From the NCBI GenBank assembly GCA_018267055.1, contig JAFDZF010000105.1, forward strand, positions 1 to 42,462: 42,462 nucleotides of DNA. Reading direction: 5' to 3'. The position numbers and the translations under genes were made by a program. Each line of letters opens with the position of its first letter. The stretch's first letter is position 1. The notes under the pieces were generated by a model, which searched no databases, had not been told where the DNA came from, and saw only the letters and a program-made list of their open reading frames with translations. Positions 1-42,462 of the stretch are shown piece after piece. This DNA is from Bacteroidota bacterium. GTDB lineage: Bacteria > Bacteroidota > Bacteroidia > Flavobacteriales_F > PHOS-HE28.

Positions 1-23
1 CCTCCGGGATGTGGATCTCCATG

Positions 24-458
24 TCAGCCTTCCGGTTCGGTGGTGTGCGCCTCCTTGCGCGAGCGCAGGTAATCCTTGATGCGGCCGATGCTCAGCTCCA
101 CCTCCTCGCGGATGTCCTTCAGCGAGAGGCCGCTCACGCGTTCCAGCAGCGAGGGGGCCGCCATGCTGAGGGCGAAGAGGAAGGCCCGCTTGGCCCAGCC
201 GCCGCGGCGTCCCAGGGCGAAGCCCAGCGAGGAGCCGAACGACCCGTTGCCGAAGAGCGAGCCGAGCACCTGGGCGGGCTTCCAGCTGCGGAGCATGTCG
301 TGGACGGCGTCCTTCATCAGGCGGCCACGCACATCGTGGTCCTGCAGCGCTTCCCAATGGCGCCCCAGGCGGACCTCATGGTGCTGCCGGATGCCGTCGA
401 GCCGCTGCAGCTCCCGCTCCACGTCGGCCATGCTGCGGAAATGCTCACTTCGGGCCAT
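24..458 (-). CDS. Hypothetical protein, distal gene of the YtxH-holin operon
   Basis: A 144-residue protein I do not recognise. It begins MARSEHFRSMADVERELQRL, has a basic helical first half, then a Gly/Ser/Phe-rich stretch (about residues 67-83), one weakly hydrophobic helix (about 89-103, FLFALSMAAPSLLERV) and a charged C-terminal helix ending KDYLRSRKEAHTTEPEG. No signal peptide is visible. Its start overlaps the end of the holin-like gene by 14 bp, so the two are almost certainly co-transcribed, and the location next to YtxH and holin-like proteins suggests a role at the inner membrane or envelope. That role is inferred from context only. Confidence 0.7.
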   Translation of the reverse strand: MARSEHFRSMADVERELQRLDGIRQHHEVRLGRHWEALQDHDVRGRLMKDAVHDMLRSWKPAQVLGSLFGNGSFGSSLGFALGRRGGWAKRAFLFALSMAAPSLLERVSGLSLKDIREEVELSIGRIKDYLRSRKEAHTTEPEG

Positions 459-855
459 CGTGCATGGTATTGAGCAGGTCCAGCGTGAAGCGTTCCCGCA
501 TGCCGCCCCGCCACAGGAAGATGAGCACCAGCAGCACCAGCAGGTAGAAGCCGCCCATCAGCAGGAAGCCCAGGGCCGTGTTGCCCATCAGCTGGCCCAG
601 CCCGAGCGCCCCGGCGATGCTGAGGAACACGAGCACCGTGCCGGCCAGCACGGCCAGCACCACGTAGCTCACCGTGGCCCCGGCCACCTTGGCGGTGCGG
701 TCGGCGGCGAGCAGGACGTAATAGTCCCGCTGGGCGCCCAGATAGGCCTTGGTCTCGTCCACCATGCTCTTCATGAAGGTCCCGAAGTCCTCCTCGTTGA
801 AGGGGTCCTGCGCGGGGCTTCGGCCGTTGGTGGCGCCCATCTGCTGTTCGCTCAT
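445..855 (-). CDS. Phage-holin-family (holin-X-like) membrane protein
   Basis: This 136-residue protein has a soluble acidic N-terminus (residues 1-50) and two strong membrane segments at about 55-84 (AKVAGATVSYVVLAVLAGTV...) and 92-114 (NTALGFLLMGGFYLLVLLVLIFLW), followed by a short basic tail. This is the layout of the Actinobacterial holin-X / phage holin superfamily III proteins that are common in non-phage chromosomes next to YtxH genes. Its ATG overlaps the TGA of the upstream YtxH gene (ATGA, 852-855), indicating translational coupling. No lysis genes or phage genes lie nearby, so the name reflects topology, not lysis. The likely role is an envelope or stress-related membrane protein. 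Confidence 0.75.
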   Translation of the reverse strand: MSEQQMGATNGRSPAQDPFNEEDFGTFMKSMVDETKAYLGAQRDYYVLLAADRTAKVAGATVSYVVLAVLAGTVLVFLSIAGALGLGQLMGNTALGFLLMGGFYLLVLLVLIFLWRGGMRERFTLDLLNTMHDGPK

Positions 856-1175
856 GATCGAACGGAGTGTTTGCGGTGGTCGTCCTTCACGCGGTCCCAG
901 AGGTCGCGCCCCTCATCGAAGAGGAAGCGCACGAAGTCCTGCACCTCGTCCTTGGTCATGCTCGCGGCCTCACTGGTGCGGCCCTTGGCCTTGTCCCAGC
1001 GTTCGCGGGCCTCGTCCACCAGGTCGTTGAGGCCGTCCTTGGCGTCGCCGGCCTTCTTGCGCAGGGCCTCCCGCGTCTCAGCGCCGGAGCGCGGGGCGAG
1101 GAGGAGGCCCAGCACGGCGCCCGCGGCGAGGCCGGCGAGCAGGGGAACGAGGATGTTGGATCGGTCGTTGCTCAT
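852..1175 (-). CDS. YtxH domain-containing protein (copy 1)
   Basis: A 107-residue protein with the YtxH pattern: a Gly/Ala/Leu-rich N-terminal membrane segment (about residues 9-28, VPLLAGLAAGAVLGLLLAPR), then a long amphipathic helical region starting SGAETREALRKKAGDAKDGL. The C-terminus carries a motif, MTKDEVQDFVRFLFDEGRDL (residues 72-91), that recurs almost unchanged in the second YtxH protein at 1418-1777. YtxH proteins are small membrane-tethered proteins linked to general stress; their biochemical role is unknown. It is the first gene of the 1175-24 operon, and a -7 box at 1205-1198 lies 22 nt upstream of the ATG. Confidence 0.85.
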   Translation of the reverse strand: MSNDRSNILVPLLAGLAAGAVLGLLLAPRSGAETREALRKKAGDAKDGLNDLVDEARERWDKAKGRTSEAASMTKDEVQDFVRFLFDEGRDLWDRVKDDHRKHSVRS

Positions 1176-1197
1176 GGAAAGGCGTTGAACGGTCCCG

Positions 1198-1205
1198 TGA
1201 AGATA
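1198..1205 (-). promoter_or_regulatory. Predicted -7 box TATCTTCA for the YtxH copy 1 operon
   Basis: TATCTTCA on the minus strand, 22 nt upstream of the ATG at 1175. It has the same eight bases as the box of the GlsB-like gene (9181-9174). No clear -33 TTTG is seen. Confidence 0.5.
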
Positions 1206-1216
1206 CGGCGGGCCGC

Positions 1217-1369
1217 TCAGCCCTTCGCCTTGCGGATCACGCCGAGCAGCACGGCGATCACCGCGATCACCAGGAGGATGTGGATCAGCGAGCCGGCCGA
1301 GCCGTTGATGAAGCCGAAGAGCCAGCCGATGACGCAGATCACCGCGATGAGGTAGAGAAGATTGTTCAT
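1217..1369 (-). CDS. lmo0937-family small membrane protein
   Basis: A 50-residue protein, MNNLLYLIAVICVIGWLFGF followed by INGSAGSLIHILLVIAVIAVLLGVIRKAKG in two runs. It has two membrane helices (about 4-20 and 28-44) joined by a short Gly/Ser loop, with a basic C-terminus. This matches the lmo0937 / DUF5670 family of tiny membrane proteins often annotated beside YtxH and CsbD-type stress genes. It sits between the two YtxH genes, 48 bp downstream of the second one and just after a strong hairpin (1384-1412), so it is either read through from the YtxH promoter or transcribed alone. Stop is the TGA at 1219-1217. Confidence 0.75.
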   Translation of the reverse strand: MNNLLYLIAVICVIGWLFGFINGSAGSLIHILLVIAVIAVLLGVIRKAKG

Positions 1370-1383
1370 GGTGGGGGAATAAG

Positions 1384-1412
1384 GGCCGGGCCGCCCGGAA
1401 GGCGGCCCGGCC
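1384..1412 (-). terminator. GC-rich hairpin after YtxH copy 2
   Basis: A perfect 12-bp stem: GGCCGGGCCGCC at 1384-1395 pairs with 1401-1412 across a 5-nt loop (1396-1400). On the minus strand it follows the YtxH stop by 5 nt and is itself followed by CCTTATTCC. It looks like an intrinsic terminator or attenuator that separates YtxH copy 2 from the small membrane protein gene. The T-tract is weak, so partial read-through is plausible. Confidence 0.6.
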
Positions 1413-1417
1413 GTGGA

Positions 1418-1777
1418 TCAGTTGGCGGAGACCTTGTGGGCCGACCGGCGGCCGTTCGTGGCCGCATCGCTGGCGGCCCGTTCCGCGTCATCCGTGAGGC
1501 GGTCCTTCAGGTCGCGCCCTTCCTGGAAGAGGTAGCGGACGAAGTCCTCCACCTCTTCGCGGGTCATCGTGGCGGCGTCGGCGGCCTTGTTGCGCACCTT
1601 GCTCCATTGCTGGCGGCCTTCCTCGATGAGGTCGGAGAGGTCGTCCTTGGTGCGACCGGCGCGGCGCATCAGCGCACGGCGGGTCTTGCGGCCCGACTGG
1701 GGGGCGAAGAGGAGGCCGAGGATGGCTCCGGCGGCGAGGCCGCCGGCAAAGCCCAATACGGTTCGTTGCGTGCTCAT
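1418..1777 (-). CDS. YtxH domain-containing protein (copy 2)
   Basis: A 119-residue protein starting MSTQRTVLGFAGGLAAGAIL. The frame is open further upstream, but the Gly/Ala-rich membrane segment that begins every YtxH protein starts here, so the ATG at 1777 is preferred over 1894. The membrane segment (about 7-26) is followed by SGRKTRRALMRRAGRTKDDL and an amphipathic helix, then MTREEVEDFVRYLFQEGRDL (about 74-93), which matches copy 1 at 14 of 20 positions. A tail unlike copy 1 follows. The two genes are paralogues, probably from a local duplication with the 50-residue membrane protein between them. I found no clear -7 box upstream of this start. Confidence 0.85.
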   Translation of the reverse strand: MSTQRTVLGFAGGLAAGAILGLLFAPQSGRKTRRALMRRAGRTKDDLSDLIEEGRQQWSKVRNKAADAATMTREEVEDFVRYLFQEGRDLKDRLTDDAERAASDAATNGRRSAHKVSAN

Positions 1778-1901
1778 GGGGGATGTGGGATTGTGGTGCC
1801 ATCCCCCTGACAGGAACATGCCAGCTTTCCGCCGCCGAGCCCCGGCCCAGGCGTGACGGTGCCCGGCCGCGGAGAACCCACCGATGGCATGCACGCCACG
1901 T

Positions 1902-1917
1902 GGGGAAGCGGTTCCCC
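1902..1917 (-). terminator. Weak hairpin downstream of the DHFR-like gene
   Basis: GGGGAA (1902-1907) pairs with TTCCCC (1912-1917) around a GCGG loop, 26 bp past the DHFR-like stop. There is no T-run, so this is only a candidate terminator. The rest of the 165-bp gap 1778-1942 shows nothing else I can name. Confidence 0.3.
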
Positions 1918-1942
1918 GATCGGCGGCTTGCCGGCCCGATGC

Positions 1943-2455
1943 TCAGCGGACCACCGCGTAGGTCACCTGCACCAGGCCGGTGTCGTACGTGCGGGTATCG
2001 AGCATCCGCAGGGGGACGCGCGGCAGGCCCGGAATGAACAGCGGCCGCCCGCCGCCGAGCAGCAGGGGATGTACCGCCAGGCACAGCTCGTCCACCAGCC
2101 CCGCCTGGAGGCATTGCGCGATCAGGTCGGCGCCCCCGAACAGCCAGATGTCCTGGCCGGGCAGGGCCTTCAAGCGGGCCACTTCCTGCGCCACCTCGCC
2201 GGCCAGCACGTCCGTATGGGGGATCACCTCGCGCAGCGTGCGGGAGAACACGTACTTGCGCTTCTCGGGCCAGGGGTTCGGATCGTAGACGAGCATGCCC
2301 TCATAGCTCTTGCGGCCCATCAGCAGGGCATCGCAGCGGGCCAGGAAGTCGGTGAGGCCGTAGTCCTGGTCGGCCAGGCACCAGTCGATCTCGCCGTTGG
2401 GGCCTTCGATGTAGCCGTCCAGCGTGACGGCGAGGTTGAGGAGGAGCTTGCGCAT
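1943..2455 (-). CDS. Dihydrofolate reductase family protein (RibD C-terminal fold)
   Basis: A 170-residue protein of the RibD_C / dihydrofolate-reductase superfamily, which uses NADPH to reduce pterin- or pyrimidine-type substrates. Visible marks are the N-terminal strand and loop MRKLLLNLAVTLDGYIEGPN (1-20), the ALLMGRKSYEGM motif (about 43-54), KYVFSRTL (66-73), the Gly-rich cofactor loop DIWLFGGADLIAQCL (about 101-115) and the late strand LVDELCLAVHPLLLGGGRPL (about 118-137). Stand-alone members (YyaP/YwjB type) usually have no assigned substrate, and I infer none here; it is not the folate-pathway FolA. The start at 2455 is chosen over 2485 because MRKLLL fits the family N-terminus and a box resembling -7 (CACCTTTG, 2472-2465) lies just upstream. 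Confidence 0.85.
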   Translation of the reverse strand: MRKLLLNLAVTLDGYIEGPNGEIDWCLADQDYGLTDFLARCDALLMGRKSYEGMLVYDPNPWPEKRKYVFSRTLREVIPHTDVLAGEVAQEVARLKALPGQDIWLFGGADLIAQCLQAGLVDELCLAVHPLLLGGGRPLFIPGLPRVPLRMLDTRTYDTGLVQVTYAVVR

Positions 2456-2464
2456 GGGGGAGCG

Positions 2465-2472
2465 CAAAGGTG
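2465..2472 (-). promoter_or_regulatory. Predicted -7 box CACCTTTG for the DHFR-like gene
   Basis: CACCTTTG on the minus strand, with 9 nt between its end and the ATG at 2455. The same octamer, also followed by CG, precedes the gene at 21715. It deviates from TAnnTTTG only at the first base. Confidence 0.4.
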
Positions 2473-2529
2473 GGAGGCCGGTCACAAAGAACCGAAGGAG
2501 GACGGATCCATTTCCGCCTCCCGCCCCGA

Positions 2530-3396
2530 TCAGCCCTTCACCGGCACGCGCACGGCGGTGAACATCCGCTGCTGCACGGAATAGCTGTGGCCCTTGGAGA
2601 TGATGTGGACGCGCATGCCCTCGATGCTGAAGGGCTCGCCTTCCTCCACGTCGGCGAAATCGCTGTAGGTGATCTCGTGGCCGTCGAAGATCATCACCTG
2701 TCCGCTGCCGATGGTCTCCAGCATCTCGCCGCCGGTGATCACCACGCCGGTGTCCTCGCCCAGGCCGATGCCGATGGAATTGGGGTTGCCGGCCACGGCC
2801 TGGATCAGGCGGCTGAAGCGGCCGCGCTCCACGAAGTGGCTGTCGATGATCACATCATGGACGAGGGCGGCGCCGGTGGTCATCTTCACACCGCCCTTGA
2901 TCAGGCCCGAGGCGCTGTGGCCCTGGTAGATCATGGTGCTGCTCATGCACATGGCGCCCGCGCTGGTGCCGGCGATCACGAAGCCCTCCTCGTCGCGGTA
3001 GCGGCGCTTCATCAGCTCCAGGAAGGCGGTGCCGCCGAAGATGGTGGTGAGGCGCAGCTGGTTGCCGCCGCTCATCATCACGCCATCGGCATGGGCGAGA
3101 CGCTTCACCATATCGGGCTTCACGTCCTGGCGGTCGCGGATGTCGAGCACGTCCACCCGTGTGACGCCGAGCTTGCCGAAGGCCTCGATGTAGTTGGCCG
3201 CCACCTCCTCGGGGATGCTGCTGGCCGCGGTGATCAGCGCGATGCGGGCGTTCGGACCGCCGGCCTCGTCCACCACCCGCTTCAGGATGCCGTCCTCGAT
3301 GAAGGCATGGCCCGACGGGCCGTTCACGTTCTCCGTCCGGCCCTTGTCCTCGTTGCCGCCAATGGCGATCAGCTTCCCTTTCGGTGCACTGCTCAT
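2530..3396 (-). CDS. cphB: Cyanophycinase
   Basis: A 288-residue cyanophycinase (peptidase family S51). It hydrolyses cyanophycin, the Asp-backbone/Arg-side-chain polymer, to beta-Asp-Arg dipeptides. The nucleophile elbow GTSAGA is at residues 143-148 with Ser145 as predicted catalytic serine; GGNQ (110-113) and DSHFVERGR (185-193) are the other hallmark segments, and the length matches bacterial cytoplasmic cyanophycinases. There is no signal peptide when started at 3396 (MSSAPKGKLIAIGGNEDKG); the longer start at 3501 would add a Pro/Gly-rich 35-residue extension overlapping the promoter region, so I reject it. It diverges from cyanophycin synthetase across a 157-bp gap, so synthesis and degradation are likely controlled from one regulatory region. 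Confidence 0.93.
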   Translation of the reverse strand: MSSAPKGKLIAIGGNEDKGRTENVNGPSGHAFIEDGILKRVVDEAGGPNARIALITAASSIPEEVAANYIEAFGKLGVTRVDVLDIRDRQDVKPDMVKRLAHADGVMMSGGNQLRLTTIFGGTAFLELMKRRYRDEEGFVIAGTSAGAMCMSSTMIYQGHSASGLIKGGVKMTTGAALVHDVIIDSHFVERGRFSRLIQAVAGNPNSIGIGLGEDTGVVITGGEMLETIGSGQVMIFDGHEITYSDFADVEEGEPFSIEGMRVHIISKGHSYSVQQRMFTAVRVPVKG

Positions 3397-3456
3397 GATC
3401 GTGGTTCGTTCCCCCCGCCCCGGGCCGGCCAGGGGAAAGCCCCGGGACAGCGGGTG

Positions 3457-3464
3457 CGAAAATA
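3457..3464 (-). promoter_or_regulatory. Predicted -7 box TATTTTCG for cphB
   Basis: TATTTTCG on the minus strand, 60 nt upstream of the cphB ATG. The same octamer precedes the gene at 28985. It lies in the 157-bp divergent region (3397-3553) shared with cphA. Confidence 0.55.
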
Positions 3465-3523
3465 GCCCGCCATGGCCCGCAGGTAAAGGCCGGCCGGTCA
3501 TTCGGTGAACACCCCAAGGTTCC

Positions 3524-3531
3524 TATCTTGA
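3524..3531 (+). promoter_or_regulatory. Possible -7 box TATCTTGA for cphA
   Basis: TATCTTGA lies 22 nt upstream of the cphA ATG. It matches the TAnnTT core of the other boxes but has GA instead of CG at the end. A pyrimidine tract (CCTTTTTTCCC) sits directly before the ATG; no Shine-Dalgarno is present. Confidence 0.35.
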
Positions 3532-3553
3532 GCGCACACCATCCTTTTTTCCC

Positions 3554-6214
3554 ATGCGCATCCTGGAACTGAAGGCCATGCGGGGCCCGAACTACTGGTC
3601 CGTGAAGCGGCATCACCTGATCGTGATGCGTCTGGACATCGGGGAGCTGGAGCAGCGGCCGACGGACCGGATCCCGGGGTTCCATGAGCGGATCCAGGCG
3701 ATGCTCCCCACGATGTACGCGCACCGCTGCAGCGAGGACCACGAGGGCGGGTTCTTCGAGCGGGTGAAGCGCGGCACCTGGATGGGCCATGTGATCGAGC
3801 ACATCGCCCTGGAGATCCAGACGCTGGCGGGGATGGACACGGGCTTCGGCCGCACGCGCAGCACGGGGGAGACGGGCGTGTACAACGTGGTGTTCAGCTA
3901 CGTCGAGGAGGCCGTGGGCCTATATGCGGCGAAGGCCGCGGTGGCCATCGCGCAGGCCCTGATCGACGACACGGCGTACGACCTGGACGCCGACATCCAG
4001 CGCATGCGCGAGCTGCGCGAGGAGACGCGGCTGGGGCCGAGCACGGGCTCCATCGTGCACGAGGCCCTGAAGCGCGGTATCCCCTACCTGCGGCTGAACG
4101 GGCAGAGCCTGGTGCAGCTGGGGCACGGCGTGCACCAGAAGCGCATCCGGGCCACCATCACCAGCAACACCAGCAACATCGGCGTGGAGATCGCCTGCGA
4201 CAAGGAGGAGACCAAGCAGCTGCTCGAGAGCTACGAGATCCCCGTGCCGAAGGGCCGCGTGGTGCGCACCGAGGAAGGCCTGGAGGCCGCGCTGGAATCG
4301 GTGGGCTATCCCTGCGTGATCAAGCCCATCGGTGGCAACCACGGTCGCGGGGCCACCATCGGCATCAAGAACATGGAGGAGGCCAAGGCCGCGCTGGCCA
4401 AGGCGAAGGAGATCAGCCGCAGCGCCGTGGTGGAGCGCTTCATCACCGGCCTGGACCACCGCCTGCTGGTGATCGATCACAAGTTCGTGGCCGCCGCCAA
4501 GCGCACGCCCGCCGCCGTGACCGGCGACGGCCGGAGCACCATCGAGCAGCTGGTGGCCGAGGTGAACATGGACCCGCGCCGCGGCTTCGGGCACGAGAAG
4601 GTGCTCACGCAGATCACCATCGACGACCACAGCGAGAAGCTGCTCGCCCGCAACGGGATGACACCGCAGAGCGTGCCGAAGGCGGGGGAAACGGTCTACC
4701 TCAAGGCCACGGCCAACCTGAGCACGGGGGGCACGGCCACCGACGTCACCGAGATCGTGCATCCCTACAACGTGTTCATGGCCGAGCGCATCTCGCGCAT
4801 CATCGACCTGGACATCTGCGGCATCGACGTGATGACGGACGACATCACCAAGCCGCTGAGCGAGAGCGGTGCGGTGCTGGAGGTGAACGCGGCGCCGGGC
4901 TTCCGCATGCACCTGGACCCCATCGAGGGGCTGGGCCGCAACGTGGCCGAGCCGGTGGTGGACATGCTCTTCCCGCCGGGCGCGCCCAGCCGCATCCCCA
5001 TCATCGCCGTCACCGGCACCAACGGCAAGACCACCACCACGCGCCTCATCGCGCACCTCATGCGCAGCGTGGGCTACAAGGTGGGCATGACCTGCAGCGA
5101 CGGCGTGTACATCATGAACCGCATGCTGATGAAGGGCGATTGCACCGGCCCGGCCAGCGCGCAGTTCGTGCTGAAGGACCCGCTGGTGGACCTGGCCGTG
5201 CTGGAGACGGCGCGCGGCGGCATGCTGCGCAGCGGTCTGGGCTTCGAGCACTGCGACGTGGGCATCGTCACCAATGTGGCGGCCGATCACCTCGGCCTGA
5301 AGGACATCAACACGCTGGAGGAACTGGCCAACGTGAAGAGCACCGTGCCGCGCAGCGTGCGGCGCGACGGCTATGCCATCTTCAACGCCGACGACGAGCT
5401 GGTGATGGCCATGCGCAAGCAGTGCGACTGTAAGATGGCCCTCTTCAGCCTGGACGAGAACAACCGCCTGATCAAGGCGCACATGAAGGGCGGCGGCATC
5501 GCGGCGATCTATGAGAACGGCTTCATCACCATCTGCAAGGGCGAATGGAAGCTGCGCATCGAGAAGGCGGTGAACGTGCCGCTGACCTACGGCGGCAAGG
5601 CGGTGTTCAACATCCAGAACATCCTGCCCGCGGTGCTGGCGGCCTATGTGCAGGGCGTGAAGGTGGAGGAGCTGCGCGAGGCGCTCGCGACCTTCGTGCC
5701 GTCACCGGCGCAGACGCCCGGCCGCCTCAACCTGTTCCAGTTCCGCAACTTCCAGGTGGTGGTGGACTACGCCCACAACCCGCACGGCTTCGAGGCGCTG
5801 GGCCGCTTCCTCAGCAAGATCCCCGACGGCCCGAAGGTGGGCGTCATCGCCGGGGTGGGCGACCGCCGCGACGAGGACACCGTGAACCTGGGCCGCCTCA
5901 GCGCGCGGATGTTCGATGAGATCATCATCCGCCAGGACCGCAACCTGCGCGGCCGCAGCGACGACGAGATCATCGCCCTCATGGTGAAGGGCATCACCGA
6001 CGTGGACCCCGACAAGAAGTACATCATCATCAAGAAGGAGGAGGAGGCCATCCGCCATGCCATCAGCACGGCCAAGCCCGGCAGCTTCCTCACGCTCTGC
6101 AGCGACGTGGTGCCCGACGCCCTCGCCCTGGTGATGAAGCTGAAGGAAGAGGAGGACCGCGTGCCCTTCACCAAGGAGGACATCCCGAACCGGAACAAGG
6201 AACTGGTAGGTTAG
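3554..6214 (+). CDS. cphA: Cyanophycin synthetase
   Basis: An 886-residue full-length cyanophycin synthetase, which adds Asp to the backbone and Arg to each side chain of cyanophycin using two ATP per unit. The N-terminal domain opens MRILELKAMRGPNYWSVKRH and includes the ERVKRGTWMGHVIEHIALE region (about 75-93). An ATP-grasp domain follows (about 200-470; PKGRVVRTEEG, CVIKPIGGNHGRGATIG, VLEVNAAPGFRMH). The Mur-ligase-like domain carries the P-loop VTGTNGKTTTTRLI (about 485-498) and DYAHNPHG (about 737-744). Length and order match two-ligase CphA1 enzymes, with no missing key segment. The RDD gene starts 1 bp after its stop, so the two form an operon. In heterotrophic bacteria cyanophycin stores nitrogen and carbon; that use here is inferred. 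Confidence 0.96.
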   Translation: MRILELKAMRGPNYWSVKRHHLIVMRLDIGELEQRPTDRIPGFHERIQAMLPTMYAHRCSEDHEGGFFERVKRGTWMGHVIEHIALEIQTLAGMDTGFGRTRSTGETGVYNVVFSYVEEAVGLYAAKAAVAIAQALIDDTAYDLDADIQRMRELREETRLGPSTGSIVHEALKRGIPYLRLNGQSLVQLGHGVHQKRIRATITSNTSNIGVEIACDKEETKQLLESYEIPVPKGRVVRTEEGLEAALESVGYPCVIKPIGGNHGRGATIGIKNMEEAKAALAKAKEISRSAVVERFITGLDHRLLVIDHKFVAAAKRTPAAVTGDGRSTIEQLVAEVNMDPRRGFGHEKVLTQITIDDHSEKLLARNGMTPQSVPKAGETVYLKATANLSTGGTATDVTEIVHPYNVFMAERISRIIDLDICGIDVMTDDITKPLSESGAVLEVNAAPGFRMHLDPIEGLGRNVAEPVVDMLFPPGAPSRIPIIAVTGTNGKTTTTRLIAHLMRSVGYKVGMTCSDGVYIMNRMLMKGDCTGPASAQFVLKDPLVDLAVLETARGGMLRSGLGFEHCDVGIVTNVAADHLGLKDINTLEELANVKSTVPRSVRRDGYAIFNADDELVMAMRKQCDCKMALFSLDENNRLIKAHMKGGGIAAIYENGFITICKGEWKLRIEKAVNVPLTYGGKAVFNIQNILPAVLAAYVQGVKVEELREALATFVPSPAQTPGRLNLFQFRNFQVVVDYAHNPHGFEALGRFLSKIPDGPKVGVIAGVGDRRDEDTVNLGRLSARMFDEIIIRQDRNLRGRSDDEIIALMVKGITDVDPDKKYIIIKKEEEAIRHAISTAKPGSFLTLCSDVVPDALALVMKLKEEEDRVPFTKEDIPNRNKELVG

Positions 6215-6215
6215 G

Positions 6216-6710
6216 ATGGATGCCCCACAGCAGGCCGAGGCCCGACCGGCGGACGTTCCGGTCGTCGACCGTTCGCGCTACCCCGAGTTGGGTGCGCGCT
6301 ATCGCTCCATCGTCATCGATACGATGGTGCTGATCACGTTCATGTTCATCGCCGGCTATGCGCTGGACCCATTCCCCGACGCGCCGGAAGGCCTGCGGAA
6401 GGGGATCTTCTTCTTCATCTGGTTCGGATACGAGCCCTTGGCGATGACCTTCCTGGGGGCGACCCTGGGCAATCGGGTGATGAGGATCCGCGTACGGAAG
6501 GCGGCCGACGAGTCGCGGCGGATCGACATCGCGCAAGCATACCTGCGTTACGTGGTCAAGCTGTGCCTGGGCTGGTTGTCGTTCCTGACCATGGGCAGCG
6601 ACACGAAACTGCGCGCCATCCATGACAAGGTCTCCGGGAGCGTGATGGTGAGGGAGGAGGCATTGACGAGTGAGGGTGGAATGTCCGCTCGGACGGTGAT
6701 GGCCGCATAG
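6216..6710 (+). CDS. RDD family membrane protein
   Basis: A 164-residue membrane protein with the RDD-domain layout: Arg and Asp near the first helix (GARYRSIVIDTMVLITFMFI, about 26-45), a second helix (about 63-80, FFFIWFGYEPLAMTFLGA), the connecting segment GNRVMRIRVRKAADESRRID, a third helix (about 108-125) and the closing motif KLRAIHDKVSGSVMV (about 130-144). RDD proteins have been linked to ion or small-molecule transport, mostly without defined substrates. It begins 1 bp after cphA, so it is translated from the same mRNA. Whether it serves cyanophycin metabolism, for example by moving an amino acid or ion, is an open inference. Confidence 0.85.
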   Translation: MDAPQQAEARPADVPVVDRSRYPELGARYRSIVIDTMVLITFMFIAGYALDPFPDAPEGLRKGIFFFIWFGYEPLAMTFLGATLGNRVMRIRVRKAADESRRIDIAQAYLRYVVKLCLGWLSFLTMGSDTKLRAIHDKVSGSVMVREEALTSEGGMSARTVMAA

Positions 6711-6772
6711 CTCTGCGGGGCATCTTCTCCGAAGGCGCCCGCATGCTGTCGATATCTCCCGTCGGGTTCCTC

Positions 6773-6786
6773 GCAGGAGATCCTGC
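6773..6786. terminator. Possible bidirectional terminator between convergent genes
   Basis: A short inverted repeat, GCAGG/CCTGC (6773-6777 with 6782-6786; one more pair on each side if the loop closes tighter), lies in the 97-bp gap between the RDD gene and the converging T9SS cargo gene. There is no T-run on either strand, so support is weak. Confidence 0.25.
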
Positions 6787-6807
6787 GGCGAGCGGAAGAG
6801 CGGAGGG

Positions 6808-8424
6808 TCAGCGCAAGAGCGTCACCGTGCCATGGCCCGTGCGTGCGGCGCCCGGTTCACCGGCGAACGCGTACCTGAGCACCCAGAAGTAGACGCCCTC
6901 CGGCACAAGGTCTCCGCTCGATGTGTGCCCGTCCCAGCCCAGGGCCGGCCGTTCGGTGGTGAACACGGATTGGCCCCAGCGGTTGTACACCGTGAAGGAA
7001 AGCCGGTCCACGCCCTGCAGGGCGATGGGCGTGAACACATCGTTGTCCCCGTCGCCATTGGGCGTGAACACGTTCGGCAGTTCCACGGCCTGGCTGCAAT
7101 CACGGGCGATGATGGTCACGCTTCCGGAGAAGGGGCAGCCGTCCACGAGCACCGTAAGGGTGTAGGTCCCCGTGCTGTCCACCGTCCGGGGCATGTCCGT
7201 TGGACCGTCGCTCCATGCATAGATGGCTCCCGGGATGGGCGCGCCGCCGATCACGGCCGAGTCGCCTGCGCACAGCTGGCGGTCCGCACCCAGGCCCAGG
7301 TCGGGCCGGGTCACGTAGTCCACCACCACGGTATCGGGCGTCCAGGTGCATTCGGGATGCAGCCATTGCACGTGGTAGGTGCCCGGCCCGGTCACGAGGA
7401 AGGTCGGGTCCGTGCTGCCGTCCTGCCAGAAGTATTGCGCGCCATCGCGGGTCGCGTCCAGCAGCAGGGTCTCGCCGGGGCAGAGCGTCGTGTCCGGTCC
7501 GAGCAGGTCCTGCACCGTGGGGCAGGGCAGGCCGGAATAGGCCACCACCACCATGTTCACGAGGTTGTCCTGCTGCTGCTCCACCATCAGGGTGGGGTTG
7601 TGGCGGTAGGTCACCTGGAACTGCTGGTCCCCATGGGCGATCAGGCCGGAGAGGTCGGAAAGCACATCGGCACCGGCGATCGCCTGGTCGGGGCTATCGT
7701 CGCCCACGCCTTCGAACGTGCCGTTCGCGTAGTGGAAGGTGGCGCAGGCGCCGAAGAAGTTGCCGGGGCCCGCATTGGAATCCCGGCCGTGGAATTTGCC
7801 CAGCTCGGTGCCGTTGACCGTCACCGTCTCATAATCGATCCAGGGGCTCAGCGCATAGGCGCCCATGGTGCCGAAGGCGATCGGCGCATCGGTGGACATC
7901 GGCAGCGTGGTGTGCAGCGTGTAGTTCTCTTCCAGCTGCGAGTCGAGGCCGCAATGGAACACGTCGACCGTGATGGGACCGGCGCCGGCCAGCTCGTATT
8001 CCGTGAAGAGCATGTACTCCTTGAAGGTGGTGAAGCCGCCAAGGATGGCCAGGGTGTACACGCCGATGGCCGGGTCCAGCACGGCGGTCAGGTCCACGCT
8101 GTGCAGCACGGCCGCGCCATAGAGGCAGCTGAACGCAGGCCCCGCCGTGGATGCGTCGAAGGTGACCGGGATGCTGCCCAGGGTGATGGAGACGCTGGCA
8201 TCGGGCTGGCCGCCGATCGTGACGGCGTACAGGGTCGCCCGCCGCACGGTGGCCCCGGCCGGCAGGTCCATGAAGAGGGCGCCGGTGCCCTGGGTCTGGT
8301 CGCCGATGGAGAAGGTGCCGACCACGAGCCCCCCGTTGTAGGTATCGGTAGAAAGCAGGGCCTGGGCGGTGGCGGAAAGGGGGGCGAAGAGGAGGAGGCC
8401 ACGGAGGAGGAGCCGTTGGGCCAT
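6808..8424 (-). CDS. T9SS type B cargo with two beta repeats and gliding-motility C-terminal domain
   Basis: A 538-residue secreted protein. A signal peptide (MAQRLLLRGLLLFAPLSATAQA, residues 1-22) leads into an unidentified beta-rich domain (about 23-300). Two copies of the LGxDxxLCxG repeat follow (about 308-372 and 378-440, including YFWQDGS and YAWSDGP). The C-terminus is the gliding-motility-associated / T9SS type B sorting domain (about 448-538: NVFTPNGDGDNDVF, YNRWGQSVF, LGWDG, PEGVYFWVLRY, ending TVTLLR). Such proteins are exported through the type IX system to the surface or medium. The repeat family is the one present 19 times in the protein at 16181-20992. An ATG 21 bp earlier (8445) is an equally possible start; a GATATTCG box lies at 8493-8486. 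No catalytic domain is recognisable, so adhesion or a structural role is the best guess. Confidence 0.88.
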   Translation of the reverse strand: MAQRLLLRGLLLFAPLSATAQALLSTDTYNGGLVVGTFSIGDQTQGTGALFMDLPAGATVRRATLYAVTIGGQPDASVSITLGSIPVTFDASTAGPAFSCLYGAAVLHSVDLTAVLDPAIGVYTLAILGGFTTFKEYMLFTEYELAGAGPITVDVFHCGLDSQLEENYTLHTTLPMSTDAPIAFGTMGAYALSPWIDYETVTVNGTELGKFHGRDSNAGPGNFFGACATFHYANGTFEGVGDDSPDQAIAGADVLSDLSGLIAHGDQQFQVTYRHNPTLMVEQQQDNLVNMVVVAYSGLPCPTVQDLLGPDTTLCPGETLLLDATRDGAQYFWQDGSTDPTFLVTGPGTYHVQWLHPECTWTPDTVVVDYVTRPDLGLGADRQLCAGDSAVIGGAPIPGAIYAWSDGPTDMPRTVDSTGTYTLTVLVDGCPFSGSVTIIARDCSQAVELPNVFTPNGDGDNDVFTPIALQGVDRLSFTVYNRWGQSVFTTERPALGWDGHTSSGDLVPEGVYFWVLRYAFAGEPGAARTGHGTVTLLR

Positions 8425-8485
8425 CCCTGTGAGAGCAGGAGGCATCGTCTGGAGCAGCGGTGCGTGAGAGGCGCATCGCCGCATG

Positions 8486-8493
8486 CGAATATC
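8486..8493 (-). promoter_or_regulatory. Possible -7 box GATATTCG for the T9SS cargo gene
   Basis: GATATTCG on the minus strand, 40 nt upstream of the ATG at 8445 and 61 nt upstream of the one at 8424. It fits the looser pattern [T/G/C]AnnTTYG seen throughout the window. Confidence 0.3.
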
Positions 8494-8498
8494 GCGAG

Positions 8499-8921
8499 CT
8501 AGGAAAGATCTTGCGCCAAGGAGGAGGAAGGGACACCTGAGAAGAAGAGGTCCATCTCCTGTGCGATACGATCCAGTCGCCCCGCATCGACGGTCACGTG
8601 GGCCTGCATATCCCAAGGCTCGGCGATCCCCGGATGGCGAAGCTTCAGGCCGAGCGTGATATGCCCCAGGCGGTCATGGGTGGCCTCCAGTTCCATCTCG
8701 TTCTCCAGGGAGGACCACATCATCGCCCCGGGCCATCCGTCCCAGGCATCGGCCATCCGCTTGAACAAGCGGACAAGCTCAGGGTATTGCAGATATCCGT
8801 AGACGGTCCTTCGCACGTTGAACGCCCGATCGGAGACCAGGACGGTGAAGTCATCGCCGTCCCGTTCACAGAACGTGATGCTCGCGTCGGAGCACGAGGA
8901 GCGGATGATCACCCGTTCCAT
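8499..8921 (-). CDS. DUF6228 family protein
   Basis: A 140-residue cytoplasmic-looking protein that matches the DUF6228 pattern as I know it: an N-terminal strand-rich part (MERVIIRSSCSDASITFCER), then the segment with WDGWPGAMMWSSLENEMELE (about 60-79), ATHDRLGHITLGLKLRHP (about 80-97) and a late VDAGRLDRIAQEMDLFF (about 113-129). The function of this family is unknown; members are scattered singletons, sometimes in polymorphic-toxin or immunity settings, but no toxin gene lies here. The gene starts 8 bp after the GlsB-like gene and is probably co-transcribed with it. The start at 8921 is the first ATG giving only family sequence. Confidence 0.75.
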   Translation of the reverse strand: MERVIIRSSCSDASITFCERDGDDFTVLVSDRAFNVRRTVYGYLQYPELVRLFKRMADAWDGWPGAMMWSSLENEMELEATHDRLGHITLGLKLRHPGIAEPWDMQAHVTVDAGRLDRIAQEMDLFFSGVPSSSLAQDLS

Positions 8922-8929
8922 CCCTCCCT

Positions 8930-9169
8930 TCACTTCCGCAGGGCGCGCGCCAGCACGATCAGCAGGACGGCGCCCACCGTGGCGCAGATCAGCTGGCCCA
9001 GGATGTTGGTGGTGGCCAGGCCGAACAGGCTGAACACCCAGCCGCCGACCAGGCCGCCCACGATGCCCAGGATGATGTTGATGCCCAGGCCGTAGCCCTG
9101 GCCTTTCATGATCTGACCGGCCAGCCATCCGGCCACGCCGCCGATGAGGATGCTCCACAGGATGCCCAT
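8930..9169 (-). CDS. GlsB/YeaQ/YmgE family stress-response membrane protein
   Basis: A 79-residue transglycosylase-associated-type membrane protein with the typical Gly-rich helices: MGILWSILIGGVAGWLAGQI, then KGQGYGLGINIILGIVGGLV, then GGWVFSLFGL and a C-terminal helix GQLICATVGAVLLIVLARAL. Family members are inner-membrane proteins induced by stress; the mechanism is unknown. The -7 box TATCTTCA (9181-9174) ends 4 nt before the ATG, so the mRNA would begin at or almost at the start codon. It lies just downstream of the rplS terminator, giving it an independent transcript with the DUF6228 gene. Confidence 0.9.
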   Translation of the reverse strand: MGILWSILIGGVAGWLAGQIMKGQGYGLGINIILGIVGGLVGGWVFSLFGLATTNILGQLICATVGAVLLIVLARALRK

Positions 9170-9173
9170 GGAG

Positions 9174-9181
9174 TGAAGATA
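9174..9181 (-). promoter_or_regulatory. Predicted -7 box TATCTTCA for the GlsB-like gene
   Basis: TATCTTCA on the minus strand with only 4 nt before the ATG at 9169. If transcription starts the usual few bases after the box, the message is leaderless. Confidence 0.5.
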
Positions 9182-9194
9182 GCGGGAAAAGGAA

Positions 9195-9217
9195 CGGCCC
9201 CCGGGATCCGGGGGCCG
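9195..9217 (-). terminator. Intrinsic terminator after rplS
   Basis: A perfect 10-bp stem (CGGCCCCCGG at 9195-9204, partner 9208-9217) with a 3-nt loop. On the minus strand it follows the rplS stop by about 23 nt and is followed by a T-rich run (TTCCTTTTCCC). This is a convincing Rho-independent terminator for trmD-rplS. Confidence 0.8.
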
Positions 9218-9240
9218 CTCGGTGTTCGGTGGAAGGAGGC

Positions 9241-9621
9241 TTACTTCGCGCTGACCGGTTCGGCGGCGGCCACCGGCATGCGCTTCTCCTGGATGCGGGC
9301 GCTCTTGCCGCGGCGCTCGCGCAGGTAGAAGATGCGGGCACGGTTCACCTGGCCGCGCTTGTTCACATCGATCTGGTCGATGAAGGGGGAGGCGATCGGG
9401 AAGATCCGCTCCACGCCCACGTTGCCGCTCATCTTGCGCACGGTGAAGGTGGCGGTGCTGCCGCTGCCCTTGCGCTGGATCACCACGCCTTGGTACTGCT
9501 GGATGCGCTCCTTGTTCCCCTCGCTGATGCGGTAGTGAACGGTGATGGTATCGCCCGCCTTGAAGTCAGGATACTGCTTCACGGGGGCCCATTCCTTCTC
9601 GAGTTGCTTGATCTTGTCCAT
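9241..9621 (-). CDS. rplS: 50S ribosomal protein L19
   Basis: A 126-residue bL19, located at the 30S-50S interface. Recognised by the central FKAGDTITVHYRISEGNKERIQQYQGVVIQRKG region (about residues 20-52; Phe-x-x-Gly-Asp-Thr and the YQGVVI strand), then FTVRKMSGNVGVERIFPIASP (about 59-79) and the RARIFYLRERRGKSARIQEK segment (about 93-112). The C-terminal tail (RMPVAAAEPVSAK) is slightly longer than in E. coli, as in other Bacteroidota. It lies 80 bp downstream of trmD, the usual trmD-rplS order. A weak TAATATTG box (9673-9666) in that gap could provide an extra promoter. Confidence 0.97.
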   Translation of the reverse strand: MDKIKQLEKEWAPVKQYPDFKAGDTITVHYRISEGNKERIQQYQGVVIQRKGSGSTATFTVRKMSGNVGVERIFPIASPFIDQIDVNKRGQVNRARIFYLRERRGKSARIQEKRMPVAAAEPVSAK

Positions 9622-9701
9622 GGCGCTCAGCGGTTTACGGCGGGGCTCGCCCGCAATTGGGGCCGCAATATTAAGGAAAGATCGCCTTCGCGCGGCAGGG
9701 A

Positions 9702-10391
9702 CTACCCACCTTCGGGTCCGTCCAGGAGGTCCGGGCGCCGTTCCCGGGTGCGCTGGACGCTCTGCTCATGGCGCCAGGCTTGGATCCGGGCCTCGTGGCC
9801 GCTCATCAGCACGGGGGGCACGGGCCAGCCGTTGTATTCGGCCGGACGGGTATAGACGGGGGGGGCCACCAGGCCGTCCTGGAAACTGTCCGACAGGGCC
9901 GAGGTCTCGTCGTTCAGCACCCCCGGCAGCAGGCGGATGAGGGCATCGCTGAGCACGGCCGCCGGGAGTTCGCCTCCGCTGAGCACATAGTCGCCGATGC
10001 TGATCTCGCGGGTCACCAGGTGCTGGCGCACGCGCTCGTCCACCCCCTTGTAGTGGCCGCAGAGCAGGATGAGGTTCTTCAGGGTGCTCATCCGGTTGGC
10101 CAGGGGCTGGTCCAGGCGCTGGCCGTCGGGGCTCATGTAGATCACCTCGTCATAGGTCCGCTGGGCCTTCAGGTGCTCGATGGCCCGGTGGATGGGCTCG
10201 ATCAGCATCACCATGCCGGCCCCCCCGCCGAAGGCGTAGTCGTCCAGCCGCTTGTGCTTGTCCGTGGCGAAGGCGCGCAGGTCGTGCACGTGCACCTCGG
10301 CCAGGCCCTTCTGCTGGGCGCGCTCCAGGATGCTGTCGTTGAAATAGCTGTCCAGGAGGCCCGGGAGGGCGGTGAGGATGTCGATGCGCAT
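9702..10391 (-). CDS. trmD: tRNA (guanine-N1)-methyltransferase
   Basis: A 229-residue TrmD, the SPOUT-fold enzyme that methylates G37 at N1 in tRNAs with G36G37, using S-adenosylmethionine. The N-terminus [20 protein letters not shown] fixes the start at 10391; a longer open frame upstream (to 10628) lacks family sequence. The knot motifs are visible: [23 protein letters not shown] (about 110-121), [13 protein letters not shown] (about 130-142), and later [20 protein letters not shown]. It heads the trmD-rplS operon, and a -7 box TAGTTTCG lies at 10440-10433, giving a leader of about 40 nt. The 196-bp divergent region to the next gene (10392-10587) carries boxes for both directions. Confidence 0.97.
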
Positions 10392-10432
10392 GGGCCGGGC
10401 CGTAGGTGCCGGTCCTTGGCCGGCAGTGGCCG

Positions 10433-10440
10433 CGAAACTA
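10433..10440 (-). promoter_or_regulatory. Predicted -7 box TAGTTTCG for trmD-rplS
   Basis: TAGTTTCG on the minus strand, 41 nt before the trmD ATG. The identical octamer precedes the gene at 28311. Confidence 0.55.
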
Positions 10441-10540
10441 GGGCTCCCCGCCAAGGAACAGGGAACGGCCCTGTCGGTGGGGAACGATCGGCCGGCAACT
10501 GGAAGCCGCCCTTCCCCGTAGGAACGGAAGCACGCGGTGC

Positions 10541-10548
10541 TACCTTCG
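10541..10548 (+). promoter_or_regulatory. Predicted -7 box TACCTTCG for the gene at 10588
   Basis: TACCTTCG, 39 nt before the ATG at 10588. This distance matches the leaders of trmD, the DUF1599 gene and the gene at 28311. Confidence 0.5.
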
Positions 10549-10587
10549 GCATCGTTCTTGCCAAACCCGCGCAAAGCCACCTCCCGC

Positions 10588-11322
10588 ATGATACGGTCGT
10601 TCACCCTCGCCCTGGCCTCGCTGCTCATCGTCAGTGCCAGCGCGCAGAAGAAGCCCTACGATGACCTGCTCGTGAAGTTCGTGGACGAGAAGTACGAGGA
10701 CTGCCTGGCCAAGGCGCAGCTCTATACCGAGAAGGACGACACGAAGAAGGACCCGCTGCCCTACCTCTACATGAGCATGTGCCTGTACGAGATGAGCAAG
10801 ATCGAGAAGTACAAGGCCATGGAGGACTACAAGAAGGCCGACAAGGAGGCCTTGAAGTGGGCCGAGAAGTACCGCAAGAAGGACAAGAACAAGGAGTTCT
10901 TCGACAACTACGCCGACTACTGGAGCGAGCTGAACACCATGGCCCAGGAGACCGGCCTCAACTTCTACGATGAGGGGGCCAAGAGCATGAGCAAGGCCAA
11001 GCAGACCTTCGACAGCATGACGGGCTACTACCCCGAGAACCCCGGCCCCTGGCTGATGCTCGCCCTGTGCCAGTACAAGAGCAACCTGGCCAAGGAGGGC
11101 GACGCCAGCACCGCCAAGTTCAAGTCGGCCCTGGAGGCCGCCGGTGGCGTGGAGGCCCTGCCCGAGGACCAGAAGAAGCTGATGAAGAGCGCCCTCATCA
11201 ACTACGCCGGTTACCTGGACAGCAAGGGCGACAAGAGCGGGGCCAAGGCCGCGCTCGAGCTGGGCAAGGAGGCGCTGAAGGACGATCCCGAGTTCAAGAC
11301 GGCCCTGCAGGAGTACCAGTAA
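10588..11322 (+). CDS. Secreted helical (TPR-like) protein of unknown function
   Basis: A 244-residue exported protein. A signal peptide ([20 protein letters not shown], 1-20) precedes a Lys/Glu/Asp/Tyr-rich all-helical body. Helix pairs of TPR character are visible: [73 protein letters not shown] and [20 protein letters not shown] followed by [11 protein letters not shown]. The start at 10588 is chosen because it begins the signal peptide; the frame is open 51 bp further up. No lipobox cysteine is present, so it should be periplasmic. It is a single-gene transcription unit ended by a strong hairpin. I do not recognise a named family; a protein-protein scaffold role is inferred from the TPR-like pattern. 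Confidence 0.8.
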
Positions 11323-11330
11323 GCGCCGAG

Positions 11331-11380
11331 CGGAACGGACCGAACAGGGAAGGCGGCCATGGGCCGCCTTTTCCGTTCCG
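11331..11380. terminator. Bidirectional terminator
   Basis: The core is a 9-bp perfect stem (11350-11358 with 11362-11370; GGCGGCC/GGCCGCC flanked by AA/TT) with a 3-nt loop, followed by TT on the plus strand. An outer arm, CGGAACGG (11331-11338) with CCGTTCCG (11373-11380), extends the structure. It lies exactly between the convergent genes ending at 11322 and 11383, so it can serve both. Confidence 0.75.
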
Positions 11381-11382
11381 GC

Positions 11383-11688
11383 CTATCGGAGCACGTCCCG
11401 GATGGCCGCGCGGATCGATGGGGTCACCAGGACCACGACGGCGACCACGCCTCCGCAGGCCCAGGGGATCCCGTGCAGCAGTCCCCGCAAGGCGGGGGCA
11501 GGAAGCCGGAAGCAGCCGATGCAGAGGGCGGTCACGCATGCGAGGCGGAGAAGCCACCGCACAGGCCAGGGCAGCCCGCCGAACAGGCGCAGGCGCCAGC
11601 ACAGGAGCAGGAGCGTGGGCGCCAGCACGAGCAGCACCCGCATCAACAGCTGGGCCATGTGCCCGGCCGCATCGCCTATGCCGATCAT
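11383..11688 (-). CDS. Small membrane protein coupled to the MMPL transporter
   Basis: A 101-residue protein beginning MIGIGDAAGHMAQLLMRVLL with three likely membrane helices (about 11-31, 45-60 and 72-88) and a basic C-terminus ending TPSIRAAIRDVLR. I do not recognise a family. Its ATG overlaps the TGA of the transporter gene (ATGA, 11685-11688), so translation is probably coupled and the two products may be made in fixed ratio. That makes an accessory role to the transporter plausible, but this is inference. Codon use resembles the neighbours. Confidence 0.65.
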   Translation of the reverse strand: MIGIGDAAGHMAQLLMRVLLVLAPTLLLLCWRLRLFGGLPWPVRWLLRLACVTALCIGCFRLPAPALRGLLHGIPWACGGVVAVVVLVTPSIRAAIRDVLR

Positions 11689-13979
11689 GCGCGTGCGGGT
11701 CGCGGCCGCATGATGAGCATCACCAGCGCCGGCAGCAGCAGCAGTTCCGCCACGAAGGCGAAGGCCAGCGTGAGCGTGATCAGCAGGCCCATGTAGAACA
11801 CGCTGGCGAAGTCGGAGAACGTGAGGGTGATGAAGCCGGAGATCAGCATGAGGCTGGTGACGGTGACGGCCTTGCCGGTGCTGAGGTAGGTGCGCTTCAG
11901 CGCATAGGCCACCGTGCGCCCCTCGCGCAGCTGCTGGCGCAATTTGGCCAGCATGTGGATGGTGTCGTCCTCGGCGATGCCGAAGGCGATGGAGAAGATG
12001 ATGGCCGTGCTCACCTTCAGGTCGATGCCGCAGGCGCCCATCACGCCGGCCACGAAGGCGAGGGGCACCAGGTTGGGCAGCAGGGCCACCAGCACCATCC
12101 GCGGGTCGCGGAAGAACCACATCATGATCAGGGCGGTGAGCAGCACCGCCAGGCCCATGCCGCCCACCAGCTGCGCGCTCAGCGTGGCATTGTTGCGGTC
12201 GATCAGGTAGGCCATGCCTGTCTGGTGGAAGCGCACCAGGGTGCTGTCGGTGTGCGTCGCGATGAACCGTTCCAGCTCGGCGTTCTTGCGGGTGTCCACG
12301 TAGCCGCCCTGGTCCACCATGCGCCCGCTGAGGCGCGCGCCCCGGCCGTCGGCCCGCACGAGGCTCGCCAGCCCTTCCTTCCCGGCGAAGAGGCGGGCAC
12401 GCTTCGCCAGGCGGTGGCATTCCAGGCTGTCGTCCGGCAGGGTATAGAAGGATGCCTCACCGCCGTTGAAGGCCTTGTTCAGCGAGCGCATCAGGGTCAC
12501 CGGCGACAGCACGCTGTTGACCCCGTAGTCCTGCTCCACGTGCGCCTGCACGCGCTCGATCTGCCGCAGCACCTGCGGGTCCCAGATGCGGCGGCCGGTG
12601 TCCGCCAGCGTGATCTCCACTTCGAAGGGGCGCACGCCGCCGAAGCGCTGTTCGAAGAACCGGTAGCCCACCTTCTTCGCATCGTCCTCGGGCCAGTCCT
12701 CCAGCAGGTAGTTGTTCACCTTGATGCGCGTCATCAGCGCGATCCCGGCCACGGCGATGGCCCCGAAGCCGAGCACGATGCCGCGCCGGTGCCGGATGGT
12801 CCATTGGAACAGCCGCGGCAGCCGGCGGTCCCAGGGCGAGGCGCGCGTGCGGTGGGGCAGCAGCTTCTCCGGCCCGATGAACACCAACAGCGCGGGCAGC
12901 AGCGTGAAGGCCAGCACGAAGGCCAGCAGCACGCCGATGCCTGTGTAGAAGCCGAACTCCTGCAGCGGCTGGATGCTCGCGGTGCCCAGCGTGGCGAAGC
13001 CGATGGCCGCGGTGAGGGCGGTGAGCAAGGTGGGCAGCCCCACCTCCCGGTAGGTCCGCGCGAGCGCCTTCACCCGTCCGTGCCCGGCGCGCAGCTCGTC
13101 CAGGTAGCATTCCAGGATGTGCACCACGTCGCTCATCCCCACCACGAACAGGATGGTGGGCAGCAGCATGGTAAGGATGCTCAGCGGCTTGCCCAGCAGC
13201 GTCATGAAGCCCACCTGCCACAGGATCGCCAGGCCCACCGTGACGATGGGCACCGCCACCCCCCAGAACGAGCGGAAGCCGGCCCACAGGAAGATCGCGA
13301 GCAGCGCGATGCTCGAACCCAGGAAGAGGAAGAGCTCCTCCACCATCATCGCGATGTAGTAGTGCTGCCCATGGATGCGTCCGCCCAGGCGCACGTGCTC
13401 CAACCCGCTCGCCGCGATGCACGCCTCCACGCCGCTCAGGAGCGAATCGCTCTTCGCCTTGGACAGCCCCGGCTCCGAGATCAGCACCAGCAGCAGGGCC
13501 TGGGCGCGGGCATCGAAGAAGGTGTCGCGCACCCGCGGGTCCTGCCGGATGCGCACCGAGTCCACCGCCAGCAGGCTGTCGTTCGTGAAGCGCAGGTAAG
13601 GCACCTCGAAGGCCCCCACCGGCGTGACCACCGGCTCGGTGAGGCGGGTGGGCGAGGTCACCGAGCGCACGTAGGGCACCTGCTCCAGCGCCGCCGTGAG
13701 CGCGTCCACGCGCGTGAGGAAGCGGCGCTCGAACACGCCCTGCGGGCGCTCGATGCCGATGAGGAGGAAATCGTTGTCGCTGCCGAAGCGGTCGCGGAAG
13801 GCCTGGTAGCGGTCCAGTTCGGGGTCGTTCTTGGGGAAGAACTTCTCGAAGTCGTAGTCCACCCGCGCATGCCGCAGCGCGAAGGCGAAGAAGAGGGAAA
13901 CGGCGCCGACGGCGATCAGCGCCCAGCGGGCATTGCGGCGCGTGAGCCGGCGTTCAAGGCGGGTGCCGTCCGGGGCCAT
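11685..13979 (-). CDS. MMPL/RND-superfamily transporter
   Basis: A 764-residue RND-superfamily permease of the MMPL/hopanoid-exporter type, predicted to move hydrophobic or lipid-like molecules using the proton gradient. Two repeats each start with one membrane helix, then a periplasmic domain, then five clustered helices. Helix 1 is at about 19-35 (ALIAVGAVSLFFAFALR); the first bundle (about 215-365) contains GMSDVVHILECYLDEL; the second bundle (about 600-755) contains GIAEDDTIHMLAKLRQQL, the matching conserved Asp-rich motif. Other in-frame ATGs lie at 14018 and 14009; I prefer 13979 because a CAACTTCG box (14003-13996) sits 16 nt upstream of it. The gene diverges from the WG-repeat gene, and no membrane-fusion or outer-membrane partner is adjacent. 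Confidence 0.88.
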   Translation of the reverse strand: MAPDGTRLERRLTRRNARWALIAVGAVSLFFAFALRHARVDYDFEKFFPKNDPELDRYQAFRDRFGSDNDFLLIGIERPQGVFERRFLTRVDALTAALEQVPYVRSVTSPTRLTEPVVTPVGAFEVPYLRFTNDSLLAVDSVRIRQDPRVRDTFFDARAQALLLVLISEPGLSKAKSDSLLSGVEACIAASGLEHVRLGGRIHGQHYYIAMMVEELFLFLGSSIALLAIFLWAGFRSFWGVAVPIVTVGLAILWQVGFMTLLGKPLSILTMLLPTILFVVGMSDVVHILECYLDELRAGHGRVKALARTYREVGLPTLLTALTAAIGFATLGTASIQPLQEFGFYTGIGVLLAFVLAFTLLPALLVFIGPEKLLPHRTRASPWDRRLPRLFQWTIRHRRGIVLGFGAIAVAGIALMTRIKVNNYLLEDWPEDDAKKVGYRFFEQRFGGVRPFEVEITLADTGRRIWDPQVLRQIERVQAHVEQDYGVNSVLSPVTLMRSLNKAFNGGEASFYTLPDDSLECHRLAKRARLFAGKEGLASLVRADGRGARLSGRMVDQGGYVDTRKNAELERFIATHTDSTLVRFHQTGMAYLIDRNNATLSAQLVGGMGLAVLLTALIMMWFFRDPRMVLVALLPNLVPLAFVAGVMGACGIDLKVSTAIIFSIAFGIAEDDTIHMLAKLRQQLREGRTVAYALKRTYLSTGKAVTVTSLMLISGFITLTFSDFASVFYMGLLITLTLAFAFVAELLLLPALVMLIMRPRPARA

Positions 13980-13995
13980 CCAGCAAGCGGTGGCG

Positions 13996-14003
13996 CGAAG
14001 TTG
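13996..14003 (-). promoter_or_regulatory. Possible -7 box CAACTTCG for the MMPL gene
   Basis: CAACTTCG on the minus strand, 16 nt before the ATG at 13979. It lies back-to-back with the plus-strand box at 14028-14035. If used, the ATGs at 14009 and 14018 are not part of the message. Confidence 0.35.
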
Positions 14004-14027
14004 GGACATGCCGGGCATCGGACCGGG

Positions 14028-14035
14028 TAAATTCG
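14028..14035 (+). promoter_or_regulatory. Predicted -7 box TAAATTCG for the WG-repeat gene
   Basis: TAAATTCG ends 6 nt before the ATG at 14042, predicting a leaderless or nearly leaderless mRNA. Confidence 0.5.
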
Positions 14036-14041
14036 CACCGC

Positions 14042-16192
14042 ATGCGAAGGATGATGCGTGGTTGCGCCGGGGTGCTGCTGTGGCTGATGGCCGCGGGCAG
14101 CGTGCAGGCCGGCAAATTGGAAAAGGCGTTCGAGGCGCTGAAGGTGTACAACTACTTCCTCGCCCGGGAGCTGTTCCAGGGGCAGACGGAGAAACACCCG
14201 GCCGCGGCCTGGTACGGCCTGAGCGTCATCACCGGCCGCAACGACAACCCCTTCTTCCAGGCCGATTCAAGCTGGCTCTTCATCCGCAAGGCCGATGCCG
14301 CCTTCGCCACCATGGCGGAGAAGGAGCGCACGGCCATCCGGGTCCTGGGCGTGGACGCCGCGAGCATCGCCGCGCAGAAGGAGCACCTCTATGCGATCGC
14401 CTGGACGAAGGCGGACGAGCAGGACGACATCGCGGCATACCAGCGGTTCATCGACACGTACCCCGACAGCAAGCAGCAGGCGGACGCCATCGTCCGCCGC
14501 GACCAGCTGGCCTTCCAGGAGGCGCGGACGGCCAACACCGCGGCGGCCTACCAGGCCTTCATCGGGCGCTATCCCGGGGCGAAGGAGATCTACGAGGCAC
14601 GTTCCCGCCTGCAGCAGGCCATCTACCGCGAGGCCACGCCCGATCGCAGCATCCCGCAGTTCGAGCGCTTCCTGCGGGAGCACCCCGAAAGCCCCTACGT
14701 GCGCGATGCGCAGGATGCGCTCTTCGAGCTGAGCGTGCCCGACCGCCGGACGGAGGACTACCGCGCCTTCATCCAGCGCTATCCGGACAACCCGAACGTG
14801 GGCACCGCCTGGCGCGGGATCTATGAGAACTACACGCGCGAGCTCAGCGTCGGCAACATCACGCAGTTCCTGAAGGACTATCCGGACTACCCGTTCGTGA
14901 CCGAGCTGGTGGACGATTACAAGGTGGCCGGCCTGGCGCTGTACCCCTTCCGGCGCGATGGCAAGTGGGGCTTCATCGATGGCCAGGGCGAAGAGCGGGT
15001 CCCGGCAGCCTACGAGTTCGTGGAGCCCTTCATCAACGGCCAGGCGCAGGTGGGCCGTGACGGGCGCGTGGGCACCATCAACAAGATGGGCAAGGAGGTG
15101 GTGCCCATCACGTACGACGACGTGCTCGATGCGCACGAGGGCCTCACCACCGTGGAGCAGGGCGACAAGGCCGGTGTGGTGGACCGCAGCGGGCGCCTGG
15201 TGGTGCCGATGGCCTTCGCGGAGGTCGGCGAGTTCGAGGAGGGCCTGGCCTATGCCGCGAAGGACGGGCGCTACGGCTACATCGATGTGGGCGGGCGCGA
15301 GGTCGTCCCCTTCACCTTCGACGGCGCCATGGGCTTCCGCAACGGGCTCGCCGTGGTGAAGAAGGACGGGCTCTTCGGCGTGATCGACAAGACGGGCAAC
15401 ACGGTGGTGCCGTTCCAGTACGACTGGGTCGAGGGTTTCGCGGCGCCCGTATCGCGGGTGCGCCGCGGGGGGCGCATGGGGCTCATCAGCGGCTTCGGCG
15501 ACGTGCTGTTGCCCGTGGAGCATGAGCACGTGGGCCCGTTCAACGACGGCCTGGCGCTGGTGATCGACAAGGGCAAGTGCGGCTATGTGAACGCGGTGGG
15601 CGCCTGGGTGGTGCCGCAGCAGTTCGACGCCAACGCCGCCACGCCCGGCCTCGGCGATTTCCACAACGGGGTGGCCCGCGTGCTGGTGGGGACCAAGTAC
15701 GCCCTCATCGACACCAGCGGCATCAAGGTGTTCCCGCCGCAATACATGGACATCGGGCTGATGGAAAGCGACGTGGTGCCGGTGAAGAAGAAGGCCAAGT
15801 GGGGCTATGCGGGCCGCTCGTTCACCACGGTGGCCGAGGCGAAGTACGACCAGGCCTGGGAGATGCACGGCGGCTATGCCCGCGTGAAGAACGGCGAGCT
15901 CTTCGGCCTGATCGACAGCACCGGCAAAGAAGTGCTCCCGCTGAAGTACAGGTCCCTGAGCGATGTGCGCCAGGGCCACGTCATCGCGGCGCAGGCCGGC
16001 GGCACCGGTGTCATCGACCTGCAGGGGAAGGCCCTCGTGCCCTTGTCCTGCACGTCCGTGGAATGGATGGACAAGGACCTCTTCCGGGTGATGCGCGGGG
16101 AGCGCATGGCCTATGTCCGCCTGGCGGACGGGGTCTTCATCTGGAAGGAGGACGGCTATGACGCACCGATGGCCCCGGGGTCAGCGGAGTAG
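14042..16192 (+). CDS. Exported WG-repeat protein with TPR-like N-terminal domain
   Basis: A 716-residue protein. The N-terminal hydrophobic stretch (MRRMMRGCAGVLLWLMAAGSVQAG, cleavage near 23) is a signal peptide. Residues 25-295 form TPR-like helix pairs of the tol-pal/YbgF or BamD type, with the recurring pattern AYQxFIxxYPxxxxxxxA (about 132-149, 169-186, 240-255). From about 303 to 700 there are about eleven WG (KWG) repeats of ~33 residues, with signatures such as KWGFIDGQGEERVPAAYEFV, RYGYIDVGGREVVPFTFDGA and LFGLIDSTGKEVLPLKYRSL. WG repeats are common in Bacteroidota surface and periplasmic proteins and are thought to bind proteins or glycans. Its last 12 bp overlap the end of the converging giant T9SS gene, so the two 3' ends are complementary RNAs. 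Confidence 0.88.
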   Translation: MRRMMRGCAGVLLWLMAAGSVQAGKLEKAFEALKVYNYFLARELFQGQTEKHPAAAWYGLSVITGRNDNPFFQADSSWLFIRKADAAFATMAEKERTAIRVLGVDAASIAAQKEHLYAIAWTKADEQDDIAAYQRFIDTYPDSKQQADAIVRRDQLAFQEARTANTAAAYQAFIGRYPGAKEIYEARSRLQQAIYREATPDRSIPQFERFLREHPESPYVRDAQDALFELSVPDRRTEDYRAFIQRYPDNPNVGTAWRGIYENYTRELSVGNITQFLKDYPDYPFVTELVDDYKVAGLALYPFRRDGKWGFIDGQGEERVPAAYEFVEPFINGQAQVGRDGRVGTINKMGKEVVPITYDDVLDAHEGLTTVEQGDKAGVVDRSGRLVVPMAFAEVGEFEEGLAYAAKDGRYGYIDVGGREVVPFTFDGAMGFRNGLAVVKKDGLFGVIDKTGNTVVPFQYDWVEGFAAPVSRVRRGGRMGLISGFGDVLLPVEHEHVGPFNDGLALVIDKGKCGYVNAVGAWVVPQQFDANAATPGLGDFHNGVARVLVGTKYALIDTSGIKVFPPQYMDIGLMESDVVPVKKKAKWGYAGRSFTTVAEAKYDQAWEMHGGYARVKNGELFGLIDSTGKEVLPLKYRSLSDVRQGHVIAAQAGGTGVIDLQGKALVPLSCTSVEWMDKDLFRVMRGERMAYVRLADGVFIWKEDGYDAPMAPGSAE

Positions 16193-19100
16193 GGTCACGC
16201 TGCCGATGAGGCGGCGCTGCGTCACCCCATCATCGCCCACGGCCCGGTAGTGCAGCGACCAGACATAGACCCCCGGTGGGGCGGGTTCGCCGTCGACCGT
16301 TCCGTCCCAGGGCACGCCCGGCGCCTCGCTGGAGAAGATCGCGGCGCCCCAACGGTCGAACACGAGGAACAGGTACGCGATGGGCTCGCCCGTGAAGGAA
16401 GGCACGAAGCCGTCATTGATGCCGTCCCCGTCCGGCGTGAACGCGTTCGGTGTGAAGACCTCCGGCGCACAGTCGCCCTCGGCGATCAGGATCGTGTCGG
16501 CGGCGTTGATGCAGGGACCGCTGAGCTGCACGTGGTAGAGGCCCGGCATGGTCACCACGAGGGAGGCCGCGTGCGAGCCGGTGCTCCAGCGGTAGGTGGC
16601 GCCCGCGGTGGTCGCATCCAGGGTCAGTGACCGGCCGGGGCAGATGGCGGCATCGGGGCCCAGGTCGATATGGTCGACCAGCGGGGTATAGGCGATCGCC
16701 ACGGCGTCCGACGCGCTGCAGCCATCGAGGAGGAGCGATACACCGTACGTGCCGCCGGCCAGCACCAGGAGCGAGTCCGCCGAGGAGCCATCGTTCCAGA
16801 GCACGGAGGCGCTGCCCGGCGCGATGCGCAGCACCAGGCTGTCGCCTTCGCACAGGGTGCGGTCACCGCCGAGGTCGGGCGGCACCAGGGGCACGTAGGC
16901 CACGTGGATGAGGTCCTCCGCGATGCAGCCGCCCACGTTCACCTGCACCTGGTAGGCGCCGGGCTGTTGCACCAGGAGCGAAGTGCCCGACGAGCCGTCC
17001 GACCAGGTGATGGCCGCGTTCGGGATGTCGGCCTCCAGGCGGAGCGAGGCCCCGGGGCAGAGGCTGGTGTCCGCGCCCAGTTCCAGCGAAGAGGGGGAGA
17101 AGTAGTTCACATCCACCGCAGCGGAGGCCGTGCATGCCGCGATGGACGCCGTCACGCTGTAAGCGCCTGCGGCTTGTACGAGGTAGGTACCAGCGGTCGA
17201 GCCGTCCTGCCAGAGATAGCCGGCGCCCGCCTGCGTCACGTCGATCGTCCACGTCGCTCCTTCGCACAGCGTGGTGTCGCTGGGCAGGTGGAGCACGGGC
17301 GTCGGCCGTTCCGTGATGGTGAGCGCGTCGGAGCTCGTGCATCCCTGGCGGGTCACTTCCACGCTCCAGGTGCCGGGCCCGGCCATCCGCGTGGGCAGCG
17401 TGCTCCCGTCGTTCCAATGGTAGGTGCCGCCCGGCATGCCCACGTCCAGCGGCAGGGTGGTGTTCGCGCACAGCGCCGTGTCGTTGCCCAGGTCGACCAC
17501 CGGCAGGGGGATCGCCGTCACCAGCACGGTATCGCTGGTCGTGCACCCGCTGAGCGTTGCGCGGGCCCAGTAGGTGCCGCCTTCGTCCACGGAGCGGTGC
17601 GGTCCTGTCGAGCCATCGTCCCAGAGGTAGGCGGCGCCGGGGATGTCGTTGGCCGCCAGCTCGAGCGTGGCGCCCATGCACAGCTCCCGGTCGGCGCCGA
17701 GCGACAGGGCCGGCAGGTCCACGTACGCCACATCGATCGATGCGCTGAAGGAGCAGCCGCTCGCGGTCACGTCCACCGTGTAGGTGCCTGCCGCGTTGAC
17801 CGGCAGGGTGGCACCGGTGCTGCCGTCGTTCCAGTGGTTCGTTCCGCCCGGCAGCGAAGCGTGCAGCAGCAGGGTGGCGCCGGGGCAGAGGGTGGTGTCG
17901 TTGCCCAGGTCGACGCCCTGGGCGTCGAGGTAGGCCACCGCGATCGCATCGGTGGCGGTGCAGCCCGCGGCGTTCGTGGCCGTCACCGTGTAGGTGCCCG
18001 TGCCGCTCACCAGGAGGTCGCTTCCGGTGGAGCCGTCGTCCCAGGCCAGGGTCGCATCCGCGGAAGCGGTGGCGTGCAGCAGCAGGGTGGCGCCGGGGCA
18101 GAGGGTGGTGTCATTGCCCAGGTGCACGGTGGGGGCGCCCACGGTGGCGATCTCGATGGAATCGCTCACGACGCACGTGCCGAAGGTCACGTCCACCCAG
18201 TAGGTGCCGAAGCCCCCGGCGATCAGCATGGTGCCGGTGGAGCCGTTGTTCCACACATAGTCGTCGGCGCCGGGCGTGGTGGCGTCCAGCGTGATCAGCG
18301 CGTTGCTGCAGAGCGTGGTGTCGTTGCCGATGAAGACCGCGGGCAGGGCGAAGTGGTCCACGGTGATCGCGTCATGGCCGGTGCAACCGAAGGCATCGGT
18401 CACCGTGACGCCATAGGTCCCCGACGCGGCCACCGTGATCACGGCGTTCGTGGGGCCATGGTCCCACACGGCCGACAGGCCGGGGCCGGAGGCGTCCAGT
18501 TCCAGCGTGGCACCCGGACAGAGGGTGGTGTCGTTGCCCAGGTCGATCGTCGGCGGGACGCGCTCACCCACCTCCACGTGGTCGGTGCTGGAACAGCCGC
18601 TCACCGTGACGGTCACGTCCCAGCTCCCCGTGCCGGCCTGGACGGAAGGGCCGGTGCTGCCATCGCTCCAGTGGTAGGTGGCATTGGCCGTGGTGGCATC
18701 CAGCAGCACCGTGGCGCCGGGGCAGACCAGCCGATCGTTGCCCAGGTCGATCACCGGCAGCGGGGTGACGGTCACCTGCACCGAATCGCGCACCGTGCAG
18801 CCGTTCAAGGTGGCATCCACCCAGTAGTCGGCGGTGACGGCGGCATCGATGTGGTCCGTGGTGGCCCCGGTGCTCCAGAGGTAGGTGGCGCCGGGGATCG
18901 CCAGGCTCAGCGGCACCGTGTTCCCGGCGCATACCACGGTGTCGTTCCCCAGGTCGACGGTCTGCAGGCCGAAGTTGGCCAGCGCCGCACTGCCCACACC
19001 GGTACAGCCGTTCACGGTCACCTGGACGCTGTAGCTCCCCGGCACGTCGGTGGTGATCGCGGGTCCGGTGCTGTCGTCGTTCCAGAGGTAGGTGGCGCCC

Positions 19101-20992
19101 GGGGTGGTGGCGGTGAACTGCACGGGCTCGCCCGGGCACACGATGCGGTCGCCGCCGAGGTCCACCACGGGGATCGGCTCCACGGTGACGTGGATGGAAT
19201 CGTGCACGGTGCAGGCGCCGCGCATCACGTCCACCTCGTACGGCCCGGCGGAGCCCACGTCATAGGTGGCCGCCGTGGAACCGTCCTGCCAGCGGTAGAT
19301 GGCGCCGGCGGTCGTGGCGTCGAGCGTCAGCGGATCGCCGGCGCAGATGGTGCGGTCGCCGCCCAGGTCCACCGTTGGTCGGGGATCCACCGCCACGTGG
19401 AGGATATCGGTGGCGGAACAGGCGCCCCGGGTCACGGTCACGCTGTAATCGCCCGGCAGGTCCGCCTGGAGCGTGGCGAGCGTGCTGCCGTCGTTCCAGC
19501 CGTAGGTGGCGCCCGGCACCGTGGCGTCCAGCAGAAGCGTGGCTCCTTCGCAGAGCGTGGTGTCGTTGCCGAGGTCCACCGCGAACGGTTGGTCGAAGGC
19601 CACGGTGATGGCGTCGCTGGCGCTGCAGCCGTTGACCTTCACCGTCACGTTGTACGACCCGGGTTGATCGACGGCGAGCGTGGCCCCGGTGCTGCCGTCG
19701 CTCCACGTATAGGAGCCGCCCGGCAGCGTGGCGTCCAGCAGGAGCGTGGCCCCGGCGCAGAGCGTGGTATCGTTGCCCAGGTCCACCACCGGCAGCGGGG
19801 TATAGTCCACGTGGACCGACCGTGTGGCAGCGCAGCCGTTCTTGCGTACCGTCACTTGGTAGTCACCGGGTTGGGTCACCAGGAACGAGGCGTTCGTGCT
19901 GCCGTCCTGCCAGTTGTAGGTGACCCCGGGCCCCGGGACGAACGCATCGAGGAGGAGGGTCTCGCCGACGCAGAGCGTGGTGTCGTTGCCGATGTCCACC
20001 ACCGGGAGCGGGGTGTAGTTCACGGTGATCGCATCGCTGCGGCTGCAGCTGTTCGCGGTCACTGTCACGCTGTAGGTGTGCGAGGCGGGACCCGTCACCG
20101 GGTGCGTGGCGGCCGTGGTGCCGTCGTCCCACACGTAGGTGCCATTGGGGACCGTGGCGTCCAGGAGCATCTGCTGGCCTTCGCAGAGCGTGGTGTTGGG
20201 GCCGAGGTCGAACACGGGCAGGGGCGTCACGTTCACGCGCACGATGTCGCGCAGCACGATGGTGCCCGACACGCTGATGTCGTCGATGCCGATGTCGTTG
20301 CCCACCCCCCAGGCCGAGGTCACCTTGATGCAGAAGTTCGCCGAGGTCTGGTTGGGCCCGCTCGTCCAGGTGGTGCTGTAGGTCTGCCAGACGCCGGGGC
20401 CCACGGGCGTGGTGAAGCCCCCGGCCGACGCGCCGTCCACCCACCATTCCAGCGTGGGCGGATTGGGCGCGGAGAGCGCGCAGGCGCGGAAGCTGATCGT
20501 GTAGGTCTGGCCCGGGCACACGGTGATGTTCTGGCACCACACGTCCCACCAGCCATGCTGCCAGCCCGCGTTGGCCATCAGGAAATTGCCGTTGCCCACG
20601 CCGGTGAACTGGCTGTGGAACCAGCTCGCGTTCTGGCCGATGAAATAGTTCGGCTCGTTCCAGAGGTCGGGGCTGTAGGTGAACTGCGAGCTGAAGCCCG
20701 TGTTGCCCGCGCTGAAGTTGCCGTTCGTCACCAGGTTGCCGCTGGGGTAGCTCACCTGGCACCAGTAATCGTTGGCGACGCCCACCGTGATGTCGGGGGT
20801 GGTGGCGCCCGTGCTCCAGAGGTAATTGCTGAAGTTGGGCGGACCGTTCAGCTGCGTGGTCTGGCCCTGGCAGATGGTGCGGTCGGCCCCCAGGCTGATG
20901 GAGCAGTCGGGCTGGCCCTGGGCGAGCAAGGCGGCCCCCAGGCCCAGGAGGGCGCCTGCGGACCGCAGCGGAAGGAAGGACCGAAGCGCCAC
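16181..20992 (-). CDS. Giant T9SS type B cargo with 19 beta repeats and a nested carbohydrate-binding-like domain
   Basis: About 1603 residues, using a GTG start at 20992 that opens a clean signal peptide (ALRSFLPLRSAGALLGLGAA, ending LLAQG); an ATG at 21025 adds 11 residues, and a box GAACTTTG (21018-21011) lies 18 nt before the GTG. The body is 19 copies of a ~69-residue beta-sandwich-like unit with the signature LGNDTTLCPGATLLLDAT, then YxWxDGST, then GxYxVTVxxxGCxxxDxIxV. The first copy is interrupted by a ~160-residue domain (20264-20743; NLVTNGNFSAGNTGF to GNDIGIDDISVSG) that resembles CBM4/9-type modules. The C-terminal 93 residues are the T9SS type B sorting domain (EVFTPNAFTPDGDGINDGF, FDRWGAAIF, PWDGT, PPGVYVWSLHY, SVTLLR). 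A long surface adhesin or matrix protein is the likely role; no enzyme domain is seen. Confidence 0.9.
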   Translation of the reverse strand: MALRSFLPLRSAGALLGLGAALLAQGQPDCSISLGADRTICQGQTTQLNGPPNFSNYLWSTGATTPDITVGVANDYWCQVSYPSGNLVTNGNFSAGNTGFSSQFTYSPDLWNEPNYFIGQNASWFHSQFTGVGNGNFLMANAGWQHGWWDVWCQNITVCPGQTYTISFRACALSAPNPPTLEWWVDGASAGGFTTPVGPGVWQTYSTTWTSGPNQTSANFCIKVTSAWGVGNDIGIDDISVSGTIVLRDIVRVNVTPLPVFDLGPNTTLCEGQQMLLDATVPNGTYVWDDGTTAATHPVTGPASHTYSVTVTANSCSRSDAITVNYTPLPVVDIGNDTTLCVGETLLLDAFVPGPGVTYNWQDGSTNASFLVTQPGDYQVTVRKNGCAATRSVHVDYTPLPVVDLGNDTTLCAGATLLLDATLPGGSYTWSDGSTGATLAVDQPGSYNVTVKVNGCSASDAITVAFDQPFAVDLGNDTTLCEGATLLLDATVPGATYGWNDGSTLATLQADLPGDYSVTVTRGACSATDILHVAVDPRPTVDLGGDRTICAGDPLTLDATTAGAIYRWQDGSTAATYDVGSAGPYEVDVMRGACTVHDSIHVTVEPIPVVDLGGDRIVCPGEPVQFTATTPGATYLWNDDSTGPAITTDVPGSYSVQVTVNGCTGVGSAALANFGLQTVDLGNDTVVCAGNTVPLSLAIPGATYLWSTGATTDHIDAAVTADYWVDATLNGCTVRDSVQVTVTPLPVIDLGNDRLVCPGATVLLDATTANATYHWSDGSTGPSVQAGTGSWDVTVTVSGCSSTDHVEVGERVPPTIDLGNDTTLCPGATLELDASGPGLSAVWDHGPTNAVITVAASGTYGVTVTDAFGCTGHDAITVDHFALPAVFIGNDTTLCSNALITLDATTPGADDYVWNNGSTGTMLIAGGFGTYWVDVTFGTCVVSDSIEIATVGAPTVHLGNDTTLCPGATLLLHATASADATLAWDDGSTGSDLLVSGTGTYTVTATNAAGCTATDAIAVAYLDAQGVDLGNDTTLCPGATLLLHASLPGGTNHWNDGSTGATLPVNAAGTYTVDVTASGCSFSASIDVAYVDLPALSLGADRELCMGATLELAANDIPGAAYLWDDGSTGPHRSVDEGGTYWARATLSGCTTSDTVLVTAIPLPVVDLGNDTALCANTTLPLDVGMPGGTYHWNDGSTLPTRMAGPGTWSVEVTRQGCTSSDALTITERPTPVLHLPSDTTLCEGATWTIDVTQAGAGYLWQDGSTAGTYLVQAAGAYSVTASIAACTASAAVDVNYFSPSSLELGADTSLCPGASLRLEADIPNAAITWSDGSSGTSLLVQQPGAYQVQVNVGGCIAEDLIHVAYVPLVPPDLGGDRTLCEGDSLVLRIAPGSASVLWNDGSSADSLLVLAGGTYGVSLLLDGCSASDAVAIAYTPLVDHIDLGPDAAICPGRSLTLDATTAGATYRWSTGSHAASLVVTMPGLYHVQLSGPCINAADTILIAEGDCAPEVFTPNAFTPDGDGINDGFVPSFTGEPIAYLFLVFDRWGAAIFSSEAPGVPWDGTVDGEPAPPGVYVWSLHYRAVGDDGVTQRRLIGSVTLLR
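16463..20896 (-). repeat. Array of 19 degenerate ~207-bp coding repeats
   Basis: Coding repeats of the T9SS cargo, each about 68-71 codons. They are diverged at DNA level but keep blocks such as CAGAGGGTGGTGTCGTTGCC (plus-strand view of GNDTTLC), which recurs with small changes through the array. Copy 1 (nearest 20896) is split by the inserted domain at 20264-20743. Copies 12 and 13 (near 17690-18120) share an unusual LLLHA in place of LLLDA, which suggests a recent duplication of that pair. Confidence 0.85.
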
Positions 20993-21010
20993 GGTAGGAC
21001 TACAACGACC

Positions 21011-21018
21011 CAAAGTTC
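21011..21018 (-). promoter_or_regulatory. Possible -7 box GAACTTTG for the giant T9SS gene
   Basis: GAACTTTG on the minus strand, 18 nt before the GTG at 20992. It lies inside the coding stretch of the longer ATG (21025) version, so it argues for the GTG start. Confidence 0.35.
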
Positions 21019-21061
21019 GGGCCATTCCCCGGAAAGACGATGGAACGGGCCCCGGCGGTGT

Positions 21062-21715
21062 TCACCGGGCCGTGAACACCCGGTTCAGGCGCTCGTAGCG
21101 GTGCTCGTCGACGGTGGCGAAGGCACGGGCCAGGTTCGCTCCCACCAGCTGGCTGCGGGAGCGGCTGGGGGCGTCGTGCACCACCGTGTTGAAGCACAGC
21201 AGCCCGCCCGGGGCGGTGCAGCGGCGAAGCCCGGCGATGAAGGCCTCCGTTTCGATGCCCGCGGCCAGGTCCAGCTCGTGGAAGAGGTCCACCACCACCA
21301 GGGGGTAGGAGCGGTCGTGCGTGGCGACGAAGGCGTGGGCGTCCTGCTCGATGAGGTCGAGCCCGCCGAACGCGTCCACCTGGAAGGTCCCGCGGGCGAG
21401 GGCCAGCATGCGCGGGTCGTTGTCGACGCCGGTGATGGGGCAGGGGAGGTCCAGCTCGCGGCGGAGGATGGTGGCGGCGCTGCCGGCGCCGAAGCCCAGG
21501 AGGAGCACGCGCTCCGGCCGCCGTTCCGCGATGCCCATGTCGGCGAAGCAGAGCTGCCACACCCGGTGCAGGCTGCCATAGCTCTGGTTGGCACGCGCGC
21601 TGTTCACTACGGGACGGCCGTTCTCCCACACCACATGAAGAGGGCCGCGGGGCCCGTCGATGCGTTGCGCCGGGATCGGCCAGAAGTGGCTGAGGAAGCG
21701 CCGGAGACCGTCCAT
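21062..21715 (-). CDS. Spermidine-synthase-like methyltransferase-fold protein
   Basis: A 217-residue protein with the Rossmann fold of the polyamine aminopropyltransferase family. Motif I is VLLLGFGAGSAATILRREL (about 69-87), the acidic end of strand 2 is ITGVDNDPRMLALAR (about 93-107), then LDLIEQDAHAFVATHDRSYP (about 118-137), LVVVDLFHELDLA (about 138-150, in place of the DxxDP motif of true spermidine synthases) and the late strand GGLLCFNTVVH. The N-terminal beta-barrel of genuine SpeE is shortened and the Asp of the active-site DSTDP loop is not preserved in that form, so this is better called spermidine-synthase-like with unknown substrate. It is divergently transcribed from the cyclase gene across only 47 bp. 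Confidence 0.75.
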   Translation of the reverse strand: MDGLRRFLSHFWPIPAQRIDGPRGPLHVVWENGRPVVNSARANQSYGSLHRVWQLCFADMGIAERRPERVLLLGFGAGSAATILRRELDLPCPITGVDNDPRMLALARGTFQVDAFGGLDLIEQDAHAFVATHDRSYPLVVVDLFHELDLAAGIETEAFIAGLRRCTAPGGLLCFNTVVHDAPSRSRSQLVGANLARAFATVDEHRYERLNRVFTAR

Positions 21716-21721
21716 ACCGCC

Positions 21722-21729
21722 GCAAAGGT
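21722..21729 (-). promoter_or_regulatory. Predicted -7 box CACCTTTG for the spermidine-synthase-like gene
   Basis: CACCTTTG on the minus strand, 6 nt before the ATG at 21715. It is separated by only 6 bp from the plus-strand box of the cyclase gene, so the two promoters must overlap and probably compete. Confidence 0.4.
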
Positions 21730-21735
21730 GGGGGC

Positions 21736-21743
21736 TATCTTCG
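21736..21743 (+). promoter_or_regulatory. Predicted -7 box TATCTTCG for the first cyclase gene
   Basis: TATCTTCG, 19 nt before the ATG at 21763. The same octamer precedes the DUF1599 gene (26974-26981). Confidence 0.5.
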
Positions 21744-21762
21744 CGCCCCTCTCATCGGGTCC

Positions 21763-22809
21763 ATGATCACGCTCACCGCCGTCACCCGCTACAAGCTGCG
21801 CAAGCTGCTGAAGTACGGCCTGGTCACCGTGGCGGTAGGCGGCGTGCTGATGCTGTTCAACGGGCAGGGGCAGGGCGCCTACCTGGGCGCCTGGCTGCTG
21901 CTGGGCATCTGGACGGGCGTGCTGGAGGAGTTCCTGTTCGGCCGGCGGTTCCGCTCCCTGGCGGTGCCCCTGCAGTTCATCGGCAAGGCCCTGGCGGTGA
22001 ACGTGCTCACCATCGCGCTCATCTTCTTCGCCTTCGCCATCAACAGCGAGCAGCAGCTGCCGGGCGGCGGCGCGGGCACGACGCATGCGGGCCAGCTGAT
22101 GGCGATGAGGCCCTTCTACCGGCTGGCGGGCCAGGTGGTGGTGGTCACCTCCATCGCCATCCTCGTGGTGCAGGCCGAGGAGCTCATGGGCCGGCGCCTC
22201 TTCCTCGGCTTCCTGCTGGGCCGCTATGAGAAGCCTTATGCCGAGGAGCGCATCGTGCTCGACATCGACCTGGTGGGCAGCACGGCGCTGAACGAGAAGC
22301 TGGGCGACCTGCGCTACTTCCGCTTCCTCAACCTCACGCATTCGCTCATGACCGATGCGGTGCTGCGCAACGAGGCGGAGATCCACAAGTACGTGGGCGA
22401 CGAGGTGCTCTTCAGCTGGACCATGCGCGAGGGCCGGCGCGACCTGAACTGCCTCGACCTGTACTTCGACATCATGGAGCGGATCCAGGCGCACGAGAAC
22501 GACCTGCTCCGCGAGTTCGGGGCGGTGCCGCGCTTCCGCGGCGCGGTGCACGGCGGGCGCGTCATCACCGCGCAGGTGGGGCACATCAAGCGCGCCATCG
22601 ACTTCAGCGGCGACGTGATGAACACGACGAACCGCATCCTCGGGCTGTGCAAGGACCTGAAGGCCGACCTGCTGGTGTCGGAGGACCTGCTGAAGCGCAT
22701 GCCCGATGCGGAAGAGCGCTTCATCCTGGGGCCGGAGCTGGTCCTGCCCGTGAAGGGCCGCCGGCGGGAAGTGCGGGTGCGCGCGGTGCAGCGGGCGCGG
22801 AAGGTCTGA
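21763..22809 (+). CDS. Membrane-anchored class III adenylate cyclase (cyclase 1)
   Basis: A 348-residue protein with four likely membrane helices (about 17-32, 40-58, 67-92, 121-138) and a C-terminal class III nucleotide cyclase domain (about 163-340). Metal-binding Asp169 lies in DLVGST and Asp213 in KYVGDE; Lys209 and Asp280 (AIDFSGD) occupy the adenine-specifying Lys/Asp positions; Asn287 and Arg291 (MNTTNR) form the transition-state NxxxR motif. All key positions are therefore present and adenylate cyclase activity is predicted, with cAMP made in the cytoplasm. The membrane domain may sense something in or near the membrane. It is paralogous to the cyclase at 23986-25047, which has lost several of these residues. 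A separate transcript with its own -7 box. Confidence 0.85.
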   Translation: MITLTAVTRYKLRKLLKYGLVTVAVGGVLMLFNGQGQGAYLGAWLLLGIWTGVLEEFLFGRRFRSLAVPLQFIGKALAVNVLTIALIFFAFAINSEQQLPGGGAGTTHAGQLMAMRPFYRLAGQVVVVTSIAILVVQAEELMGRRLFLGFLLGRYEKPYAEERIVLDIDLVGSTALNEKLGDLRYFRFLNLTHSLMTDAVLRNEAEIHKYVGDEVLFSWTMREGRRDLNCLDLYFDIMERIQAHENDLLREFGAVPRFRGAVHGGRVITAQVGHIKRAIDFSGDVMNTTNRILGLCKDLKADLLVSEDLLKRMPDAEERFILGPELVLPVKGRRREVRVRAVQRARKV

Positions 22810-22844
22810 GGCGCGCCACGTGCCCGCTTGTCGATCATGGGCGC

Positions 22845-22856
22845 AGGGGGCGCCCC
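22845..22856. repeat. GC palindrome-containing 12-mer upstream of a -7 box (copy 1)
   Basis: AGGGGGCGCCCC, directly adjoining the -7 box at 22857. The same 12-mer occurs at 30481-30492, 5 bp before the candidate box of tpiA. It overlaps a small hairpin (GGGCGC 22839-22844 with GCGCCC 22850-22855) after the cyclase 1 gene, so it could instead be part of a terminator. Confidence 0.35.
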
Positions 22857-22864
22857 TACTTTTG
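22857..22864 (+). promoter_or_regulatory. Predicted -7 box TACTTTTG for the propeller-like gene
   Basis: TACTTTTG, an exact TAnnTTTG match. An in-frame ATG begins at the next base (22865) and the preferred start, 22886, is 21 nt on. Transcription would start after 22865, which argues against that ATG. Confidence 0.5.
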
Positions 22865-22885
22865 ATGCTTCACGAACGTTCCCGG

Positions 22886-23992
22886 ATGCCCATGCGCTCG
22901 TCCTTCCTGCTGCTCGTATCGGGTCTGTCGATCGCCCGGTGCGTCGTGGCGCAGACACCGGTGCCGCTGATCACCGCGGCCGACCGCTTGATCGTATTCC
23001 AGGACGGCCGCTTCGAGGACCTGGAGCCGCGCAAGCCGCAGGCGGTGTTCCCGAACGGCGACCGCCTGGCGTACCTCAGCGACGGCGGAGACCTGAAGCT
23101 TTACGTGGACGGGCGCGTGACCGACCTGCAGCGCGGCGAGACCGTGCAGGTGAAAGGCTCCCAGCACCTGCTCGCCTGGAAGACCGGCCCTTCGCTGCGC
23201 ATCCCCACCGGGGATGGCGCGGAGACGCTCTGCCGCGGCGTGGGCGAGTTCAGCGTGCACGACAGCCTGATCGTGTACCACGACCAGCTGGACCAGACGC
23301 TGGTGGTGTATTGGCGCGGCCGCACGATGCCCGTGGCCGATGTGCTGATGGCCGGCGAAGGTCCGCAGTGGAAGGCCGGGGCCAACACCCTCGTCTTCTT
23401 CGACAAGGGCGCGCGGCGCGTGCTGCTGTTCTACCGGGGCGAAGTGAGCACGCTGTGCACCGGGGCCGATGTGGCCCGTGTGGCGCCGGGCGGCGATGTG
23501 GTGGCCTACATGGACGACCGCGACGACACCTTCCGCGTGTTCGACCGCGGGGAGAGCATCGACCTGGAGCCTTTCGCGCCGGTGAGCTTCCGCACGGGTG
23601 CGGGGCTGGTGGCCTACATCAGCACCGGCGGCGCCTTCCGCTGCTACCGGGACCACCAGGTATGGACCCTGGCCGACTTCGCGCCCACCGAGTACTGGGT
23701 GCAGGACAGCGTGCTGCTCTTCGTGGACCAGGGCATGCTGAAGACCTTCACCGACGGCCGCGTGGACATCATCGAGCGCTACGTGCCCGAGCAGTGGGCG
23801 GTGAGCGGCGACCTGGTGGCCTACCTGGACCTGAACCGTTCGCTGCGCCTCTACCGGCGCGGGGTGCGCATGGTGGCGAGCAAGGAGGCGGGCATCAAGC
23901 GGTTCGACCTCTACCGGGGCGCGGTGGCCTACCGCAGCAACAGCGGCACCAGCAAGGTCTGGTGGAACGGGAAGCTCTACGAGCACTACTGA
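22886..23992 (+). CDS. Secreted beta-propeller-like protein of unknown function
   Basis: A 368-residue protein with a signal peptide (MPMRSSFLLLVSGLSIARCV followed by VAQ). The mature part consists of repeated short beta units of 40-50 residues in which a hydrophobic strand is followed by an aromatic/basic hairpin: LIVFQDGRFEDLE, LAYLSDGGDLKLYVDGRVTD, LIVYHDQLDQTLVVYWRGRT, TLVFFDKGARRVLLFYRGEV, VVAYMDDRDDTFRVFDRGES, LVAYISTGGAFRCYRDHQ, VLLFVDQGMLKTFTDGRVD, LVAYLDLNRSLRLYRRGVR, VAYRSNSGTSKVWWNGKLYE. This gives about eight blades, suggesting a beta-propeller. I do not recognise a family. Starts at 22865 and 22892 are also in frame. The last 7 bp overlap the converging cyclase 2 gene. Its place between two membrane cyclases suggests a periplasmic sensor partner, but that is inference. 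Confidence 0.75.
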   Translation: MPMRSSFLLLVSGLSIARCVVAQTPVPLITAADRLIVFQDGRFEDLEPRKPQAVFPNGDRLAYLSDGGDLKLYVDGRVTDLQRGETVQVKGSQHLLAWKTGPSLRIPTGDGAETLCRGVGEFSVHDSLIVYHDQLDQTLVVYWRGRTMPVADVLMAGEGPQWKAGANTLVFFDKGARRVLLFYRGEVSTLCTGADVARVAPGGDVVAYMDDRDDTFRVFDRGESIDLEPFAPVSFRTGAGLVAYISTGGAFRCYRDHQVWTLADFAPTEYWVQDSVLLFVDQGMLKTFTDGRVDIIERYVPEQWAVSGDLVAYLDLNRSLRLYRRGVRMVASKEAGIKRFDLYRGAVAYRSNSGTSKVWWNGKLYEHY

Positions 23993-25047
23993 TCCCCGGC
24001 CAGCGAGATGGTGAAGAGCTCCACCATGTGCCGCTTGCCCTTCAGCGGGATCTCGCCGATGGCCTTCACCTGGTAGCGCGACGACCGCAGCGAGAGCACG
24101 TTCATCAGCTCCTTGCTCACCAGGTTGTCCACGCCGTAATCGTTGCAGCTGGCCTGGATGTGCGCGGTGGTGTTCACCACGTCGCCGCTGAAGATGGTCT
24201 GCTTCTTCACCAGGCCCACCTCGCCGGTGGTCACGTGCCCGTAGTGGAAGCCCGCCTTGAACACGGGGACGATGCCGTAGGTGTCGTGGTAGTACGTCGA
24301 GCGCTTCTTCAGCTTCTCGCGGATGGCGAAGAAGCAGCGGATGCAGCGGTCGCCCTTGATCCCCTTGTTCAGCTGCCAGCTCACGCTGATCTCGTCGCCG
24401 ACGTACTGGTAGATGTCGCCTTCGGAGTACACCACGGGGTCGGTGATGTCGGCATAGACGTCGTTCAGCAGCTGGAAGTAGCGGGTGTCGCCGATCTCCT
24501 CGGCGATGGCGGTGCTGGAGCGCATGTCGAGGAACATGAAGATGCGCAGCTCCTGGCGGGGGCGGTGGTAGCGGCCCAGCAGGTAGCCGGCGCCCCCGCT
24601 GCCGTACTGGTCGTTGAGGCGGACCATCAGCATGGTGGCGGCCATCAGCAGGGCCCAGTAGAGGAAGTGCCCGAGGAACCGCCAGCTGAGCAGCACGCCG
24701 GTGAAGGCGCTCCCGAAGGCCGGGGCCGCCAGCGCGGGCAGCACCGCATAGGCGATGATGGTGGCGGCGAGCACCAGGCCCGTCATCAGGCCTACGGCGG
24801 GCGGATAGGGGAACTTGCGCAGGCGGTCGCGCACCAGGAAGATGTAGGCGCCGCCCACGAGGAGCCCGCCGAAGAGCGAGCGCCAGAAATGCTCGTTCAG
24901 CACGGCTTCCCTTTGCGGGTCGAGGCCGTGCTTGGCCATGATGTTGCTCTCGAAGAGGGCGCCGAACACCCCCAGCACCAGCCACGCCAGGGTGATGCGC
25001 AGCGTGCGGCGCGTGCGGCGGCGGATCTTCGACAGGGTCAGCGGCAT
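23986..25047 (-). CDS. Membrane-anchored class III cyclase homologue with altered active site (cyclase 2)
   Basis: A 353-residue paralogue of cyclase 1 with four likely membrane helices (about 17-33, 58-72, 84-106, 127-143) and a cyclase domain at about 168-350. The metal Asp positions are kept (Asp174 in LDMRSST, Asp218 in YVGDE). However, the adenine-specifying Lys is Gln214, the matching Asp is Ile285, and the transition-state Arg of NxxxR is His296 (NTTAH). A purine cyclase with these three changes would be expected to be weak, differently specific or inactive; it might act as a regulator of cyclase 1. The start at 25047 fits the TAGATTCG box 5 nt upstream. The end overlaps the propeller-like gene by 7 bp. 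Confidence 0.82.
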   Translation of the reverse strand: MPLTLSKIRRRTRRTLRITLAWLVLGVFGALFESNIMAKHGLDPQREAVLNEHFWRSLFGGLLVGGAYIFLVRDRLRKFPYPPAVGLMTGLVLAATIIAYAVLPALAAPAFGSAFTGVLLSWRFLGHFLYWALLMAATMLMVRLNDQYGSGGAGYLLGRYHRPRQELRIFMFLDMRSSTAIAEEIGDTRYFQLLNDVYADITDPVVYSEGDIYQYVGDEISVSWQLNKGIKGDRCIRCFFAIREKLKKRSTYYHDTYGIVPVFKAGFHYGHVTTGEVGLVKKQTIFSGDVVNTTAHIQASCNDYGVDNLVSKELMNVLSLRSSRYQVKAIGEIPLKGKRHMVELFTISLAGDQ

Positions 25048-25052
25048 CGGGG

Positions 25053-25060
25053 CGAATCTA
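25053..25060 (-). promoter_or_regulatory. Predicted -7 box TAGATTCG for cyclase 2
   Basis: TAGATTCG on the minus strand; its first three bases are the TAG stop codon of the upstream gene (25060-25058), and it ends 5 nt before the ATG at 25047. This predicts a leaderless mRNA starting right after the neighbouring gene ends. Confidence 0.45.
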
Positions 25061-25441
25061 CCGAGCGGGCGTGGTGGCGTCCTTTTTCGCGGTGGCGTCC
25101 GCATGGCCGCGGCGGGGCAGGATCACCAGGTAGTACCACCCGACGCAGAGCAGGCCCGCCGCGAAGAAGAGCGCGGCCAAGTGGCGCGTGCCGTCGTTGA
25201 GGAAGAACTCGCCGATCATCCACGTCGAGTTGGCCGTGATCCAGAACACCACCGCCAGGCTGTGCAGGAACTCGCCGATCTCGGTGCGACAACGCCAGGC
25301 GATCCAGGCGGCCATGCCCACCGTGGGCGCGATCATCACCACCCCGGCGACGTGGAGGTCCATCACCCAGCAGAGGTCCTTCAGCAGCCACAGCACGATG
25401 TGGAAGTTCTCGCTCGATCGGATGGTCTTGAAGAGCTGCAT
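25058..25441 (-). CDS. Small multi-pass membrane protein, unrecognised
   Basis: A 127-residue protein, MQLFKTIRSSENFHIVLWLL at the start, with about four membrane helices (15-24 plus 33-48, 62-77, 86-108) and a basic, Ala/Thr/Lys-rich tail (RRGHADATAKKDATTPAR). Histidine, tryptophan and cysteine occur in the helices (LCWVMDLHVAGV; WITANSTWMIGEFF), but no known motif stands out. The start at 25441 is taken because the upstream part of the open frame is low-quality shadow sequence; a GAGCTTCG box lies 19 nt before it. It directly precedes cyclase 2 (10 bp between stop and ATG), so the two may be co-transcribed and functionally linked. Confidence 0.7.
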   Translation of the reverse strand: MQLFKTIRSSENFHIVLWLLKDLCWVMDLHVAGVVMIAPTVGMAAWIAWRCRTEIGEFLHSLAVVFWITANSTWMIGEFFLNDGTRHLAALFFAAGLLCVGWYYLVILPRRGHADATAKKDATTPAR

Positions 25442-25460
25442 GGCGGGGAAGGTCGCGGTG

Positions 25461-25468
25461 CGAAGCTC
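25461..25468 (-). promoter_or_regulatory. Possible -7 box GAGCTTCG for the gene at 25441
   Basis: GAGCTTCG on the minus strand, 19 nt before the ATG. It is 28 bp from the plus-strand box at 25497, forming a compact divergent promoter pair. Confidence 0.3.
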
Positions 25469-25496
25469 GCATCCGGCGTGGAATGGAGGTGCGCGA

Positions 25497-25504
25497 TACT
25501 TTCG
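25497..25504 (+). promoter_or_regulatory. Predicted -7 box TACTTTCG for the gene at 25509
   Basis: TACTTTCG with only 4 nt before the ATG at 25509. This is the clearest leaderless candidate in the window, because the next in-frame ATG is more than 300 bp away. Confidence 0.55.
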
Positions 25505-25508
25505 CGCC

Positions 25509-26075
25509 ATGTTCCGATCGAAGGGGCCGGCGCGCGCGTTCGCGGCCGGCGTGGCCCTGTTCCTCCTGTCCGGCGGCGCGGCGGCCCAGCGTTTTTCCGT
25601 GAAGCTGTACGGCATCGTCACCGACCACTTCACCGGCGCCCCGGTGAAGGGCGTGCTCGTGCGGCTGCTCAAGGCCGGCGCGACGGAGGCCGAGTGCGTC
25701 ACCCGGTCCGACGGACGCTACGAGTTCCTGCTCGACCGGGGCTGGCACTACGCCGTGTGGTACAGCAAGAAGGACCTGGTGACGAAGCACGTCAGCGTGG
25801 ACACCGAGGCCATCCCGCCCTATCCCGATGTGCCTTTCTATGAGATGGACCTGCAGATGACGCTGTTCCCCTGGATCGCCGACTTCGACTTCGGCATCTT
25901 CGAACGGCCGATCGGCGAGGCCGCCTACAAGGAGAGCGTACGCAACATGAGCTGGGACATCGCCTACACGGAGAAGCTGCGCCCCGTGATCTCCCGGGTG
26001 ATGGAGGAGTACGAGAAGACGTACGGCGGTTACTACAAGCGCACCGGGCGCACGCGGAAGGACATCGTCCGGTGA
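25509..26075 (+). CDS. Secreted carboxypeptidase-regulatory-like protein (paralogue A)
   Basis: A 188-residue exported protein with a signal peptide (MFRSKGPARAFAAGVALFLL, cleavage near SGGAAAQ). A CarboxypepD_reg-like beta domain follows (about 30-75: KLYGIVTDHFTGAPVKGVLV, TRSDGRYEFLLDRGWHY). The rest is a tail with FERPIGEAAYKESVRNMSWD and MEEYEKTYGGYYKR. The same architecture and tail motif are found in the protein at 28311-28895 (paralogue B), separated by four unrelated genes. The domain usually acts as a small beta-sandwich in exported Bacteroidota proteins; the tail is not recognised. There is no T9SS signal and no lipobox, so a periplasmic location is likely. Confidence 0.8.
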   Translation: MFRSKGPARAFAAGVALFLLSGGAAAQRFSVKLYGIVTDHFTGAPVKGVLVRLLKAGATEAECVTRSDGRYEFLLDRGWHYAVWYSKKDLVTKHVSVDTEAIPPYPDVPFYEMDLQMTLFPWIADFDFGIFERPIGEAAYKESVRNMSWDIAYTEKLRPVISRVMEEYEKTYGGYYKRTGRTRKDIVR

Positions 26076-26079
26076 AGGT

Positions 26080-26167
26080 GGAAGGGTGAAGGCTTATTGT
26101 TGAAGATGGAAGTGGTGCTCCTCTTCCTTTCAACGGTCGACCTTCAACAATAAGCCTTCACTCTTTC
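26080..26167. terminator. Large inverted repeat, likely bidirectional terminator, overlapping the folP 3' end
   Basis: Two perfect 20-bp arms, 26086-26105 and 26142-26161, are reverse complements, and pairing extends six more positions outward (to 26080 and 26167) with G-U pairs. The 36-nt loop contains a small hairpin (GGAAG 26108-26112 with CTTCC 26123-26127). The right arm contains the last five codons and TGA of folP (GTGAAGGCTTATTGTTGA on the minus strand); the left arm is a second copy of that sequence in the opposite orientation. Flanks contain GTGAAGG/GTTGAAG-like heptamers. It separates convergent genes and probably ends transcription from both sides. Confidence 0.65.
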
Positions 26168-26992
26168 CAAGAGCGTCCGCACCTGCACCGCCTCCCGCAC
26201 ATCGTGCACGCGGAGGAGGTCGGCCCCGTTCAGCAGCGCGAGCGTGTTCAGCACGGTGGTGCCGTTGAGCGCCTCGTCGGGAGCGGTGCCCAGCACCTCA
26301 TTGATCATGCGCTTGCGCGAAAGGCCGGCGAGCACCGGGAGGCCGAGGGCCTTCAGCCGGGGCAGGGCGCGGAGCAGGGCCAGGTTGTGCGCGGTGGTCT
26401 TGCCGAAGCCGAAGCCCGGGTCGAGCACCACGTCGGCGATGCCGGCGGCGTGGGCGGCCCGTGCGCGCTCGCTCAGGAACAGGGTGACCTCGGCGGCCAC
26501 GTCGGTGTAACGCGGGTCGTGCTGCATCGTCCGCGGGACGCCCTGCATGTGCATGGCGATGTACGGCACGCGCAGCCGCGCCACGGTGGGCAGCATCGTC
26601 GGGTCCAGCAACCCCGCGCCGATGTCGTTCACCAGCCGCGCGCCGGCCTCCACGGCGGCCTCGGCCACCCCGGCGCGCCAGGTGTCCACGCTGATCAGCG
26701 CATCCGGATACCGATCGGCGATGGCCGCGATCACCGGCACCACGCGCTCCCGCTCGTCCGCCTCGGCCATGTCGGCCGCACCAGGGCGGGTGCTGGCCCC
26801 GCCGACGTCGAGCACGTCCGCGCCCTCGGCCAGCATGCGTTCCGCGGTGCGCAGGGCCTCCGCTACGGTGGCCTGCCGGCTGGCGCCGAAGAAGGAATCC
26901 GGCGTGGCATTGAGGATGCCCATCACCAGGGGGAAGCGGGGCCGCAGCCACCGATCGCGCAGGCACCACACGGTATCTTCGCCGCCGTTCAT
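26144..26992 (-). CDS. folP: Dihydropteroate synthase
   Basis: A 282-residue DHPS, which condenses 6-hydroxymethyl-dihydropterin pyrophosphate with p-aminobenzoate in folate synthesis. Diagnostic segments: MGILNATPDSFF (about 24-35), DVLDVGGASTRPGA (about 59-72), ISVDTWR (about 100-106), LVNDIGAG (about 120-127), DPGFGFGKTTAHN (about 187-199) and the late GLSRKRMINEVLG (about 224-236). The start at 26992 (MNGGEDTVWC) is preferred over 27022, since the latter would overlap the divergent DUF1599 gene and a GATCTTCG box (27007-27000) lies 7 nt upstream. The promoter box of the DUF1599 gene falls inside the first codons of folP. The stop is inside a large inverted repeat. Confidence 0.96.
   Translation of the reverse strand: MNGGEDTVWCLRDRWLRPRFPLVMGILNATPDSFFGASRQATVAEALRTAERMLAEGADVLDVGGASTRPGAADMAEADERERVVPVIAAIADRYPDALISVDTWRAGVAEAAVEAGARLVNDIGAGLLDPTMLPTVARLRVPYIAMHMQGVPRTMQHDPRYTDVAAEVTLFLSERARAAHAAGIADVVLDPGFGFGKTTAHNLALLRALPRLKALGLPVLAGLSRKRMINEVLGTAPDEALNGTTVLNTLALLNGADLLRVHDVREAVQVRTLLERVKAYC
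26974..26981 (+). promoter_or_regulatory. Predicted -7 box TATCTTCG for the DUF1599 gene
   Basis: TATCTTCG, 40 nt before the ATG at 27022, located inside codons 4-7 of the divergent folP gene. Transcription from here would run antisense over the folP start. Confidence 0.45.
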
Positions 26993-26999
26993 CACGCCC

Positions 27000-27007
27000 C
27001 GAAGATC
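27000..27007 (-). promoter_or_regulatory. Possible -7 box GATCTTCG for folP
   Basis: GATCTTCG on the minus strand, 7 nt before the folP ATG at 26992. It lies within the leader of the DUF1599 gene, so the two promoters face away from each other with overlapping footprints. Confidence 0.35.
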
Positions 27008-27021
27008 CGACGGACCTTTCA

Positions 27022-27564
27022 ATGGACAAGACCCTGCAGCAATACGATGCGGCGATCGCCGAATGCTTGGCGCTCTTCGGCCGGAAGGCGCACGACTACG
27101 GCACCGCCTGGCGGATCCTGCGCGTGAGCTCGCTCACCGACCAGGTGCTGATCAAGGCCCAGCGCATCCGCACCTTGCAGGAGGTGGGCGAGAGCCGTGT
27201 GGGCGAGGGCATCCGGCCGGAGCTGGTGGGCATCGTCAACTATGCCGCCATGGCCCTGGTGCAGCTGAAGCTCGGGGTGGTGGACGTCCCGGACCTTTCG
27301 CCCCAGCAGGCCGAGGAGCGGCTGCGGGAGGAGCTGGCGGCGGTGCGCGCCCTGATGCTGCGCAAGAACCACGACTACGGCGAGGCCTGGCGCAGCATGC
27401 GCGTGAGCTCCCTGGTGGACCTCATCCTGATGAAGCTGCTGCGCATCAAGAGCATCGAGGACAACCAGGGCCGCACGCTGGTGAGCGAGGGCATCGACGC
27501 CAACTGGGCCGACATCGTGAACTACGCCGTGTTCGCGATGATCCGGATGGACGAGGGGGCTTGA
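27022..27564 (+). CDS. DUF1599 domain-containing protein (two tandem domains)
   Basis: A 180-residue protein made of two copies of the DUF1599 unit. Each contains KxHDYGxAWRxxRVSSLxD (23-41: KAHDYGTAWRILRVSSLTD; about 114-132: KNHDYGEAWRSMRVSSLVD), then LxKxxRI, then VxEGIxxxxxxIVNYAxxAM. The family (Nucleotide modification associated / DUF1599) is widespread in Bacteroidota and usually sits beside folP, as here; related domains occur in phage and nucleotide metabolism contexts. The exact reaction is unknown. The conserved His-Asp-Tyr-Gly and Arg residues occur in both halves, so both may be active sites or form a pseudo-dimer. Divergent from folP, 29 bp apart. Confidence 0.9.
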   Translation: MDKTLQQYDAAIAECLALFGRKAHDYGTAWRILRVSSLTDQVLIKAQRIRTLQEVGESRVGEGIRPELVGIVNYAAMALVQLKLGVVDVPDLSPQQAEERLREELAAVRALMLRKNHDYGEAWRSMRVSSLVDLILMKLLRIKSIEDNQGRTLVSEGIDANWADIVNYAVFAMIRMDEGA

Positions 27565-27568
27565 CCGG

Positions 27569-27584
27569 TCGGGCACGTGCCCGA
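27569..27584. terminator. Palindrome between convergent genes, possible bidirectional terminator
   Basis: A perfect 16-bp palindrome (TCGGGCACGTGCCCGA) beginning 5 bp after the DUF1599 stop and 25 bp before the end of the converging gene. It can fold as an 8-bp stem with an ACGT loop if the outer G-U pair is included. There is no T-run; a protein-binding site is an alternative. Confidence 0.4.
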
Positions 27585-27609
27585 TCGACCGTCCACGGAT
27601 CGTCGAGGT

Positions 27610-28143
27610 CTATGGGAACCGGAACGAGTTGATCATCGCTTCGGCGAGGAAGCGGCTTTCCTCATAGGCGCCGGCTTCGGCGATGAAGGTGAGCACGTAG
27701 GTCCGGCCCGCATGCGGCCAGGCGCTCTGGCGGAGGCGCACCGGCCGGCCGTCCCGGGTCGCTTCCAGCTCGCGCAGGTGCTGGTCCTCGAACGGCTCGT
27801 CGGCGATCAGGCGGAGGTCCTGCAGATGAAGGTCGGTGGCCGCGGCGGTGAGCACGTCGGCGAGCGATGGACCCTGTTCCCGCACCTCCAGCTGCACCCG
27901 GGCGGGGGAGGCGCCGCTGCTGTCGGGCGGGGCCAGGAAAGCGACGGTGGTGCCATCAGCGCCGCTGCCGTCCACCGACCAGGTGCCGGGATGGTCCAGG
28001 GCGCAGGCGGCGTTCTTCCAGGTCTTCCAGGCGGGAGCGCCCTTGGTCACGGTGGTCACCACGCGGGCGGGCGGCATGGCGGGCGACTGGCCCAGCAGGC
28101 CCAGGGCGCAGAAGAGGAGGAGGAAGGTGAGCAGGGGACGCAT
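27610..28143 (-). CDS. Secreted PsbP-like protein
   Basis: A 177-residue protein with a signal peptide (MRPLLTFLLLFCALGLLGQS). The mature part resembles small PsbP-like or lipoprotein LpqN-like folds: WKTWKNAACALDHPGTWSVD (about 40-59), VAFLAPPDSSGASPARVQLE (about 67-86), then QGPSLADVLTAAATDLHLQDL, the strand ELEATRDGRPVRLRQSAWPH, YVLTFIAEAGAYEES and a C-terminal AEAMINSFRF (typical ending xxxIxxSFRF). The start at 28143 gives the signal peptide; the open frame extends upstream to 28296 without coding character. A GACCTTCG box lies 14 nt before it. The role is unknown; such proteins are periplasmic. It converges with the DUF1599 gene. Confidence 0.75.
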   Translation of the reverse strand: MRPLLTFLLLFCALGLLGQSPAMPPARVVTTVTKGAPAWKTWKNAACALDHPGTWSVDGSGADGTTVAFLAPPDSSGASPARVQLEVREQGPSLADVLTAAATDLHLQDLRLIADEPFEDQHLRELEATRDGRPVRLRQSAWPHAGRTYVLTFIAEAGAYEESRFLAEAMINSFRFP

Positions 28144-28157
28144 GGGGTGGGGCCGGC

Positions 28158-28165
28158 CGAAGGTC
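28158..28165 (-). promoter_or_regulatory. Possible -7 box GACCTTCG for the PsbP-like gene
   Basis: GACCTTCG on the minus strand, 14 nt before the ATG at 28143. It is part of a 167-bp divergent region that also holds several inverted and direct repeats (28190-28250). Confidence 0.3.
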
Positions 28166-28189
28166 CCTGCAAGATCGCATTTGCGGGCC

Positions 28190-28250
28190 ATCAACAAGCG
28201 GCTGTTGATCGATCCCGCGAGAAAGGCCCGATCGGGCTTGGATCCCGCGA
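28190..28250. promoter_or_regulatory. Cluster of symmetric sites in a divergent promoter region
   Basis: Three elements sit in 61 bp: an inverted repeat ATCAACA/TGTTGAT (28190-28196 with 28203-28209), a 12-bp palindrome GCCCGATCGGGC (28226-28237), and a direct repeat GATCCCGCGA at 28211-28220 and 28241-28250 that brackets the palindrome. The cluster ends 10 bp before the TAGTTTCG box of the gene at 28311. This looks like an operator region; no regulator gene is adjacent. Confidence 0.4.
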
Positions 28251-28260
28251 TCGACGGGGA

Positions 28261-28268
28261 TAGTTTCG
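28261..28268 (+). promoter_or_regulatory. Predicted -7 box TAGTTTCG for the gene at 28311
   Basis: TAGTTTCG, 42 nt before the ATG at 28311, directly downstream of the 28190-28250 repeat cluster. Two other in-frame or near ATGs (28284, 28296) precede the chosen start; the chosen one opens the signal peptide. Confidence 0.5.
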
Positions 28269-28310
28269 CGCCCACGGCCGGCATGCCTACAGCCATGCGG
28301 GTCGAACAGC

Positions 28311-28895
28311 ATGCGCGCTCTCCGATATGCCGTCGCTCTAGGGCTCGTCATGGGTGTCACCAAGGCATCGGCCTATTCCCTGAAGGTCCAGGGAGTGGTC
28401 ACCGAGTACCTCTCCGGCCAGCTGGTGGCCAACGCGCTTGTGCGCGTATACAAGGACGGGGTGAAGCAGTACGCCGCGGAGACCGGCAGCTTCGGGCGCT
28501 ACGCGTTCACCCTGGACAACAACGCCAAGTACGTCCTCCGTTTCAGCGCGCCGGGCCATCAGACCAAGTGCTTCAGCGTGGACACGCACGGGCTGGTCTG
28601 GAAGGACGGCGGCGGCACCAAGGAGGTGTTCGTGGAGATGACCCTCTTCACGAAGATGCCCGACATGGACCTGTCGTACTTCGACCTGCCGATGGGCATG
28701 GCCCGCTTCGAGCCGTCCACCGGCCTGGTGTCGTGGGACCAGGAGTACGATGCGCGCATCCGCAGCGAAGTGCAGTCCATCATGGCCGAGTACGAGCGCC
28801 GCATGACCGCCACGGCCGATGCCGGGCTGCGGTCCCCGGCCGACCGCTCGCGCGGCGATGTGGCCACCCTGCGGGCGATGGCGGAGCGGCGCTGA
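28311..28895 (+). CDS. Secreted carboxypeptidase-regulatory-like protein (paralogue B)
   Basis: A 194-residue exported protein with a signal peptide (MRALRYAVALGLVMGVTKAS, then AYS). Residues 23-85 form a CarboxypepD_reg-like domain (LKVQGVVTEYLSGQLVANAL, VRVYKDGVKQYAAETGSFGR, YAFTLDNNAKYVLRFSAPGH). The rest is a tail with MDLSYFDLPMGMARFEPSTG followed by LVSWDQEYDARIRSEVQSIM and AEYERR. Shared with paralogue A (25509-26075) are VT-(E/D)-(Y/H), LVR, GRY-F-LD, TK-SVDT, EM-LF, the FDLPMG/FERPIG turn and SWDxxY. The C-terminal ~25 residues (PADRSRGDVATLRAMAERR) are not shared. Function unknown; likely periplasmic. Confidence 0.8.
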   Translation: MRALRYAVALGLVMGVTKASAYSLKVQGVVTEYLSGQLVANALVRVYKDGVKQYAAETGSFGRYAFTLDNNAKYVLRFSAPGHQTKCFSVDTHGLVWKDGGGTKEVFVEMTLFTKMPDMDLSYFDLPMGMARFEPSTGLVSWDQEYDARIRSEVQSIMAEYERRMTATADAGLRSPADRSRGDVATLRAMAERR

Positions 28896-28942
28896 GCGCG
28901 TCAACGCCGTGTTAACGGTGGGCGAGGACCTGTTCCTCCGGC

Positions 28943-28950
28943 TATTTTCG
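28943..28950 (+). promoter_or_regulatory. Predicted -7 box TATTTTCG for the gene at 28985
   Basis: TATTTTCG, 34 nt before the ATG at 28985; identical to the cphB box. Confidence 0.55.
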
Positions 28951-28984
28951 CCGCGTTCCTGAACGAATCCGCTCCCCACCCGCC

Positions 28985-30319
28985 ATGCGAGCCCTCCTCA
29001 TCCTCTGCCGGATCCTTGTCGGCGCCACCTTCATCATCAGCGGCCTGGTCAAGGCCAACGACGCCCTGGGGTTCAGCTACAAGCTGGAGGAATATTTCGC
29101 GGAGAGCGCGCTGGGGATGCCCTGGCTGGAGCCCGCCTCGCTCGCGCTCGCCATCCTGGCCTGCGTGGCCGAAGTGGTGCTGGGCTTCGCGGTGCTGGTG
29201 GGCGGCCGCATGAAGCTGGCCACCTGGACGCTCCTCCTGCTCACCCTCTTCTTCGGCTGGCTCACGGCCTACACCGCCACCTGCGATCCGCAGGCGAAGT
29301 ACGAGGCCGTGGTGAACGGCGAGAAGGTGATGAAGGACGTGACCTGCGTGACCGATTGCGGCTGCTTCGGCGACGCGATGAAAGGGTCCCTGGGCCGCAG
29401 CCTCACCCCGTGGGAGAGCTTCACCAAGGACATGGTGCTGCTGGTGTTCGTGCTGCCCATCTTCCTGTTCCGCAAACGCATCCACTTCAACACCTGGGGC
29501 GATGACATGGCCATCCTGCCGCTCTCCCTGGTGCTGCTGGCCTTCTACTGCTGGGTGTTCGCCTGGTGGTTCCCGCTGGTGTTCGCGCTCATCGGCCTGG
29601 CGGGCTACATGGGCATCAAACGGCTGGTGCAGGGCGTGCGCGCCGAATGGATCACCGCGGCCTGGATCACCGTGATCACCGTGGCCTTCACCTGGTACTG
29701 CTATGCCCACCTGCCCTTGCGCGACTACCGGCCGTATGCCGTGGGCAAGAACATCCCCGAGGAGATGAAGGGCGGCGTGCCGCCCGTGGAGCACATCTTC
29801 GTCACCTACAAGAACACCCGCACCGGGGAGACCAAGGAGTTCGACAGCAAGGGGACCTATCCCTGGGACGACAGCACCTGGGTGTATGTGGACCGCCGCA
29901 TCGAGACCCTGAAGGCCGGCAAACCCGCCCCGATCCAGGACTTCTCGTTCACAGACCGCGACGGGGTGAACGTGGGCGAGGACATCCTGAACGAGCCCAC
30001 ACCGGTGCTCCTCGTGGTGGTGAAGACGATCGACCAGGCGTCCACCGATTGCCTGCCGGCCATCAAGGCGCTCACCGATGCCGCCTACAAGGACGGCTGG
30101 TACGTCTACGGCACCACCTCCAGCAGTTACAGCGACGTGGAGACCTTCCGTCACGACCACGAGCTGGCCTTCGACTTCCTTACCTGCGACGAGATCACGC
30201 TGAAGACGATGATCCGCAGCAACCCCGGCGTGATCCTCCTGCAGCAGGGGACCGTGCGCGGCCAGTGGCATTGCAACGACGTGCCCACGCTGGAGGAGGC
30301 GAAGAAGAAGCTGAAGTAG
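28985..30319 (+). CDS. BT_3928-like DoxX/MauE-type membrane protein
   Basis: A 444-residue membrane protein of the BT_3928 type found in most Bacteroidota. The N-terminal part is a DoxX/MauE four-helix unit (about 1-165: LILCRILVGATFIISGLVKA, LALAILACVAEVVLGFAVLV, and the loop VTDCGCFGDAMKGSLGRSLT with the CxCFG signature of MauE-like redox-partner proteins). More helices follow (about 178-245). The last ~200 residues are a periplasmic thioredoxin-like domain (AGKPAPIQDFSFTDRDGVNV, TPVLLVVVKTIDQASTDCLP, NPGVILLQQGTVRGQWHCND) that lacks a CxxC. MauE relatives take part in disulfide or quinone redox chemistry; the substrate here is unknown. It is placed upstream of tpiA, as in other Bacteroidota, after a 224-bp gap. 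Confidence 0.85.
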   Translation: MRALLILCRILVGATFIISGLVKANDALGFSYKLEEYFAESALGMPWLEPASLALAILACVAEVVLGFAVLVGGRMKLATWTLLLLTLFFGWLTAYTATCDPQAKYEAVVNGEKVMKDVTCVTDCGCFGDAMKGSLGRSLTPWESFTKDMVLLVFVLPIFLFRKRIHFNTWGDDMAILPLSLVLLAFYCWVFAWWFPLVFALIGLAGYMGIKRLVQGVRAEWITAAWITVITVAFTWYCYAHLPLRDYRPYAVGKNIPEEMKGGVPPVEHIFVTYKNTRTGETKEFDSKGTYPWDDSTWVYVDRRIETLKAGKPAPIQDFSFTDRDGVNVGEDILNEPTPVLLVVVKTIDQASTDCLPAIKALTDAAYKDGWYVYGTTSSSYSDVETFRHDHELAFDFLTCDEITLKTMIRSNPGVILLQQGTVRGQWHCNDVPTLEEAKKKLK

Positions 30320-30480
30320 GTCGAGGTCATCGGGCATGTACGGAGGGTGCGCGCTCCCGCATCCGTGGTCGGCCGTTCCAGGGGCCTTGGGGGCCATTCG
30401 GCCATGCCGCGCTTCCGGAAGGGCCTTTGTTCGTACAGATCACGATCCATCGTTGACAACGTTCGGTCCCCGCCGCGGGA

Positions 30481-30492
30481 AGGGGGCGCCCC
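30481..30492. repeat. GC palindrome-containing 12-mer upstream of tpiA (copy 2)
   Basis: AGGGGGCGCCCC, identical to 22845-22856, here 5 bp before the candidate -7 box of the tpiA operon. The position relative to the box is similar in both places. Confidence 0.35.
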
Positions 30493-30497
30493 GTGCC

Positions 30498-30505
30498 GAG
30501 ATTTG
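30498..30505 (+). promoter_or_regulatory. Possible -7 box GAGATTTG for the tpiA operon
   Basis: GAGATTTG, 38 nt before the tpiA ATG. It deviates from TAnnTTTG at the first base. It would drive tpiA and probably the whole run of genes to the end of the window. Confidence 0.35.
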
Positions 30506-30543
30506 TCCTTCCGCCCATTCCGAACAGCACGGCGGAGCAGGAC

Positions 30544-31308
30544 ATGCGAACGATCATCGCCGGCAATTGGAAGATGCACAAGGACCGCACGGAGGCGGAG
30601 AACCTCCTCGATGCCATCGCGGCCTCCGGCCCGTTCGACGGCGTGGAGGTGCTGGTGGCGCCGCCGTTCCCCTTCCTCGACCTGGCGGTGCGCCACGTGG
30701 GGGGCAAGGGGGTGCGGGTGGCGGCGCAGAACTGCCACGAGGCCGGCCAGGGCGCTTTCACCGGCGAGGTGGGCGTGCCCATGCTCCGGTCGCTGGGCGT
30801 GGGGGCCTGCATCGTGGGCCACAGCGAGCGGCGCCAGTACTTCGGGGAGACCGACGTGATGGTGGGCCGGAAGGTCGCCGCGCTGCTGAAGGACGAGCTG
30901 CAGCCCATCTACTGCTGCGGTGAGCAGCGTGCCGAGCGGGAGGGCGGCACCCATTTCGACGTGGTGGCCACCCAGCTGCACACCGCCCTGAGCGGGTTGG
31001 GACCGAAGGAGATCGCGCGGTTGGTGGTGGCCTATGAGCCCGTGTGGGCCATCGGCACCGGCCTCAACGCCACGCCGGAACAGGCGCAGGAGATGCATGC
31101 GTTCATCCGCGCCGAGCTGCGGAAGCTCGCGGGCGACGCGGCGGACGCGATCCCCATCCTCTATGGCGGCAGCTGCAAGCCCGATAATGCGGCCGGGCTG
31201 TTCGCTGGCGCCGACGTCAACGGCGGCCTCATCGGCGGCGCCTCCCTGGTGGCCGATCAGTTCATCGCCCTGGTGCGCATCGCCCGGGACGCAAAGCGGA
31301 CGGCGTGA
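30544..31308 (+). CDS. tpiA: Triosephosphate isomerase
   Basis: A 254-residue TIM-barrel enzyme that interconverts dihydroxyacetone phosphate and glyceraldehyde 3-phosphate in glycolysis. Active-site segments are intact: AGNWKMHK (about 6-13, Asn and catalytic Lys), GHSERRQYF (about 97-105, catalytic His), AYEPVWAIGTG (about 165-175, catalytic Glu and the flexible loop) and YGGSCKPDNA (about 208-217). The start at 30544 gives the standard N-terminus MRTIIAGNWK; the 51-bp upstream extension is not conserved-looking. It begins the operon with prmA, whose GTG start overlaps its stop. Confidence 0.97.
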   Translation: MRTIIAGNWKMHKDRTEAENLLDAIAASGPFDGVEVLVAPPFPFLDLAVRHVGGKGVRVAAQNCHEAGQGAFTGEVGVPMLRSLGVGACIVGHSERRQYFGETDVMVGRKVAALLKDELQPIYCCGEQRAEREGGTHFDVVATQLHTALSGLGPKEIARLVVAYEPVWAIGTGLNATPEQAQEMHAFIRAELRKLAGDAADAIPILYGGSCKPDNAAGLFAGADVNGGLIGGASLVADQFIALVRIARDAKRTA

Positions 31309-32138
31309 AGTACACCGAGGTCGACTTCCTCCTGGCCCCGCTGGAGCCCTGGCGGGACATCCTGCTGGTGGAGCTGGGCGAGCTGGGCTATGACAGCTTC
31401 GAGGAGACCATGCACGGGCTGCGGGCCTACATCCCCACCGAGCGCTTCGAGCGCACGGCCCTGCGGTCGCTGCTCACCCTGCGCGACCCGCACGTGACGG
31501 TGACGCATACCGTGCGCGAAGTGCCCGAGACCAATTGGAACGCGCAGTGGGAGAGCAGCTTCCGGCCGGTGGAGGTGGGGCGCCAGGTCCGCATCCGGGC
31601 GGAGTTCCATCCCCACGAGGAGGGCTTCGCCCACGAGATCGTCATCACCCCGCGCATGGCCTTCGGCACGGGGCACCACGCCACCACGCGCATGATGGTG
31701 GAGGCCATGCTGCAGCTGGACCTGCGGGGCCAGGAGGTGTGCGACCTGGGTTGCGGCACGGCGGTATTGGCCATCCTGGCCGAGCGGCTGGGCGCCCGGC
31801 ATGTGCTGGCGGTGGACATCGACGGGAACGCGGTGGCCAATGCCCGCGAGAACACGGCCTTGAACGGATGCCACCACATCACCGTGGAAAAGGGCGAGGT
31901 GGGGCTCCTGGCGCCGCGGACCTACGGCACTATTTTGGCGAACATCGAACGGAACACGCTGCTGCGCGACATGGCCGCCATGCGCGATGCCCTGGCCGCG
32001 GGCGGCGCATTGCTGTTGAGCGGGTTCATCCGCCAGGACCGCCAGCGCATGCTCGACGCCGTCCAGGAGGCGGGGCTGCGGCCTGTGGAGGACCTGGAGG
32101 AAGGGGAATGGGCATTGATCGGATGCAGAAGACCATGA
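31305..32138 (+). CDS. prmA: Ribosomal protein L11 methyltransferase
   Basis: A 277-residue PrmA, which trimethylates several amino groups on ribosomal protein L11 with S-adenosylmethionine. The start is a GTG overlapping the tpiA TGA (GTGA, 31305-31308). The substrate-binding N-domain (about 1-65) is followed by the catalytic domain with FGTGHHATTRMMVEAML (about 123-139), motif I EVCDLGCGTAVLAILAERLG (about 145-164), VDIDGNAVANARENTALNG (about 171-189) and the ANIERNTLL motif (about 210-218, matching the NIxxNxLL signature). The next gene's ATG overlaps its stop (ATGA). Coupling to tpiA is usual in Bacteroidota. Confidence 0.95.
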   Translation: MKYTEVDFLLAPLEPWRDILLVELGELGYDSFEETMHGLRAYIPTERFERTALRSLLTLRDPHVTVTHTVREVPETNWNAQWESSFRPVEVGRQVRIRAEFHPHEEGFAHEIVITPRMAFGTGHHATTRMMVEAMLQLDLRGQEVCDLGCGTAVLAILAERLGARHVLAVDIDGNAVANARENTALNGCHHITVEKGEVGLLAPRTYGTILANIERNTLLRDMAAMRDALAAGGALLLSGFIRQDRQRMLDAVQEAGLRPVEDLEEGEWALIGCRRP

Positions 32139-35100
32139 GCAGGATCACCGGCCACCTGTCGTCCACCGTCCGTTGCGCGGCCGGCCTCCGGAGGTCCCTC
32201 CGCCTGTGGATCGCGCTGGCCCTGCCGCTGGCGCTCATCGGCCGGGCCGACGCGCAGACCAAGCCGTTCACCAACGACCAGGCGGTGTTCCTGCAGGAGA
32301 TGACCGACTTCCTGGTGGGGGCGGACAAGAAGGAGGGGAAGCCCTTCATGGAAAGCGTGTTCACGCCGGCATGGAACGGGCCCTTCTTCTCCACCGAGCA
32401 GCGCACGCGCGTGGTGGGCATGGCCAACGTGATGCTGAAGAAGCGCTTCGAGGCCTTCCCGTCGTTCCAGGACTACCTGGGATCGCTGGTGGCCTTCGCC
32501 TCCAGCGGGCGCAGCGCGGCGGACTTCGACACCTGGATGAAGTGCCTGGAAGCGGCGGGGGCCAGCTCCCGCAAGCAGAACCTCGCCGACCTCATCGCCA
32601 TGAGCGCGGGCCTCTTCAAGGACAACACCTTCTACAGCAGCGCCAGCACGCGGTGGCGCACCCGCACCAAGCAGTTCACCTTCGCCTTCGACAGCATCCC
32701 CAAGGTGGTCTTCGGCGCCACCGACCTCATCTGCCTGGCCAAGGGCGACAGCGCGGTGATCGCGAACACCAGCGGCACCTACTACCCCACGCAGCAGCTC
32801 TGGCATGGCAAGGGCGGCCGCCTCACCTGGGAGCGCGCGGGCCTGAAGCCCACCAGCACCTTCGCCGAGTGGGACCACGCCTACACGGTGAAGGCGAAGA
32901 GCTCCGATATCGAGGTGGACACGGTGCGGTTCACCGACCCCTACTTCGACCACAAGCTGATGGGCCGCCTCACCGACAAAGTGATGGCGAACGTGACCAA
33001 GGAGAACGCCAGCTACCCGCGCTTCGAGAGCTACGACCGCCGGATGAAGATCCGCGACATCATCGAAGGGCTCGACTTCGAGGGCGGCTTCACGCTGCAG
33101 GGCGCCAAGCTCCAGGGCTACGGCACCAAGGAGGAGCCGGCCTACCTCACCTTCTACCGCGACAAGCGCCCCTTCATCATCACGGCGGGCCTCAACTACT
33201 CCATCGAGCCGGACAAGGTGGCCAGCGAGGACGTGGGCGTGGTGATCCGGCTGGACAAGGACTCCATCACGCACCCCAGCGTATCGCTGCGCTTCCTGCG
33301 GGGGAAGAAGCAGCTGGCGCTGATCAAGCGCGACGAGGGCCTGTCCAAGGGCCCCTTCTATGACACGTACCACAAGCTGGACATGTACTTCGAGGAGCTG
33401 ACCTGGAAGCAGGGCGACCCGCTGTTGCAGATCGGCAACCTCCAGGGCTCGTCGCAGACGCGCACCTCGTTCGAGAGCTCCAACTACTTCAAGGAGAAGC
33501 GGTACATGGCCATGCTGGGCATCGATGCGGTGCACCCGCTCTCGCGCCTGCGCGAGTTCGGCAAGCAGGCCGGCGACGACTTCGGCGCGAAGGAGTTCGC
33601 CGTGTACACCAAGATGCAGATGGAGCAGGTGATCCCCATGCTCATCGACATGGCCAACAAGGGGTACATCGATTACGACCCCGAGGAGCAGCACGTGCAC
33701 CTGAAGCCGCGCCTGCGCGAGCACATCCTGGCCAGCGCCGGCAAGGTGGACTACGACGTGCTGCAGTTCAACAGCACCAGCGAGGACGGCGTGAACGGCA
33801 CCATCAACCTGCTGAACAACGACCTGGCATTGAAGGGCGTCTCGCGCATCGTCCTCAGCGACTCGCAGGATGTGAAGATCTACCCGAGCGACAAGCTGGT
33901 GACCATCAAGAAAGGCCGCGACTTCACCTTCGGCGGCAACATCCAGGCGGGCAAGCTGAACTATTACGGGAAGGAGTACTACTTCCACTACGACCCTTTC
34001 GTGATCGACCTGCTGAACGTGGACAGCGTGAGCTTCTATGCCGACAGCTTCGAGCCCGACGAAAAGGGGCAGCGCGCCCTCATCCGCGTGAAGAACGTGC
34101 TGGAGAACGTGACGGGGACGCTGGAGATCGATGAGCCGAGCAACAAGAACGGCCTGCAGCAGAAGAAGTACCCGCAGTTCCCCAAGTTCAACAGCACCAA
34201 GGAGAGCTTCGTGTTCTACGACAAGAAGAGCATCCAGAAAGGGGCCTACAAGCGTGACAAGTTCTACTACAAGAGCGATCCCTTCCAGATCGACAGCCTG
34301 GACAACTTCACCAACGAGGGCCTCACCTTCTCGGGCACGCTGATGAGCGCGGGCATCTTCCCGGACATCCGCGAACCCATCCACCTGCAGCCCGACTACG
34401 CGCTGGGCTTCGTGCGCGCCACGGGTGACGGCGGCCTGCCGCTCTACGGCAAGAAGGCCAAGTTCGCCAACACCATCAAGCTCGACCGGAAGGGCCTGCA
34501 CGGCGAGGGCGACCTCACCTACCTCACCACCATCGCCAGCAGCAAGGACCTCGTCTTCACGCCCGACACCACCTTCGGCGTGGCCGACACGCTCTACAAC
34601 GGCGCGGCGCAGAGCAGCACCATGAACGTGCCCAACGTGCACGCGGGCAACGTCTTCCTGCGGCTGGAGCCCGCCAAGGACGTGCTGCTGGCGCAGAAGA
34701 TCGACCGGCCCATGGTCATGTACGAGGGGCAGGCCTTCCTGCACGGGCGGACCGAGCTGACGCCGAAGGGCATGACGGGCGCCGGGCTCGTGGACTTCAC
34801 CAACGCCACGCTGGCCTCGGCCCTGTTCGACTTCAAGACGATGAAGCTGCATGCCGACACCAGCGACTTCCGGCTCACGGAAGGCGACACGTCGAGCATC
34901 GCGTTCAAGACCGACAACGTGAACGCCACGGTGAAGCTGGACGAGCGGGTGGGCGAGTTCGTGAGCAACGGCAAGAACACCAAGGTGGAGTTCCCGGTGA
35001 ACCAGTACATCTGCTTCATGGACCGCTTCAAGTGGTTCATGGACCAGGGCGACATCGAGCTGGAGAGCGACGCCACCGCGGCCGCGGGCAGCCAGGACCT

Positions 35101-36637
35101 CCAGCTGTCGGGCAGCAACTTCATCAGCGTGCGGCCGGACCAGGACTCGCTCAGCTTCATGGCGCCCAAGGCGCGCTACGACCTGAAGAAGCACCTCATC
35201 ACCGCGAACGACGTGCGCTACATCCAGGTGGCCGATGCGCTGATCACGCCGGACAGCATGCGCGTGCGCGTCCGCCGCAACGCCGAGATGGACCCGCTCA
35301 CGCACGCCACCATCACGGCCAACTTCGTCACCAAGTACCACACCATCACCGACGCCACGGTGAACATCAAGGCCAAGCGCCAGTACAGCGGCAGCGGCAG
35401 CTACGACTACATCGACGAAACGAAGAAGGCCTTCCCGATCCGGCTGCAGAACATCAACGTGGACACGGCCTACCAGACGTATGCGCGCGGGCGGATCACC
35501 CAGGAGGAGAGCTTCCAGCTGAGCCCCGCCTTCGACTTCTTCGGCGACGTGCTGCTGGAAGCCTCGAGCAAGGAGCTCACCTTCACGGGCAGCACCCGCA
35601 TCCAGCACGACTGCCCGGGCATCGCCCGCAACTGGATGGGCTTCAGCGGCAAGATCGACCCGCTGGAAGTGTTCATCCCCGTGGGCGACTCGCTGCGGGA
35701 CAACGAAGGCCTGCCGATCGGCGCGGGCATCTACCTCACCAAGGACGACCCCTTCAAGACCTACGGCACCTTCCTGAGCCGCAAGCGCGACAAGGCCGAC
35801 CGCACCATCATCAGCGCCAAAGGGCTGCTCTTCTACGACAAGGCGAAGACGGCCTACATGATCTCCAACAAGGACAAGATCCGCCAGCGCGACCTCCCCG
35901 GCGACCTGGTGAGCCTGAACGTGAACGACTGCAAGCTCACCGCCGACGGGCGCATCGGCCAGGGCGTGGACCTGGGCCGCGTGAAGGCACAGGGCTTCGG
36001 CAACCTCGAGTTCCGCGGCGACAGCGGCCTGGCCAGTGCGCAGGTGACGCTCTATGCCGACTTCTTCTTCCTGGACAACGCGCTGGACAAGATGGTGGCC
36101 GACATCAAGGCCTACCCGGACCAGAAGCAGGTGGACATCGGCAAGACGCCCTATGAGCGGTCATTGCGCGAGGTGCTGGGCAAGGAGCAGAGCGACAAGC
36201 TGATCAGCGAGCTGAACATCAAGGGCGAGATCAAGCGCCTGCCCGACGAGCTGCGGAAGGCGCTGGTGCTCTGCGACCTGAAGCTGCACTGGAACGCCGA
36301 GGAGGAGGCTTGGCAGAGCCGGGGACCGATCGGCGTGGGCACCGTGCTGAAGGAGCCCGTGTTCCGCTACCTCAAGGGCAAGGTGGAGTTCCAGCGGAAG
36401 CGCAGCGGCGACGTGATGACCGTACTGTTGATGCTGGACGACCAGACCTACTGGTTCTTCCAATACGCCCGCAATTACCTTTATGCCTACAGCAGCAGTG
36501 CGGAATTCAACACGATGCTCAGCGAACTGAAGGACGACAAGCGCCAGCTGGAGAGCAAGAAGGACGAGCCGGCCTACCAGTTCATTCTCACCAACAAGCG
36601 CAAGGTGGACGAATTCCGCGACCGCTTCGGTCTTTGA
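32135..36637 (+). CDS. Very large exported beta-rich protein, unrecognised
   Basis: A 1500-residue protein. The start at 32135 (ATGA overlap with prmA) gives a signal peptide of about 45 residues (MSRITGHLSSTVRCAAGLRR, SLRLWIALALPLALIGRADA, then Q). The first ~300 mature residues are helical and globular (QAVFLQEMTDFLVGADKKEG, a Lys/Arg-rich core). From about residue 300 to 1350 the sequence is a long run of short beta strands with alternating hydrophobic pattern and loops rich in Gly, Asp, Lys and Asn, for example GFTLQGAKLQGYGTKEEPAY, FTFGGNIQAGKLNYYGKEYY, GLHGEGDLTYLTTIASSKDL, GAGLVDFTNATLASALFDFK. The end is helical and charged (about 1310-1500; TNKRKVDEFRDRFGL). No T9SS sorting domain or lipobox is visible. 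The pattern recalls beta-helix, beta-taco or AsmA/OstA-like envelope proteins, but I cannot place it in a family. Translationally coupled to prmA and followed 3 bp later by plsY. Confidence 0.8.
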   Translation: MSRITGHLSSTVRCAAGLRRSLRLWIALALPLALIGRADAQTKPFTNDQAVFLQEMTDFLVGADKKEGKPFMESVFTPAWNGPFFSTEQRTRVVGMANVMLKKRFEAFPSFQDYLGSLVAFASSGRSAADFDTWMKCLEAAGASSRKQNLADLIAMSAGLFKDNTFYSSASTRWRTRTKQFTFAFDSIPKVVFGATDLICLAKGDSAVIANTSGTYYPTQQLWHGKGGRLTWERAGLKPTSTFAEWDHAYTVKAKSSDIEVDTVRFTDPYFDHKLMGRLTDKVMANVTKENASYPRFESYDRRMKIRDIIEGLDFEGGFTLQGAKLQGYGTKEEPAYLTFYRDKRPFIITAGLNYSIEPDKVASEDVGVVIRLDKDSITHPSVSLRFLRGKKQLALIKRDEGLSKGPFYDTYHKLDMYFEELTWKQGDPLLQIGNLQGSSQTRTSFESSNYFKEKRYMAMLGIDAVHPLSRLREFGKQAGDDFGAKEFAVYTKMQMEQVIPMLIDMANKGYIDYDPEEQHVHLKPRLREHILASAGKVDYDVLQFNSTSEDGVNGTINLLNNDLALKGVSRIVLSDSQDVKIYPSDKLVTIKKGRDFTFGGNIQAGKLNYYGKEYYFHYDPFVIDLLNVDSVSFYADSFEPDEKGQRALIRVKNVLENVTGTLEIDEPSNKNGLQQKKYPQFPKFNSTKESFVFYDKKSIQKGAYKRDKFYYKSDPFQIDSLDNFTNEGLTFSGTLMSAGIFPDIREPIHLQPDYALGFVRATGDGGLPLYGKKAKFANTIKLDRKGLHGEGDLTYLTTIASSKDLVFTPDTTFGVADTLYNGAAQSSTMNVPNVHAGNVFLRLEPAKDVLLAQKIDRPMVMYEGQAFLHGRTELTPKGMTGAGLVDFTNATLASALFDFKTMKLHADTSDFRLTEGDTSSIAFKTDNVNATVKLDERVGEFVSNGKNTKVEFPVNQYICFMDRFKWFMDQGDIELESDATAAAGSQDLQLSGSNFISVRPDQDSLSFMAPKARYDLKKHLITANDVRYIQVADALITPDSMRVRVRRNAEMDPLTHATITANFVTKYHTITDATVNIKAKRQYSGSGSYDYIDETKKAFPIRLQNINVDTAYQTYARGRITQEESFQLSPAFDFFGDVLLEASSKELTFTGSTRIQHDCPGIARNWMGFSGKIDPLEVFIPVGDSLRDNEGLPIGAGIYLTKDDPFKTYGTFLSRKRDKADRTIISAKGLLFYDKAKTAYMISNKDKIRQRDLPGDLVSLNVNDCKLTADGRIGQGVDLGRVKAQGFGNLEFRGDSGLASAQVTLYADFFFLDNALDKMVADIKAYPDQKQVDIGKTPYERSLREVLGKEQSDKLISELNIKGEIKRLPDELRKALVLCDLKLHWNAEEEAWQSRGPIGVGTVLKEPVFRYLKGKVEFQRKRSGDVMTVLLMLDDQTYWFFQYARNYLYAYSSSAEFNTMLSELKDDKRQLESKKDEPAYQFILTNKRKVDEFRDRFGL

Positions 36638-36640
36638 ACC

Positions 36641-37291
36641 ATGGACTTCCCCTGGGTGTACGGCATCACCGCCATGGTCATCGGCTACCTGTGCGGCAGC
36701 ATCCCCACCTCCGTCTGGTGGGGGCGTGCCTTCTACGGCCTGGACGTGCGTGAGCACGGGAGCCGCAACGCGGGCGCCACCAACACCTTCCGGGTGCTGG
36801 GGCCCAACGCGGGCATCCCGGTGCTGATGATCGACGTGCTCAAGGGCTTCCTGCCCGTGCGGCTGCTGCCGGCCTGGAGCGGCCTGGAGCCCGGCACCGA
36901 CGCCTGGACACTGCTGCGCGTGGCGCTGGTGTTCGCCGCCGTGCTGGGCCACCTCTATCCGGTGTTCGCCGGCTTCCGCGGGGGCAAGGGCATCGCCACC
37001 TCGCTGGGCGGGGTGCTCGCCATCCATCCCGGCTCCGCGCTCATCTGCATCGGCGTCTTCGCCCTGGTCTTCTGGGCGCGGCGCTACGTCTCCCTCGCCT
37101 CGCTCGCCGCCGCCCTGGCCTTCCCCTTGTCGGTGGCCCTCGTCTTCCGTGAGCCCAGCGGCGTGCTGCTGGGCTTCGCGATCGTGCTGTGCGCACTGGT
37201 GTTCTATACCCACCGGCAGAACATCGGGCGTTTGTGGAGGGGAGAAGAGGGGCGCTTGCGGCTGGCGGGAAGGTCCCCCGCCAAGCCATGA
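36641..37291 (+). CDS. plsY: Glycerol-3-phosphate acyltransferase
   Basis: A 216-residue integral membrane PlsY, which transfers acyl groups from acyl-phosphate to glycerol-3-phosphate in the first step of phospholipid synthesis. The three cytoplasmic-loop motifs are present: GSIPTSVWWGR (about 19-29), REHGSRNAGATNTFRVLG (about 37-54, with the catalytic Ser-Arg-Asn) and GHLYPVFAGFRGGKGIATSLG (about 104-124, Gly-rich, with the GGKG turn). Hydrophobic helices cover most of the rest. It starts 3 bp after the stop of the 1500-residue gene. The C-terminal ~20 residues (GEEGRLRLAGRSPAKP) form a short basic tail. Confidence 0.94.
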   Translation: MDFPWVYGITAMVIGYLCGSIPTSVWWGRAFYGLDVREHGSRNAGATNTFRVLGPNAGIPVLMIDVLKGFLPVRLLPAWSGLEPGTDAWTLLRVALVFAAVLGHLYPVFAGFRGGKGIATSLGGVLAIHPGSALICIGVFALVFWARRYVSLASLAAALAFPLSVALVFREPSGVLLGFAIVLCALVFYTHRQNIGRLWRGEEGRLRLAGRSPAKP

Positions 37292-37332
37292 AACGGAACG
37301 GTCCTCCCCGCCGTAGAAGCGCCCACTCTCGG

Positions 37333-40300
37333 ATGATGACCCGCTCAACGGGCATAGGATTCCTCGTGTGCCTGCCCTTCGCCGCCCTCGCCCAGGGGGG
37401 GGGCAAGGACCTGCGCACCAAGGCCGACGCGCTGTTCGCCCAAGGCGAATACGCCCAGGCCATGCCCCTGTATTCCCAGCTGGTCAGCCTCACGCCCGAC
37501 GACCGCGAGCTCAGCTATCGCTACGGCACCTGCTCCCTTTACGGCGGCGAGGACAAGGAGAAGGCCATCGGCTTCCTGAAGTACGCCACTGAGGGGCCCA
37601 CGCCCCCGGCCCTGGCCTGGTACTTCCTGGGCAAGGCCTACCACCTCACCTACCATTTCACCGAGGCGCTCGCCGCCTATGAGCACTACCGCGGCACCGC
37701 GGACAAGAAGGCCTTCGCCGAGCATCCGGTGGACGCGCTCGAGCAGCAATGCCGCAACGGGAAGAACCTCCTGAGCAACCTCAAGGAGATCGCCGTGCAC
37801 AACAAGGTGGAGGTGGCCGGCGCCGAGTTCTTCCGCTTCTATGACCTCAGCGACATCGGCGGCAAGATCGTGGTGACGCCCGACGAGCTGAAGAGCTCCC
37901 TGGACAAGAAGAGCAAGATCACCGGCCTGGTGTACCTGCCGGCCAAGGGCGGTCCCATCTACTTCAGCAGCTACGGCAAGGACGGGAAGACCGGCCGCGA
38001 CATCTACCGCACGGAGCTGCTGCCCACGGGCGAGTTCGCCACCCCGGTGAAGCTCGCGGGCTACATCAACACCAACGAGGACGAGGACTACGCCTGCATG
38101 GCGCCCGACGGCCGCAGCTTCTACTTCAGCAGCAAGGGCCACAACAGCATGGGCGGCTACGACGTGTTCCGGAGCACGTACGACAAGGCCTCGGACGTCT
38201 TCGGCCCGCCGGAGAACCTGGATTTCGCGGTGAACACGCCGGATGACGACGTGTTCTACCTGGTGGACGCCGAGGGCAAGGAGGCCTGCTTCGCCAGCGG
38301 GCGCGACAGCAAGCAGGGCATGCTGCACGTGTACCGGGTGGGCACCACGCAGGCGCCCATCAACATCACCGTGCTCAAGGGCACCTTCGCCTCGCAGTTC
38401 GACCCGGCCGACCGCAAGGCGCACATCGTGGTGGAGGATGCGCTCACGCGCGAACAGGTGGCCGATGTGCGTACCGACATCAATGGCGACTACGTGCTGG
38501 CCCTCCCGCGCGGCGGCAAGTACAAGTTCATGGTGCAGGCGGGGCCGAGCGGGCGCACGCATGCCGGCATGGTGGAGCTGCCGCGCGCCGAACAGCCGCA
38601 GGCCTTCCGCCAGGAGATGCGGCTGATCGACCAGGGCGGCGAGAAGCTGATGATCAAGAACTACTTCGATACCCCCTTGCAGGAGGACATCATCGCCCTG
38701 GCACTGGACGAGATCAAGCGCCGCGCGCGCCTGGACGTGAACGGCAGCCAGCCCATGGCGCAGCAGCCCGTGGAGCAGAAGCCCACCGGCGACGTGATGA
38801 CCCGGGCCGGCTTCACCGGAGACCGCACCCCGCAGGATGCGGTGCGCCTGGCCCAGGAGGACGCCACCGCCCTGACCGGACAGGCCCGGCAGGAAGGCGA
38901 GCAGGCCCGGGCCGCCTATGCGCTGGCCCTGGCCGGTACCGACGAGGCCGAGCAGGCCGCCGACCGCGCGAAGGACCTGGTGGCCCAGGCCGGCACCGCC
39001 ACGGACGAAGCGAAGAAGAACGAGCTGATGATGCAGGCCGCCCGCGAACGGCAGCGCTCCCGCGAGGCCAACACCCGCGCGCGCGCCGCCTACCGCACCG
39101 CCCAGGACCTGGACGCCGCACGGCTGGCCACGCAGCAGCGCGGTGAGCGGGCCGCGCAGCTCAGCACCACCCTGGCCAAGGCCGTGGAGGCCGGCAACGA
39201 CGAAAGCACGCTGACCGCCCTGCAACAGTTGAAGGCCCGCCTGGACGAGCGCGACGGTCCCACGGCCCAGGCCGATGCCGCCGAGCGCACCCGCCGAGCG
39301 GCCTCCGAGAAGGAGAAGGAAGCGGCCAGGAAACTGCAGCAGGCCAATGCGCGGCGCGACGAGGAGAACGAGCTGGCCGACCGCATCGGCCGGTCGAAGC
39401 GCGAAGCGGAGGAGGCCAAGGGCAAGCGCAAGGAAGACCTGGCCAAGGAGATCGCCCAACTGGAGGAGCAGCAGCGCTTCCTGCGGGAGGAAGCGGGCCA
39501 GGCTTTCGCCAAGGCGAAGGAAGCCGAGCGCGAAGCGGCCATGGCCCGCGGGCAGGCGGGCTTGATGACGCACCTGTCGACCCAGGCCGGTGCCGCCCCG
39601 GCGGAAGCGCCGGACGCTGCGAAGATCGCGGCGTTGGGCGAGCGCATCGGGGCGAACGAGACGCGCATCGCTGCCACGGCCGTGGATGAACGCTACGATG
39701 CCGCCATCGCCGTACCGGCCGCCGTCGCCGAGCAGCGCACGTTCGACTGGGGCCGCACCGACGCCGTGGCCGATCAGGCCGCTCCCAGCCGCCCCACCGA
39801 GGCCGCCCAGCGCGACCCGGAACAGCGCACCACGCGGACGGGCACGGCAGCGGCCGAAGCCCCGGCGGCAGCGCCGGTGGATGCGACGGCGGGTATCCCG
39901 GTGAAGCCCGCGGCGGACGCTCCCGTGCGGAACGATCGCCCTGCGGAGGAACGGCCGGCGACAGCATCCCCCGTGCCGGCGCGGGCCCCCACCGAGACGG
40001 CCTCGATGCACGGCATCGCCACGCCCGACAGTGCACACGGCGGGAACGCCACCGAGGAGGGAACAGGAACGGCATCCGCATCGGCGGCCGGAACGGACCG
40101 GTCCGCGGAGCGCACGGCCACGCCGGAGGCCGACGAACCCGAAGAGGAGGCCTTCCTGCTCGCGAACCAACTGGCCGAGCTGCACCAATTGCGGCTGGTG
40201 GAGAAGGACAAGGTCCGGCAGGACAGCCTGGACCGTGCCATCGCTGGCACGGAACAGCGCATGCGCAGGACACAGCATACGGAGGCGCCCATTGAGGAGC

Positions 40301-42462
40301 CGGAGCCCTCGTCCGAGGAAGCCGGGATCCCCGCTCCGGAGCGTCCGGAGTTCGACCTCGCGGCGCTGGAGTTCGACCCGGCCATGCTGGACAGCCTGCT
40401 GCTGGAGGACATCTATCCGGGCTTTTTCCATGATCGTCGTCGGATCATGACGAACCAGGAGGACCCTGAGCGCGGCATCTCGCTGCATGGTCTGGAGATG
40501 ATGCTGGTGGACAGCATCGATGCCCAGGTGCGCCGCCAGCTGGCCACGCTGGAGAAGGCGCCCGAGAAGGCTTCGGTGGTGCTGCCGCGCATGGAGCGCC
40601 TGCGGACGCTGAAGCAAGCGCGCCTGAAGGAGGCCACGGTCCTGCTGGAGCAAGCGAACGCCGCGGCCGCTCCTGTCCCAGCCGCCCCGGTGGCCACGGC
40701 CCCCACGCCGCACAACGACAGCTACATCGCCGTGGCTTCGCGCCCGGACCGCATCTATGAGAGCGTCATCGACCACCGCTCGCCGAAGGTCACGGAAGCC
40801 GTGGCGCTGAAGGACAAGGACCTGGAGCGCATGATGCGGATGGAGGAGACCATCGACTCGCTGGAGACCGTGCTCGACGGCATGCCCGGCGGCAAGGCCT
40901 GGGACAAGTTGCGCCAGCGCACCGACCGCTTGATCGACGACCACCTGATCCTGCGTACCGAGCTGGGGCAGCGCATGGGGCACGTCATGAACGACGAGTT
41001 CGCCGCCGCCAAGGACAGCACCGAGGCCCTGGCGAAGCGGTCGGCCGCGAAGGGCTTCGCGCCGGACGAGCCGCTGCTGAAGAAGGCGCAGGGCATGGAA
41101 GGGGAGGCGGCCGGTGCCATGCTGGACGCCGCGGCCCTGCGCAAGCGCGCCGAGCGCACCGAGAACATCGTGGTGCGCGACAGCCTCTACCGCCAGGCTT
41201 ATGCTGCGGAGCTGGGTGCCCTGCGCACCATGGACCGTGCGCAGACCGTGCGCAGCTACATGCTCAGCGACGGCTTCCAGCCCGGCGAGGACATCGCCTA
41301 CGCCCTGGTGGAACGCCGCCTGTTCGACCGGTCCACCACGTCCCAGACCTGGGCCGCCTCCGAAGGCACGCCGGCCGCCATGGCTCCCGTCACCGCGGCG
41401 CCTGTGGTCCGTACGCCGGCGCCTCCGGCCCCGGTCACCACCGCCCAGCAGGCCCGGGAGCGTTCCGCGGAACTGGAGCGCGGCTCACAGGACCTGCAGG
41501 CACGCGCCACCGCGCAGCGCGACAGCGCGGCTACGGTGCGGGGACAACAGCAGCAGCGCATGGCCCAGCGGGCCGAAGCATCGCGCCATCGGTCGGATTC
41601 ACTGCACGCGGAAGCGCAGCGCATGGACGTCCTGGCCCAGCGACTGGGCGAGGAGGAGCGCGTCACGGCCGAGCGGGAGACGCTGAAGAAACGCCTGGCC
41701 GGCTACTACTTCCTCTCGGCGGAAGAGCAGACGCTCGTGCTGCAGGAGGAGGACCACAGCCGGTATTTCCAGGCCAAGGTGAAGTCGCTCGACCAGCGGG
41801 CCCGTGCCGGCGCCGACCTGGCCCAGGCGGACAGCAGCGCGAAGCTCGCCGCGGAACTGGTCCGGAAGGCCGCCGCGCTCCGGCAACCGCCGGCCGGCAA
41901 TGCCGCCCCGCAGGAACAACGGCTGCAGGAGGCCGCCGCCCTGGACACACGCGCTGCGCGGCTTACCGCGCAAGCGGACTCGCTGCGCAATGCGGCCCGC
42001 AACCTGGACCAGGCCGCCACAGTGAACGACGCCCAGGCCGCCGTGCTCTTGCAAGGGCTACCCGAGGACCGTTCCACGGCGATCATGGCCATGGAGCAGC
42101 GCACACGCCGCCCAGGAACGGCCGCGATCGCCGCACCACTGCCGTCACCGGTACCGACCAGCAGGCCGGAGCCTCCGGCACCGGTGGTCGCCGCCGTCAC
42201 GCCGCCTGCAGCGAAGGAGCCTGTAACACCGACCGGAGCGGCCCCGGAACAGCCGGTCGTCCGGACGGACGGACCGGTGGCCGTGGTGCCCTCGCCGGCC
42301 GCAGCGGAGCCGTCGCACCCGGCCGCTCCGGCCCCGGAGCCGGCCAAGCCCGCCACCGCCCCGGTGAGCACGCCTGTGGTCAGCACCCCGCCGCCTGCCG
42401 CTCCCGCATCGCGGCCGACGACGGCCCCGATGCAGCCGGTCGCGACCGAGCGTCCGCAGCCC
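37333..42462 (+). CDS. Giant TPR-PD40-CRD protein with coiled-coil and Ala/Pro-rich regions (partial, right edge)
   Basis: An open frame of 1710 codons running off the window with no stop; codon pattern and protein content show it is the real gene. Signal peptide MMTRSTGIGFLVCLPFAALAQ, then GGGKDLRTKADALFAQGEYA starting a TPR block (about 25-150). Next comes a PD40-type beta-propeller segment (about 190-340: PIYFSSYGKDGKTGRDIYRT, YACMAPDGRSFYFSSKGHNS, MGGYDVFRS) and a carboxypeptidase-regulatory-like segment (about 343-406: NITVLKGTFASQFDPADRKA, VRTDINGDYVLALPRGGKYK). This head is the arrangement of PorE-type T9SS envelope proteins. Instead of an OmpA-like domain, a long Ala/Glu/Arg-rich coiled coil (about 500-745), Pro/Ala/Thr-rich linkers (about 750-930 and 1340-1380) and further helical blocks follow to the edge. 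A run of nine G (37395-37403) encodes the residues right after the signal peptide. An OmpA-like or other anchor may lie beyond the edge. Confidence 0.85.
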   Translation, partial: MMTRSTGIGFLVCLPFAALAQGGGKDLRTKADALFAQGEYAQAMPLYSQLVSLTPDDRELSYRYGTCSLYGGEDKEKAIGFLKYATEGPTPPALAWYFLGKAYHLTYHFTEALAAYEHYRGTADKKAFAEHPVDALEQQCRNGKNLLSNLKEIAVHNKVEVAGAEFFRFYDLSDIGGKIVVTPDELKSSLDKKSKITGLVYLPAKGGPIYFSSYGKDGKTGRDIYRTELLPTGEFATPVKLAGYINTNEDEDYACMAPDGRSFYFSSKGHNSMGGYDVFRSTYDKASDVFGPPENLDFAVNTPDDDVFYLVDAEGKEACFASGRDSKQGMLHVYRVGTTQAPINITVLKGTFASQFDPADRKAHIVVEDALTREQVADVRTDINGDYVLALPRGGKYKFMVQAGPSGRTHAGMVELPRAEQPQAFRQEMRLIDQGGEKLMIKNYFDTPLQEDIIALALDEIKRRARLDVNGSQPMAQQPVEQKPTGDVMTRAGFTGDRTPQDAVRLAQEDATALTGQARQEGEQARAAYALALAGTDEAEQAADRAKDLVAQAGTATDEAKKNELMMQAARERQRSREANTRARAAYRTAQDLDAARLATQQRGERAAQLSTTLAKAVEAGNDESTLTALQQLKARLDERDGPTAQADAAERTRRAASEKEKEAARKLQQANARRDEENELADRIGRSKREAEEAKGKRKEDLAKEIAQLEEQQRFLREEAGQAFAKAKEAEREAAMARGQAGLMTHLSTQAGAAPAEAPDAAKIAALGERIGANETRIAATAVDERYDAAIAVPAAVAEQRTFDWGRTDAVADQAAPSRPTEAAQRDPEQRTTRTGTAAAEAPAAAPVDATAGIPVKPAADAPVRNDRPAEERPATASPVPARAPTETASMHGIATPDSAHGGNATEEGTGTASASAAGTDRSAERTATPEADEPEEEAFLLANQLAELHQLRLVEKDKVRQDSLDRAIAGTEQRMRRTQHTEAPIEEPEPSSEEAGIPAPERPEFDLAALEFDPAMLDSLLLEDIYPGFFHDRRRIMTNQEDPERGISLHGLEMMLVDSIDAQVRRQLATLEKAPEKASVVLPRMERLRTLKQARLKEATVLLEQANAAAAPVPAAPVATAPTPHNDSYIAVASRPDRIYESVIDHRSPKVTEAVALKDKDLERMMRMEETIDSLETVLDGMPGGKAWDKLRQRTDRLIDDHLILRTELGQRMGHVMNDEFAAAKDSTEALAKRSAAKGFAPDEPLLKKAQGMEGEAAGAMLDAAALRKRAERTENIVVRDSLYRQAYAAELGALRTMDRAQTVRSYMLSDGFQPGEDIAYALVERRLFDRSTTSQTWAASEGTPAAMAPVTAAPVVRTPAPPAPVTTAQQARERSAELERGSQDLQARATAQRDSAATVRGQQQQRMAQRAEASRHRSDSLHAEAQRMDVLAQRLGEEERVTAERETLKKRLAGYYFLSAEEQTLVLQEEDHSRYFQAKVKSLDQRARAGADLAQADSSAKLAAELVRKAAALRQPPAGNAAPQEQRLQEAAALDTRAARLTAQADSLRNAARNLDQAATVNDAQAAVLLQGLPEDRSTAIMAMEQRTRRPGTAAIAAPLPSPVPTSRPEPPAPVVAAVTPPAAKEPVTPTGAAPEQPVVRTDGPVAVVPSPAAAEPSHPAAPAPEPAKPATAPVSTPVVSTPPPAAPASRPTTAPMQPVATERPQP
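37395..37403. repeat. G9 homopolymer inside the start of the giant gene
   Basis: Nine consecutive G bases within codons 21-24, immediately downstream of the signal peptide sequence. Gain or loss of one base would shift the frame at the very beginning of the mature protein; one of the two alternative frames stops at 37592. Confidence 0.7.

Follow-up and report, generated by a model that had tools for sequence, protein, structure and literature searches.

A PorE-like head, a long helical spacer and tandem SPOR domains: a predicted outer membrane-cell wall tether of Bacteroidota

The window analysed here, a stretch of 42,462 nucleotides from a Bacteroidota bacterium, is an entire contig (C6) of its genome and ends where the contig ends, inside a frame that remains open from 37333 to 42462 (1,710 codons, zero stops, starting with MMTRSTGIGFLVCLPFAALAQ). 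The preliminary description had correctly stated that no stop is found inside the window, and had proposed that a PorE-like head is joined to a giant body, with the OmpA-like wall anchor either displaced far away or replaced.

Domain architecture of the protein

The head, approximately residues 1-460, is composed of a signal peptide, a TPR block, a PD40 propeller and a CRD-like domain. The signal peptide (MMTRSTGIGFLVCLPFAALAQ; 37333..37395, + strand) was assigned by sequence inspection and is without a lipobox cysteine; the Cys of its h-region (FLVC) does not fit a lipobox, and the orthologues have no Cys at that place. The TPR block (37396..37780, +) is supported by Pfam TPR_14 (E=3.5e-4) and by a fold match of the model, residues 1-128 of which align with solved TPR domains at a best Z of 17.0 (rmsd 2.2, 119 aligned). 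The PD40/beta-propeller region (37790..38380, +) has a Pfam PD40 match, beta strands at pLDDT ~80-90 in AlphaFold and the conserved motif SKGHNSMGGYD; the Pfam match recurs in 17 of the 20 rows of the full-length alignment A1, 19 rows of which are proteins holding the head region. The carboxypeptidase-regulatory-like (CRD) beta domain (38381..38720, +) is drawn from Pfam and from AlphaFold, which places beta sandwich strands at residues 342-422 of the model. CarboxypepD_reg reaches a best E of 7.7e-5 among orthologues and gives a weak match in the window protein (E=0.069), and the domain is missing from the orthologues L043 and L046. In the window copy TPR, PD40 and CarboxypepD_reg follow one another in that order, each below the Pfam gathering score, and AlphaFold gives high confidence to the TPR and beta domains. 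Among NCBIfam models, the propeller/CRD part matches CHU_0125_OmpA (E 2.6e-26) and PorE (T9SS_PorE; E 5.7e-20), both far below the cut-off. TPR rows fill the list in the PDB fold search of the head model, in which propeller and CRD are hardly sampled. The domain order by Pfam and AlphaFold, together with these NCBIfam matches, bears out the designation of the head as PorE-like.

The spacer begins with a helical block of two long hairpins (38820..39720, +; helices of 46-62 residues, pLDDT ~90), which carries a heptad signal in part and holds a recurring hairpin motif. It is followed by a disordered Pro/Ala/Thr-rich linker (39721..40130, +; pLDDT ~30, composition), by more helical hairpins split by linkers (40131..42100, +; heptad test, motif profile and AlphaFold, also of the orthologue L047), and by a Pro/Ala-rich linker (42101..42462, +) that reaches the contig end and resumes on contig C131 (locus L003 1-350). 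The AlphaFold model of window residues 22-1100 (19 sequences, mean pLDDT 78.6) comprises the TPR and beta domains, head-to-tail hairpins, ~125 disordered residues and further hairpins. The C-terminal half was modelled on L047 (15 sequences, mean pLDDT 75.6), giving further hairpins, a disordered linker and then two beta-alpha-beta-beta-alpha-beta domains. Heptad periodicity is ~2-6 times chance in most orthologues, only in parts, and equal to chance in one; the profile of the recurring hairpin motif detects it in sequences outside its training set and never in shuffled bodies. As modelled, the spacer of more than 1,200 residues is a series of helical hairpins on flexible linkers, not one rod. 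The earlier wording, more than 1200 residues of coiled coil and low-complexity sequence, can be retained as it stands; a single continuous coiled coil, if that was meant, would be too strong in view of the heptad test and of the hairpins, linkers and disorder of the AlphaFold models.

The C-terminus is read on contig C131. The window's final 218 bases (42245-42462) overlap L003 1-233 at 89% identity with a 15-base length difference, and the last 53 bases are identical. C131 extends the frame by 385 codons to a stop (L003 1158-1160), and the resulting protein of ~2,018 aa is a composite joined from two contigs through this 89% overlap of their ends. Downstream on C131 lie clpS and an M48 peptidase gene, and in intact orthologues clpS and, in many, M48 come after the same ORF, so that synteny backs the join in addition to the overlap. 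That the overlap is imperfect points to a Pro/Ala linker that varies between strains of the population.

Two SPOR domains are found on this extension, SPOR1 (L003 ~378-605; Pfam SPOR E=3.5e-6, above cut-off) and, after a linker, SPOR2 (L003 ~865-1095; alignment and model), and they end the protein ~1,300 residues beyond the head. Pfam detects no OmpA domain at the C-terminus on L003, and a standard OmpA end soon after the window is ruled out by the reading past 42462. Of the two fates proposed for the anchor, replacement is what we observe, by tandem SPOR domains; an OmpA domain located far away is not.

The assignment of the SPOR fold is supported by several observations. The Pfam match in the window's own protein scores 27.7 bits against a gathering score of 21, and 13 of 14 SPOR1 sequences match the Pfam model at E<=0.01. 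The solved SPOR domain of CwlC is matched at E=1.9e-4 with the alignment in the same register, and the SPOR domains of the L047 model, in their beta-alpha-beta-beta-alpha-beta order, have pLDDT values of 82-93. Conservation in the tail is highest in SPOR1, with Q13, G15, A16, F17, R43 and G47 invariant among the 14 sequences aligned; in SPOR2, Q176 and R206 are invariant. Glycan is contacted by Q270 and R309 in RlpA, equivalent to Q251 and R285 in FtsN (PMC6895207), and Q13/R43 and Q176/R206 correspond to the RlpA pair in the register set by the VQxGAF motif and the R-x3-G spacing. The PDB fold search of the C-terminal model returned generic helical matches only, with no SPOR chain among the matches listed; an 80-residue domain is probably masked in a model of 1,050 residues, and the result is no evidence against SPOR.

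The number of SPOR domains varies, with two in the window's genus and three in other families, where the third is without the arginine. In families f4 and f9 the proteins are shorter and keep the head, but carry only a degenerate SPOR-like end; the SPOR anchor is therefore not shared by all members of the protein family. In division proteins, SPOR domains recognise septal glycans that have been denuded (PMC6895207), and the OmpA_C domain of PorE binds the peptide stem (PMC7192894). We infer from the sequence that the anchor has been swapped from a peptide-binding OmpA domain to a fold known for peptide-free glycan, which this copy would likewise bind.

Relatives and gene neighbourhood

The head recurs in most genomes sampled from the genus (61-72% identity) and, with 34-44% identity, in further families of the same class. 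Class-wide, the head profile (A2) matches 138 of 296 genomes (68 of 165 genera), and the SPOR-tail profile (A3) matches 121 of the 296 genomes searched. Among the primary head matches listed (129), 100 carry head and SPOR tail in a single ORF (1,488-2,601 aa, median ~2,117), and several of the listed matches without a tail are cut by contig ends. The intact orthologues have the same domain order as the composite. At the sequence level, the order signal peptide-TPR-PD40-CRD-helical/disordered spacer-SPOR is conserved as one protein, and the architecture seen in the window is thus present in related genomes. In a draw of 198 genomes of the phylum, which was not restricted to other classes, the SPOR tail occurs in two, both in this class. 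No curated family model takes the protein as a member, and the literature searched on SPOR with PD40/PorE or Bacteroidota, a scope outside which most subscription journals lie, contains no description of it.

In an unrooted tree of head domains, the SPOR-tailed heads stand apart from the genome's OmpA-type paralogues, and the OmpA-less L060 and L062 lie between. L060 (G000:C41:1727-3163), the nearest head paralogue in the genome (E 8.6e-90), is a 537-aa protein with the TPR-PD40-CRD head alone and no wall anchor; head matches in other genomes repeatedly include ORFs of about this length. Two head copies are found in ORFs of ~980-1,000 aa at G300:C13, G186:C6, G269:C4, G253:C42, G066:C27, G213:C86 and G255:C19 (families f33, f36 and f40). 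Further SPOR proteins also exist, as ORFs of ~700-780 aa located elsewhere in the genome match the tail profile (G264:C102, G076:C3, G094:C7, G066:C40 and others).

In the window, tpiA is followed by prmA, a 1,501-aa exported protein, plsY and the candidate tether gene, with clpS and M48 next on C131. prmA (31305..32138, +) is a conserved flanking gene, the second giant exported protein (32132..36637, +) is adjacent in 13 families, and plsY (36641..37291, +; glycerol-3-phosphate acyltransferase, TIGR00023 above cut-off) adjoins the candidate tether gene. The placement beside lipid synthesis and another giant exported protein, as originally described, is therefore accurate. In other families (L035, L037, L042-L045), nfeD and then the flotillin-like floA come after clpS. 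Elsewhere in the window, two overlapping frames lie on opposite strands (16181-21025, -, 1,614 aa; 16670-21766, +, 1,698 aa); GC-rich DNA presumably accounts for one of them as a shadow ORF.

The 1,501-aa neighbour has no sequence match in Pfam, NCBIfam or the PDB, is 34-73% identical across families and occurs in 240 of the 296 class genomes. It lies within 3 kb of the candidate tether gene in at least 52 genomes from 13 families, and a comparison of two lists finds it missing from only one of the 138 head-positive genomes, a co-occurrence for which the Fisher test ignores phylogeny. Since the remaining neighbours common to other families (prmA, clpS, nfeD and floA) are mostly housekeeping genes, adjacency alone is no proof of joint function.

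Predicted function and alternative explanations

We propose that the protein acts in the periplasm as a tether that joins outer membrane and cell wall, a predicted function to which we give a probability of roughly 60%. The evidence supports the earlier idea of an elongated periplasmic envelope protein. The protein would be exported by Sec, and its TPR/propeller head could dock on a partner in the outer membrane or periplasm, in the way PorE docks on PorP, a beta-barrel. The SPOR domains would hold glycan strands that have been stripped of peptides by amidases and are enriched at division sites, and hairpins on flexible linkers would provide a long, compliant reach. The outcome would be an outer membrane-wall link concentrated where the wall is remodelled or split, replacing the stem-peptide OmpA link of PorE. 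The protein shows a PorE-type head combined with another kind of wall anchor, one known to target amidase-processed glycans of division sites; if the proposal is right, the hold between outer membrane and wall, perhaps also constriction at division, would be testable with one gene.

A more extended proposal is held only tentatively, and we regard it as doubtful: that this is a widespread unnamed Bacteroidota tether in which SPOR domains at the end of a >1,200-residue spacer bind denuded glycan, couple the outer membrane to the division site as a stand-in for Tol-Pal, and act with the adjacent 1,500-residue exported protein.

The head is homologous to PorE, which holds PorP at the wall (PMC9143113), and SprA is encoded in the genome; the protein might accordingly scaffold the T9SS, or else a PorP-like/type B surface protein, in the manner of PorE, with SPOR merely replacing OmpA as the wall anchor. 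This seems rather unlikely. SprA is present in 288 of the 296 class genomes, whereas the head is present in 138, so that more than half of the T9SS genomes are without the candidate tether; it is probably not a core T9SS part and would be dispensable for the T9SS in most lineages. As SprA is nearly universal in the class, the distribution of the T9SS gives no positive support and was rejected as a link. Moreover, the genome has a separate TPR-PD40-OmpA PorE, and no PorP-like or T9SS gene recurs beside the candidate tether gene in the orthologue neighbourhoods. The link to the T9SS is weak.

The protein could also act in division like FtsN, DamX or RlpA, with SPOR directing it to the septum and the head recruiting or regulating wall enzymes, with no tethering of the outer membrane. 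The residues by which SPOR domains of division proteins recognise their glycans are kept, as described above; however, sequence inspection and Pfam reveal neither a transmembrane anchor nor a catalytic domain in the protein as encoded in the window, its length and the flexibility of its spacer speak for reach and not for catalysis, and absence from more than half of the class implies that it is not an essential divisome part. We consider this role distinctly unlikely. A surface fibre, one of the options of the preliminary description, or an adhesin, for which the very long helical, low-complexity body would speak, is highly improbable given the C-terminal peptidoglycan-binding folds and the absence of any NCBIfam match to a T9SS C-terminal sorting domain.

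Comparison with known wall-binding proteins

PorE of Porphyromonas gingivalis (T9SS; NF052230), which binds PorP and peptidoglycan (PMC9143113, PMC7192894), shares with the candidate tether the TPR-beta-propeller-CRD order and a C-terminal wall-binding domain. PorE has ~670 aa versus ~2,000 and ends in OmpA_C, directed to the stem peptide, whereas the candidate tether ends in tandem SPOR domains, of which the known examples are directed to peptide-free glycan. PorE is an outer-membrane lipoprotein, while the candidate tether has no lipobox by inspection; the lipobox discriminates poorly, since the genome's PorE-like protein L055 is likewise without one. The NF052230 score is 71 bits against a cut-off of 600, compared with 508 for the genome's best PorE candidate, a separate TPR-PD40-OmpA protein that is accompanied by further PorE-like proteins. 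Of the features of PorE, the TPR, PD40 propeller and CRD are present and the OmpA_C end is absent. Because of the missing OmpA end and a score below the family cut-off, we file the protein as a TPR-PD40-CRD wall-tether variant, not as PorE.

The best-scoring NCBIfam model for the head is CHU_0125 of Cytophaga hutchinsonii (NF053607), a Pal/OmpA-like outer-membrane integrity protein, at 92 bits, which does not reach the cut-off of 620. CHU_0125 ends in OmpA and lacks a long spacer, whereas the candidate tether has no OmpA domain and a long spacer. FtsN, DamX, DedD, RlpA and CwlC have the same SPOR fold and glycan-contact residues, but they are short and mostly membrane-anchored or enzymatic, in contrast to the two or three tandem SPOR domains found here. 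To our knowledge, none of these five has a TPR-PD40-CRD head. The candidate tether would thus resemble PorE in linking a scaffold head to the wall, with a different wall target and a longer reach.
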